Below, one piece after another: positions 1 through 64,000 of a DNA stretch of 64,000 bases. The translations under genes were made by a program, and so were the position numbers. How positions within the stretch are numbered: position 1 is the stretch's first letter; every line of letters begins with the position of its first letter. Below the pieces are notes generated by a model, which was not told where the DNA came from, searched no databases, and was given only the letters and a program-made list of their open reading frames with translations. The DNA is from Mermis nigrescens (taxonomy: Eukaryota; Nematoda; Enoplea; Mermithida; Mermithidae), in the NCBI GenBank assembly GCA_036768485.1, contig JAVLUZ010000208.1:1055529-1119528 (forward strand). The letters are read 5' to 3'.

Positions 1-607
1 AAATACGAGAATTCGTAGATTTTACGGAAGATTACAACTTGTAGCTTCTTTCAATTATTATTCTTTGACTTCAAAAATTCAGCTTTTATGCCATATCTTT
101 CGCGTTCATGTCATGCACTATTTTCGAGTAGTTTCATATATTCCCATATGAGCTGAGAGAAGCAAAAGGACCCTCAGGATCCACAACTTGAGTCAATGTC
201 AGACTATTCTCGAACAATCGAACATATTCTGCATGATTTCTAGGGATGGAAACAGGAAAGTTGATCAGAAAAATTTTTGGCGTTTGCATTTGACTAGTAC
301 ACTATTTGTTTCATTTAACCATAAAATGCGTTTAGAACGGAAGTTCAAATGATCTGAAAGGTCAAAATTTTCGATAGATTATTATATTTTTACGGACAAT
401 AGTCACGAAACGAGTTAAATCGGATAAGTACCAAAAAATGCAGCCATCCACGTTAAAATTTTCCATACGAAGTGCCAGTTTTTCCATATTTAACTTAAGG
501 AAAAAAGCCCAGATCCCTGAGATTCTATGGTCCCGAATTCCGAGATTTCATCCTATCCCCAGCCGCCTTAAAAAACTAAGCGTCAATTATTTTTAATCCC
601 GTCGTAG
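1..607. other. Intron sequence upstream of cathepsin gene A exon
   Basis: No gene, RNA or repeat recognised here. It ends in a splice acceptor TAG at 605-607. The exons for the signal peptide and the first part of the propeptide of gene A should lie to the left of the window, as they do for the tandem copy (49357-51575). Confidence 0.5.
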
Positions 608-775
608 ACTCACGAAGAATTCGTGACCTCGATGAAGGGCTTCGAAAGGGGTTCGGAAACTAGATTAAATCGGACGCAGGAGGGCTCAAACCGCAGATTA
701 AAACGGCAAGGCTCCGCGGTACCGGACAGCGTGGATTGGAGTGCAGCTGGATACGTGACCGGGGTCAAGGATCAA
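608..775 (+). CDS. Cathepsin L-like gene A: exon with propeptide end and mature N-terminus
   Basis: The exon codes for 56 residues beginning THEEF, the usual end of the I29 inhibitor propeptide, and ending SVDWSAAGYVTGVKDQ. That last part is the mature N-terminus of papain-family proteases, and its final Gln is the oxyanion-hole residue. It follows an acceptor TAG (605-607) and ends at a GT donor (776). The tandem copy at 53994-54185 is nearly the same but 8 residues longer in the linker before the mature domain. A dibasic stretch (RRLKRQG) before the mature start may be the processing site. The family call is firm. The function (lysosomal or secreted endopeptidase) is inferred from family. 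Confidence 0.85.
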
Positions 776-837
776 GTCAGCTTTAAATCATGGATCAATT
801 ATCCGAAATTCTCGTTTTAATTATACTTTATTTTAAG

Positions 838-870
838 GGTCATTGCGCCGCGTGCTGGGCCTTCAGCGCC
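838..870 (+). CDS. Cathepsin L-like gene A: active-site Cys exon
   Basis: An 11-codon micro-exon reads GHCAACWAFSA between an acceptor AAG (835-837) and a donor GTAAGT (871). The second Cys, before Trp, is the catalytic nucleophile of the family. The usual C-G-S-C-W is C-A-A-C-W here and also in gene B, so it is a fixed variant and not a sequencing slip. Phase 0 on both sides fits the neighbouring exons. Confidence 0.88.
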
Positions 871-2046
871 GTAAGTTAAGCCGATGGCTTACCACAGTCT
901 GTTTCATTTGAGAGCTTTTTCAGTAAATCCTTGTCGTTCTACAGTAACTCTATCTTTCTTATTTAGTGTAGGTCGCCTATAGATCACTGTAGCTTGGCAT
1001 CGATAGGGTTTTTCAATAAAATTTTTTGTATGGCATAATTTATTCTAATCTTCAAGCAGATCATGCAATGTGCATGGCGAATGTCGCGCATTTCGCTTAT
1101 CGTAATCGGCCTACACAATCGACTTATGTTCTAAAAAAATAATACGACTTCCGAGTAGCTCAGCGGTAGAACTTCGCTTGTCGTCGAAGCAGCCCGGAAT
1201 ACTCCGGGTTCGATTCCAGCCGCTAAGCATTTATTCAGCGCACTTAATATCCCAGCACTGTTCTTAGTTTATTTGGACGGTTTTGTGCATTAAAAATGTT
1301 AGGATGACAGCCTCTTGCCCCCACCAGATATGCACGTGGTGGAGAGGAAGGAGGTTTGGGAGATACCCTCGAGAATGGGAAAATAGAGCATTTCGCGGGG
1401 AAAATGAGGCAAAATGAAAATGATGCAAAAAAAGCCAAAAACGGATGAAAATTGCATTTTTCCGTCAAAATGCTCCAAAGTGACCAGAAACTGTGTAATA
1501 ACGTAGTTTTAACGCTGTTTCATTGCATATACTAGTGTTTGAGGTCATTTTGGTCCAAAAAATCTCAATTTTTGACATCCCCCTACAGACCGGCTGAGCC
1601 CGTCTACCGATCTACCATGCTGTGCATCTATGGCCCGCTGAGCTTATCTGTCGACTAACAGTAAATCATATTATTATTACGCTTACTGTGACCTCCAAAA
1701 AAATCCACTGAAAAAGCTCTCAAATAAATGAAACAGACTACAAATGTGGCTTAGGTCGTCGTATGAAGCATACACGTGCACAGGAAGACGAGACAAGGTT
1801 AAAAGGAAAGATGGATAAAAATCGGCAAATATTCTACAAAAGCGATTAAGTCGACAAAAAACTATGGAAATAACAATGCTGAGCCGGAAACGTTTGACGT
1901 TTTTGCCTTTTCGAACCTAATTTTAGGCACTATACATGGGTTAGGTACTGTTGCGCCGTGAGAACCTAAAAAATAAAATTTCGGGGGGAGGGGGGACGCG
2001 TGCCCCTCTCTTGACTCTGCTCTTTCCTTGAATGGAGTCGTTTCAG
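871..2046. other. Gene A intron 2
   Basis: AT-rich intron from GTAAGT to a polypyrimidine tract and TTTCAG. It contains a tRNA-like sequence (1146-1228). I see no other gene in it. Confidence 0.6.
1146..1228 (+). pseudogene. tRNA-like sequence (pseudo-tRNA or SINE head)
   Basis: A good A box (GTAGCTCAGCGGTAGA) and a perfect B box (GGTTCGATTCC) stand at tRNA spacing. The anticodon arm CTTCG/CGAAG closes an 8-base loop containing GTC instead of the usual 7, and a CCCGGA/TCCGGG hairpin sits in the variable region. Acceptor ends do not pair. I read it as a tRNA-derived pseudogene or the head of a SINE, not a working tRNA. Confidence 0.45.
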
Positions 2047-2238
2047 ATCGCGGCTCTTGAAAGTCATAATATGCGCCGAAACGGGGTACTTATTCCACTG
2101 TCGGAGCAAAATTTAATGGATTGCAGCGTTTCTTACGGCAACAACGGTTGCACCAGCGGTTCGGTGGACAGATCGTATCGATATGTCCGAGACAACGGCG
2201 GCATAAATTCGGAGGCTTCTTACCCGTACGAAGCTGAG
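2047..2238 (+). CDS. Cathepsin L-like gene A: exon 3
   Basis: 64 codons between TTTCAG and donor GTAT. The product has the family signature around [18 protein letters not shown] and ends [14 protein letters not shown], the conserved GGI..E..YPYE segment of cathepsin L. Gene B exon 58200-58391 is also 64 codons and about 80 percent identical by eye. The next exon of gene A is 30.5 kb away because of the Polinton nest. Confidence 0.9.
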
Positions 2239-4907
2239 GTATAAAAAAGTGAAATAAAATAAAATAAAAAGTTTGTAAGATTAAGATGAATTTAAGCCTA
2301 CTTACGCCAGGCATAAAGTAGGATTAAGCCATAGTGAAAAGCCGTTGGCTTCTATCGAAAATCAAGATGGTAAATGCGGCTCAGGTGAGGAGGGTGGACG
2401 CTAAAGTATTTTCAAACGAAATAATAAGGAGCAGGAACGTAGTGAAAATTCTTGAAACGCAGTGGAAAGACTGCTGGTATAAATTTCAGCAAACTTTTGG
2501 GCTAATAATCTCAAAATTATCGGGCTTTTCGCGCTGGATTTATTGTTTTTGTGCAACTTTTGTCTTCTGAAAAGCCCAAGTTTGAGTAGAATATGGTAAA
2601 TATGTCAAAATTTTCTGTAGCTCTGCCCAGAATTATTTATTTTTTCGTGATTTTCCTTTGCAATGTACCAATTGAATACAAAATAGGTTAAACAAAGGGT
2701 CAAGCTTGGACAGTGAAGCTATTTCATACAATTAATTTTTTAAATTTGATTAAAATAAAGTTAAATTTGTAAAGAAGTTCAAAATTTTTCCTTTCTTCAA
2801 TATGTAGAGAACAATGAGAAACGCTCAGAAACAGCATGATTCTTGCCTATCTACCGGTAGGTGTTGAGATATCTGACTTCAAAATCTTAGTTTCCCCTAA
2901 TTCATAAGGCTGCTTTAGAAACAGTTTTCGGTCATTTTCGTCAACTTGTTTTATATGCTATTTCAAAAAATTATGAGGCTAATACACGGGCAAAGAACAG
3001 GTCTACTCTATGTGGAAGGACAATAGGCCATCGGGTACATAGATATAGATGATAATATTTTAATATAATTATGTCTCGACCACCGGAGATGGGTAAAAAT
3101 AATGATACATTTTCTAGTTCATCCTCCCTTGGCCGTAAAAAATTTTGATAGGTAATGCCTGAAAAAATGGAAAAATTGCATTGCTTCGACTTGAATTGTT
3201 CAAATTTTCTGCGCTTCACACCAGTTCTGATTTAGTTTCCACAAGTGTAGCTCGAGCGCAACTAAAAAACGACATTTTTTAGTACAAAAAATTTTTCCTG
3301 TAAAAAATTTAAAAATTTAGGAAAATGATGAATAGAGCAATGTCTAAGAAGTTCGCGATTTTTTCGAGCTATCCCGACGAATTTCTTAAGATATAGATGA
3401 ATTTATGTTGAGTCCGTCCGCTTATTGGCCGAATTCGACGAGTAGATATATGCCTGGCTATATGTATTCCAAATTGTGCTTACTTGAGAACAAAAATTAT
3501 AGAGAAGCAATGAAGCTGGGAAAATATCTAAGATTTGAGGTCTGTTAGCTTGAAATTGCGCTAAATTTGCTTAGCAGTCTTTCAAATGCGCTTGATAAAT
3601 TTTTAAATTTATGTCGCGAGTGTCTTTAAGTGAATATAATTTATCCGAATTTTTCTACTACAATATGACGATCAATTAGGTAAGCGTTCATATAATATTT
3701 GCCAAAGGCAAAAATAATTTATTTTTTTTGCAATTTTTATTTGAATATGTTTTAATAATAATTGTAAAAAAGATCTTTTTATCAACTTTTTTTATTTATG
3801 ATCCAAGTGAAATTTGTGAAGCCTATGAAAATTCTAGTCAAGGTAGAATAGAATGAATTTTTTTGCATTTTTGATTTCAAATTGCTTTGATAATAATTGT
3901 GAATAGGATTTTCCTATCTACTTTTATTCGTTATGTTCCAAATAAAAATTTGTCAATCTAGCGAAAATTTCGGATAACGTAGATAGCCAATAAATTTTTT
4001 TGCATTCGTGATTCTAAATTGCTTTGATAATGATTGTAAGGAAAATTTTATTGCCTACTTTTACTAATTATCTCCCGAGTAAGAACTTGTCAATCCAACG
4101 AAACTTCTCAGTGCCGCTTGATTCAAATTAGATCTGTGTCATCCTATTAAAAACTCGTGTTACGAATTTAATTACGGTAATTTGCATTACACTCGGATGC
4201 AACATAAGTCTCAAATATTTGTGGAATTCAATTATTAAATAAACTGCTAAGAATAGAGTCATCGCAAATATATTTTTACCCACGTGATCGTAAAATTATC
4301 CGCAAAACACTCATAAATGCTTAAGCTTAAATTAGGGAATATTGGCGTCATTGGTCTTTAATCTTGATATAATTTTAGAATTTTTAATTTATAAATTATA
4401 GCATCATAAAAGACCGTATTAGTTAATAGACTAGCGATTAAGTGAAATTATAAACGCAAACGATAGAAATTTCCTAAACTCGCTTAGTCCAAATTTGAAA
4501 TGAGAAAAAAAACGATTGACCTAATCTTAAATTTTTAAATTTTTTAATAAAAATGTCGTTAACTCTCGAAGAATGCTCGCTTACTTAATAAAGTTGATGT
4601 CAGGAATAAATAATGCAAAATAAATTCTGGCACTGTTCATGTACGATGAGCACTAAATTCATAATGCAAAAACTTTTGAAGGCAGAGACAAAAAATTTTC
4701 AAAAAGAACGAAGAATACATAGATAAAAAAAGTAGAAATGCATCTAGAACAATCTTAAACGTGCAATCAAGTATTGTTGAATATAAGAAGAAGCTAAATT
4801 TCGAGGGGTAGTCAAGGCGGTGGCAAAACTCCCAAAGAAAAGTGCTAATAATATAGTTGGGTTTGCCAGATTCTTGGGGGTCTAATCTCCCTCTCCCGAG
4901 CCAGCGT
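2239..4907. other. Gene A intron 3, proximal part
   Basis: Intron sequence with no gene recognised. Segments at about 3880-4260 match the intron of gene B (about 58730-59060), so they date from the tandem duplication. The last six bases (CAGCGT, 4902-4907) are the candidate, imperfect target duplication of the outer Polinton (CAGGTT at 30313-30318). Confidence 0.6.
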
Positions 4908-5520
4908 AGTAGTTATGCGTGGTACCCTGGCGGAAACGTTATAGCATACGCAATGGTAGAGCATAGGTTAGGAGGCGGGGCCCTGCGTCCTGAGGTAGGA
5001 GTCAGGGCGATGTAGTTAAGGATAGGCAACGCTATAACATATACAATGATTAGGCATAGGAGGACATAGCTAAGGAGTGGAAGGGGTAAAGTAAGTCTAA
5101 GTGTAAAGTTTAACTTAGACAAGGTGTAAAATAAGCCCATGGCATAAAGTTATCTTTAGTGTAAACTAAGCCTTATTAGGACTAACTAAGACTGAGCTAA
5201 GCCTAATCGTAATGTAACCCCCAGAGTAAACTAGGCCTAAGCTCGATCGGAGTTCAATGAGTTGTATATGACTTCCTGGCCTTTCATCTGGTATGACTTT
5301 TTGGCGCTTCTGACAGTGTGCATTGCTAAATATATTGTTTGACTTCCTGGTTCTTTACCCGGAGACGTTATGCAATCACCGGACACATTACGCAATCACC
5401 GGACACATTATGCAACTAAGACAGAAATGTATATAGAAATGACTTCCTGCCACTTTGTAACTTCCTAGCCCTAGCTAAGACATGTTGACGGGCAGTGTGT
5501 TGATTGATTTCTTGGCCCTT
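4908..5520 (+). repeat. Outer Polinton left terminal inverted repeat
   Basis: Inverted match to 29733-30312. It starts AGTAGTTATGCGTGGTACCC and carries GTTATAGCATA-type words, CTAAG-rich subrepeats and several GACTTCCTGG-type boxes that also occur in the repeats of the middle element. Confidence 0.75.
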
Positions 5521-6054
5521 GCTTTGGTTACCAGACCGCCGCCAGGGTCGAGAGCGGGTGAGGCCCAACACGTCAAGCATATTTCTATATCATTCTCGCC
5601 ATACACGTGTTATATAGCAAAATAAATTCCTGAGGCAGGTTGCTACAAATAACAGTCTGATTGAGCTTAAATCTTGCATTTAGACTGAATAAAAGATATG
5701 CTTTAAATGCTTAGCCTGACATAGTTACAGTATGCTTAGCTGGAAAGTATGGGATATCAAGACCAGGTTTTGGCGGAATTTTTTACTGTTTTTTGGCTTT
5801 AACTATATGCACTATTTTTGGCTTTGCTCAATGGTACAAATGCGTATCTATGCGCTTAAGAGTGAAGTTTGAACATGTTTCATGGGTTTGAAAGAATGGC
5901 ATTTGCTTTGCAATAACCCGAAATGCGGACCGGCCAGTAGGGCATATGAGTAGAATCTAGTATTGGATGCATAAGTCATGGGCCAAGCATCTAATGTAAA
6001 TCCTCAAAGGGTGAAATGACCCACATTTGCACCCAATCAGATGGACTGATGGGT
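5521..6054. other. Outer Polinton, unassigned sequence
   Basis: Lies between the left repeat and the PolB relic. It may hold further decayed polymerase sequence on the - strand, but I could not follow a reading frame. Confidence 0.4.
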
Positions 6055-6795
6055 AATTAGGTCATAGCGACGATTGGCTGTGTACAGATTGGCAACTTTC
6101 TCTGCAGCGAGCACTTTACTAAAGTAAGCCTTGATTCAGTTGTTGGGCCAGTTACATTTTGAATTTGTTCTTCAGCATCTAGGCCATATGTTCTATTTGC
6201 CTCAACATTAAGACCAGCTCTGCTTATCAACTCTAACGCTCGCTGCTTTTGCAGAATGTGTTGACTCTTGTCGCCTTTTCAAATGGCTTTCAAATGTGGA
6301 TCTGTGTCTAACCTTGCTATTCCTGTTATAACAGCTCAGAGCAGTGATAAATCATCTCGAGATGTAATTTCAATATAATTTTCTTCTTCTGCAGAATTCA
6401 TCTGCAGTTGTAAAATCAATAGAGAGGCCCACACCTCATTGTGGTTTGTGGTCTAACCATATCATCACTGAACTTAAATTCCCTCTTTGATTCAGACATT
6501 TTCTCCATTAAGCTAAAAACTTTGTCAGCATTCTTATTTTTACGCCTAGTGAGTGGTAGAATTACAGGCTCGAACAAGTCTGAGTGTGGGATTCCAAAGT
6601 CAATCATGTTTTCGAAAGGGCACTTAGGTAACATATTCTGGATAGCACTATCAAAAAAGGTTCCAATTTTTTAAATAGATTTGGACATTTGTGTACGTTA
6701 GAAAATTTAAGTGAATAAGCCTTTACTGTTGTTCTAAATCTACAAACAAGAATGAAAGCAAGTCTGTCTACTGTGTAATATTGATTAACGTCCAT
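6055..6795 (-). pseudogene. Outer Polinton PolB N-terminal region, broken
   Basis: The - strand start at 6795 (MDVNQYY...) and a second frame at 6416-6634 align with the inner Polinton reading frame 9881-10369 (shared ...NADKV.S..E...S...F..S-D pattern). Further down, to about 6055, a third stretch with stops resembles the region before the exonuclease domain of Polinton protein-primed DNA polymerases, as I remember that family. Several frameshifts and stops make it a relic. The polymerase domain itself is not seen. Confidence 0.55.
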
Positions 6796-6914
6796 TGTTA
6801 TGCATCCCCTTTGTTATTCAATTCCTTACAGTCAATCATTTACTAATCTGCATGTACCCAAACATGTCTAAGCATGTTTGAGCTTGCCCGAGACATGCCC
6901 GGGCATGTTCAAGG

Positions 6915-6926
6915 TTTATAAATACG
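6915..6926 (+). promoter_or_regulatory. TATA box of the outer zinc-ribbon gene
   Basis: GTTTATAAATAC, 47 bases before the ATG at 6974. It is the same box type that precedes genes of the inner Polinton. Confidence 0.55.
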
Positions 6927-6973
6927 AAAAATGTTCAAGGTAAAAGACACCAAAAAAAAACTTTTTTAACAAA

Positions 6974-7165
6974 ATGGAAGAAGTTAAGGAAGTGAAACCG
7001 CGTCTTTTGTTGAGGAAGAGAAGAAACTGTACGGGAGGTTCATCAAACCACCCATGCAGTTGTGCGGTGGGAATCTTGAGTAGCCTATGTACGCATTCAT
7101 GGTTTAGCTGTGTTATTTTTGTCAACAAGCATCATCGGAACGCCACTTCTTGGAAACTAATGGAG
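6974..7165 (+). pseudogene. Outer Polinton zinc-ribbon gene, 5' part
   Basis: Homologous in DNA to the inner gene at 10490. The start is kept, but a frameshift follows within about 15 codons. A CYFC motif matches the first Cys pair of the inner gene. The gene is cut twice: by a hAT-like MITE (7174-7813), and by the middle element at 7834. Its second Cys-pair region is found beyond the insertion at 27211-27300. Confidence 0.6.
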
Positions 7166-7173
7166 GTTGTTGG

Positions 7174-7813
7174 TAGTGTTGTAAAAGATAAGGATTTTCT
7201 GCAAGATAAAAGATAAAGATAAAGTTTAAATTTTAAAATCTAGAAGATAAAGATAAAGATAAAGATAAAGATAAAAAATTAAGAAAGATAAAGATAAAGA
7301 TAATTTGCAAGATAAAGGAACCAAAAAGATAAAGATAAAGATAAAGATAAAGTGTACATATGTAAATATGGTCGTCTGGACCAAGGACAATGATTTTTGT
7401 GAAGTGCAATAAAGGAGAGTGGGTTTTGTAAAGTTTTGTAAAGCAGCCAACTGAATGCCCTAATTTTTGCACCTGAGATCAAAGAGGTGATAGGCATTAA
7501 GCACACATAAATGTAGGTGTGGGGGTTTACCCGCAGTATCTGACTGACCCATGTACTACTATTACTGGCAGACCACTTCTCACGTCAAACCTGCATTTTG
7601 GATTACATGCTAACTTATGTATATACTTTTCTCTTTTTGCAAGATAAATTCCTATCGAAAAAGATAAAGATAAAGATAAAGATAGCTTGTGATTTTTCCA
7701 AAAGATAAAGATAAAGATAAAGATAAAAAATCGTCAAGATAAAGATAAAGATTTCTTTATCTTTTCTTTATCTTGCTAAAAAGATAAAGATAAAGATATC
7801 TTTTACAACACAA
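7174..7813. mobile_element. hAT-like MITE rich in GATAAA repeats
   Basis: Terminal inverted repeats TAGTGTTGTAAAAGATA and its complement (one mismatch) are flanked by a perfect 8-bp duplication GTTGTTGG (7166-7173 and 7814-7821). The inside is largely (AAAGAT)n-type tandem repeat (7205-7365, 7660-7800). The 8-bp duplication points to a hAT-type transposase. No coding capacity. Confidence 0.8.
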
Positions 7814-7833
7814 GTTGTTGGTACATGAATGTG

Positions 7834-9191
7834 AGTAGTTATACGTGGCCCCCTAGCGGCAACGCTATAACATAGGCAATGGTTAAGCATAGACAATTAT
7901 TAGGAATAGACAACGTTATAACATAGGCTAACGCTATAACATATACAATGCATAAGGATAGGCGAGGGGTGGAGCCTTGCGCCCTGAGGTAGGGGCCAGG
8001 GCGCAATGGTTAAGGATAGGCAATGGTTAAGGATAGACAATGGTTAAGGATAGGATATAGTTGAGGAGTGGAAGGGTCAAAATTGGCAGGGTGCCAGCTT
8101 AGGCTTAAGTGTAACCTAAGACTAAACCAGAATGAAGATTAAAACTAGACTAAACCCGAACTAAGATTAAAACTAGACTAAACCCGAACTAAGACTAAAA
8201 CTAGACCAAATCTGAATTTAGTGTAAACTAAGATTAAAGTGAGCATAGTTGTAAAAAACATAATTTTGTGTTAAACTATGGCTACCCAGCTACAACGTTC
8301 CTGGGGGGAGGAGGAGCCCTCCAATGCATCCCCTACAATACTTATAAGCAGTGGTCCGCTCTTGCAACACATCAATACGCCTATGCGTATTGTGTGTATC
8401 CATTGCCATTCAGTCTAAAAATTGCCTTAAATGTGCCAAAGTATGGCAAAACTAAGCAGAAGGACTGTGCAGCAGTGGTCCGCTCTTGCTACCACTGCCA
8501 CTCAGTCTAAAAATTGCCTTAAATGTGCCAAAGTATGGCAAAACTAAGCATAAGGACTGTGTATCAGGGGTGCGCTCTTGCTACCCCTGCCACGCAGTCT
8601 TAAATATATCGAAAATGTGTCAAAGTAAGACAAAACTAAGCTTAAGGACAGTGTAAACTAAGCTTAGGTAAGCCAAGGGGTAAAACAAGCCTAAGCATTA
8701 TAGAAATTTATCAAGCAGTGTATGGCTTCCTGGCCCTTTATATTCACCTGGCAGATTATGCAATTAAGTCTAAATATGAAGTAAGTTTGTAAGCTAAGCC
8801 TAGCTGAGCTAGGGATTAAAGTGGGCCTAGGCACAAAAGGAGTGTGTATATATAAGTTTGACTTACCAGTCCTTCGAATTCACGGTCCTTCGATGTCCCA
8901 TTTTTGACTTCCCGGTCCTTCAATTTCCTGGTACTTCGTCACTTCCTGGTCCTTTGACTTCTTGGCCCTCGCTTAGATGTGTTGAAGCAGTGGTCCGCTC
9001 TTGCAACACATCAACAGGTCTACACATGTTGTGTGTACCCCCTGCCATTGCAAATAATGGATTAATTAAGCTAAAATCTTAGATTTCTCGGGGTTAGCCA
9101 GTATTTGCGACCCGTCTTCGATTGTTGTGGCCCACAATTCAGGCGTTATCAGTTGCTCATGTTGAGTGGCGTCGTAGACGATTATATGGTT
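7834..9191 (+). repeat. Middle element left arm, outer segment
   Basis: Inverted match to about 25855-27204. It contains CTATAACATAGG-type words, GACTAAACCCGAACTAAGAT subrepeats (8110-8230), GCAGTGGTCCGCTCTTGC repeats and a short inverted pair GATGTGTTG/CAACACATC (about 8980-9013). The last six bases (ATGGTT, 9186-9191) are the target duplication of the inner Polinton. Confidence 0.85.
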
Positions 9192-9960
9192 AGTACTTAG
9201 GCGTGGGTCCCTAGGGAGCAATGCTATAACATAGCCTGTGTTATAGCATAGGCGGGGACGTTAAAATCTGCGCCCTGGCTTTTCTCAGGGCGCAAGAATT
9301 GGGCGTGCCCGGACCTGCCCGGGGAGGGTGCGCGCGCCAGCCCAGGGCCAGGGGCCCAGGGGTAGGGGTGCAATAGCCCAGGGGGTTATAACCCAGGGGG
9401 TTATTACCCCGCGGGTTATTTGTGAAGAGGCGTAAGTCAAGAACCAGCGGTCGGATTGGGCTCAAATTTTCAGAGTATATTAGGTATATGTTAGACATGC
9501 TATGTAAAAAATTTCAGTGCGCAGCCTACAGTATACCAGCATTAGTTTACACTTTTTCATAAATCCAGGACCAATGCTTGGATTTTGTTCTAAATTTTCA
9601 GGAAATGATGTATATAGGCGAGGCATGCCATGCACAGAATTTAAGCGCGCAGCCTACAGTATACCAATTTACTTTACACTTTCTCATATAGTACTCTAAC
9701 TTTAGGGATAGAGGGCGGATTTAGCTCAAACTTCCAGGGTAAGATATATAAATTGTTGCTGCGCTATGTACAAAATTTTAGCGCGCAACCTACAGTATAC
9801 CAATTTTTTACAATGCTCCCAGGAAAAATTGTGTGCACGTGCTCAGGCAGGGGCCCAGAGTCAGATGGGGGACACTACCGCTACTTTACACCGCTGTATG
9901 ATCGTTCGTGATGCATAATATTCTCTTGCTTGCTCACTGAAATGTTGCCACAGATTAGCT
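9192..9960 (+). repeat. Inner Polinton left terminal inverted repeat
   Basis: Inverted match to 18119-18735. It has three copies of a roughly 130-bp unit with the word GCGCAGCCTACAGTATACCA (about 9517, 9645, 9778). The right repeat has two copies, which explains most of the 769 versus 617 bp length difference. Confidence 0.85.
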
Positions 9961-10369
9961 TACGAAAAAACTCCCTCACATCAGGTTCAAGGCCAGTTCC
10001 GGTTTGTTGTTTTTTGTCAATAATAACTAATTTGAAAGCTTTGTCCTCGCTTAAGCAAAACTCGTTCTTAGACTGGGCTACATTTTCAATAATGCTCAAA
10101 ACCTTGTCAGCATTTATATACTCACGTTGAGTAAATGGAACTAACACAGGTGCATGAAGGCACGGTAGTCTAATTTCAATACCTACCAAAGAGTCAGGAG
10201 GACAGTCATGCAAGATATGCTTGATAGCTTCCTCAAAAATCTGCTCAAAGACCTCAAACAGATTAGGGCATTTCTTAAACCGCAGCAAAAATGCTCTTGC
10301 AGTTCTCTTGAACCTACGAACAAAAATCTCTGGGAACTCATGTACTTCAAAGTATTTATTCAGATCCAT
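9881..10369 (-). pseudogene. Truncated N-terminus of Polinton PolB-type protein
   Basis: A 162-codon frame. Residues 1-136 resemble the N-terminal domain that precedes exonuclease and polymerase domains in Polinton PolB proteins (MDLNKYF start, then a conserved RRF.RTARAFLLRFK stretch). From residue 137 the frame runs into the terminal repeat (9960) and stops at 9881. A deletion has therefore fused the beginning of the gene to the inner edge of the repeat, removing the exonuclease and polymerase domains. A TATA box lies 36 bases upstream on the - strand. The family assignment rests on memory and on a homologous relic in the outer element. Confidence 0.6.
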
Positions 10370-10404
10370 TTTTAATGTAAGAACTTTATGGAGTTATACT
10401 TGCC

Positions 10405-10416
10405 CATATTTATAGA
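10405..10416 (-). promoter_or_regulatory. TATA box, PolB gene (inner Polinton)
   Basis: On the - strand TCTATAAATATG, 36 bases before the ATG at 10369. It is divergent from the + strand box at 10430. Confidence 0.7.
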
Positions 10417-10429
10417 CATACAATCAAAA

Positions 10430-10441
10430 TCTATAAATACT
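10430..10441 (+). promoter_or_regulatory. TATA box TCTATAAATACT, zinc-ribbon gene
   Basis: Exact consensus box. The ATG at 10490 is 49 bases downstream. Confidence 0.75.
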
Positions 10442-10489
10442 AATAATGGTCTACTGTTTAAACACTCTTTTTAGTACGATAAGGAGAAA

Positions 10490-10818
10490 ATGGAAGGAAT
10501 CAGGGAAATCCAAAAGCGTCTTTTTCTGGATGAGGAGAAGAAGCCATATGGCCGGTCCATCAAACCGGCCATCGAGCTATGTGGGAGGAACTTGGATCGG
10601 CCCATGTACTCCTAATGATCCAGCTTTGCTATTTTTGTCAGAAAAATAGTTCTGAAAGGGACTTTTTTCGAAACAAATTCTGGTAGGGGTACTTGAATAT
10701 CCAAATGTGCCCTAGGTGCAGCGAGTTTAATAGAGCCATGCAGGAAGCGGGCAAAAGAGTGCTGAAGCGCTATTCTGATCAGCAGGCTGAGGAGGAAAAG
10801 GCCAAAACAGCATACTAA
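10490..10818 (+). pseudogene. Small zinc-ribbon protein gene, broken
   Basis: The start (MEGIREIQKRLFLDEEKK) opens a basic segment. A frameshift near 10605-10620 leads into a frame with Cys pairs C-Y-F-C (10627-10638) and C-P-R-C (10708-10719), then an Arg/Lys/Glu-rich tail ending at TAA 10816. An in-frame TAG lies at 10684. The outer element has relics of both halves. The two CxxC pairs suggest a zinc ribbon of about 105 residues. Function unknown: DNA binding or transcription would be a guess. The next TATA box begins one base after its stop. Confidence 0.55.
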
Positions 10819-10819
10819 G

Positions 10820-10831
10820 TCTATAAATAAG
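10820..10831 (+). promoter_or_regulatory. TATA box TCTATAAATAAG
   Basis: Begins directly after the zinc-ribbon gene stop. The ATG at 10875 is 44 bases downstream. Confidence 0.7.
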
Positions 10832-10874
10832 GGTGCGCGTTAGGTATATTATATATGCAGCTCTTAAAGAAAGC

Positions 10875-11201
10875 ATGTCTTCACCCGGTGAACTAAGCGT
10901 ACCATCATTTTGTCCGAAAGCTTATTGAAAAAGCTAACAATCGCTACTTGAGCGTCAGGAATGTTCAAAGCATAGGCTCCTGTTTCTGGGGTTACATGAG
11001 CGATGCGTTTAAAGAGGAACAGCGCGAAATTGATAAACGCGAAGCGTTTTGGATTTTGCATTGAGACTGAAAGCAGCCATTTTAAACAAAGATGTTGATT
11101 CTTTGTGCGGCTTGTATCTGGTTTTTGATCAAAATGGAAAGAACATGTGGGAAAACATGTATGATAACTGTATTTTGCAAGAAGTAGATCGTTTGTTGTG
11201 A
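10875..11201 (+). pseudogene. Conserved small Polinton gene (YHHFV family), broken
   Basis: After MSSPGEL the frame shifts into a stretch with YHHFVRKLIEKAN and SCFWGYMSDAFKEE, then shifts again to a final segment ending at TGA 11199. The outer Polinton has an open copy (27357-27608) with the same YHHFV.KL..KA and S.C.W...SD.FKE patterns, so this is a real gene family of about 100 residues. I know no function for it. No signal peptide or membrane segment is apparent. It stands between the zinc-ribbon gene and integrase in both elements. Confidence 0.55.
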
Positions 11202-11301
11202 ATTTACAGTAAAATGTGCGTTTTCGAAAAATGCAGGCTCCCTTGCTCTTAACCTCTACGTGGTGGGAGCCAGAAACGATCCATTTGATCGGCCAATAAG
11301 A

Positions 11302-11312
11302 GCATAAATATT
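11302..11312 (+). promoter_or_regulatory. TATA box GCATAAATATT, integrase gene
   Basis: Weaker variant of the box, 27 bases before the integrase ATG at 11339. Confidence 0.5.
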
Positions 11313-11338
11313 AAGGAATAAAATAAAGAAATGTAAAA

Positions 11339-12399
11339 ATGGATAAATTGTTGACAAAATTATATTATGACCCTCAAACTGGGTATACGGGGGCGAATCA
11401 ACTTATTGCTCGAGTGAAAAAGGTGCGCCCAGCTACAAAATTTGAAAAGGTAAAAGCATGGTTGGAAAAACAACCCACGTATACACTACACAAACCTGCA
11501 AAGAAACATTATTCACGTAACAAGGTAATCGTTAGCGGGGTTGATGAGCAGTGGCAAGCAGATTTGGTTAATCTGCAATCGTTAGCCGACCACAATCATA
11601 ATTTTAAGTACCAACTCAATTGTATTGATATTTTCTCAAAGTACGCATGGTCAGTGCCACTTAAAACAAAAACTGGTAAAGAAATTATTGCATCTTTTCA
11701 GAAAATTTTCAAATCGTTCGGGCCGTAAACCATATGAACTGCAAATGGATCAGGGAACTGAGTTTACAAACAAGGAATTTCAGCAATTTTTGAAATCTCA
11801 ATTTATTGACTTTTTCACGACCAAAAGCGAAATGAAAGCTAGTATTGTTGAGTGGTTTAATCGTACGCTTAAGGAACGCATGTGGCGGTATTTCACTAAA
11901 AAGAATACATTTAAATATATTGACATTTTGCCCGATTTGCTTGAAAATTATAATAATTCTTTTCATAGGACCATTGGTACATTCCCTGCTAATGTTACCT
12001 ATAAAAACGAAAGAGAAATTTTGAACAAAGCATTCAGAATTGATAAACCGAACGTTGTTTTTTAAATTTGAAATTGGTGATAAAGTTCGTATAAGTAAAG
12101 TGAAACGCACAATCGAAAAAGGATTCTGGCCCAACTGGACCAAAGAATATTTCATTGTTAAGGAGAGGTTTGCTCGCACACCACCCATTTATACTCTCGA
12201 AGATCAAAAGGGGGAAAAATTAGAGGGTGTTTTCTACGAAACCGAGTTGCAGAAAATTATTTCAAAATCAGATGATTTATTTGTGATTGAAAAAAATTAT
12301 AAAAATTCGTAAAAAGGCAAGAAAACTGATTATTTGGTGCGCTGGAGAGGTTACCCGCCTAAATTTGACTCGTGGGTTTCTGATATTGTAAAGCTATAA
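11339..12399 (+). pseudogene. Polinton integrase (rve family) with C-terminal chromodomain, broken
   Basis: A retroviral-type DDE integrase that would join element ends to host DNA and generate the 6-bp duplications. The first frame (129 codons) includes the first catalytic Asp (residue 75, QADL). A one-base frameshift near 11722 leads to the second Asp (QMDQGTEF, codon 11748-11750) and the catalytic Glu (codon 11850-11852) before NRTLKERM. A second frameshift lies near 12050. A chromodomain follows (DYLVRWRGYPPKFDSW), interrupted by an in-frame TAA at 12310 and ending at TAA 12397. All catalytic residues are present, but the gene cannot make one protein as it stands. The terminal stop lies inside the next TATA box. 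Confidence 0.85.
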
Positions 12400-12404
12400 A
12401 TAGT
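12394..12404 (+). promoter_or_regulatory. TATA box CTATAAATAGT overlapping integrase stop
   Basis: The stop codon TAA (12397-12399) is part of the box. The ATG of the next small gene is at 12427. The outer integrase relic has the same overlap (28782-28793). Confidence 0.65.
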
Positions 12405-12426
12405 AAGTTAAATCTTAAGATCAAAA

Positions 12427-12631
12427 ATGGTGTCTATTGGTCAGTGTTTTTTCAATCATATTCTACATTGTTTATCACAATACGCATTTGTCTAATGATG
12501 CCATTGGTGATTATTTTTGGCCAAAAATGAGCAACCAGTATAGGCAAACATTGCTTAAATTTGATGATCATGCTATTTTGAGCTTCTCAAAGTTTATCAG
12601 AGCCGAACCTCCACACAAAAATCATTCATGA
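12427..12631 (+). pseudogene. Small conserved Polinton gene downstream of integrase, frameshifted
   Basis: The ATG frame ends after about 22 codons. The homologous 50-codon gene of the outer Polinton (28821-28973) is open, and the comparison shows a 2-base deletion here near 12483. The conserved part includes LSNDAIGDYFWPKMSNQYRQ. Function unknown. Confidence 0.5.
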
Positions 12632-13392
12632 ACAATCAGTATTGATCTAAAAATTTGCAAAGTTTGGAATATTTTTTGTAAAGTTTGGAATATTTTTGTA
12701 AAGTTTGGGATATTTTTTGTAAAGTTTGGAATATTTTTTGTAAAGTTTGGAATATTTTTTGTAAAATTTGGGAATAATTTTACATGCTTAAGCATAGTAC
12801 TTTTGTAAAGTTTGGAATATTTTTTGTTGAGTTTGGAATATTTTTTGCTAAAGTTTGGAATATTTTTTGTAAAGTTTGGAATATTTTTTGTAAAGTTTGG
12901 CATTGTCAAAACTATTTTATATGCTCTGTGCAACTCATGCTCCTGTTTTGCACCTGTAAGGATCAATTTTCCGCTTGTGAACAGCAAAAATGTTATATTT
13001 CTGAATTTGTATATTAAGCCAGGAAACAATTCCACTTCATACATGCATTTTCTTTTCACCAGCTCATAAAATTCGCAAAGATTAATGCGGAACCCTAAAT
13101 TAGCAGAGCCTACAAACATATGGGGTTTCACCTTTGAATCATCACTCCTAGCATTTAATGCATCTACAGCTGCTTTTATAGCACTTTCACCATCTTTCAC
13201 TGTTTTGGCTCCAACACATACAATTTTACCTGATTTGAAAATCAGTAATGTTGCCTGAGGTAGTCGAAATACAATTCCTGGAAATCTCAAATAATTGTAT
13301 TGTGCAGTCTTTGGTAATTTCTGGTATATTTCTTCGAGGTTAAGCGTATGGGGCAGTGCTGTAGTCAGTAAAATATTTTGTATAGTCACCAT
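12622..13392 (-). CDS. TATA-binding protein (TBP) homologue encoded by the Polinton
   Basis: 256 codons from ATG 13392, chosen because it is 28 bases from a - strand TATA box and because upstream Mets overlap the divergent ATPase gene. Residues 1-162 form the TBP core: repeat 1 (about 2-80) with RFPGIVFRL and LLIFKSGKIVCVGAK, and repeat 2 (about 92-162) with YEVELFPGLIYK and LLFTSGKLILTGAK. These are the diagnostic TBP motifs. Phe37, 52, 123 and 138 occupy the four DNA-intercalating positions. Residues from about 163 to the stop translate a minisatellite, so the natural C-terminus is overwritten or extended. The coding region is intronless and lies between integrase and ATPase. It presumably binds the TATAAATA boxes of this element. 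TBP homologues are known in some giant viruses; I know of none in Polintons. Confidence 0.88.
   Translation of the reverse strand: MVTIQNILLTTALPHTLNLEEIYQKLPKTAQYNYLRFPGIVFRLPQATLLIFKSGKIVCVGAKTVKDGESAIKAAVDALNARSDDSKVKPHMFVGSANLGFRINLCEFYELVKRKCMYEVELFPGLIYKFRNITFLLFTSGKLILTGAKQEHELHRAYKIVLTMPNFTKNIPNFTKNIPNFSKKYSKLNKKYSKLYKSTMLKHVKLFPNFTKNIPNFTKNIPNFTKNIPNFTKIFQTLQKIFQTLQIFRSILIVHE
12655..12905. repeat. Minisatellite, unit about 21 bp (GTAAAGTTTGGAATATTTTT)
   Basis: About ten diverged units, with a non-repeat interruption at about 12770-12805. It covers the 3' end of the TBP-like frame. The same unit family occurs in both arms of the middle element. Confidence 0.85.
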
Positions 13393-13395
13393 TTT

Positions 13396-13407
13396 TCTAT
13401 AAATACT
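13396..13407 (+). promoter_or_regulatory. TATA box TCTATAAATACT, ATPase gene
   Basis: Exact consensus, 31 bases before the ATPase ATG (13439). It lies in a 46-bp divergent intergenic region shared with the TBP gene promoter. Confidence 0.8.
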
Positions 13408-13419
13408 TCCTGATAAACT

Positions 13420-13431
13420 TATATTTATACC
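13420..13431 (-). promoter_or_regulatory. TATA box of the TBP-like gene
   Basis: On the - strand GGTATAAATATA, 28 bases before the TBP ATG (13392). If the product binds such boxes, the gene could regulate itself. Confidence 0.65.
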
Positions 13432-13438
13432 TAAAACC

Positions 13439-14101
13439 ATGATGTTCCAACATCCTTTCACCTGCCTTGTTTCAGGACCAACAAAGTCAGGCAAAACAAC
13501 ATTTGTCAAGCGATTAATTGAGAATAGAGCATGCCTGATTGATACTAAAATTAAAAAGATTTGGTGGTGCTTCGCAGAAAATCAGCCTCTTTATAAAAAA
13601 TTAAATGATGTTTCATTCATAGAAGGGCTTCCTGATTTTAATTACCTAAAACAATTTAGTCATGTGCCTCAACTTTTGATTCTCGATGATCTTATGCAAC
13701 AGAGCAAGGGTAATGCCCAGATTGTGCAACTTTTTACAAGGAGTTGTCATCATTGGAACATTAGCATTATACACATTGTTCAAAACGTTTTCTTTGATGG
13801 TCTAAGAACTTCACGCATCAACTCTGATTATATAGTTTTATTCAAACACCCTGCTGATCAGTTACAGGCACAAATGCTTTCCAGACAGCTCTATCCTGCC
13901 AACGCTAAATATTTTCTAGAAGCTTATTCTGATGCTACTTCTCAGCCACATGGTTACCTTTTAATTGATCTAACTCAAAATGCTAGAGATGAGCTGAGGC
14001 TTAAAACAAATATTTTTAGCAGGCATCCAACTGTTTATATGCAGAAATCTATAAATACTAGTAGAGATATTGTGACAAAAAAATGGGTAAAGAACGATTA
14101 A
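13439..14101 (+). CDS. DNA-packaging ATPase (FtsK/HerA, A32-like)
   Basis: Intact, 220 residues. Walker A GPTKSGKT is at 13-20 and Walker B LLILDD at 79-84, followed by a QLFTRSCHHWNISIIHIVQN segment typical of this family. In Polintons and related viruses this motor is thought to pump the genome into the capsid. The length is normal for Polinton ATPases. The ATG follows a consensus TATA box by 31 bases. The 3' end contains the TATA box of the next gene (14048) and overlaps that gene by 19 bases. The outer Polinton has a broken copy (29203-29696). Confidence 0.93.
   Translation: MMFQHPFTCLVSGPTKSGKTTFVKRLIENRACLIDTKIKKIWWCFAENQPLYKKLNDVSFIEGLPDFNYLKQFSHVPQLLILDDLMQQSKGNAQIVQLFTRSCHHWNISIIHIVQNVFFDGLRTSRINSDYIVLFKHPADQLQAQMLSRQLYPANAKYFLEAYSDATSQPHGYLLIDLTQNARDELRLKTNIFSRHPTVYMQKSINTSRDIVTKKWVKND
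14048..14059 (+). promoter_or_regulatory. TATA box TCTATAAATACT inside the ATPase gene
   Basis: Exact consensus, coding as SINT within the ATPase C-terminus. It is 24 bases before the ATG at 14083. Confidence 0.75.
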
Positions 14102-14433
14102 CACGCAATATTGGTTGTTTACATCTCCTAAGTCAAGCAAAAAAACCTCAAAGAACCGCTATTATAAATACTGCCAGCAAAGATCAAATCCTTTGTCTCT
14201 GTGACTGTGCAAACAACTTTCTGAATGGTAATATTCCTTTCGATAAAAAGGATATAAATAAACTTCGAAGATATCAGAATCAAATTAGATACCTGGCAAA
14301 CAATAAGCAGGCGACTACAAAACAAAAGAAAGATATTATAATACAGGAAGGTGGTTTTCTTCCTCTTTTACTTACTCCCATACTTACAATAGCTGGTAGT
14401 TTATTAGCTGATGCAATAGCTGGTAGAAAATGA
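14083..14433 (+). CDS. Small basic virion-core-type protein (adenovirus pX-like)
   Basis: 116 residues: a Lys/Arg-rich N-terminal half, a central CLCDCANNFLNGNIPF segment, and a C-terminal IIQEGGFLPLLLTPILTIAG hydrophobic stretch. This layout (basic domain, then a Q-x-GGFL...LL.PIL tail) recurs in Polintons and in related adintovirus-type elements, where a virion-core or pX-like role has been proposed. I place it from family memory; the role is inference. It overlaps the next gene by the ATGA arrangement (start 14430, stop 14431-14433), which suggests translation from one transcript. Confidence 0.7.
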   Translation: MGKERLTRNIGCLHLLSQAKKPQRTAIINTASKDQILCLCDCANNFLNGNIPFDKKDINKLRRYQNQIRYLANNKQATTKQKKDIIIQEGGFLPLLLTPILTIAGSLLADAIAGRK

Positions 14434-14995
14434 AACATACTGAAAAAATGATTCTTATACCCGCTGAAATCAGCGAGCGGACTAAACCTATTGATGTTGT
14501 GCTAGATTCCTTGGATAATGAATTGCAAAAAGTTTTGCATAGCAAACGTATAGCTCCTGAAATAAAACTCATGAAATACAATCAGGTGCTTAACAGATTT
14601 AAACGACTATATGAACAAAAGCAGCAGCCATATAGAGCTAGTATAGTTGACAATACAAAGAATGCATTGAGTGATGAAGATGTGCTTGTTGGTATGCCAA
14701 AAATCAGATCCCAAAGGCAAAACTCCTTCTTCACTACATTCGTACAAACCCATTTATTGAAATTGAGCCTAATGGTGAGCTTGTGATAGATGGCAATAGA
14801 ATTGAAGGCTCAAACATTACAGATTTAGTTAATGATCTTGCACGTGAGCGTAAGAAAATAAGCAGGCACCCTGGCACAAAAGAATTGCTGAAAGTGTTTA
14901 ATCGTACAAATGTTCCACTGGAAAGTATAGTAAATAGACAAGGTAAGGAGATTTTTGCTGCAGGTGGGGAATTCGACTGGGATGAAAGTCTATAA
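14430..14995 (+). pseudogene. Conserved Polinton protein of unknown function, one frameshift
   Basis: The first frame (14430-14786) starts MKHTEKMILIPAEISERTKP. The second frame carries the rest, including GSNITDLVNDLARERKK, and ends DWDESL at TAA 14993. Homologous Polinton proteins contain both parts in one chain, so a single-base change near 14710 has broken the gene, or the sequence has an error. The frames overlap, so ribosomal frameshifting cannot be excluded. The stop is inside the next TATA box. No enzyme motif seen. Confidence 0.6.
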
Positions 14996-15000
14996 ATACT
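14989..15000 (+). promoter_or_regulatory. TATA box TCTATAAATACT overlapping a stop codon
   Basis: Exact consensus. Bases 14993-14995 are the stop of the preceding gene. The next ATG (15037) is 37 bases downstream. Confidence 0.8.
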
Positions 15001-15036
15001 TATCACATATAATTTATTCAAAACAAAATTACAAAA

Positions 15037-15486
15037 ATGCACGTTCAATTCAATCCTAACGATTACAACATTTGGTTGGACTACTACACAGGGCAGGCTG
15101 CCCAAACAGGCTATGGGTTGGAAGGGTATAAAGGCATCCCATACCAGCGGGGCGTAGGTCTTGGCAGTTTTTTCCGTTCGCTTTTTAGAATGGCAGTCCC
15201 AGTTTTGCAGTCAATTGGTAAGCGAGTTGGAAAACATGCTCTAGTTGCAGGTTCAAACATAGCGTCTGATTTGGCCCAGGGAAAACCGCTTTTTGAGTCT
15301 ACTAAAGAACACTCAAAGCGAGAAGCTGCTCAATTGTTTGATGAAGCCTCTCATGCCCTTCAGCAGCAGCAAGGAGAGGGTCTTGGTAGCCGCCCAAAGT
15401 CTATAAATACTAGCATGATAGATGCTTTTTCAAAACAAAAAAATGGCTCTCGTAAACGGAAAATCTATCCCCAGTACCAAGACTGA
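15037..15486 (+). CDS. Capsid-associated Polinton protein (pVI-like candidate)
   Basis: 149 residues. It has an N-terminal YNIWLDYYTGQA segment, then GYKGIPYQRGVGLGSFFRSLFR, which is Gly-rich and followed by an amphipathic stretch, then GKRVGKHALVAGSNIASD and a Gln-rich and Lys/Arg-rich C-terminus. Proteins with this pattern sit just before the major capsid gene in many Polintons. A membrane-active, protease-processed pVI-like role is a suggestion only. It overlaps the capsid gene by 44 bases from ATG 15443. Intact. The consensus TATA box of the capsid gene lies inside it. Confidence 0.7.
   Translation: MHVQFNPNDYNIWLDYYTGQAAQTGYGLEGYKGIPYQRGVGLGSFFRSLFRMAVPVLQSIGKRVGKHALVAGSNIASDLAQGKPLFESTKEHSKREAAQLFDEASHALQQQQGEGLGSRPKSINTSMIDAFSKQKNGSRKRKIYPQYQD
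15400..15411 (+). promoter_or_regulatory. TATA box TCTATAAATACT, major capsid gene
   Basis: Exact consensus within the preceding coding sequence (read there as SINT). The chosen capsid ATG (15443) is 31 bases downstream; this spacing favours 15443 over 15422. Confidence 0.78.
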
Positions 15487-16735
15487 ACTGGACCTTTTTA
15501 CGGTCCCTCCTACTCAAGTAGTGATAAAGCGTGGTTTTTGGCATGAAATTCAACCTACAAATCCTATTACTAATGAGGGACCATATGAATTTAGAGTACC
15601 TCCTGATCCACATTACATTCAGCTCAATAAAAACTACATTTACATGCTACTGAGAATCAAAAAACCAGTAGTTGCTGCTGGAGCAGCAGTGCCTGACTAT
15701 GCGCCTATCAATCTTATTGGTAAGACTTTCTTTAAGCAGGTAAAATGCTTTTTAGGAGGCAAATTAGTTTTTGACAGCTCTGATAAATATGCATATAGAT
15801 CGTATTTTGAAACCGAATTAAATTATGGGTATGATGCCAAGCATTCGCATTTGCAATCTGCGCTGTACTTTCACGAAGGTGGAAGTGATGTTGACACAAA
15901 AGACAATGAAGCTTTCAAAAAACGTTCAAAAATGTTCAAAGATGAAAATGTTGTGGAAGTTGCGGCCCCACTGCACATTGACATGTTCTTGCAAGACAGA
16001 TATTTAGTTAATTTTACCGATTTCCGCCTAGAATTACACAGAAATAATAATGCATTTGTTTTGCAGTGCTTTGAGGATGTCAGCCTTGACTTGAAAGTCT
16101 CACAAATGAAATTTTTTATTCGAAAAGTTGAGGTTTTGGACACTGTGAATTTAGCTCTTGAGCAAACAATGCTTTCCTATACAGCAAAATATCCCATAAG
16201 GAGAGTAGCTTTGACTAATTTGCACATTTCAAATCCTGCTAGAGAAACGCCCAATTATACATTGTTTACTGGTCAGCTGCCTAGGCGTATAGTGTTTGCT
16301 TGTGTTGAAGGCAGTGCTTATCGAGGCAATCTAGCAAAATCGCCTTTCAACTTCAAACCGTTCAGCATAAATGATGTAAAAGTAACGTGTGGAGGTATAA
16401 CGTATCCTGCTTACCCACTCAGCATTTCATTTAAACATGACAGGTACTTGCAAGCCTATACTCAGATGTTTGATGCATTAGATATTGGGCATGAAGGTAA
16501 TTTTATTAGCAGAGAAGATTTTAAAACAAGTCACTGCTTCTTTGTGTTCGATTTGACTCCTGATGCGGATGATGGAGGACACTGGGACCTAGTTCGTGAA
16601 GGAACAACAAGCATCGCTGTTAGGTTTTCTGAGAATTTGCCCGATTCTGGCATTGAAATCATTATATATGCTGAATTTGATAACTTAATAATGATTGATA
16701 AAAACCGAAACACGTTTCATGACTATGATGCATAA
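15443..16735 (+). CDS. Major capsid protein (double jelly-roll)
   Basis: Intact, 430 residues from the ATG at 15443 (an earlier in-frame ATG at 15422 is closer to the TATA box than seems likely). It matches the Polinton major capsid family: an N-terminal TELDLFTVPPTQVVIKRG segment, then YAYRSYFETELNYG after the first barrel strand region, and a C-terminal AEFDNLIMIDKNR ending. The length is normal. It would form the hexameric shell units. It is followed after 2 bases by the protease gene, and the order capsid, protease, penton-like is compact. Preservation of this frame contrasts with the broken integrase. Confidence 0.92.
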   Translation: MALVNGKSIPSTKTELDLFTVPPTQVVIKRGFWHEIQPTNPITNEGPYEFRVPPDPHYIQLNKNYIYMLLRIKKPVVAAGAAVPDYAPINLIGKTFFKQVKCFLGGKLVFDSSDKYAYRSYFETELNYGYDAKHSHLQSALYFHEGGSDVDTKDNEAFKKRSKMFKDENVVEVAAPLHIDMFLQDRYLVNFTDFRLELHRNNNAFVLQCFEDVSLDLKVSQMKFFIRKVEVLDTVNLALEQTMLSYTAKYPIRRVALTNLHISNPARETPNYTLFTGQLPRRIVFACVEGSAYRGNLAKSPFNFKPFSINDVKVTCGGITYPAYPLSISFKHDRYLQAYTQMFDALDIGHEGNFISREDFKTSHCFFVFDLTPDADDGGHWDLVREGTTSIAVRFSENLPDSGIEIIIYAEFDNLIMIDKNRNTFHDYDA

Positions 16736-16737
16736 AC

Positions 16738-17154
16738 ATGAACACTATTGAAATATTCAAAATTCTCAAACATAATAATACATTTGCAGGCGTTTTCCCA
16801 ATAGATCGTCTGCCACCTATAAGAACCTACCCTGCGGCTCTAGTTGTAAATTTGGACCCCAGTGAGGAACCAGGATCACACTGGATCGCAATTTATTTTC
16901 AAAATAAGAAGCATTGCAACTATTTTGACAGCTATGGCTTAGAACCACCTGTGCAATTGCATAAATACATTTCTGATAATGCGCTCTCATTTACATACAA
17001 TAATATGCGAGTACAAGAGCTTTTCTCAATCAGCTGTGGTCATATGTGTATCTACTTTTTGGTCTGCATGAGCAAAGGCATAAGTTTCACAAACATTGTT
17101 CTATCTATGCTCAGTGAAAAAATTTATAAATATTTCAATAAACTAAGGTTATAA
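16738..17154 (+). CDS. Adenovirus-type cysteine protease (maturation protease)
   Basis: Intact, 138 residues. The catalytic set of the adenain/Ulp1 fold is visible: His48 (GSHWIAIYF), Asp64 (YFDSYG), Gln93 and Cys100 (SISCGHMC), with the Gln-to-Cys distance of seven residues as in adenain. It is expected to process capsid precursor proteins during virion maturation. It starts 2 bases after the capsid stop without a clear own TATA box, so it may be read from the capsid transcript. A TATA-like box for the next gene (17123) is inside its 3' end. Confidence 0.9.
   Translation: MNTIEIFKILKHNNTFAGVFPIDRLPPIRTYPAALVVNLDPSEEPGSHWIAIYFQNKKHCNYFDSYGLEPPVQLHKYISDNALSFTYNNMRVQELFSISCGHMCIYFLVCMSKGISFTNIVLSMLSEKIYKYFNKLRL
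17123..17134 (+). promoter_or_regulatory. TATA box TTTATAAATATT
   Basis: Variant box inside the protease 3' end, 24 bases before the ATG at 17158. Confidence 0.6.
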
Positions 17155-17157
17155 AAA

Positions 17158-17937
17158 ATGGATATGAAACAGTTTTACATAACGCTTCCGAGCAATTCAC
17201 AAGAAACAAATACTGCAGCCACATTTGTTACCAATCTGCCTAGACAAATCGCATTAACTGGCGACTGGGAGGTTGGGTTAGCTGAAATAATTTATGCAAA
17301 TACATGGCACAATGTTGCCGAGGAGCAGAATATGATACAGTTTTATGACATCAAAAACAATGTGCGACAAAAATTGCTTATTCCTCGAGCAAGATATTTA
17401 AATATACATGACCTCATCCAAACCATGAGGAATGGAATAAAAACGGTTAGCCAAATAGACAAATTTGATTACATGCAATATTTTGGCATAAAGTATGATG
17501 AAAATAGGAAATTTTGTAACTTAACAATCAATACTGAATATATTCAAAGTGTAAAGCTGACAAAGCATTTAATGTATATGCTAGGATTTCTAGAGAGCCA
17601 GCTTAGCAATATAGATTATACTGTAAAAAAAGAATTAAACATAGTTGCGCACCATTCACCCGACATGCTAGGTGGAATGCACAACTTTTAAGTATATTGC
17701 GATATAGTTGAGCCTCAAATCGTTGGAAATGTATTTGCACCGCTTCTGCAGGTTGTGAATATAGAAGGAAAATATATGGATATTGTTAATCACGCATATA
17801 TTAGTCCACATTATATACCTGTGCTCAAAAAATCATTCAATACCATTGAAGTGAACATTAAAAGTGATCAAGATAAACCTGTGCCTTTTGAATTTGGCAA
17901 AACAATTCTTAAAATGCATTTCAGGTATCGGCTATAA
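17158..17937 (+). pseudogene. Penton-like minor capsid protein with one in-frame stop
   Basis: A 259-codon frame interrupted only by TAA at codon 178 (17689-17691); both parts are otherwise open in the same frame. The start FYITLPSNSQETN and the LTGDWEVGLAEI motif are typical of the Polinton minor capsid (single jelly-roll, penton-like) protein. The C-terminal part has SPHYIPVLKKSFNTIEVNI and a FGKTILKMHFR ending. Either the gene is freshly inactivated or the stop is read through. The terminal stop (17935-17937) lies in a TATA-like GGCTATAAACA. Confidence 0.75.
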
Positions 17938-17940
17938 ACA

Positions 17941-18220
17941 TTTTATTTTCACACCTGCTTCGCCTGAACAGCGTATCCACCTTTGCCTTAGGCAGATACT
18001 TTTGGTCTAAGCTCAATGCTGAGTACAAACAAAGTTTAGTAGAAAATGATGCTGAGGCTATCAGCAATTTTTCCAAACTTGTCAAACAATGTTTCACTTT
18101 TCGTGATTTGCCTACCGTAGCTAATCTGTGGCAACATTTTAGTGAGCAAGCAAGAGAATATTATGCATCACAAACGATCATACAGCGGTGTAAAGTAGCG
18201 GTAGTGTCCCCCAACTGACT
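17941..18220 (+). pseudogene. Unidentified reading-frame remnant entering the right terminal repeat
   Basis: A + strand frame without ATG runs from about 17940 through 18119 into the repeat (LWQHFSEQAREYYASQT is coded inside the repeat) and ends near 18215. It may be the tail of a lost gene. Product not recognised. It means the present inner end of the terminal repeat contains former coding sequence. Confidence 0.4.
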
Positions 18221-18735
18221 CTGGGCCCCTAGCCTGAGCTGGCGTGCACACAATTCTTTCTGGGAGCATTGTAAAAAATTGGTATACTGTAGGTTGCGCG
18301 CTAAAATTTTGTACATACGATATACTTAACATATACTTAACATTTTTTGAAAATTTGAACAAAATCCAAGCATTGGTTCTTGAGTTATGCAAAAGTGTAA
18401 ACTAATGCTGGTATACTGTAGGCTGCGCGCTAAAAGTTTGTACATAGCATGTCTAACATATACCTAATATACTCTGAAAATTTGAGCCCGATCCGACCGC
18501 TGGTTCTTGACTTACGCCTCTTCAAAAATAACCCCAGGGTAATAACCCCCTGGGTTATTGCATCCCCCTCCCCCTGGGCCCCTGGCCCTGGGCTGGCGCG
18601 CACCCTCCTGGGCAGGCCCGGGCACGCCCAATTCTTGCGCCCTGAGAAAAGCCAGGGCGCAGATTTTAACGTCCTCGCCTATGCTATAACGCAGGCTATG
18701 TTATAGCATTGCTCCCTAGCCCACGCCTTACTACT
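18119..18735 (-). repeat. Inner Polinton right terminal inverted repeat
   Basis: Inverted match to 9192-9960, with two instead of three 130-bp units. It ends CCCACGCCTTACTACT, followed by the target duplication ATGGTT. Confidence 0.85.
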
Positions 18736-19209
18736 ATGGTTCCATATGACCGTTATTAGCCGCTGGTTGGTGACCCATATTCGCGAGTCGATTAGCCGTT
18801 TTAAGATATCAAATGAAGGCGCCATCATAGCATGTATTATTAATGTATTATTAATATTATTAATTATCCATCACTCTTTTTTATAGATCTCAACTTCCTG
18901 GGATGTGGCGTAACATGTATAGACATGAATTAAATGAGTAGTGGTATGTGACGTAATGGGATGTTAATTTATAATAGGATGTAATCATAACACGCTCATT
19001 TTAATTCATTAATGCTTAAAACCTTTCATTTCAACACAATTAATGCCTCAGAAACATAATTAGCATGTATTATTAAGCTTTAGTTGGTTCAATCACTTCT
19101 TATTTATTTATATAATTTGAAGTAAAGCGCGCATTTAATGCAATTACATGTGAGCATTGCAAATGGCTTATAGATTGTAGAATAATTAGAAAGAAAGTGT
19201 AGGCAAATT

Positions 19210-19648
19210 GAGCAGTTTAGAAAAAAGTAGCAGAGATTGGAAAAAAAGTGTACAGAGTTTCGAAAAAGTGTGGAGTTTGGAAAAAAGTGTGCAGAGTTTC
19301 GGAAAAAGTGTGCAGAGTTTCGGAAAAAGTGTGCAGAGTTTCGAAAAAAGTGTGCAGAGTTTTAGAAAAAGTGTGCAGAGTTTCGGAGAAAGTGTGCAGA
19401 GTTTGGAAAAAAGTGTGCAGAGTTTGGAGCATTTTTTAAACGTTATAACATAGGAAGTGTGCAGAGTTTCGAAAAAAGTGTGCAGAGTTTCAGAAAAAGT
19501 GTGCAGAGTTTCGGAAAAAGTGTGCAAGTTTCGGAAAAAGTGTGCAGAGTTTGGAAAAAGTGTGCAGAGTTTGGAAAAAAGTGTGCAGAGTTTGGAAAAA
19601 AGCGTGCAGAGTTTGCAAAAAGTGTGAAGAGTTTGGAAAAATACCGAG
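19210..19648. repeat. Minisatellite GTGTGCAGAGTTTCGGAAAAA, left arm
   Basis: About 20 units of 20-21 bp, interrupted once at about 19437-19455 by ACGTTATAACATAGGAAGT. The inverted counterpart is at 24962-25388. Confidence 0.9.
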
Positions 19649-19768
19649 AATATTAAAATATATTCTGGGATTATTCAAAATGTCATTATCATTCATCCAA
19701 CTATAGTATAATAGAGACATGTAGTGTAAGTCGGTTGGCCTGAGTTCAGCACTTTTTAGGGTTAAGAG

Positions 19769-20014
19769 GATACGTGGGCAGCAAAGAAAATTCTGGGGGG
19801 GTGTGTGCAAGATTTTTTTTGAAGGTCGAAAAATGGCCTTAAAAATGGTGATATGGCGATAAAAACACCATTTTTCGACATAAAAAAATTGCGAAAAAGA
19901 CGAAAAAATTTTCAAAAATTGAATTCTGGGGGGGGGTATTTTGATTTCTGGGGGAGGGGTATTTTGGTTTCTGGGGGGTGCATACCCCCCAAACCCCACC
20001 CACGCTCAGGTGTG
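19769..20014 (+). mobile_element. hAT-like MITE (family A) in left arm only
   Basis: 246 bp between perfect 8-bp duplications GTTAAGAG (19761-19768, 20015-20022). The right arm has the single-copy empty site at 24834-24841. Short imperfect ends (ATACGTGGGC and its complement). Confidence 0.85.
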
Positions 20015-20392
20015 GTTAAGAGTGACAGACGAGAATGATATAGTCAAAAACTCTTTTTGCTTTGACATAGTTTATTAAATAAATTATACAGGTATATTAG
20101 ATTTAAAAATTTGATGACATAGGCATATGTTTAAGATAGAAACACAAGAATGAGCATTTAGGCTGGCCTACTTGAGTAGTGTGGCTGTAAAGTAATTTAT
20201 CAGTCAGCCAATTTTCAAAGAAATAATTATTATTTGCTCACACATTTGCTACATAACTGTCCAGGCCGTTTGTTGGCTATAACATTCATTATTGCAACCC
20301 CTCTTACATATAGGAAGACATTGCATTTTCAAGGACCGGAGACATAAAGATACTGCATACAGTAGACAAAGTCTGTTGAATTTATAAGTGCT

Positions 20393-20835
20393 TGTAAAGT
20401 TTGGAGCATTTTCCGTAAAGTTTAGAACATTTTTCGTAAAGTTTGGGACATTTTTGTAAAGTTTGGAACATTTTTGTAAAGTTTCAAACATTTTTTGTAA
20501 AGTTTGGAACAGTTTTTGTAAAGTTTGGAACATTTTTGTAAAGTTTGGAACATTTTTTGCAAAGTTTGGAACACATTTTACACGTTATAACATAGGAAGT
20601 TTGTAAAGTTTGGAACATTTTTTGTAAAGTTTGGAATATTTTTGTATAGTTTGGAACATTTCTTGTAAACCTTGGAACATTTTTTGTAACGTTTGGAATA
20701 TTTTTGTAAAGGTTGGAACATTTCTTGTAAAGTTTGGAACACTTTTTGTAAAGTTTCGAACATTTTTTGTAAAGTTTGGAACATTTTTGTAAAGTTTGGG
20801 AAATTCGGAACAAAGCTTGTAAAATTTGGAACAAA
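20393..20835. repeat. Minisatellite GTAAAGTTTGGAACATTTTT, left arm
   Basis: About 20 units of about 21 bp, again interrupted by CACGTTATAACATAGGAAGT (20580-20599). The inverted counterpart is at 24035-24470. Confidence 0.9.
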
Positions 20836-21541
20836 GCTCTCAAAAGTCAAAAGAAAGTTATATAAAAGTTCAAATATACAAATTCAGCCACAATTAAAGG
20901 GGTATATTGCATCCAAAGAATCCTTGTTTCTATTGCCTAGGTTAATCAGGCAAGTAAAGCATAATGCGTACACACTGTTAGCATCTGTACCGAAATTTAT
21001 ATTTGTGAGGCTGCGTTATCTGTCTTATTGGTTAGGTGTAAGCATGATAGTATTGCACTGTTCGCTTAAAATTTTACTTGTTTATTGATAATGAGCTAGT
21101 AGCCTAAGCACATACAAATGTGTTAGAAATACACAATACTATTTAAATTCCACACTTTATTGAGAAAGTGTGTGTTAAACTTACTTGTATTGCTACATTA
21201 ATTGAGCAATTTAGCAACAAGCATCAGGCTGCATGCTTTTGTCTATATTGTAAAACTATCATCTCAGTACAGATTTAACTGCAAATCCTGATATTTGAGA
21301 CCACCAATTTAGAGTTTTGACTATACAAAATCTGATTGTGCAGAAAACTGTTATTCTATTTAATCTAGTTCTTACTAGTTTTGTCTTCTTTTTTTACTTT
21401 ATTTTAACTTCATTCTAGGCATTTTAAGGGTAAAAACATAAATTTACTACTTGGTGTTGCTGAAATTGTCTAGCAGTGTTAAACCCTGAGGAAGGGGGAT
21501 CTCCCACCCCTATAGAAGGCTGTGCTTCTCTAGCTGCTGAG

Positions 21542-23338
21542 TGTGATGTTTAAAAGGAAGAGATAAGCAGAATACATGTAAAATGACAATTTCCTATAAT
21601 ATTGTCTGCCAAAGCTATTGTCATCCAGCCAGGTCTGCCAAGATTGGTCAGCAGATACTGACTGTATATGCACGATGTCAACATGGTCATATATAGGGTG
21701 TTTGAATAAAATTAAAAGGTTTTTCTGTGAAGCTATATGTTCTCAGCCCTGTAACGTTGACTGACATTTATTCAGAAAATGTGTCAGCGTTAGGTTTTAT
21801 GCACAAATACATAAAAAGCTGCACCCTAGAACCTAGTGCATTAACATGATGAGAATCCATGCACTCATTGTTGCAATTACTCAAATTTACTCACGCATTG
21901 TCATTGTGAGATAGCCTACTGGGGAATATTTTTTGGATAAAATTACCCTAAATATAGGGCTCCCACATACTTTATGCAAGAAAAAAGGACATTTTTCGCA
22001 AAATGTCTAAATTGACAAATGTTCACTGAAATCATACACAAGTAAATTAATACAAGACCAATACAATGAGATCAATGAACATAATTATTGCTAGATTGAA
22101 TATGTCTAAGTAAGTTATCGTTCTTAATGCAGCATGAAAAGTTTAACACCCTACTTTTTATGGCAAAATGAGCAGTTCAGAATAATGCAAAATTACGGGG
22201 TAATAAAATAAGTACAGTAAATGAAACTATATTGACCTAAAAGAAAAAAAGTTAGTCTAGAAAACGTCCATCATATAACTGCAATGCTCATAATAACAGT
22301 ACAACATTAATTTAAAACAAAATCCTTCGCAAATGGCCAGTCACCCGACACAACAGTAATTGTGTAGAGATTTTTCAGGCTAAGTAGCGAAAAAAGGACA
22401 AAAGGACAGCTTTTAAAAAAGGACGCTGATGCAAATAAAGGACTGTTCTCTTTAAAAAAGGACATATGGGAGCCCTAGCTAAATATGAAGAAAAAGCTGC
22501 ATGTATTAATTATTCTGGTCAATATCTGCAAAAAACATGATTTTCTCTGTTATTTTTCCCTTATAAATCAACCAGGCTACACACGTCATTTCTACTACTG
22601 TTGTCAAGTGTGCACTGGAAAAACCCTCATTCTCAGAAAGTAGATTTTTATAATATAGAAGCCAAAATTTGCACATGCTGCCTTTCACTTAGTATTGTGC
22701 TCAAAAGTGGTAGAAATAGTTGCATCTTTAGACATGGTTTTTGCCTTTTGATGTATTTTTCTTGCTCATGCGATATAAGCATTTTAAATTTTCAAGATGG
22801 GGAGCCAGATTGAAAAAATTACTGTTAGCTAAATCTACTTAACTATGTTATCTTGTTTATTGTTTGAGGACATCTCAGAAAAATCAAAAGAAGGGTTTTT
22901 GAATGATTACTGATTTAATTATTTAGGATAAGAAGAAAAAAATTTCAAAATGGCTGCCATTCGAATTGCTGTCTTAAAAGTGCGCTTTCTGATGTATAAG
23001 CCTTTACCATTTCTGGCTGCTCTTTTCAATGAGATGTTTTGAGTTATGAATCAGTATAATTTTTAGATATTAGCACCAAACACAAAGTGAACATACATGC
23101 CCGGTACTTGTACATTCCCTATATGCCTGAAATGGAATCACCTTGGCATATACCTGCCTAAGCTGCGAAACTAGTTAAAAAGTAGCTTCATCCTGAATGA
23201 ACTAAACATGCGCTTATCAGGGGATGCTGATAGTGTTACAATCTATTTTTAACATTATTATTACATACAACACAAATTCTTAGCATCACCTGCTGTTTAC
23301 CCTGGCAAGAAACGATTAATTTTGCTTATGCTGCTCCT
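21542..23338. other. Middle element centre (single-copy spacer)
   Basis: 1.8 kb between the arms, AT-rich. It holds a hAT-like MITE (21955-22477). I find no convincing gene on either strand. Confidence 0.6.
21955..22477. mobile_element. hAT-like MITE with TAGGGCTCCCACATA ends
   Basis: 523 bp. Terminal repeats TAGGGCTCCCACATA and ATATGGGAGCCCTA are flanked by CCTAAATA (21947-21954) and GCTAAATA (22478-22485), 7 of 8 identical. AAAAGGAC words recur inside. No coding capacity. Confidence 0.7.
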
Positions 23339-24034
23339 CTCAGCAGCTGGAGAAGCACAGCCTTCTATAGGGTGGGGGATCCCCCTTCCTCAGGGTTTAA
23401 CACTGCTAGACAATTTCAGCAACATCAAGTAGTAAATTTATGTTTTTACCCTTAAAATGCCTAGAATGAAGTTAAAATAAAGTAAAAAATAAGACAAAAC
23501 TAGTAAGAACTAGATTAAATAGAATAACAGTTTTCTGCACAATCAGATTTTGTATAGTCAAAACTCTAAATTAATGGTCTCAAATATTAGGATTTGCAGT
23601 TAAATCTGTACTGAGATGATAGTTTTACAATATAGACAAAAGCATGCAGCCTGATGCTTGTTGCTAAATTGCTCAATTAATGTAGCAATACAAGTAAGTT
23701 TAACACACACTTTCCCAATAAAGTGTGGAATTTAAATAGTATTGTGTATTTCTAACACATTTGTGTGTGCTTAGGCTACTAGCTCATTATCAATAAACAA
23801 GCAAAATTTTAAGCGAACAGTGCAATACTATCATGCTTACACCTAACCAATAAGACAGATAACGCAGCCTCACAAATATAAATTTCTGTACAGATGCTAA
23901 CAGTGTGTACGCCTTATGCTTTACTTGCCTGATTAACCTAGGCAATAGAAACAAGGATTTTTGGATGTAATATACCCCTTTAATTGTGGCTGAATTTGGA
24001 TATTTGAACATTTATATAACTTTCTTTTGACTTT

Positions 24035-24470
24035 TAAGAGCTTTGTTCCAAATTTTACAAGCTTTGTTCCGAATTTCCCAAACTTTACAAAAATGTTCCA
24101 AACTTTACAAAAAGTGTTCCAAACTTTACAAGAAATGTTCCAACCTTTACAAAAATATTCCAAACGTTACAAAAAATGTTCCAAAGTTTACAAGAAATGT
24201 TCCAAACTTTACAAAAATATTCCAAACTTTACAAAAAATGTTCCAAACTTTACAAACTTCCTATGTTATAACGTGTAAAATGTGTTCCAAACTTTGCAAA
24301 AAATGTTCCAAACTTTACAAAAATGTTCCAAACTTTACAAAAACTGTTCCAAACTTTACAAAAAATGTTTGAAACTTTACAAAAATGTTCCAAACTTTAC
24401 AAAAATGTCCCAAACTTTACAAAAAATGTTCTAAACTTTACGGAAAATGTTCCAAACTTTACAAGCACTT
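24035..24470. repeat. Minisatellite, right arm (AAAATGTTCCAAACTTTAC)
   Basis: Inverted counterpart of the array at 20393-20835, with a slightly different unit number. Confidence 0.88.
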
Positions 24471-24961
24471 ATAAATTCAACAGACTTTGTCTACTGTATG
24501 CAGTATCTTTATGTCTCTGGTCCTTGAAAATGCAATGTCTTCCTATATGTAAGAGGGGTTGCAATAATGAATGTTATAGCCAACAAACAGCCTGGACAGT
24601 TATGTAGCAAATGTGTGTGCAAATAATAATTATTTCTTTGAAAATTGGCTGACTGATAAATTACTTTACAGCCACACTACTCAAGTAGGCCACCCTAAAT
24701 GCTTATTCTTGTGTTTCTATCTTAAACATATGCCTATGTCATCAAATTGTTAAGTCTAATATACCTGTATAATTTATTTAATAAACTATGTCAAAGCAAA
24801 AAGAGTTTTTGACTATATCATTCTCGTCTGTCACTCTTAGCCCTAAAAAGTGCTGAACTCAGGCCCACCGACTTACACTACATGTCTCTATTATACTATA
24901 GTTGGATGAATGATAATGACATTTTGAATAATCCCAAAATATGTTTTAATATTCTCGGTAT

Positions 24962-25388
24962 TTTTCCAAACTCTGCACACTTTTTGCAAACTCTGCACGC
25001 TTTTTTTCCAAACTCTGCACACTTTTTTCCAAACTCTGCACACTTTTTTCCAAACTCTGCACACTTTTTCCGAAACTCTGCACACTTTTTCCGAAACTCT
25101 GCACACTTTTTCTGAAACTCTGCACACTTTTTTCGAAACTCTGCACACTTCCTATGTTATAACGTGTAAAAAATGCTCCAAACTCTGCACACTTTTTCCA
25201 AACTCTGCACACTTTTTCCGAAACTCTGCACACTTTTTCCGAAACTCTGCACACTTTTCAAACTCGCACACTTTTTCGAAACTCTGCACACTTTTTCCGA
25301 AACTCTGCACACTCCAATACACTTTTTCCGAAACTCTGTACACTTTTTTCCAATCTCTGCTACTTTTTTCTAAACTGCTCAATTTGCC
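24962..25388. repeat. Minisatellite, right arm (CTCTGCACACTTTTTCCGAAA)
   Basis: Inverted counterpart of the array at 19210-19648, with local unit loss or gain (for example around 25260-25320). Confidence 0.88.
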
Positions 25389-27210
25389 TACACTTTCTTT
25401 CTAATTGTTCTACAATCTATGAGCCATTTGCAATGCTCACATGTAATTGAATTAAATGCGCGCTTTACTTCAAATTATATAAATAAATAAGAAGTGATTG
25501 AACCAACTAAAGTTAATAATACATGCTAATTATGTTTCTGAGGCATTAATTGTGTTGAAATGAAAGGTCTTAAGCATTAATGAATTAAATTGAGCGTGTT
25601 ATGATTACATCCCAGTATAAATTAACATCCCAGTACGTCACATACCAATACTCATTTAATTCATGTCTATACATGTTACGCCACATCCCAGGAAGTTGAG
25701 ATCTATAAAAAAGAGTGATGGAGAGGCTGGCACTATTATTCAAAAAATTTTATGCTATGATGGCGCCTTCATTTGATATCTTAAAACGGCTAATCGACTC
25801 GCGAATATGGGTCGCCAACCAGCGGCTAATAACGGTCATATGGAACCATATAATCGCCTACGACGCCGCTCAACATGAGCAACTGATAACGCCCGAATTG
25901 TGGGCCACGACAATCGAAGACGGGTCGCAAATACTGGCTAACCCTAAGAAATCTAAGATTTTAGCTTAATTAATCCATTATTTGCAATGGCAGGGGGTAC
26001 ACACAACATGTGTAGACCTGTTGATGTGTTGCAAGAGCGGACCACTGCTTCAACACATCTAAGCAAGGGCCAAGAAGTCAAAGGACCAGGAAGTGACGAA
26101 GTACCAGGAAATTGAAGGACTGGGAAGTCAAAAACTGGGACGTCGAAGGACCGTGAATTCGAAGGACTGGTAAGTCGAAACTTATATATACACACTCCTT
26201 TTGTGCCTAGGCCCACTTCAATCCCTAGCTCAGCTAGGCTTAGTTTACAAACTTACTTCATATTTAGACTTAATTGCATAATCTGCCAGGTGAACATAAA
26301 GGGCCAGGAAGCCATACACTGCTTGATAAATTTCTATAATGCTTAGGCTTGTTTTACACCTTGGCTTACCTAAGCTTAGTTTACACTGTCCTTAAGCTTA
26401 GTTTTGTCTTACTTTGACACAGTTTTAGATATATTTAAGACTGAGTGGCAGGGGTAGCAAGAGCGGACCCCTGATACACAGTCCTTATGCTTAGTTTTGC
26501 CATACTTTGGCACATTTAAAGCAATTTTTAGACTGAGTGGCAGTGGTAGCAAGAGCGGACCACTGCTACATGCAGTCCTTCTGCTTAGTTTTGCCATACT
26601 TTGGCACATTTAAGGCAATTTTTAGACTGGAGTGGCAGTGGATACACACAATACGCATAGGCGTATTGATGTGTTGCAAGAGCGGACCACTGCTTATAAG
26701 TATTGTAGGGGATGCGTTGGAGGCTCCCCCTCCCCCAGGAAAGTTGTAGCTGGGTAGCCATAGTTTAGCACAATAGTATGTTCTTTACAACTATGCTCAC
26801 TTTAATCTTAGTTTACACTAAATTCAGATTTGATCTAGTTTTAATCTTAGTTCGGGTTTAGTCTAGTTTTAATCTTAGTTCGGGTTTAGTCTAGTTTTAA
26901 TCTTCATTCGGGTTTAGTCTTAGGTTACACTTAAGCCTAAGCTGGCACCCTGCCAATTTTGACCCTTCCACTCCTCAACTATATCCTATCCTTAACCATT
27001 GTCTATCCTTAACCATTGCCTATCCTTAACCATTACGCCCTGGCCCCTACCTCAGGGCGCAAGGCTCCACCCCTCGCCTATCCTTAAGCATTGTATATGT
27101 TATAGCGTTAGCCTATGTTATAACGTTGTCTATTCCTAATAATTGCCTATGCTTAACCATTGCCTATGTTATAGCGTTGCTGCTAGGGGCCACGTATAAC
27201 TACTAATGTG

Positions 27211-27300
27211 CAAATGTGCCCTTAATGTTGCTATTATAACCATGCCATGCAAGAAGCAGGCAAGCGTGTGACTGGCCAAACATGAAGCAGGATGCAGAAG
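27211..27300 (+). pseudogene. Outer Polinton zinc-ribbon gene, 3' part
   Basis: Continues the gene cut at 7833: a QMCP then HAMQEAGKRV stretch matches the second Cys-pair region of the inner gene. It contains stops. Confidence 0.55.
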
Positions 27301-27319
27301 CCCACATGGCCGGCTGAAT

Positions 27320-27331
27320 GTCTATAAAAAT
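27320..27331 (+). promoter_or_regulatory. TATA box GTCTATAAAAAT (outer element)
   Basis: 26 bases before the ATG at 27357, the same position as in the inner element. Confidence 0.6.
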
Positions 27332-27356
27332 GGGTGGCATATACGCTACTTTATAG

Positions 27357-27608
27357 TTGAACAATATTTTCTCAGGCGAACTGGCCTACCATCATTTTGT
27401 CAACAAGCTCAATAAAAAAGCCACTCTCCAATTTATCACCATACATATTGTGCCATCTATTAGCTCGTGCATCTGGAGCCAGCTCAGTGACACGTTCAAG
27501 GAATGGAAACACGTAGAAAAGAAAACACTTTGGACTTTCGCTTTGAACTTGAAACACTGGCTCCAGATGCACGTGCTAATTGATGGCGCAATATGTATGG
27601 TGATGTGA
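27357..27608 (+). CDS. Conserved small Polinton gene (YHHFV family), open copy
   Basis: 83 codons. SGELAYHHFVNKLNKKAT and CIWSQLSDTFKEWKHVEKK match the broken inner gene at 10875-11201. The second half overlaps a long inverted repeat (27437-27481 with 27561-27605), so the last residues may not be original. Function unknown. It may be a relic that happens to be open, because its neighbours are decayed. Confidence 0.45.
   Translation: MNNIFSGELAYHHFVNKLNKKATLQFITIHIVPSISSCIWSQLSDTFKEWKHVEKKTLWTFALNLKHWLQMHVLIDGAICMVM
27437..27605. repeat. Long hairpin: 45-bp inverted repeat, 79-bp loop
   Basis: 27437-27481 and 27561-27605 are inverted copies with about 42 of 45 matches (TCACCATACATATTG ... 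GTGCATCTGGAGCC). Not present in the inner Polinton homologue. Confidence 0.8.
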
Positions 27609-27786
27609 AATTGTGAAAATTGTGAAAATGATGTTTTGTACAATTTGTGGCGTAATTGATTCAAACGCTAAAAACGTGTGAGAAAATTTGTACGAGCATA
27701 CTGTGCTGCATTAAGTTAATATGGTATTGTAAATGAATAAATAGAGAAAATCCATGTTGAAACAACGTGTTTTAAATATAAATATA

Positions 27787-28788
27787 ATGTTAACTAGATA
27801 TACTATGATCCGAGAATGGGATACTCAGGCACCCTCTGTTTGTTCACTACAGCCCACAAGCTTTACTTGCGCTAAAATTGTGTCAGGTAAAAATCATGGT
27901 TAGCTAAACAGCCCACCTACTCTTTGCATAAACCAGCTCTTAAAAAGTAAAGCCAAAGTGATTGTTTGTGCAATTATGAACAATGGTAGGCCAATCTCGT
28001 AGACCTGCTATCTTTAGCTAAACATAATGATAATTTTAAGTACTTGCTTAATTGCATAGACCTGTTTTCAAAATATGCATGGATGGTTTCCTGAATACCA
28101 AAAACGCAAAAAATGTTTGAGATGCATTCAGGCACATTTTAGGTACTAGCTGGAAACCATATCTGCAAACAGATGTAGGCAAGAAATTTGTAAACCAAGA
28201 ATTTCAGTCATTTCTTAAATTAGAAGGTGTTCAATTCTTTACAACAAAAAGTGAAATGAAGGCTAGCGTGGTCAAGCAGTTTAATCAAACCCTCTAGAAA
28301 AAACGCGGAGAAACTTTAAGCACAACAACACCTATAGGTACATTGACATTATTGATGAGCTAAAATTATAATGATTAAGTGCATAGTTAGCAAGAAAAAT
28401 GAGCAATAAATTTTGAATAAGGCGTTTAGAGTAGAAGTGCAAGAGTCTGTAAAGTTTAAATTTAATTTAGGCGACTAAGATCATATAAATAAGGTTGAGC
28501 AAACATTCGAAAAGAAGTTTAGCCAAATTAGACCAAAGAATATTTTATAGTCAAAGAAAGGTTAGCCCGCACTCCACTCGTTTATTTGCTTAAAGACCGG
28601 GATGGTGAAAACTTGTACGTATTTTTTAAGCCAGAATGGCTAAAAAAGGCGCGTCCTCAGAAGAATCGTTTATTGTAGAGAAAATAATAAGAACTCAAAA
28701 ATGCGCTGGAAAAACGGAATAATCAGTACATTCGTGGCGCTATCCACCCAAATTCGATTTTCGTGTCATAAACCTGGTAAACTTATAA
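27787..28788 (+). pseudogene. Outer Polinton integrase with chromodomain, decayed
   Basis: Homologous to 11339-12399 along its length, in pieces: YYDP.-type start, NCIDLFSKYAWMV, FFTTKSEMKASVV, and a final PPKFDF chromodomain end. Many stops and frameshifts. The residue at the catalytic Glu position reads Lys (VVKQFNQTL). The stop (28786-28788) lies inside the next TATA box, as in the inner copy. Confidence 0.8.
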
Positions 28789-28793
28789 ATAAT
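28782..28793 (+). promoter_or_regulatory. TATA box CTTATAAATAAT overlapping the integrase stop
   Basis: 28 bases before the ATG at 28821. Confidence 0.55.
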
Positions 28794-28820
28794 GATTTTA
28801 GTCCCACTATAAAATGAAAA

Positions 28821-28973
28821 ATGGAGAATAGCCAGTGTTGTTTTAACCTTATTCTGCATCGTTTATCACAATACACTTATTTGTCTAATGATGCAATTGG
28901 GGCTTATCTCTGGCCAAAAATGAGCGATCAATATAGACAAGCATTGCTCGAACTTAATAAGAATGCTGCTTAG
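28821..28973 (+). CDS. Small conserved Polinton gene downstream of integrase, open copy
   Basis: 50 codons starting MENSQCCFNLILHRLSQY, then LSNDAIGAYLWPKMSDQYRQ, ending at TAG 28971. The same gene lies after integrase in the inner Polinton but is frameshifted there. Function unknown; no known motif. The TATA box upstream supports a real gene. Confidence 0.5.
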   Translation: MENSQCCFNLILHRLSQYTYLSNDAIGAYLWPKMSDQYRQALLELNKNAA

Positions 28974-29095
28974 GTGAAGTTATTCAGGTTATGGTAATTT
29001 TTAAGTCCGAAGACTACCTTTTATTTTGCAAATGCTGTACACATAAAACATTGATTAGCACATCACCTCATCTATGTCAATCATTCTGGTCTAAA

Positions 29096-29150
29096 AAAAG
29101 TGTGCAAATGGTAAAAGTGTGCAGAGTTTGGAAAAAGTGTGCAAAAAGTT
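29096..29150. repeat. Short minisatellite tract GTGTGCAGAGTTTGGAAAAA
   Basis: Two to three units of the family that forms long arrays in the middle element, located between the small gene and ATPase relic, where the inner Polinton carries the TBP-like gene and its own minisatellite. Confidence 0.7.
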
Positions 29151-29157
29151 TTAAAAT

Positions 29158-29169
29158 GTTTATAAAAAC
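29158..29169 (+). promoter_or_regulatory. TATA box TTTATAAAAACT, ATPase relic
   Basis: 34 bases before the ATG at 29203. Confidence 0.45.
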
Positions 29170-29202
29170 TGATGTTAAAAAGTTCTGAAAACAATTATAA
29201 AC

Positions 29203-29696
29203 ATGGAGCATCCTACTATATGCATCGTTTTGGGTTCAACAAAATTGGGAAAAACAACATTTGTGAAAGCAACTCACTGAAAACAGAGAAAGGAAAATTA
29301 AATAAAAAATTACTAAAATCTACTGGTTGTATAATGAAAAACAGATTCTTTACTATAAGATGGAAAATGTGACTTTTAACAAATGCTTCTAAGATTTCAG
29401 CATCATTAAAAAGGTTGATGTAGCCAATTGATAATTCTTGATGATATAATGCATGAAAGTAGAGGGAATCATGAAATTATACAATTACTCACTCGTGGTT
29501 GTCATCGTTGGAACATTAGTGTCATACAAATTGTGCAAAAATCATTTTAAGGTAGACCTTCATACTTCGCCCATTAATTGTGATTATATTGTTTTGTTCA
29601 AAAAACCCAGCTGATCAACTGCAATCGCATATTTTATCGCATCATTATTACCCTAGTAATCCAAAATATATTCCTGAAGCATATGTTGACGCCACG
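29203..29696 (+). pseudogene. Outer Polinton packaging ATPase, decayed
   Basis: Start with Walker A GSTKLGKT, later LIILDDIM (Walker B) and GCHRWNIS, aligned with the inner ATPase. Frameshifts and stops throughout. It breaks off at about residue 170 of the inner copy and is followed within 40 bases by the right terminal repeat, so the downstream capsid region was deleted. Confidence 0.8.
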
Positions 29697-29732
29697 GTCT
29701 CCCCTCTTCCTCCTCCTCCCGGGCTGCATTTG

Positions 29733-30312
29733 AGTGCCATTAAGTCAATCAAGACACTACTCGTCAACTTGTCTAAGCTATCGACAGGAAGTGACGAAGG
29801 GCCAGGAAGTTGTTTCGATCTATGTTTCGATCTCAGTTGCATAATGTGTCAGCTGAAGATGAAGTCATACCGGGTGAAGAGCCAGGAATTCAAACGATAT
29901 ATTAAGGAATGCATCTTGTCAGAAGCGCCAAAAATTCATTCCAGGTGAAGGGCAAGGAAGTCGTATACAACTCATTAAACTCATATTAAGCTAAGGCTAA
30001 AGTTTACCCTAGGCGTCACTTTACAATTATGCTTAGCTTAGTTTCAGTTAGCATTATTTAGGCTTATTTTTTACTTAGTTTACATCTTAGTTCAGGTTTA
30101 CTCTCAGTTTAGCTTTACTCTTAGGCTCAATTTTCCCTTTCCACTCCTCAGCTATGTCCTCCTATCCTATATCATTTTATATGCTATAGCGTTGCCTATC
30201 CTTAACTATTGCGCCATGACCCCTACCTTAGGGCGCAAGACTCTGCCTCCTTGCTTATGCTTAACATTGCATAAGCTATGACTTTTCCGCCAGGGTACCA
30301 TGCATAACTACT
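29733..30312 (-). repeat. Outer Polinton right terminal inverted repeat
   Basis: Inverted match to 4908-5520. Ends GGGTACCATGCATAACTACT; flank CAGGTT. Confidence 0.75.
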
Positions 30313-32712
30313 CAGGTTCACGTGAGCGCGCAGCCTATCATTAAATTAAATTGATGATTGCTAATATATATGTGCGTCTCGATAGTAGCAGGCAGACATG
30401 CATGTGAGGGATTTGGAGAGTCTACACCATACAAGAGTAGCAAGAAATTCCCGGGGTCTGGTTGGATGCCATCGCTAAAAGTCGTCAAAGATAATACTAA
30501 AAATCGAATTCTGGGGTCCTCAATAATCTGTAGAGGAGGCTTCATCTTCTGGGAATGCGAATCCCCCTTCACAACCCAAACCCCCATGCCGATGTGTAGT
30601 CTAAACACCTAGAATGGAAAAATTAAAAATTTTCTTCAAAAGTGCTTAAAGCTAACCAAAAACTGTTTATTAAAGCAGTTTTCAAGTTGTTTTAGAGCTT
30701 ACACTAGTTTCTAATATCATGTTGGTGAAAAAAGCCTAATTTGTGAACCCCCTACTGGCTGACACCCAGATCAGCAATCCTGTGCATCTATGGTTGACGG
30801 CTTACATAAGCTGCGCATAAATTTTGGGGATCATTAAATCCTAAAATTTTCAAAGAGAAAAAAAACCTCAAAATAATTAAAAATTGAAAAAATTGACCCT
30901 AAAATTCAGTTTTTGAAAACCGTTTCATTTTTTCTTCATATTTTTATGTCAACGGACAGAGATGAGAAACACCGATCATGCTTCCTTTGCGCCCTACCAT
31001 TATTTTTTCGTCCCATTTTCGATGTTTGAAAACTTTTGAACCTAAGCTAGGCCCACCTTGAATATAATTCCTGTCCATGCGTGTTGTTGGAGGAGTTGTG
31101 AAATCAAGACGACGCATGGGCAACGTCTCCGCAAATCCGTTAGACCCCAAACATCGATAGACCCCTAGAATTAAATTTTTGACATGTTTTTTGAAATTTT
31201 AACAGGTTTTACACCATCCAGGCCCTCAATATTCAGTCGCTTCGCTCTCCAGGTATGAGTAAGACCCTAATAGCTAACTGATGTCACCCGCAAACTGACT
31301 GCGATGTCCATAGAACTGTCGATTTTTCACAAAAAAATTGAAGAAAGTCTGCCTTTCAAGCATTTTTTTGGTAAACTTTGGCTTCAATATACTTTTATAT
31401 TTTTAATTTTTTAAGTTTTTGTGAATGTTTTTATTTCCTAGAAAGAACGAGCATTGTCTGAAACTTCAAAAACAGTGTTTTTGGCGTGTACATATCGTTT
31501 TCAGCGCAAAAAATGTATGAATTCTCATCCGACCCACTCTAAGTCATAGGCAGATTTGAGGAGTGGGCACGGGGGGGCGCTTTTCTCCCACCCCACTACC
31601 CAAAATAATTGGCGAGATAAAGGATGGATATGTACTTTGTAATAATTTTTGTTCATCGACCATAGTGATTTCATAATTTATTTCGGCGTTTAGCACCGGA
31701 TTATATCTATTTATGACATTTATTTGCTTTCTAGGTGACCTGAAAGCCATATTTTTGTAGTTTCCCCTCATTTTTAATCTAAATTCTGAAAATCTTTTGC
31801 AAAAACATAGAAAATAACGATGTAATTCGACTTTCTAAGACTTTCTCTTTGTCCTAAATGACACCAATTTTCTGACGCTTTGCGCCGGATGTAACCCACA
31901 CAAAAAGAAATTCAAGCAGTCTATGCGCATTATTGCTTTAAAATATTGAAAATAAACGATGTAAAATGGCGAAAAACCACTACTCTGCACGTGAATAGCG
32001 TTTTTTCGGACATATTCAACTGTCTTGGAAAAACTTAGTGTACCGCCCATACATGGGCAGCAGCGAGTCTGAGGCTGTCCGATGGGGCAAATTGCGAAAA
32101 ATAGCACTCAAAATTCAGTTTTGGAAGGGGCCCACTGAATTTTGGGGGTTTAGACCCTGGGAAAAAATTAAATCCGGAACCGGACTCATACTCGGACTCG
32201 GATTCGGGACAAATGGTTAAAACCGGACAATGAAAGAAGACTGTCCTGATTTTTCATGTCCTGATTGATTTTCCGGATTTAACCTAATTTGTCCTTTCCC
32301 ATACAGGCCCACCCTACATATGTAATACATTGTCCTGATTATTTATGTCCTCAATGATTGTCTAGATCCCATCCAGTCCGACCCGTACACATCCACTCCG
32401 ATTATCCTATATATTTAATACATTGTCCTGATTGATTGTCCGGATTTTACCGATTTTGTCCCATCACTACCTAGTCCGACCTTACACCTTCTAATTATCC
32501 TGATTTTTCATTGTCCTGACTGATTGTCCCGATTTTACCCATTTTTCCCGAGCCCGAAGCCGAATCCGCTTCCGTATTATCCACACCCTCCAGAACCCCC
32601 ACGCCCATTTTGGGTACCGCCCTTGCTGTTTCCGTCGCTGCCTTAAATCCGTACCCTACCTGCATCCAAAATTTCAGCTTTGATAATACATAAAAATAGT
32701 TTCAATTTTTAG
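30313..32712. other. Gene A intron 3, distal part
   Basis: No gene. 31540-32060 matches 60950-61470 of gene B, so it predates or dates from the tandem duplication. G-rich dispersed repeats are at about 30500-30610 and 30900-31300. At 32230-32540 there is a degenerate array of roughly 90-100 bp units built on TGTCCTGATTGATTGTCC. Ends TTTTTAG. Confidence 0.55.
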
Positions 32713-32878
32713 ATGGGAGCATGCCGATTCTCGAGTAGCAACATTGCCGCAGTAAACGTCGGATTCGTCGAGTTGGCCGCTTACGACGAATATGAATTAA
32801 AAATGGCCGTGGCGCACCATGGACCGATAGCGTGTGGCATGGACGGCAGCCAAAAGAGTTTCCAATTTTATGAGAGTG
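32713..32878 (+). CDS. Cathepsin L-like gene A: exon 4
   Basis: From acceptor TAG (32710-32712) in phase 0: ACRFSSSNIAAVNVGFVEL, then ELKMAVAHHGPIACGMDG and FQFYESG, the conserved central part of the mature protease (GPI.V.IDA...FQFY...G in relatives). The donor GT at 32879 leaves phase 1, which fits exon 5. The gene B counterpart is 62368-62528. Confidence 0.9.
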
Positions 32879-33825
32879 GTTAGAGTTGAATTCATGTTGA
32901 TTCGGCATATGGGGGACAGGAGGGGCATAAGTCCCCCAAAATTATGGAAATACGAATATTTTTCCAAGGGCCCTCGATGAAGATAATTGAAAATCCTTGA
33001 AGCGTACCTAACTGGAAGACTACCAGAATAGATTTCAGCTCACTTATAAGCTGATAAAGCAAAAATTTTCGGGCGCTGCCTGATTCATTGTATTTGTCTT
33101 GTCCTGCAAACAACAAGTTTTAGATAGACACGGTGAATATGTCAAACTCTCCTGACGCGCTGCGCAAAATTTTTTATTATGATACCTATGTATTGCTTTT
33201 CCTAAATGTACCAAAATCGAGTACAAGGTATGTAAAAGAATTTGTCAGCGGTGTCAAATGTCTAGAAATCACCTATTTGGTCATTTTGTACAAGGCATTT
33301 TTTGAATTTGATTAAAATCCAACTTAAATTTTTTCACGATTTTTTTCTTGAAATTTCTTTTTCCAATGTAGAGAGCTCGCTCAGAAACGTTCCTGACTGC
33401 AAGATCTTAGCCACCCCCAAATTCAAAAGACCAGCTGCGTGCCTGTTCTAAACTCAAAGTCATCGTTCATTCATTCTAAACACTGAGGCTTTTTATCCTC
33501 TTCCCCCATTCTGGTAGACTTTCGCTTTTGGGCCATTTTTAACTGCCTTCTGCCGTTATTAGGCAGAAATTGAGAATTATTTCAATTCGTTCGCTCCCTG
33601 AAATTGGCCGGCTACTCTCCTACCGAAATTTTTAGCTGATACATGTCTGGTTGAGACATTCATCAAATTGTGCGAAAAGAGAGGATCAATATTTTTCCTA
33701 TGTTGAAGTAAATGAATAATTATACGTAATAATGTAAGCAGTGGTAAAAAAATTATGATAATAATGGTTATAATAAAAATCATAATATAAGTTGTAATAA
33801 ATAAGGATCATAATGAAGATTGATG

Positions 33826-33905
33826 ATAAATGAATGAATGAATGAATAAATGAATAAATAAATAAATAATTAAATAAAATTTAGACGAAGTGTAAACAAA
33901 TAAAT
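33826..33905. repeat. (AATA)n/(AATG)n tract
   Basis: Simple tetranucleotide-rich sequence. The counterpart in gene B has expanded to a long (AAT)n tract. Confidence 0.8.
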
Positions 33906-35025
33906 AAATTTAGTGACATTTTCTCATAATTCTGCAACAGAATTCAACATTTATATGGCGCATATAAAAAAGTTATTATGGCAACTCACTTCAAAAAATC
34001 TTAAATTTTAATTCAAGGTTGCTGTAAGAAAAGCCAAGCAATTTTGAGGACATCTGCGACTTTGGATCCCCTTTTGGGGTAGCTAAATTAGACTGCACAC
34101 TTCATTTCCTAGAATTTTTGATAAACCACTAAAAATTGAACAATTATTTCAGAAATACACGAAAGGGAGAGATTAAAGAATCATCATCAAATGTCATGTA
34201 CGTGGACACCAAACAATGAGGGTCCATGATTAAATAAGAAACAAGCAGACATGCATAGCAATAAATTTTGAATAGGGCGGGCCAGCCGGTCATTTTTAGG
34301 AAAGGACGTAACATGACCTTCAATTTTTTGGCGCAAATCAGCGGTAAAACATTACTGACTTTGGGGACAGATATCGACCGCCTTTAGAAGAAGGAATCCA
34401 CTCTTTTCTCTTTTACATGTGATTATTGGCTCATTATATGTCTTTTTTATACCTCCGCAGTATGTCTAAGAAGCAAGATATAAAATTACGAAAAAACGAA
34501 AATTTATCGGAAAATTAAACACTAAAGAAGACCAGAAATATTTTGAATATTTTGAATGCCGACAATTCAAGCCCCCTTAAGCTCCATCGGTATGTATTAA
34601 AGCACTAACAAGCAAAAATGCTACGTTGACGATTATAGTTTGAATTACGCAATTATCAAGGACATAAAAATTCGAGATTAGGAAAAAGTCACCTAGCGTA
34701 AAACGTCGTGAGAATCTGCTAAAAAATCGAATTACATTACAGGAATTCCAACAATCTAGGTATATCAGGTGGCTTGCGGAAGAAAGTCGCATTTCGGTCG
34801 GAAATATGAATAACACGAACACTTTATTCATTGATAAGAAGTGCGTAATCACTTCGAATTAAAAAAATGACAAACTTCTTTACTAACCTTTAATGCGCAA
34901 ACAAATTAGAATAAACCACGCAGAGGGCATTCATTATGGCAAGGCTCTAAGCACTCGTAAAGAAACTAATAGTGAAAAATGTAGACGAGGATAAGAATAA
35001 TCAGCGAGGCAATAATAATAACTTA

Positions 35026-35773
35026 CAGGGTGTTTCAAAATGATCTGCTCGCTTGCACAAACATGTCTCTAGATTGGACTCAAACAAATTGAATATACCA
35101 ACTCGTTCAAAATTTTATTTTCGTTCTGATGACGCAAGTCTCATTAAAAGATTCAGCACGTTTGTTTCGCACAAAGAAAGAAGTTTGATTTCTTTAAATT
35201 TAAATTATTCTGATAAATTTAATAAGATTTCCAGATAATGCCTTAAATTTAGCAAAGTATTCTCGACATCACTGAGATCTCTACTGTCTTATTCCTTCTA
35301 GCACAGAACACGATAAATTTTGGAGCAACTCCTCATCAGACAAGGCTACACTATTCGGGTTTTTGTGGAAACTTCACTCGGAAATGTCCTTGACCAGCTT
35401 CTTTGTGCGCAGAGGTCTCGCAACTACATCCTTCTGGATTTGTCCCAGATCCTTTGTTTGGTGCAAGTCAGAATTGTTATCGGTTCACAAATCGTTGCTT
35501 AGAATTTAATAATTTTGTATTTCAAATGATTCCGTGTCTTCTGAATCAAAATCCATTTCAGCAGGCATGCATCAAAAACACACAGAATTAAGAACAGAAA
35601 AATTCAAATTCTAAATTTATTTCGAAAAGTTTCTCAAAATTTATGCCACGTTGTAAGGAGAAACATTGAAAAGACATTACTGAACACGTAGAATAGAGAT
35701 AAGTCATTTAATTTTCTGTATTAATTCTAAGGAATTTATCTGCAAAGTGAGCAGATCATCTCAAAACATCCTG
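35026..35773. mobile_element. 748-bp element with 25-bp inverted ends
   Basis: Left CAGGGTGTTTCAAAATGATC and right end inverted-complementary with about 4 mismatches over 25 bases. No clear target duplication. No coding capacity. Confidence 0.6.
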
Positions 35774-36299
35774 CACAACTCAAGAAAACAGTGCAAAATA
35801 ATATAGCAGAAATCTGAATTGAATACAAGGTGATGCTAATACAGGATAAAAAAAGTGTATCGTCCATGGCACAAATAAGTGTAGTTTTACAGTATCATGA
35901 ATGACATAATTCACTTATCAATCATCGACGATGAAGTGAATTTGATTATATTTCGTTAAGACGATGCAAGATTAGTAAACAATTAAATCGGTCGTGCATC
36001 AAACTTACCTCGAAAGCTCTTTTGCGAATCAGTGAAAACGATGTTTTATGGAGACAACTTATTTTTTCAGAGACCACAGAATATACTTCGATTTTCGCAT
36101 TAAAGATTAAATGATTGAATCGAACCCTTTTTTTAACAGATTTGCATGACCTTTGAGTGAATACGCAACTTATTCCTAACCCCTCTACATTTATGTCGTT
36201 AATAATCTGGAAATGCAGATTTTCAGTGGCAAATACAGTGCATTAAGAATTTTCAGTCATATCCGTAATCCTGGCACATAGGAGAACATTTTGAAGAAA

Positions 36300-37394
36300 T
36301 TTACTTTTTGCAATGCTCGATCTAATCTGTGATCCATGATGCGTAGAAAATTTTTATAATAGAGGTCATGTCCGAAGTCACACCAGGAGAAGTTGACTCA
36401 AAATAACTATTCGAAAACGTCCTTTTAATAACCGAGTTGAAATTTAACAACTTCAGACAAGTAAGTTAGTTTTGAGTATAAAAAATGCACATAGCCAAGT
36501 GCAGTATGTAACAATACATGAGCCAGGGGTTCTGGAGGGAAGGGAGTTTGGACTCCCAGAACCTGAAAGATCCCGAAAAAATTGACAGACTTTCAGAATT
36601 AAATTTTCGGTGCTATTTTTGGCTGTCTTCGCCCTGTCAGATCCCAGAATTTCGTTGCTGCACGTATATGTGCGTAGCCTACCTCAAGATTTACTTTACT
36701 TTTAGAATAGTCCGCGTAACTCAGTTCCACGTCATTATTAGGATATAATTCAGATTTATGATGATTTTCTAACATTCCCATATAAATGAAGCGAAATCAG
36801 GACATGAAGCATAGCTCAGTTGATAAAAGCATACAATTCGCAAGCTGTTTATTGAAAAAAATTGTGAAATATATTAAAACCTTAGCAAATTTCAGATGGA
36901 GACATCTAAAATTACAATATTGTTAATATGGTTGCTTCTAGAAGAACCGTATTGAAAAACGTGAATGCGTTACTAAAGCAGACAAATAGTATAGTCGTTT
37001 TAAATCTTAAAGCGCTTTTTTGGATGTTCCAAAATGTGAATAAACATTGAATAATAATGAAGCAGACGTGCTACTACACAATTTGAAATAAATATTTTGA
37101 AGTTAGATCTGTGAGGTTGATGTTACATTGTTTCCCAATTATATTGAATATTACTGCAGAAAGTGAGCAAGAACCCAAATAGTTGGTTAGTACTACACAT
37201 GCGCATCAGAGCGGAAGATCTGAGAAACCGGTGCGGGCAGAATTTGGCTTGTGTAACAGAGGCTTTGAGTTGCCCCTTACAATATGGTACATACAATAAA
37301 TGACGCGCATAGTTCATGGAGGCAGCCATATTGTAAACATATAAAATCGAGAATGCAGGACAGTGTATTAGCTAAATTGATTTGTTTTTCAAAG
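36300..37394. other. Intron 4, distal part, no features
   Basis: Only an A-box-like TAGCTCAGTTGATAAAAGC at about 36813 without a B box. Nothing else recognised. The acceptor is TTTTTCAAAG. Confidence 0.4.
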
Positions 37395-37504
37395 GATTGT
37401 ATTACGATCCTAATTGCAAAACCGAAGGATTGAATCATGCAGTGTCTGGTCGTAGGCTATGGAACAAGCAGTGATGGTCGTGATTACTGGATAGTTAAAA
37501 ACAG
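37395..37504 (+). CDS. Cathepsin L-like gene A: exon 5 (catalytic His), with an extra base
   Basis: Starts in phase 1 as expected (YYDPNCKTEGLNHAV, His codon 37436-37438). One surplus T at 37445 then shifts the frame. The remaining bases read VVGYGTSSDGRDYWIVKN in the shifted frame and end AG before the donor GT (37505), joining correctly to exon 6. The gene is therefore out of frame by one base within a conserved motif. It is either a recent pseudogene or a sequence error. The codon for the catalytic Asn is at the end. Confidence 0.85.
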
Positions 37505-38769
37505 GTAGAAAAACAGGACAAAGATACACAACATGAAAACTCGGTCTGCATTTTCATTCAAAACGTCAGTGGTGACGATTTAAAATAAATTTTAATATTT
37601 TATATAACTGATTGTTGCTTTCAAAGAGGATTGAAGCATTTTATTTTAAGTTTTTCTAGTTTTATTGCTTTGTTGAAGTTTTGTGAATATAAAGATAACC
37701 AAGATCCGTGTAGTTTTGAAAAGTTGCAATCATGGAATATCGCATTGCAACTTTTTCAAATTCCTCTTCAATGCATCAAGATGTAGATAATTTCTTCATG
37801 TTAAGTATCCTCAAAGAAACCTGTTTATGCATGTAAATAAGCCAACTTGTTTGATTTTGTTCATATTTGCTTGTGACAATCGAATATGACATCCTACTTG
37901 TATGTCCATCCGTTTATATAGCATTTCAGCATCTAGATTCTGTGAGGTTAATGGGTTTGAAAATTTTTAAGCTTCGACATTTAGTGCCAAAAATTGGAGA
38001 CACGGGCAGATAAAACACCATTTCTCAACGTATCAACTCGAATTCTAATCAGTGCCATAAAACATTAACAAATACAAAATTTTGAACATTTTGAAAATCA
38101 ATTAAATTCTAGGTGAGATTCGGAATTTATCGCCATGTTCTTCGTACAGCGCTCGATCATACAGGTCTTTTCCTATAAATTTAAAAGACCTCAAACGTGA
38201 AATTCCTTGAAATATTATACAATTTCGGCCTACATTTAAATGTTACAACAGGTCATAACCTCGGCAAATACGAGTATGTATATAAAATTTTAAGTCTACT
38301 TTATTCTCGTAAAATATTTTGACCATCTGCCAGTGTTTCGGGTGCTACAGCGATTCGCTTACACCATACTTTGATATTGTTCTTAAATTCCAGAAACCTA
38401 TTCAATTGCATCATCAATTTTCTCACCCTTTTGAAGATATTTCGCAGTTTTTGCCCCTAGTAGGAAGGAGTAATAATTTTATGACTGGAGATATTGCCAA
38501 AAAAGGGGCCTAAATACTCAATAATGAAACACAATTCAGAAACTATTGAGGTTATACGATATCAAAGAGGTTTGTAAACGAATAGCCATTGGGAACGAAC
38601 CGCTGGCAATTGACCAAGTTTTTTTGCCCCTTTAAAGAAGTGATATTTTCATCCGTCTAATGCAGTCTAGCCCTGAGTTTTATGATGTCATTATAGGGGT
38701 GTAGCTTTTTTGTCCCACTTTGTTGATACTCTGTTTATCAATTGTGCAAACGTGCGCCTTACTTTTCAG
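37505..38769. other. Gene A intron 5
   Basis: GTAGAA donor to TTTTCAG acceptor. No features recognised. Confidence 0.6.
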
Positions 38770-38869
38770 CTGGAGCACTACATGGGGCGAAGCTGGATAT
38801 TATAACTTAGCACGCAATAAGAACAATCATTGTGGCATTGCTACAGAGTGTTATTACCCCATTGTATAA
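38770..38869 (+). CDS. Cathepsin L-like gene A: last exon
   Basis: Completes the NSW motif and continues TTWGEAGYYNLARNKNNHC, then GIATECYYPIV and TAA (38867-38869): the standard end of cathepsin L-type enzymes (W G..GY......N.CGIA....YP.V). The final Cys pair needed for the last disulphide is present. Confidence 0.92.
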
Positions 38870-40106
38870 AAGACAAATCATTCCAGCATAGAGTCCATTA
38901 TTGATATCAAAATCATTGTGATATTTGTACTTACATTATGTACCTACATATTTGAACTTTTTTATGTCGATTGAAACACGTGTCTTCGTTAGTAAAACAA
39001 GTGAGAATTTAGAGGGGCGGAGGGGCGGCCGCCACATGTTGGCAACGGGGGTTTGAGGGTTTACACTCACCCAACTGTTAGAAACATCCCGCAGATTACT
39101 GTTTACCCAGACTTATATTTGCAGTAACATTTTTAGCGATTTTTGGCTAATTCTACCGCCTGCCCCTTACCCAGAATTTTCTTGCTGCTCATGCATGGCG
39201 GCCACCCTCTGTCATTGAAAAACATTTGGGTGCAACAGAAAATGATGTGCACCTTTTATGTTTTAGCCATTTTGTTCAATTTTTAAAATTTTTCCGGCGC
39301 TTCGCGCTGGGTAGAACTCATTAACATTTACTGACTTTCTTGGCACCCCAAAACTTCATTTTCACGTCAGAAGAATAGTATTATATCAATGAAAAATGCT
39401 CTGATGGAACAAAAGGACAAACTTGGAATAGCGGATTATTAAAGACATAAAAGAATGGGACCCTACATGTAAAGGCTCAAAATTTGGAGAGGGGGGTCCC
39501 GTGCTTTTTGGGGGGTGAATGATATAAATGGTCAAAAACGGCCAGAAAACGCCTAAAAACAGTCGAAAATTTCGATATTTTCTGATAATCGGGAAGGGTC
39601 AAAAATTTTCTGACTTTGGTTGAGGGATGGAGGGACGTCCGACTTTTGGGTGGAGAGATCCGCCCATTCTCCCTGTCTTATGTATGGAAGGGACAAGGAA
39701 GAAGTCACCTATGCGCACGAAAATTCAGACTTTCTCTGAGCAACACAAAAATCGAAGCATATTCTGCAACCTAACGTAGTTGTGGCTTCATTTTGAGAAA
39801 TAAATAACACAATCACACGTTGGCGTGTGGGTTGGGGTTAGCACACCCCTTCCAATAAGTTAGAAACCCACTGCAGATTACTGTAGACCCCAGAATTCTA
39901 TTTGTATTAACATTTTTTGCGAGTTTTAGCAAATTAACTCAACCAGCCCCCAAAATTTTCTTGCTGTCCACATATGAATACAACAGTTTGTTCGTTAAGA
40001 GAACTAATAAATCTGAATTGAAGAAAACGACAAATCATTTTGTTTGCTAACCTTAACCGAATGCAAGTCCGAACGACCTGTTACAATGGTATAGAAGCAT
40101 GGCAAA
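38870..40106. other. Intergenic region after gene A
   Basis: No gene. G-rich dispersed repeats at 39005-39220 and 39470-39700 share GGCGGCCACC / GGGGGTC-type words and look like old MITE copies. Confidence 0.4.
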
Positions 40107-40367
40107 CATACGTGGGCAGCAAGAGAATTCTGGGGGAGTGCAAGATTTTTTGAAGGTCAAAAAATGGCCTTAAAAATGAGGGTATGGCAATAAAAACACC
40201 ATTTTTTCGACGTTTCTCATCAAGCACTATCCATTGGCATCAAAAAATTGCGAAAAAACGAAAAAAAATTTCAGAAACTGAATTCTGGGGGGTATTTTGA
40301 TTTCTGGGGCGGTGGGTATTTTGGTTTCTGGGGGTGCATACCCCCCAAACCCCCACGCCCAGGTGTG
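40107..40367 (+). mobile_element. hAT-like MITE, family A
   Basis: 261 bp, CATACGTGGGCAGC start and GCCCAGGTGTG end, flanks ATGGCAAA / GTGGCAAG (6 of 8 alike). Conserved inner core: TGGCCTTAAAAATG, then CAACGTTTCTCAT-like and TCCATTGGCATCAAAAAATT. Confidence 0.8.
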
Positions 40368-43300
40368 GTGGCAAGGCACTAAACATGCACAAACAGGTAT
40401 CACCTTATAATTTAGGACGGCGTAAGAATGAGCGAGAAAAGCGAGCAAATGAATGCAGTAGTGCATAATGATGAACCGCAAATTTCAATTGCTATTTGTA
40501 CGTAGAATGCCGGAGTAGAAAGAAACGTTCCCACACTATCTAATCAGTCATCGCACTAGCATATCACGTGTAACTCTAGAGCCCTGATACACAGCCTGAT
40601 GATAACATAATCATCTATTGAGCCATTGAAGTGAGTATTGATTATATACTGTGATGAAAATGAGACACTGATATCCAAATAAATTGGCAATTTAGCTTAG
40701 GTCAAGGTTTCCTTCTAAGCGCCTCACCAAATCAGTGAGTAATCTTTCAAGAGGTACATTCGATTTCAGAAACCGCAGAATATATTTCGATTTTTGTGTT
40801 CCTTAGAGAAAGTCTGATTTTTAGCAGATTCTAATGATTTTTTGCACGCATTGGTGACTTTTTCCCAGTCTCTCCTTTTTTGTTTCTAAATAATCCGCTA
40901 TTTAAATATATTTGTCCTTTTTGTTCCATCGGAGCATTTTTCTTTGCTAGTACCCTATTTTGCATTAGAGTGATTAGAATGAATCGATTGATAAACTCCT
41001 AGGTTACTTGCGAAATGAATTATAATATTCAAACAACACAAGAAAGAAGATTCTTCATTCACATCAACATATACATTGCAAACAAGACTTCTTTCCTAAT
41101 TTTTAATCATGATGCTATTAAAAACAGTTTTTAAAACACTTACCTTCTACAGTGTTTTGAAGTGAAAATTGATTTTCAGATTGAACTTTACGCAGCCAAC
41201 AAGTTACAAAAAATGTCTTAGATTTGAAATATTGAATTCGTGAAGAAAAGCTAGTATAAAAACTTAAATTGTACAACCTACAACCTTTAAGGCCTGATTA
41301 CACAACTAAAGGGTGTGCAGCTAATTGCGGCATATTCATAATCCTGATAGTACGGAGAAATCCCTATGTTTAAAAAAACTTGACCTTTTTGCAATACTCT
41401 GTAGCGGAACTTAATTCTCTATGTAAATTTTACACCACCGCTGGTGTAAAAAATATCTAAAATCTGATTGTAATCCTGATGTTCCGAATAAGATTTTACA
41501 GAAAAAAATTTGACCCTCCACAATACTCTGGGAGTTAAAAAAAATGATTCGTCCAATAGAATGTGTGACCCATAACCGTAAAGCATTCTTAGAGTTAAGA
41601 TCATGCCCCCTACTCATAGCGGAAGAAGATCAAGGACAAACCAGGCGCAGATTCATGTTATTCACCCCAGACCGAAAAGTTTACACCTCTAGGACTAACT
41701 CAATATTGAGTGTAAAGAAACGCACATTACTACATTGTGTGACCCGTGAGACGTTCTTTATTTTTTACATTAGTCTGAACATATCAGTTCATAACCGAAG
41801 TAGCAGACAAAAATGATCGCAGAAACATTTTCTCAGGATCAGAGAGGAAATACTTTACACTTCTAGAATAACTCGGTATTAAGTGTAGAGAATTCCGACC
41901 AAGTAGGCTTTGTAACCGTAACTACATAATTCATTTTTTAAATAGTCCGCACAAGTCGTTTCATATCTGGAAAAGTTAGTCTACAAAAAATGGCAATAAA
42001 TGTGTTTTTTACACCATGCTTTAATTTTTACATCTTGACATCTAACTATTGAGTTTAAAAAAAGGGTCTAAATGCGATGCGTAAACTCTGGGCCGTACTT
42101 TATTTTTACTATACATTGCGCATCTTGATCCATAACTGGCGAAGTTAGCAAACTAAATAAAGGTAAAAAATGTGGCAAACTAAATCTGAAGCTAACTCCA
42201 CATTGAGTGTAAAAAACTCGGTTTGGACCAGTTGTAGCCTTTGAATTGTAGTAAGTTTGTATGGGAGAAACTTTAGTTCTGCATCCCATTTGATAATCGA
42301 TCAAAAATGGAAGAAAAACGTGTTTTATTACTTTATTTTACACTCACGATGTCAATCTTTACCCTGCAAAAATGACTCAGTATTGCGTTTTTTAACTCAA
42401 TTTGCTGCGACGTGTAGCCGTTAAAATGAATTCTATTTTTATTCTATTCAACTTTTCCCATCTTATAAACGGAGAAGTTGGCGGAGACATCTCAGACAAA
42501 ATCTATTTTTTACACGATCCACTAGATTATAAGCTTAAAACCCCCTGAACCTGACTCCGTATTGAGTGTAAAAAAATATGCTGGTAAGCAGGAAGTAGTC
42601 CTTGGGTCGTAGTACATTTCTGACAGTAAAAATTTCTTTAAAGTCGTAAAACCCGAGTAACAACTCGGGTTATGAGTTTTAAGTGTTGACAGTCAAAAAT
42701 AAGACAAAAACACGACAAAAATCTGGCTTCACACTAGCAGATTTTTACACTCTCAACACTCCCTGGAGAACTAATGCGAAATGAGAAAAAAGAAAAGATC
42801 CTGTTTTGAGAAAAATTTTTTTCAACAATTGATGACTGAAACAATTGATACAATTATTGAATTTGTCATTTATACTCAGTTGTGTACATGCAGCCTAATA
42901 GATCCGTCAAAACTTTGTCTATTTTATAACGTTACGTCAAAACTTAACACACTTATTCCTAGCCGAGTATTGAGTGTTATGAAAAACAAAAAAACAGCCG
43001 AAGGAAATTTTTTTATTATCTATCCTTTGAAAAACCGCACCACCCCCCCCCCCCGATATGCCCCGCTATAGCTGTTAGCTGTAGAGGGGATGCACAAGTG
43101 TTTATTATATTATAGGTACGCGCTAACGCGTTACCTGTGAAAATTAACGTCCTAAGGGGTACACGTCACAGAAAATTCTGTTTATGAACTTCAATATTGA
43201 GCTAAAGTTCGGTGGGTGTAGAGCCGAAAATCGGGGTGTAAAACATGTTTCTTTCTTCTTTTTTTCTATGCCAACTTCTCCGGTTGTGAGTCTGAGGATG

Positions 43301-43943
43301 CTCACAAGTCTAAAAATATACCAGGGGTCAAACGTCATACGTCAGTTGGGCGCATTTATTTATACTCAACAGTGGTGTAAAGTGGTTTACATCTAATATT
43401 TATTAGTTTTCGGACAATTGTATGAAGTTAACTTTTTCATAAATGTCCATCTTAATATCAGAGTTACGAATCTGACTAAAATCTTCTTTCAACTCAGTGG
43501 TTGTGTAAAGTTCAAACTGAAGAGTAGCTTTTTCTCTAGAGTGCGGACGGCTAATTTTTTTTAAAACTGTTCCTTGTGACGTTCTGACCTTAAAATTTTT
43601 TAATAATCTTAGTTTGCTGGGATTTCTTGAAGCGAAGTATGAATTAGTGCATGACTTATGCCACACGTGTTGTATAACGTGCTATTTAAAACATACTTTT
43701 TATGATAAACTTGTCATTGTATTATAAGTAAGGGTAATAATGTAGTGTTTAACATGCAAACGTTGAATTTTTGTAAATGGGTCAGATTTAATTAGTCATT
43801 GTCTTTCCAACGAGATTTTCATCATATAAATGAAAAATGCATTCAGGGGACAAATTGTGAAGGGACGAATTGTGGCGGGGACGAGTTATGGATGACACAT
43901 TGTGGTTGGTGTGATTTGTGGCGGGGACAAATTGTGGTGGGGA
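40368..43943. other. Intergenic region with a degenerate tandem array
   Basis: At 41400-43000 the word TTGAGTGTAAA (or one-base variants) recurs at about 41706, 41879, 42204, 42562 and 42969, each preceded by AACTC..TA-like bases. It looks like a very old tandem array of 170-400 bp units. 43845-43945 is a G-rich minisatellite. No gene recognised. Confidence 0.45.
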
Positions 43944-43945
43944 CC
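43845..43945. repeat. G-rich minisatellite (GGGGACGAATTGTGGC)
   Basis: About six degenerate units of 16-18 bp. It resembles the array at 61855-62015. Confidence 0.7.
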
Positions 43946-44181
43946 ATAGGTAGGCGGCTTTTAAAGTTCTGGGGTGCAATATTTTTCAAAGGTAAAAAAT
44001 GGCCTTAAAAATGGTGGTATGGCGGAAAAACACCATTTTTCAACGTTTCTCATCGAGCACTATCCATTGGCATCAAACAATTGCGTGAAAAAAACAAAAA
44101 AAATTTTAGAAATTGAATTCTGGGAAGTATTTTAATTTCTGGGGGTTGGGTTTCTAGGTTTCTGGGGGGCGCCCAGGTATG
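43944..44181 (+). mobile_element. hAT-like MITE, family A (diverged)
   Basis: CCATAGGTAGGCGGC start, GCCCAGGTATG end, and the family core including the TCATCGAGCACTATCCATTG stretch. Confidence 0.7.
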
Positions 44182-45438
44182 GTAGGGATGAACTGATTAT
44201 GTAGGTATGTATGTACTTTTAAAAACATTATTGCGTAAGATTTTGTAACAGAAAGCTTGAGTCACATGTAGAAATAACATAATCCCACTTCACTTTTCCT
44301 CTTATTCTGCGTAATTGTCGGTACAACTGTAGAATAACCAAATCTATGTACGTAGACCTTTCGCCATGACCAGACGGAATTGCCAGATTTATCAAATGGA
44401 TTAGAAATTAAGAAATTCTATGTGCTTTTCGAGAAACACTTGAATATGTCAGGTCCTCGGTCAGCTCCGAAAATTATCGTAGTATTTTATGCTATTTAAG
44501 AGCATTTAGACCAGTTTTTAAAAATCGTTTTCGCTCAAAAACTCTGCTGTTGATGGCCCACACCAACTGATTTCTCGCAGACAGATCAAAGCATTATCGA
44601 CAGGACTATCTATTTTGGACAATTTTCTTTTTCATCCTTCACTTTCCTGGTGGCATGGCGACCATACATGTGCAGCGCTCAAATTCTGGGGGTCTAGGTG
44701 GAGTGTAAGTCATCAAAAATGTCAAAAAACGCTAAAAATTTGATTATGAAAATCTGTCGATTTAATACCGGATCTACTACATTATGGGTGTCTAGATTAC
44801 ACATAGGCGGAGGAGGGGAGGGGGACTCAACCCCCTCAGAATCTTAAGCCCCTATAAAATATCGATAGACCCTCAGAATTGGATTGTTGGTGCTATTTTT
44901 AGCAATTTTGCCCCATCTGGTCTCACAGAGCTTAACTGCGCCCCATATATGGTCAGACACCCCTAACAACTCTAGGCCCACGTGTTATAGCGATCCAAAC
45001 GGTTTGATAAAATACACGTGCATGCAGCATGAAAATTCCGGGGAAGCGGGCTGCCTTAGATTTATGTTCAAAGGTGCTGCCTTTCTGGGGTTTTTTCGGG
45101 CATGCGTTGAATTAAAACACGTTTTTGAATTTCCTGCAACCCTCCTTTTTGTTCAAAATGTTACGACATAAGGAAATCTAAAAAAACTTGTTTCAATTGG
45201 ACGAAATATAATAAAAAATGGCTCTTTGGAGCAACGCACTGAATTAAAAATTAAACTTTTGAGCCACAAATCGCAAAATGGCTAGAATGGCACTTTTCTA
45301 ACGAGATTTTTGGAGAATTTTTTAAATTCTGGCCCCGCCTAAACAATGTCTAGATAGAAGCGACCAGCGGAATGAATTTCTTATTGATGACGCGGCACTA
45401 ATAATTTTAATAGCATCACGGGTCACATTAGCTGTGAT
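44182..45438. other. Intergenic, no gene seen
   Basis: Unremarkable AT-rich DNA. 44640-45000 has G-rich repeat-like pieces. Confidence 0.35.
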
Positions 45439-45700
45439 CACACCTGGGCATGGGGGGTTTGGGGGGGGATATGCACTACCCCACCCGAGAAACCAAAAAC
45501 CCCCCAGAAATCAAAATACACCCCAGAATTCAATTTTGGAAAATTTTTCCGTTGCAATTTTTTGATGCCAATGGATAGTGCTTGATGAGAAATGTCGAAA
45601 AATTGGTTGTTTTTTTCTTACGCCATATCACCATTTTTAAGGTCATTTTTGACCTTTGAAAAATCTTGCACCCCCAGAATTTTCTTGCTGCCCACGTATG
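45439..45700 (-). mobile_element. hAT-like MITE, family A, perfect 8-bp duplication
   Basis: 262 bp flanked by GCTGTGAT at 45431-45438 and 45701-45708. Reverse orientation: CACACCTGGG at the left, CCCACGTATG at the right. Confidence 0.9.
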
Positions 45701-48700
45701 GCTGTGATCCATAGATCAGCGCTTGAGCTTCATGCATCTTTAATTTGTTATTTAGTCACCGCAATGAACTGAGGTGCTTGATTTTTAGAAGATAGCAACA
45801 TCTTCGTGGTTTAATAATGCTAGATTATTTCGGCAATGAAGCTTATAATATTAACGTGGTTTAAGTCAAGATTACGACTTAAGTTAGATACTAAATCCTC
45901 AATTTGGGACTTATCGGTCTTACCACACGTCTGAAATCTATTTTTTTAAATCCATCTCGTACTTTATCCTCCGGTTACCATTTTTTAGAACGGCGATCTA
46001 TTCAACAACTTCAAGAGCATTTCTCGGATGTTTCTGTATCTCTAACTTTGTCTAATAACTTCAGTCATTTTCAATCCGTTAGCTGTACGTTGATACATCT
46101 TGTAGTACAAAATAAGCCATTTCACATTGATGATAACACAGAAAGTTCAAGATGAGAAAATATCGCTCTAATGCAAACTTAAGTGCTCTTGTTCTATTCC
46201 TTTTCAACTATTTATTAGCATTCCCTGGTTGTGATCAGTGTTACCGAAATGTAGGTACTTTTTCTTCATTTTGCATGGATGTCAACCAGGTAAGTTTTTT
46301 CACTTCTAAACCTTCAAACAATGATTGTCATGAAAAAACATACATATTTAGAGAGAGCATCAAAAAATCTTACAAAACTTAGACTAATAATTGCTGAGGT
46401 AACTTAAAGTAGGTGTATTCCGAACAAAGACTAAATCGGCATCCTATGTATCGTGGTAATTTTCGACTGAGAAAATCACACGTTAAACGGAGGGCTGAGT
46501 TCATGTCATCATAAGTTACAGCTCAAGTAGCATTGGCACCTATTACGAAGGTTAAGCAAAAACACAAAATAATTAAGACTGGGTTGGTGCACACCAAAGG
46601 TGGGCAGCATTAAAATTCTGGGGAGGTGCAAGATTTTTCAAAGCTCAAAAAATGGTCCTAAAAATGGTGGCATTGCTAATAAAATACCATTTCTCAATGT
46701 TTCTTCTTAAGCACTATCCATTGGCATCAAAAATAGCGAAAAACAAAAAAAATTAAAAATTGAATTCTGGGGGGTATTTTGGTTTCTGGGGGTTTATTCG
46801 TACCTCTGGGAGGGTGAATGCCTCACACGCCCACGTGTGGTGCACACTTGAATTATCCTCTGCTTCTTTCACGCGTTCATTACGACGTAAGTACAGGTTT
46901 GCCCAAAAATTCAAGACACCCTCGAAACTAATACTACTCAAGGCCCTTAAACATTCAGAATGATCTACAAACTTGGGCTAAGTTACGTGCATACAAATGA
47001 ATGAGTGTGGACCAGGTTTTTGCTTACTTTTCTAAAAACAAATTTTTATGGGAATCTGTTAAGCCAATCTCAAGATATTTATTGAAAGAGCTAAGACTTT
47101 TGCCTACATTAGCCTCTAGGTTTATGAAGCTCGAATGTCTTTAAAAGCATTGTTGCAGAAAGTTTGACCATTAATCGATAAATTAAAATTGATCCGTCAT
47201 TAATCAATGTTAATTTTTGGCAACATCTCTTGAAGATATTAGTCTCAGATGAATCATAAAGACAATTCTAGCTGAATAGCGTGGTAGTGGCTATTGCTCT
47301 TAAATATCTAAATTACGGCTTAACAAATTTCGCTGAAACTTTGTCTTTCGAAATGTACGCTAAACAGCTGGTCTAGATTCATTCACTTGTGCTCAGCTTG
47401 AAGCAACACAACTTTGTAAATCTTATTACAAGTTTAAACGGCATTTTTAGTACCATTGTTTGGTAGTGCCTTAAGCCAAGCTCGTATGTTAAGGCACCCT
47501 TACAGTCAATTTTGACGGTTTATGCGTACAAAAGTACCTACTGTGACATCGATAAGGATTTGTCTTATCTATCTACATATATTAATATCGGATATAACGG
47601 ATTAGGTCTGCAACTTAAAAGGTGTCTAATCAGCGTACAAGCGCAAGAAAGTTAACACATGAAGAAGCAGAAACTCAAGGTGTATCTTAAGCTTCATCTT
47701 TCTCGATCACTCTCGAGCTTTAACATTTACATTAGTCAAATACTGGAGAAGTTATAAAGGCCAATGTGTCATTTGTTTTTTCGAGCCACTTTGTATAATA
47801 TAAAACATGAAAATATTAAAATATAATGTGATAATAAAATATAATTTGGGCCGTTCACGGGGTCACCAACAGTTTGTTGGGATCAATAGACATAAGAGCT
47901 GGGTAAAACCTCTAAAGCGTACCGAGAACGCGTATGATCTTTTAATGGTTGCCACAGAATTTTAGTTTTTCTCAAACAAAAAGCTGAGTATGTGCCATTT
48001 TAAGCGACGTATCGGCTCAAAAATTTCAATTTCTCGGCGCTTTGCACAAACAAGTCGACCTCTATATAAAATTTATTCGATATTTTCTTATTCTTCTATT
48101 CTATAAAAGAAGAACATGGCTAAAAAATTAAAAGAGTCGCACTTGTTTTGGTAGCCAGAAGAAAAAGCAACTTAGGAAATTTTTTGGGCCAACCTCCGTA
48201 GCAATCGTATTCATAAATCAGCTGATGTATACATGCTCAGAAATTTGCCTTGTGAAAAAAAATACGTAAGTTAAGAAATTTGCAATCGAAAATTCGTTGA
48301 TCGTTTTATGAAGGACAATCTAAAATGCCAACTTCTTTCAGCAAAGTCAACGCCGCTTAAACCCTCCGTTTAACGTGTGATTTTTACAGTCGTAGATTAC
48401 CAAGTGCGACCAACCTACTATAGTTGAATTATACCTGCTTAATTTCTTTACTCACCCTATCAATTTAACTTCCATTTTGTGCAATTGTTTATCCTCTTAC
48501 TAAATATGTATCTTTTTTCATAGAAATTTTTTTTGAATCGAAAATCTATTGCAGTGCATAAGTTCAGGCACCTAATAGGCATCATACCTGTTTTAGGTGG
48601 GGGGCATTGAGGGAGGGTTTTGGACCCCTTTCAGAATGACTAGTGACCTCCGCAAACGGCCGCGACCTCCTGAATCGTCGATTTTCAGTGAAAATCGTAA

Positions 48701-49356
48701 AAAGAGTGCGTTTTTTAGTGTTTTTAGCTCATTTTTGGCCAAAAGTCCCAAATTTTCGGCGCTTCATGCCATTATATATATTTTTTGACTATATTTTGTT
48801 CGAATTAATCGATTTTTTTCAAATTCTTCTCAAAACTTTTTAAATTTTCTTTATGTTTAAGAGAGAACGAGCATTGCCCGAAACATCAAACAACAGCCTT
48901 TTTGACGTGTGCACATCGGCTCTTAGCCCTTAAAAGTGCATTTTAAAATTTTTGTAAACCTGACCCCGCAGGAATTTCCACGCTGCATGTACGCATATGT
49001 ATGGTAGACGTCCATGCAAGAAGCAGAAAAAGTAGATTTCAATTGTGTTGAACACAATCACGGAATGCTAATGATCATTTTCAAAAATAAGACCACTGAA
49101 TTCGCATTAGAATCTATATCCTCGTCAGTTTTATGATACCACTGTAAATATACCAAAAAAATGCTCATGTCTCACTACTGTATAATTTCTCTTTGGGCAA
49201 AGCATGAAAGACTATGTAATTGGAGCTAAAATGAAGCCAGACAAAGTTCTTGACACAGAGTTAAAAAGAATCAGAAAAAGCATAGATAAATTGGTTGACT
49301 AGAACGCCGACCAAGTACATGGTAAACGGAGGATTCATTTTATTCTTTCAGTTTAG
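45701..49356. other. Intergenic region upstream of gene B
   Basis: No confident gene. A frame at 46152-46289 (hydrophobic N-terminus followed by a GT donor) resembles a first exon, but a related, stop-containing copy sits inside a repeat at 54790-54900, so I treat it as repeat-derived. Four copies of the word CCCTCCGTTTAACGTG or variants (46480-46496 inverted, 48362, 49318-49331 inverted, 54529) look like element ends. A G-rich dispersed repeat lies at 48590-49015. Confidence 0.45.
46595..46839 (+). mobile_element. hAT-like MITE, family A, perfect 8-bp duplication
   Basis: 245 bp flanked by GTGCACAC at 46587-46594 and 46840-46847. Confidence 0.88.
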
Positions 49357-49440
49357 ATGCCTTGCTCATCGCGACTAATTAATTTACTCTTTTTCGCCTT
49401 ACTGATCTTATCAGCCTGTGCAGACGGTGACGATGGCGTG
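49357..49440 (+). CDS. Cathepsin L-like gene B: signal-peptide exon
   Basis: 28 codons from ATG: a short basic start (MPCSSRLIN), a hydrophobic core LLFFALLILSAC and an acidic tail ADGDDGV, then donor GTAAGC. It is a classical secretory signal, as expected for a lysosomal or secreted protease. The next exon (50208) joins in phase 0. Confidence 0.75.
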
Positions 49441-50207
49441 GTAAGCATTTTTTGCTTATTTATATTTTCTACAATGTATACTTTATTTTGTTCTAAACAT
49501 GATTACAGTGTTTCCACATTTCGAAAATGCTGTTTGAATTTGTCATGAATAATAAACAACGTAAAGTCAGCAAATGGCATAAAGTCAAAACCTAAACCTT
49601 AAACAAAAGTACGGACGCGGCCCTGAGCGGGCCTAAAATTTGTTTTGTATTCAATCTTAACGTCGAATTGCATTTATTTCCATTTTCGGACCTACTTTTC
49701 GAATTTTTATCCCGCGTCCTTCAGTCCTTATTGTTTCTGATAGGTTATATTGAATACGGTTCAGTTTTTAGGCTAAATAAGCTTTTGACAAGAGTAAAGT
49801 CGATTTATATATGACATATACTTGTTTTATTTTATGAAACATTTGTTTCAAAAATAGTAATTTGTTTTAATTTTGTTTTATTTGATCTTATCTATATTTT
49901 ATTTCTTACTCTAATTTTAAAAAATAAAAATTTTCAATTTTATTCTTGAAAACGCTCATTTATAGGCAGCATTCAAATTTTGGGGTCTGATGGGGCAAGA
50001 ATCGCGAGAAAAATATAAAAAATTCAAATGCATGGTTAGTCGGATTCTGGAAAATTTGAATCCACACCCCAGCACATGTATATTATCCTGACTCATTTGG
50101 CACGTCTATTCTTTTCTTTTCTAGTCTTTTCTAGTTTGTTATTTTAGTTTCTTTTTCTATCTTCTTTTGTTTTTTCCGTCATCTTTTGTTTATTTTATTT
50201 TTTCTAG
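49441..50207. other. Gene B intron 1
   Basis: GTAAGC to TTTTTTCTAG. No features recognised. Confidence 0.5.
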
Positions 50208-50382
50208 CTAGGTCCAGCTGAAAATGTTCCCGCTGAGCTTCAACTCCAGTCCAGTTCTCTGCCATCGATCGAGAGATTGGGCTGTTATCACAAAAATCTA
50301 TTCGATGACATAAGCAATCTTAAAATGCCGGAAAATATGACCAACTACTTTTCCAAATGGCTGAATTTTAAGCAATTTTACA
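50208..50382 (+). CDS. Cathepsin L-like gene B: propeptide exon
   Basis: 58 codons plus one base, open, ending ...YFSKWLNFKQFY at donor GTAGGT. The end is the beginning of the I29 inhibitor domain (W..F...Y.K.Y in relatives). The first 40 residues are an unusual, family-specific N-terminal extension. Confidence 0.75.
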
Positions 50383-51432
50383 GTAGGTGTAGCTTTCAGA
50401 ACTTCTCTTTACCTCTGTGATTACACCATCAAAAATGAATGAAATAAAAGAAAACCAACATTAAAATAAAAAAGCAAATTAATTAATTACTTAAACAGTA
50501 GATTAATTAAATGATAGTGGGTGAATAAGCGAATAGACCGAAACTCAAACGAACAAATATACGAAAATAATTTAAAATTAAGAAAAATTTTAGAAAAAAA
50601 TTTAACAAATTGCAAAACTAAAAAGATAAATAAAATAACAAGTGAATGCATAAAAATTAATCAATAATAAAATAAAGAATTGAGTGAGAAAATAATTATC
50701 TCACTTTTAATTTATTCGTAAATCAATAAATAAAATATTTAAAAATAGATGTGAATTGAATAAGTGCCTCACTTTAATTTAATCATTCATAATCAGCCAT
50801 AACCCATCAAACGAACGTAAGAAATCTGACAGTAATCAAGAGGAGATATTCACGTAGTTGGAGTAAAAACCAGAATAAAAAATTTAACATTGATTAAAAC
50901 CAAAATTCTATCAAATGTTTTGACAGAAAATAAGTCAAAATATAGACTGAAAATAAAAAATCAAGCATTTTCAAAAAAAACAGGTTTAACTTGTCCAGAA
51001 AGTGGTGATTAACATAGTTTTGTGCTATTTTTAATTTTTAAGTATATTTATTTTTTTATTTTCATTTTCACAATAACAATTTTTATGATATTTTCATGAT
51101 AATTCTCATTTTTCATATCAGGATTTCGATTTTTATATATTTTTATTTATAGCTCTATAGCTAAACTATCACGATTAGGCCAAAATTTCGGAATTTCAAA
51201 ATTTTGTAAACTTGAAAAGAAAGCAAAATGAGTTAATGTCATATTACATAAAAATTACATAGTACTGCGACCAATACTGAGAAGTTAAATTTTTTTATTT
51301 ACAAGCAAATGTAATTTGATTTTGCTCTTAGAAATTTCTAGTTCTGAAAACTTCGCCCTCTTCAGTGTTTTATATACTTAATTATTTTTGTAATATATAA
51401 ATATTCGTTATTCGACCGTTTCCTTTTTTCAG
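50383..51432. other. Gene B intron 2
   Basis: Very AT-rich; ends TTTTTTCAG. No features recognised. Confidence 0.5.
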
Positions 51433-51575
51433 ACAAAACGTACGCAAATAAGAAGCTAGAAATTGCAGACTTTTTGATTTTCGCCGATCACGATAATTAT
51501 ATTAATAACTTCAACCTCGACTCCTCGAATTTTCGAAGGACTTCCAGTCTGGAACACAACAAATATTCAACCTTG
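51433..51575 (+). CDS. Cathepsin L-like gene B: I29 propeptide exon
   Basis: Continues the previous exon in frame: NKTYANKKLEIADFLIFADH, then NYINNFNLD and a final YSTL before donor GTAATA. This matches the ERFNIN-type propeptide only loosely (E......F..N..YI...N). The short exon expected between this and THEEF (53994), carrying the N-x-F-x-D motif, was not found. Confidence 0.75.
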
Positions 51576-51764
51576 GTAATATTTATCGATAATTTATGCA
51601 CAATTTTAGTGTATCAAGTTAGTAACTGTCTCGAAATCATAAATATCTTCTCCAGCCATAAGTTTCTAGCCACTGTTAACCATAGGTGGGCAGCACTAAA
51701 ATTCCAAGGGGTGTAAGGTTTTTCAAAGGTAAAGAAATGCTTTTAAAAATAGTTATATGGCGAA

Positions 51765-52250
51765 CAGTGGCGGATCCAGGATTTTCCTAAGGAGGGGGCG
51801 GTACCCCTAAGGGGGCGGAACCCTGACTCGGGCGGAAAAATTAGCCGTTTTAACCCGAAAATCGCTAAAAATCGCTCAAAAATCCCTAATTTTGCGCACT
51901 ATTTTGGGTCAATGACACACATGGGCGTGGGGGGGGGTTTGGGGGTATGCACCCCCTAGAAGTTGAAATACCCCCCCCCCCAGAAATCAAAATACCCCCC
52001 CCAGAAAAATTTTTTTTTGCTTTTTCAGCAATTTTTGATGCCATTGGATAGAGCTTGATGAGAAACGTCGAAAAATGGTGTTTTTTTCGCCATACCATCA
52101 TTTTTAAGGCCATTTTTGACCTTTGAAAATTTTTTCACCCCCCCCCCCCCCAGAAATTTTTTCACCCCCCCCCCCCCAGAATTTTGGTGCTGCCCACCTA
52201 TGGTCAATGGGGGAGCGCCCCCCCCCGCCTGCCCCCTAGATCAAGCCCTG
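51765..52250. mobile_element. hAT-like element CAGTGGCGGATCCAGG, perfect duplication
   Basis: Ends CAGTGGCGGATCCAGG and CTAGATCAAGCCCTG, flanked by ATGGCGAA at 51757-51764 and 52251-52258. It contains another family-A MITE. Confidence 0.85.
51916..52202 (-). mobile_element. Family-A MITE nested in the hAT-like element
   Basis: 287 bp in reverse orientation, flanked by GTCAATGA (51908-51915) and GTCAATGG (52203-52210). Poly-C runs have expanded. Confidence 0.82.
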
Positions 52251-53993
52251 ATGGCGAAAGAAGATTTCGAAGGCTTCGATAAGTAAAATCCATCCGCGAA
52301 CGAGTCGAGATTAGCGCGAGAAACATTGCTAGTAGCAACGCCAGACATACTGTACTAATAAACGCCTTACAACAAACGAGCGTGAATGAACACTGAGTTA
52401 TGTAACTAGCTAACGCTGTGTGGGCGTGAGCAAGCTTCGCCTTATAAGTTTACAACGAGCTGTACTTTGCTGAACAATGCATATGTAAAGTCTGATTTGT
52501 CTATTAGTGGAATTTAGAGTTATCGTCAGCCAATATGGCTTAGCAAAATCTTATATTTTTCAACGTTTCTCATTTGGCATCAAAAATTGCGAAAAGAGCA
52601 AAAAAAATTTTCGAAAATTGAATTTTGCGAGGGGGTATTTTGGTTTCGGGGGAGGTATTTGGCCTTCTGGGGGTGCACACCACCCGAACCCACGCTCCCC
52701 CCACGCCCACGTGTGCTTTTAACTTTCGCAGATCAGCAGAATATCGAGCTTTTTCTTAAATGTACTACAAAAACACTTGAATAAGCTGAACCCGTCTGAT
52801 TCGCGTCTTCTAAGGCAAGGGTTTGTAAAATTTGTGCCGGTGTGGTCGGAAAAATAGTTCCTAAAACTGGGCTTTTTTTTAATTATGACGTATTCTATGC
52901 GAATTAATGGATAGATACAGAAAAATTTAGCAGAAAAAATGTGTTTAGCATTTATCTGACATTTGATGAACTTGCCGTTTTTTTTATTCAGTGTTTCTCC
53001 TTTCTATTTCCGTGCTTAACTTGCCTTCGTAGCACGACCTGGGAATTCGTACTATTTTTGGCGTTATATTTCGTTATATTTTGATACCTAAAAATCCAAA
53101 AGTTGAAACGCAAATGAAGGTAAAATAATCTTAAAGGTCAAGATTTTCGTGACGTCTTATATTTTTTCAGATAGAAGTTAGGAAACGACTCAAAATATGA
53201 TTAAACGCACTGAAAAATCCAGTCTTCCTCATTATAAAACGTTACTTAAAGGCAGCGGCGGATCTAGGATTTTACTGAGGGGCGAGGAAGGGCGATAAGC
53301 CATTTTTTTATAAAGTTTCAAGAAAAGGTCCAAAAATTTGTCTTCCAAGTGCGAAACAGCGTTTTGTCGGCGTTTTACATTATTCATTCTCATTTAAAAT
53401 CACCTCGGACGCAACACTTTTTCGAAAACATTTAAATTTCCATCAATTTTTGCAAAAGAATCATTAAATTTTATGAATCCAGGCGGAAAGGTGTTTAGAA
53501 GTTTGATTTACTGATCAATCTACTGTATTTGCAGCATCTGACGCGGAATATCGAAAATTATGCTTGAAAATAGAAGAAATCTATGCTGAAATATCTGTTT
53601 CTACGCTTGAAATTTTTTTCAGACCTATTCCACGAGTCAAAAATGACTTCCAGGTCGCCAAGAAAGTAAATATGTAAATGACGTTAATAGGCATTATCCG
53701 CTCGGCGCAAAGCGCCGAAAAAATTCAAGAAATCATGATCACTGACGGCCAAAAATCATTGCAAATCTCATATCCTTTCTCTATCTCGCCAACTATTTTG
53801 AGACAATTTGGGGATCGGCCGCCTTCCTGCATTCTCCCCCTTAAATCCGTTCCTGCATGTAGAATGTATTTTATTTGGCTTGCAAAAAAGCTTGAACCCC
53901 TAATCTACCTGAACTTCCGGATTTAACCCCATCCACTTGACTCTGCACCGTCTTGAGAAACTATGATTAAATTATTTTCCCTTCTCTTCTAAG

Positions 53994-54185
53994 ACTCACG
54001 AAGAATTCGTGACCTCGATGACTGGCTTTAAAATGGAATTGGAAAATGGGTTAAATCGAACGCAGTACGGCCCTAATCGAAGATCTAAACGGCAAGGTGG
54101 CTATTTTTTAGTGCCCGCCAATTTCGTGGCACCGAACAGCATAAATTGGAACGCAGCTGGATACGTGACCGGGGTCAAGGATCAA
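53994..54185 (+). CDS. Cathepsin L-like gene B: exon with propeptide end and mature N-terminus
   Basis: 64 codons from acceptor AAG: THEEFVTSMTGF at the start and SINWNAAGYVTGVKDQ at the end, then donor GTTAGC. Same exon as 608-775 of gene A, with a longer linker (GGYFLVPANFVAPN). Confidence 0.87.
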
Positions 54186-54252
54186 GTTAGCAATGGGAAA
54201 TCGGCCAACTATCCGAAATTTTGCTTTAAATACGTTTTGCTAATATTTTCAG

Positions 54253-54285
54253 GGTCGTTGCGCCGCTTGCTGGGCCTTCAGTGCC
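54253..54285 (+). CDS. Cathepsin L-like gene B: active-site Cys exon
   Basis: 11 codons, GRCAACWAFSA, between TTTTCAG and GTAAGT, matching 838-870 of gene A, including the CAAC variant. Confidence 0.9.
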
Positions 54286-54351
54286 GTAAGTTATGCCGAT
54301 GGCTGACTAATTGTGGCGCAGCACGACTTAAAAAGCGTACATGAGTAGTAC

Positions 54352-57154
54352 TAGTGGACCAAATAACCAAGCTATAGGCGCTTAGCGCCAATGCTATTAC
54401 GTGTATAGCTTAAATAGTGCACGTGCACTTTAACCAATAAATTAATAAAGTTCGCTAGATAATTTACTTCTAATAAAGATTATCTTATAATTCATTTGTC
54501 TATTCCCAACCTATTCATTAATAATTAACCCTCCGTTTACCGTGTCCTATGCCGGAGGCATAATGAATCACTTTCGTGGCATTTTTTTCTGTTCTACCTT
54601 ATCCATGTGTCCAAAACTTTGTCTAGCCTCGTTCTGGCTTCAGTCACACCGTTTTAAATGGTTTAGCTCGAAGAAGAGTTATGAAGTCTTAAGAAATAGG
54701 TATTTTATGGCCTATTTACAGTTATATCACAAAAACTCTAGACGGGAAAATAAGGTTCTAATAAGAAAATTTAATGGTTCATTCCTTTCCAGCTCTTTAA
54801 ATGCATCTCCTGGATGTGTTCGATACAACAGAAATCTACTTTTTCTTGTTTTTGCATAATGTCCAACAGGTGCCTATTCTTATGCATTGTGATAGTTTTT
54901 TAATTATACCTCCTTCAAGAATAATTTTGACAGAAAATAACATACATATCCAGAAAGAGCATAACAAATTGCACTAAATGAGAGTAATATCTGTCAGAGA
55001 ATGTTAGGAAGGCATAGCTTAATATGCACTAGGAGTTTATGCCATGATGGTGCACTTCGACTGCAAAAACATGATGGCAAACAGAGAGTAAATTAATTTA
55101 TTCCTTATTTAATCATTTAATTTGTTTATCCTAAAGCTTTATTACATTTGTATTTGTGTTCATAGCGCAGTACGTTCATATTAAAATTTTGTGCGAACCC
55201 ACATAGAAAACTTTTCGCAATTACATGTGCAGTAGATTGCCAGAGTTTGATTTTTCTTTACCGCAGATTAAATGCAATGTTTGTTTTTTACTCACGTAAC
55301 TTGAAAATGCCGAGCAAACACCTAATCTTTTTAAAAAATCTGCGCGTCTCCGAATTCTGATCTAAGACCATTCAAGACAATTTTTCCAGTAGAGAACATT
55401 AGTGCTGTAGCTCGGGCGTCCGGAGAGCACACCGAGAAAAGGCATGGGAAAAACAAAAATATTAAAAAAGGTGATAAAAGTTTAAAAACTAAAATGCTGA
55501 CGTTTCGTGACTGGCCTGGCTTAGTTTTTATGAAAGCGCACACTAAAAGAAAACGCTCAAGGTTTCACGCGGAATGTGCTAAATGTGATATTAAATGTGT
55601 AGGACGTTAAGAACACATTCATGAATAAGTTGAATGTGAAACAAAATCTCAGGATAAAAATACTGAATGTGAGGTAAAATATACACTCAAAAAGCACAAT
55701 TTCGCTAAAATGATGATCATTTTGGAGATTTGACTATAATATTCAGGAGTTTCATGAATAATCTCAAGAAACACATAGGCTACGCTTTTTGTGGAATGTT
55801 TTGATATTGGCGTTTTCTGTTCGAAATGTGAAGTAAAAGTGCCATGTGACTAGCTCAATTTGGAATGTGCAGAACACATTCAAGAATGTGGCGTTTCTTA
55901 GCAAAACGTGGCGTAAAATGTGTGCTGCTCACGGCGCAGTTTTTCAACAAACTTAATATAAAATGGTTTTGCCTGTAATTCTTCAATGCTGCCTGGAAAA
56001 TGAATCATTTTCTCTAGAGAGCGTTCCATTATCCGCTACCAGAAGGGATTATTCCAGCCGCTATCAGAGGTGGGCTGTCCTCAGTTTCATACTCATCATC
56101 ATCATCATCATCATCACCGCCACTATTATCATTATTTCCCCTTCTGAAACACCATCATCTCTATTAAAAACGTCCTACGACTTTGTTACTCCATGTAGGT
56201 ACTAATTTCTTATGTCTGTTCAGCGAATACATGTTTAGTAACTCCTTATTACAAATGTCACAGAGCTTTGTCATTTTCGTAAACTTATGCATTTCGTGTG
56301 CAGCTAGTTCTTTAGAACTACACACGTATGCACATTTTCCCATATATCATTCAAATTTCCCAAGTGATCATTATTTTTGCAAATCGTATTTTTTGAGTGT
56401 ATATTTTACCTCACATTCAGTATTTTTATCCTCGCATTTTATTTCACATTCAACTTATTCATGAATGTGTTCTTAATGTTCATTTTTTCATTCATCACAT
56501 TCGGTACATTCCGTGTAAAACCTTGAGCGGTTTCTTTAGGTGTGCGAATTCATAAATACTAAGCCAGTCGCTACAGTGACGTCATCATTTTAGTTTTTAC
56601 ACTTTTACCACCATTTTTGCTCTTTTTTTATTTTTCTTATGTTTTTTCTCGGTGGGCTGTTCGGACGCCCGAGCTGCAGCACTAATATTCACTACTGGAA
56701 AAATTGTCTTGACTGGTCTTAGAACGTAATCGGAGATACGTAAAAAGATTAAGTGTTTACTCGACATCTTCAAGTTACGTGAATAAAAAACAAATATTGC
56801 ATTTTATCTATGGTTAAGAAAAAATAAAGTTGGTCTCTCTAATGCATATGTATTTGCCGAAATGTTTTTATGTGGGTTCGCAGAAAAGTTTAATATGAAG
56901 GTACTGAGCTATGAACACAAAGATAAATGTAATTAAGCTAAGCAAATTAAATGATTAAATAAGGAATCGATTAACTATTATTAATTATTAATAAACAGGC
57001 TGAGAATAGACAAATTATTTATCAAGTAATCACTATTAAAATTAAATTATCCAGCGACCTTTATCAACTTATTGATTTAAGTGCATGTGCACTAACTTAA
57101 GTACGTTATAGCATAGGCGCTATGCGCCCATCGTATCCTTGATTGGTCCACTGA
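54352..57154. mobile_element. Foldback element with about 0.76-kb inverted arms
   Basis: Ends TAGTGGACCAA and TTGGTCCACTGA are flanked by AGTAC on both sides (54347-54351, 57155-57159). Arms 54352-55700 (with a foreign insert at 54529 to about 55085) and 56392-57154 are inverted copies. The centre is about 690 bp. No coding capacity seen. Contains a short (ATC)n at 56092-56117. Confidence 0.78.
54529..55085. mobile_element. Insertion in the left foldback arm (CCCTCCGTTTACCGTG start)
   Basis: Absent from the right arm. It follows TTAA and starts CCC, which recalls piggyBac-type ends, but the right border (near AACAGAGAGT) is degenerate. The inner part resembles 46110-46380. Confidence 0.5.
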
Positions 57155-58199
57155 AGTACGCCGACATGCGCACCAGACGTCTTCTCGGGGGATGGGGTTT
57201 AAGGGGTTTTGAATCCACCAGAATGGCAACTGACCCCCGCAAAATAGCTGCGACCCCCACTCTCAGAATTATCGATTTTTCGTAAAAGTTGGTCAAAATT
57301 GCAAGAACTGCGCCTTTTTAAGCGTTTTTAGCTCATTTTTTGACTATATTTTGTTCAATTAAGTCATTTTTTCAAATTTTTTGAATTTTTGTCAACATTT
57401 TTATGTTCTAGTAAGGACGGGAATCGTCTGAAACGTAAAAAAACAGTGTTTGTGACGTGCACCCTTCGTTTTTTAGCCCAAAAATAGACACTTTTTAAAA
57501 TTTTCCGGGCTGACCTCCCAGAGATAATATGCTGTACATGTATGATGCGCAATGTGGGATATCTAGGGGGAGTGACATTTCAAATTGCCTATTTCGGTCT
57601 CTCCAAATTGATTGACAACCGTTAAACATCGTTTTTTGGCCTTTCCGACGACGCTCTACATTTCGAGAGCATGAAAACATTAGAAATTTTGACAAAATAA
57701 AAAATTGAATAAATTGAACATTCAAAAAATAAGCATATTGCTCGAAGCGCAGAGGATTTGACACTTTTGAGCAGATAGATAGCTATAAATGCATAAAACG
57801 GCATTTACCACGGATTTCTTAAAAACTTTTTAAAAAATTACAAATTTTTCGGGGGAGGAAAAGTTAAAACATTTCTAGCGGGGAGGGGGGTGGGCGAAAA
57901 CTTCTCCGGAAGGGTTGAAACCGCTTCCCCAAGATTATTTATGGCAGATAAGATAGAATGAAAGCCGAAAAGAGATAAAAATCGGCCATATTCTGCAAAA
58001 GCGCTTTAAATTGACAAGAACATAAACTGAAATAGCAAGGATCCGGTGCGAAGCGCGGGAATATTTCGACTTTTCTGCCGTTTGAACTCAGTTTTGAGCA
58101 CATACTATTTCACATTCAAGATCGAAGAAGTTTCTGAAAAATTTTCTTGATAGGCGCGCCACCTTGCTCACGCCCTCTTCTTGAAGGGTATCATTTCAG

Positions 58200-58391
58200 G
58201 CTGCAGCTCTTGAAAGTCAAAATATGCGTCGAAAGGGTGTTCTTATTCCTCTGTCGGAGCAAAATTTAATGGATTGCAGCGTTTCTTACGGCAACAACGG
58301 TTGCCGCAGTGGTATGATCGCCAGAGCGTATCAATACGTCCGAAATAACGGCGGCATCAATTCGGAGGCTTCGTATCCGTACGACGCTGAG
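58200..58391 (+). CDS. Cathepsin L-like gene B: exon 3
   Basis: 64 codons, [20 protein letters not shown] then [20 protein letters not shown] and YPYDAE, from TTTCAG to donor GTACAA. Same length and boundaries as 2047-2238. Confidence 0.9.
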
Positions 58392-59519
58392 GTACAAAAA
58401 AGTGAAATAAAATAAATGTGTATAATTAAGTAAAAGACAGAAAAGGCATGACTTTTTGATTTAAAGCGCAATTCAACCATGGTAGCAATCAAATTCTGGA
58501 GGGTCTGGTGGGGCTAAATTGCCCGAAATAGTACCGAAAATTCAATTCCAAGTGATTTATCGATTCGTGGTGGGGTCGGCCGGAGTCTGGGGGTCCAACC
58601 CCTCAGGCCCTCGCATGCCCTTGTCTGAGTTTAACGCTTATTTGTGTATTAGAATTTTCATCTGCAATATCGCGACGAATCACTTAAATACTTATGACTT
58701 TAGCCGAGAGGGAGTGAAATTTGTATTTTTGATTCTGAACTGTTTCGATAATAATTGTAAGAAAGACTTTCCTGCCTTCATTTATTCGTTATGCCCAAGT
58801 GAACCTTATTCCAATCCAACGAGAGTTTTAGCAAAGGGAAAATTGAATAAATTTTTCCATTCTCGATTGTTACTTCGATTATAACTGTAAGAACGATTTT
58901 CCTACCTACTTTTAAGAATTATGCCACGAGTAAAAATTAGTCAAAACTAAGAAACTTCTAAGTGTCGCATGATTTAGGTCAGATATGTGTCATTCTATTC
59001 AGGATATCGTGTTACGAGTTTAATTACTATAAATTGCAATACACACGGATGCGGCATAAGTGTGAAATATTTCTACAATGCAATTATTTAAAAAAAATTA
59101 CAAATAGCCTAATCGCAAGATTTTCATTCACGTAGAGTCTTAAAATCACCCGCGAAAATACTCTATTTCTGATACAATTTAGATTTATGTATCATAAAGT
59201 GGAGGATCCACCATAACAGGCCAAATAATTGAATAATTGAAAATATATCAATTGGAAAAACGATAAACTTAATGATAAATTTTCAAATTTTCAATGTAAA
59301 ATAATGTAGTTTAATTTCGAAAGATACTCGGTTGATTAATAAGGTAGTTGTTAAAAACAAAGGAAAGAAAATAACGTTTGTTGTACTTCATGCATGATAA
59401 GCACTTTATTCATAATGCATAACCTTTTCAGATCGAAATTGGAAACAACGAGAAATTCATGAATAAAAGCAAACGTATATTAATTCACTTAGGTCTGCCG
59501 AATTCTTGGAAGCCCAACC

Positions 59520-59702
59520 ATAGGTAATGCAAGATTTTTCAAGGGTCAAAAAATGGCCTTAAAAACGGTGGTATAGCGAAAAAACACCATTTTTCAACGT
59601 TTCTCTGCGAAAAAAAAACAAAAAATTTCAAAAATAAAATTCTGGGGCTATTTGGTTTCTGAGGGATGGATACCCCTAAAACCCATAATTCACGCTTAGG
59701 TT
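59520..59702 (+). mobile_element. Family-A MITE, internally deleted
   Basis: CCATAGGT start and the TGGCCTTAAAAACGG core; the second half is diverged. Confidence 0.6.
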
Positions 59703-60031
59703 TGGGCATAATACCGCCCCAAAAGAACCACGTTCTTGTGAGCGCGCTGTCTGACATTGTCTGACATAATATAAGCAGGGAATAAATTTTTGAAATCAGA
59801 AGGTCCAAAAAATGCTTAGGTTAAAGGAATTCCAAAATATTCTTGTCAGGGACAAAAACTAGTAGCCTTCGATGTTTGCCATAGCACCCTTACAATCCAA
59901 AACGTGGCAGTTGAAATTCAAAGACCCTTAAAATTATATTTTCGGATGTCTTTTCGATTATTTCGCCATTTTTTTAATACCAATGGACAGAGATGAGAAA
60001 CGTCAAACATGGATATTTTTCGCCCTACCAC

Positions 60032-60271
60032 CATAGGTGGGCGGCACCAAAATTCTGTGGGAGGTGCAAGATTTTTCCAAAGGTCAAAAAATGGCCTTAA
60101 AAATGGTAGTATGGCGAAAAACACGATTTTCAACGTTTCTCATCGAGCACTATCTATTGGCATCAAAAAATTGCGAAAAAACAAAAAAAAATCGAAAATT
60201 TGAATTCTAGGGGGTATTTTCGTTTCTGAGGGTGGTGCATTCCCCCTCCATCCCCCCTCCGCCCAGGTATG
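60032..60271 (+). mobile_element. Family-A MITE, perfect 8-bp duplication
   Basis: 240 bp flanked by CCTACCAC at 60024-60031 and 60272-60279. Confidence 0.9.
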
Positions 60272-61478
60272 CCTACCACTAATTTTCCGTCCTACTTTCG
60301 ACAATTGTAAGTTTTGAGCCCAAATCGAACCCCAAGAATAGAGTTCTAGCCGGAACGTGTTTTTGGAGGGTTTGGGGAATCAAGAATACGCATGGACGTG
60401 GAAGGATTCTGTGGATAAGTTCTTTAGAGTCCGCAGACCTCCCCGATAAAAACCGATTGACCCCAATAATTGAATTTTCGGCATGTTTTCTAGAGATTTT
60501 AGCCAGTTTCACAGCACCCAGACCACCACAATGTGGTCGCTCCCCATGTATTATAAAGAGGCTTAGAATGGATAATTGCTGTCACGGCAAAAATGGCTGC
60601 GATTCTATCGAATTCTTAATTTTGAAAAAAAACCGGAGAAAATGTTGTTTTAAGCGGTTTTAGCTAACCCTTGGCTCAAAAGTGCTGCATTTTTGCGCTA
60701 TATAATCATTTTTTGACTATATTGTGTTCATTTTAATGAGATTCTTTAATTTTTCTAAAAGTTTTAAGATTCTAGGAAGCAGGTGCACCGATCGAAACCT
60801 AAAAAAAAATTATGTTTCGTAACTATCGTTTATTGGCAAAAATTTTCTGGGGCTGACCCCAGAATTCCCTTTTCCCACGTATGGACCAGCGACCCAAAAC
60901 ACCTCACGCCTATATGTGATGGTCTCTTCTCCGCCCTAATCTAAATCATGGGTGGATTGAAAAAAGATGGGGGCCGCACCCTCATTGACTCAATATAATT
61001 GGCGAGATGAAGGATGGATTTGTGCTTTTAGCATCGATCATCGTAATTTCTCAGCTATTTTATGCGCTCGCACCGGATATTTATTACATTTATTTATTCG
61101 TTTCTTGGCGATATTGAAGCCAAACGTTTTCTCCAATATGTAGCATAAATTATAATAATCTTTTTCTCAAACGCACAAAATAACGAAATAATTTAGGTCT
61201 TCTATTGATTTTCTGCCTAAAAATTACACCAACTTTGCGGCGCTCTTCGCCGAGTTTCGGCCAAAATTACGAAATTTAAGTTGCGCTACATTGCACGAAA
61301 TTGTGGAATTTTTCGAAAAAAATTTAGCACTAGAAATCATTTTTGTCAAAAATAGACAATCTATAACGGCGAAAAACTTCACTCTGCTCGTGAAAAGTGT
61401 TTTTTAGAACTATTTTTGACTGTTTGGTAAAAAGCTGAGGATACCGCCGACACATGTTTTTTACCCTCATCCACACAC

Positions 61479-61617
<139 letters not shown>

Positions 61618-61854
61618 ACCATACGCACACAAACACACATGACCATACGCAGGCAGGACAAAAAATATCAGAATAGAAAAAATTGTGTTATGGGCAATAC
61701 TTTATTATTAGCTTTACCCATTAGCATCGAAAAATTACAAAAAAATCTAAAAAATCGAACTTTGCGGGGTTTTTAGCTTCTGGGAGTCAGAGCGAATCAT
61801 CCATGATTGGTCTGCAATCGCTATATCATTGGGGCATTGAGGGCTACTTAAGGG

Positions 61855-62015
61855 AGGCGAGTTGTGGGGGCGAGTTGTAAGGGCGAGTTGTGCGGGGGCG
61901 AGCCGTGGAGGGGCGAGTTTATTGAGTGCGAGTTGTGTGGGTACGAGTTGTGTGGGGGCGATTTGTGCGGGGGCGAGTTTGGGTTGGGGGCGAGTTGTGG
62001 GGGTCTAATAGTGGG
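61855..62015. repeat. G-rich minisatellite (GGGGGCGAGTTGTG)
   Basis: About ten degenerate units of 14-18 bp; related to 43845-43945. Confidence 0.8.
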
Positions 62016-62367
62016 GGGGGGGCCAATTATTCGCAAACGATCGATCTGGGGAGCTCAAGATTTGAGCTTTTTTAGACCAAAATGACCTCAAAAGCTGGTG
62101 TTTTCGGGTTAATATGAAGCACTTTTGAATAAAATTTATAATTTTTATCCGTTTTTGGCTTTCTTTCTGCCTCATTCTTTTCACAAAATTTTTCATATTT
62201 TTATTCTGGGGGTAGAGCACCCCAAACCTCCTCCACGTGCATAACTGGTACTGCCTCTCCACTTACGGAAAATCATGATTCGTCACTGTTCCAAATCCCC
62301 GTTCTTTCGGCACCCGAAATTTCAGCTCGAATTATACACGAAGAGTAGTTTCTTTTCTTAAGTTAAG

Positions 62368-62528
62368 AAGATGCCGATTTTCGAGTAGAGACATTGCCGC
62401 GGTGAACATCGGATTCGTCGAGTTAGATGCTTACAACGAATATGAACTAAAAGTGGCCGTGGCGTACCAGGGACCAATTGCATGCATCATGGACGGCAGC
62501 CAAATGAGTTTCCAATTTTACAAGAGTG
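62368..62528 (+). CDS. Cathepsin L-like gene B: exon 4
   Basis: Homologue of 32713-32878: CRFSSRDIAAVNIGFVEL, then KVAVAYQGPIACIMDGSQ and FQFYKSG before donor GT (62529). The left border is uncertain: the possible acceptors (AAG 62365-62367 or 62368-62370) leave the Cys codon (62372) out of phase with the preceding exon, because 5 bases present in gene A are missing here. This suggests a frameshift at the junction. Exons 5 and 6 lie beyond the window. Confidence 0.78.
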
Positions 62529-62884
62529 GTTAGAATAAAATTTTTATCCGATTGAGCTGATTTTATTCAGTAGGGATTATAGGCGTAACAGGACATGCGG
62601 TTTCTATCTCAAAGTCGATGGTCCATTATCCACCCTTAGACTGAGACTTTGTAACCCATCCCTTGTTTTTGCTTATTTTAGCGAAAACTAGCACTTTTAG
62701 TCATAGGTGCTTCTTGCCGTTTTTTTGGGCAGAAATCGCGGATTATTTCGATTCCCCCACCTCCTAAAATCGGCCGGATACCCTCATCTCGTAATTTGAG
62801 CTGTAACCCGTCTGATCGGGATATTCTTTAGATTGTACGATTAGATTGTACGAAAAGAGAAAAATAAATTTCCTTCTCGACAAA

Positions 62885-63345
<461 letters not shown>

Positions 63346-63958
63346 AACAATAGTAAAGAATAATGAAATAAAGTATAATTATCAGAATAATAATATAAAT
63401 ATATAAATTGTGATAAATAATGATCTGTTAAAGTGGGATGGTAAATAAATAAATAGATAAATGAATAAAAAAGTTAATAAATGAATGAAGTCAGTAAATT
63501 TTCTCGTAATTTTGCCATAAAATTTAAGATTCACAAAGCGTAAATTATACCCTTGATCATAGCAACTCACCTCATAAGAATTGATGTCTGTTTAAGCCGT
63601 ATTTATTGGAAATCTTAGATTTCGGTTAAACCTTGCTAGGAAAACAACTTTATTTCTATCATTTCATTATAAAATTATAACGAAGGACTCTGCACGCATG
63701 GGTTCCCTCTTCGTTTGGCTAGAAGAGCAAACATTTAAAATTATATGTACACTTCATTTCCAAGGATTTTTATCAGATCACGAAAAAATTGTTATTAATA
63801 ACAATTACTTCGAAAAGCACGGAAGGAAGACTTTTTGAAAATCGTCATAAATGCCGCCAAAAGTTAAAATTCGACTGGGATATTTAGGATGCAGGGAGTT
63901 AAATCCACACGTGTTCTTGGGGGGTGGATGGTTGACTCCTCGCAGAATTACTCGCTGA

Positions 63959-64000
63959 CCATACGTGGGCAGCAAAAAAATTCTGGGGGGTGCAAGATTT
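63959..64000 (+). mobile_element. Family-A MITE, start only
   Basis: CATACGTGGGCAGC followed by the GGGGGGTGCAAGATTT part of the family; cut by the window end. Confidence 0.75.

Follow-up and report, generated by a model that had tools for sequence, protein, structure and literature searches.

A conserved and diversified TATA-binding protein gene in Polinton-type elements of the nematode Mermis nigrescens

To our knowledge Polintons are without an RNA polymerase, and how their genes get read is poorly known. The locus presented here raises the question of whether such an element may own a general transcription factor, as a frame at 12622–13392 of the 64,000-nt stretch of DNA analysed (the window, to which coordinates refer unless another locus is named) had been predicted to encode a TATA-binding protein (TBP) captured by a Polinton to direct its own transcription. 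The predicted length of 256 codons was right and the strand was corrected: the frame runs on the minus strand from an ATG at 13392 to a stop at 12622, many stops being present on the plus strand of this interval, and the TBP part covers no more than residues 1 to ~164.

The Pfam TBP family (PF00352) matched the window frame with 137 bits against a cut-off of 22.9 (E=2e-40) in two stretches representing both repeats, which bears out the two pseudo-repeats originally read and removes the lack of a profile hit as an objection. The best PDB chain was the TBP of Sulfolobus (1mp9, E=2.4e-27, residues 2–161), and the TBP saddle fold, proposed earlier as a structural check, was found. All four DNA-intercalating phenylalanines are present where they had been placed, at positions 37, 52, 123 and 138. 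Residues ~165–256 are read from 21-bp repeats (a 91-nt reference present ten times in register), which stand in place of the natural C-terminus and stop; other open copies of the same type (group I, see below) end in ...AYKIVSTMLEKCRLDT or a close variant at a length of ~170–171 residues. Two 21-bp minisatellites of the window share a AGTTTGGAA core, one in the 3′ end of the TBP frame (12650–12900) and one beside the element (19243–19642).

The element borders of the original prediction were exact. The 6-bp target duplication ATGGTT lies at 9186–9191 and 18736–18741, the termini read AGTA, and the terminal inverted repeats extend for ~0.6–0.8 kb with indels (four main blocks of 75–201 nt, 91–97%). 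A related unoccupied site at 25689–26034 on the minus strand has the flanks of the element joined with a single repeat copy. Inverted termini starting with AG and a 6-bp target duplication are a hallmark of Polintons/Mavericks, and both are present here. The integrase consists of two sub-cut-off rve pieces of a broken frame, homologues of which adjoin TBP in 25 of 28 group I loci, while the matches to the A32-like ATPase and the adenain-like protease are both barely over their Pfam cut-offs (Table 1). With a capsid-type gene (weak match) added, this is the content of Polintons/Mavericks and adintovirus-like elements. Unlike Polintons/Mavericks, the window element carries a TBP, has no polymerase B among the frames tested (no match among ten window frames searched with Pfam nor among three frames of L089, an upstream piece of a relative) and spans ~9.5 kb, Polintons typically being longer at 15–20 kb. 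The Polinton label is justified by the integrase, packaging ATPase and adenain-like protease together with the AG-termini and the 6-bp duplication; the match to capsid protein is weak. No relative of the window capsid protein was detected in IMG/VR or phage records. F54H12.2 is a name for capsid genes of such elements, and no paper pairing it with polinton was found. The window copy is decayed, as its integrase is broken and one gene is split into the frames at 14430 and 14678, which relatives, for example L004 and L017, have as one continuous frame; the TBP core is open despite this decay.

Table 1. Positions of the element, its genes and selected TATA-like boxes in the window, with the evidence for each.
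Feature	Position	Strand	Evidence or remark
Polinton-type element	9192..18735		Inverted repeats, target duplication, related empty site
162-aa conserved element gene	9881..10369	-	TCTATAAATA box at 10407-10416, minus strand
TCTATAAATA box ahead of short gene starting at 10490	10430..10439	+	Longer homologue of the short gene in L089
Integrase (rve), frame broken into pieces	11339..12312	+	Two Pfam rve pieces, E=4e-5 and 4e-6, each under curated cut-off
21-bp minisatellite in place of natural TBP C-terminus and stop	12622..12900	-	Repeat family D2; other open copies end at ~171 aa
TBP core, residues 1-165 (TBP part ends at ~164-165), intact frame	12898..13392	-	Pfam and PDB matches
TCTATAAATA box of ATPase gene	13396..13405	+	3 nt from TBP start codon
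GGTATAAATA box of TBP gene	13422..13431	-	37 nt before TBP ATG
Packaging ATPase (A32-like)	13439..14101	+	Pfam Pox_A32, 23.0 bits, cut-off 22.8
Small gene, hydrophobic C-terminus, suspected minor virion protein	14083..14433	+	Weak Adeno_PX match, E=0.07, under cut-off; box at 14048-14057
Small gene, suspected minor capsid protein	15037..15486	+	Sequence only; box at 14989-14998
Major-capsid-type protein	15443..16735	+	Weak Pfam DJR-like match, E=0.007, under cut-off; box at 15400-15409
Adenain-like protease	16738..17154	+	Pfam Peptidase_C5, 24.2 bits, cut-off 21.3
177-aa conserved element gene	17158..17691	+	Homologues in group II elements; box TTTATAAATA at 17123-17132

A number of other sequences were noted in and around these elements. 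An HDV-like self-cleaving ribozyme is predicted at 11236–11305 on the plus strand (RF02682, 47.4 bits against a gathering score of 44), ~34 nt before the integrase ATG; a match just below gathering (42.7 bits) lies at the matching place in the group I copy L015 (2619–2689, minus strand), and none was detected in seven other scanned group I loci, most of which include ~100 nt before the integrase and one less. A second, badly decayed Polinton with integrase and ATPase remains lies at ~27798–29696 of the window; it gave no TBP match, is too degraded to serve as a TBP-free control, and has minisatellite units of the 21-bp type at the expected place of TBP. A fragment homologous to the 162-aa element gene lies outside the element at 6461–6795 on the minus strand (40–44% identity). 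Locus L089 holds a conserved 264-aa gene (2664–3458, minus strand) with no Pfam match over cut-off, which may resemble the N-terminus of Polinton polymerase B.

The distribution of the gene was followed in a 524-Mb assembly of the genome (523,963,438 bases, 860 contigs). The window TBP as query found at least 150 places (2171 first-look candidates) at 74–100% identity; by hand count 119 of the 150 listed matches contain no internal stop, and the gene is not the single-locus copy that would have spoken against the prediction. A human TBP query recovered the host TBP at C73, split over two exons (87% and 76% identity), and at least 148 further places at 33–44% identity. The window TBP is not a chance occurrence, as at least 149 further close places and at least 148 divergent ones exist in the same genome. 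The published genome comprises 524,220,005 bp in 867 scaffolds with 83.98% repeats, the significance of which is said to be unknown (PMC10989877). For the mermithid relative Romanomermis culicivorax 6.5 Mb of polintons are given, with no mention of TBP in the accessible text (PMC10879605).

Forty-five of the 148 listed divergent places were sorted by eye using sequence and neighbours, and 16 of them entered the first tree described below; none of the 45 belonged to group I, that of the window copy. In group II (27 places) TBP lies downstream of at least one of capsid, protease and two further element genes (25 of 27 by tblastn), and in group III (5 places) the integrase adjoins TBP in every case. 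In group IV (13 places) a search with the window proteins placed the ATPase next to TBP in three and detected no window genes near TBP in the remaining ten. Among 28 group I loci the ATPase adjoins TBP in 27 and integrase sequence does so in 25, and the arrangement of TBP between integrase and ATPase, suggested as a search in other Polintons, is common to this group. Taking the ATPase as the starting point (at least 150 places), a listed TBP place lies within 1.3 kb in 41 cases out of the first 43, and in 66 out of the first 86. Six of the 20 ATPase places without a listed TBP were fetched, and all six proved to have TBP sequence in its normal position, with frame breaks in three. Of two later ATPase places, TBP is present at L096 and was not found in the ATPase neighbourhood at L095. 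Upstream of the ATPase of L090, a group II locus, there was no TBP among frames of at least 80 residues, and the group II TBP therefore lies at the other element end. It is concluded that Polinton-type elements have a real TBP gene, which is conserved and has diversified.

At L016, L017 and L018 the TBP and integrase pieces are 54–76% identical to those of the window and the ATPase 86–96%, the TBP/integrase half of elements having apparently recombined with the ATPase/capsid half. It should also be noted that within a 3.5-kb stretch of L085 a pair of TBP frames stands in opposite orientation, as also in L060 with a partial second frame, and that close opposite-strand TBP pairs occur elsewhere (e.g., C814:153408 and 155001).

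The element TBP is under purifying selection. Comparison of the window type with L016, L018, L026 and L027 gave dN/dS values of 0.11–0.16 at dS near 1, and with L023 a value of 0.33; pairs within subfamily A gave 0.11–0.84 (L015 and L028 were left out of the group I table due to frame differences). Two pairs from group II gave 0.20–0.21, five from group IV 0.08–0.24, and a single pair from group III, with few changes, 0.56, six of the 14 pairs in the group II–IV set being saturated (nan).

To place these proteins, two IQ-TREE trees of 50 rows each were constructed, in which long branches are present (VIR_L037, VIR_L039, ARC_P0005, I_L026, II_L056 and IV_L075 were left out of the second). Groups I, III and IV together with protein P0009 form one clade (96/88 and 97/89), joined by P0129 and P0148 in the second tree, and the group II TBPs form a separate clade (100/100). 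Human TBP is the partner of the host TBP (100/92 and 99/97), cellular eukaryotic TBPs including that of the host stand apart from both Polinton clades, and archaeal TBPs lie across a supported branch in both trees. The element TBP does not group with the host gene as a recent retrocopy of it would, and the tree outcome that would have spoken against the prediction did not arise. Descent of all Polinton TBPs from one origin is compatible with the data (p-AU 0.219), as is a topology that joins the I/III/IV clade to the cellular TBPs, apart from group II (p-AU 0.086); Polinton TBPs may have had one or two origins. Of the proposed capture, it stands that the TBP belongs to Polintons, while the acquisition is old, common to element lineages and not made by the window element.

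For the second tree P0129 and P0148, by identity, and four eukaryotic rows were chosen among the best 120 of 6404 protein matches, most of which best 120 are cellular TBPs by name or identity. P0009 is 56% identical to the window TBP, and P0129 and P0148 are 57–58% identical to L080; all three lie on contigs of 1.4–2.1 kb with the source codes lgn (read as Logan) and jgi. As these three come from other data, the Polinton TBP clade probably extends beyond this genome; the Logan data could include the same species. A broad TBP alignment searched against IMG/VR yielded 12 viral contigs, of which seven entered the first tree and five the second, and most of their TBPs grouped with archaeal TBPs and none within the Polinton clade. 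Searches of IMG/VR with the window TBP and with group I alignments, one of them including P0009, gave no relative.

The residues on which TBP function depends were compared using human numbering, in which we take E284, E286 and L287 as TFIIB contacts, five basic residues as TFIIA contacts, and N167 and N257 as the central DNA-contacting asparagines. Six of seven group I representatives keep all four phenylalanines and six of seven keep E284/E286/L287, the exception in both cases being L023 (F214 to Ile), and in group III one of the four intercalating positions, F305, is Tyr. Across the representatives of all groups there are few exceptions at the intercalating and TFIIB positions (L023, L062 and the Tyr of group III). 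The last TFIIB-contact residue is L or I in the element TBPs as against Q in two archaeal rows. Group I mostly retains a single one of the five basic TFIIA contacts and groups II–IV several, and a predicted loss of TFIIA contacts is clear in group I only. Both central asparagines are kept in the group II–IV representatives; in group I and P0009, N167 is kept and N257 is replaced by Met or Leu. This pair is a mark of function, not of homology, and without N257 the TBPs of group I and P0009 could bind TATA DNA differently or less strongly.

TATA-like boxes were detected ahead of many element genes. The TBP and ATPase genes are divergent with 46 bp between their start codons, and the box of each gene lies inside this interval. 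Of 28 loci, 27 retain the box on the TBP side and 25 that on the ATPase side, in 23 of them as TCTATAAATA; the DNA between the two boxes differs among subfamilies, the boxes being kept. In the 64-kb window CTATAAATA occurs nine times against 1.6 expected from shuffles, and eight of the nine are inside the 9.5-kb element, which makes up 15% of the window at similar G+C (binomial P=2e-6). A TATA-like box lies ~33–58 nt upstream at 11 of 14 tested starts, seven being exactly TCTATAAATA (three of the 14 start positions were off by 1–3 nt). No box was found at the tested starts 14430 and 16738, each directly after another gene, and 14696, a doubtful start. Counted on both strands, TCTATAAATA occurs 28 times in 48.9 kb of group I (14 loci), three times in 10.4 kb of group III, three times in 24.5 kb of group IV and three times in 27.6 kb of group II (all in L081), in loci that differ in the genes held and with near-identical copies that are not independent. 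Exact TCTATAAATA precedes a gene once in group III (L053) and twice in group IV (L074 and L080). Group II elements mostly have other TATA variants such as GATATAAATA and AGTATAAAAG, with few boxes upstream of capsid-side genes. A change of the box with the TBP lineage was considered and found to be weak, the density of TCTATAAATA in group IV being no higher than in group II.

It is likely that the TBP functions in the element's own transcription, as supported by the boxes at 11 of 14 starts, the kept TFIIB-contact residues and purifying selection. The mechanism we favour, with fair though not high confidence, is that a stripped-down TBP of ~171 residues would be made by the element, would bind TCTATAAATA and close variants before most element genes, and would hand the bound boxes to host TFIIB and then RNA polymerase II. 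Such an element-owned core promoter factor would not need host TFIID and perhaps not TFIIA either. Box binding, TFIIB recruitment, bypass of host TBP and the stage of action are here all inferred. Several observations speak against this explanation: the loss of N257 in group I and P0009, the tested gene starts with no box, the scarcity of boxes before group II capsid-side genes, the ATPase neighbourhood L095 with no TBP, the restriction of a clear TFIIA-contact loss to group I, and the dN/dS of 0.33 for L023. The main weakness of this explanation is that the host TBP may read the element boxes; as it should also recognise TATAAATA, the boxes do not prove a dedicated factor.

This same property would suit a role in host interference, in which the element TBP competes with host TBP/TFIID or titrates TFIIB, damping host transcription or rival elements, and host TBP serves the element boxes too. 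A single small TBP gene with few TFIIA-type contacts in group I is what a competitor might have, and several divergent TBP lineages in one genome would fit competition between elements. However, a mere competitor would not need all of the phenylalanines and the TFIIB triad, which nearly all representatives keep, and the repetition of the box within the element points to use on its own genes; interference is considered unlikely. Less probable still is that the TBP acts by bending DNA during integration, packaging or replication and has no part in transcription. Its place between integrase and ATPase in group I and beside the integrase in group III would agree with this, as would the likely reliance on host machinery of an element with no polymerase B among the frames tested. 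Against it, the group II TBP lies at the other end, after capsid-side genes, leaving no fixed link to the integrase, the boxes precede genes and are not at the element ends, and the TFIIB-contact residues are kept. That a processed host TBP merely hitch-hikes in a repetitive element, functionless for it, is conceivable given the exons of the host gene and the minisatellite tail of a window copy in an element with a broken integrase, but is hardly credible and already contradicted by dN/dS of 0.08–0.24 in unsaturated between-subfamily comparisons of groups I, II and IV, the 119 of 150 listed places without an internal stop, a clade distinct from host TBP and the relatives in other data.

Returning to transcription of the element by its own factor, a broader form of this reading is offered tentatively and is thought somewhat more doubtful than probable. 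Animal Polintons of one whole branch may have their own core-promoter system, in which the element TBP is paired with a house TATA box. This box would be TCTATAAATA, found at its highest density in group I, with group II elements using other TATA variants such as GATATAAATA and AGTATAAAAG. TBP and box would have coevolved in several lineages and allow TFIIA- and TFIID-independent transcription by host RNA polymerase II, and the TBP clade would be as old, or nearly so, as the split of cellular eukaryotic TBPs.

The element TBPs resemble cellular TBPs and TBP-related factors in the two-repeat saddle, the intercalating phenylalanines and the TFIIB triad. They differ in lying in mobile elements, in one frame without the host-gene intron and in a clade of their own, at ~32–44% identity to cellular TBPs, and those of group I are without most basic TFIIA-contact residues. 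Among viruses, one comparison gives TBP in 59% of mirusvirus genomes against 0% of Nucleocytoviricota (PMC10132985). Mirusviruses are DNA viruses with a TBP of their own, as the window element has, and differ from it in size, their genomes being large. Giant viruses, among them Chrysochromulina parva virus BQ1 and megavirus, also encode a TBP, and that of the former has been proposed to redirect the host RNA polymerase. Theirs is described as accompanied by a viral TFIIB and in megavirus also by viral RNA polymerase subunits, in which they differ from the element. The vTBP of beta- and gammaherpesviruses binds TATA boxes and contacts host RNA polymerase II for late genes, six viral proteins being involved in all according to the abstract (PMC7498053); it works with five other viral proteins, whereas the element TBP is a single small protein with plain TBP homology. 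The 20 best viral structure models compared with the window TBP gave TM scores of 0.46–0.74 at 11–21% identity. No description of a Polinton TBP was found in the literature searched, which did not extend to subscription papers and preprints, so that absence is unproven; the text examined in the papers so retrieved deals with other viruses or host elements.

TBP ownership is not limited to large viruses, since the window element is the smallest genome among the TBP-bearing viruses and contigs compared. With a general transcription factor carried by the element itself and a matching box that recurs in it, Polinton transcription can be tested directly, using one small protein and a single 10-bp site. 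Should the clade prove to be as deep as placed, its elements have retained a TBP unlike both the archaeal form and that of modern cellular eukaryotes. The TBP-bearing elements also give content to part of the genome of Mermis nigrescens, reported as 84% repetitive (PMC10989877).
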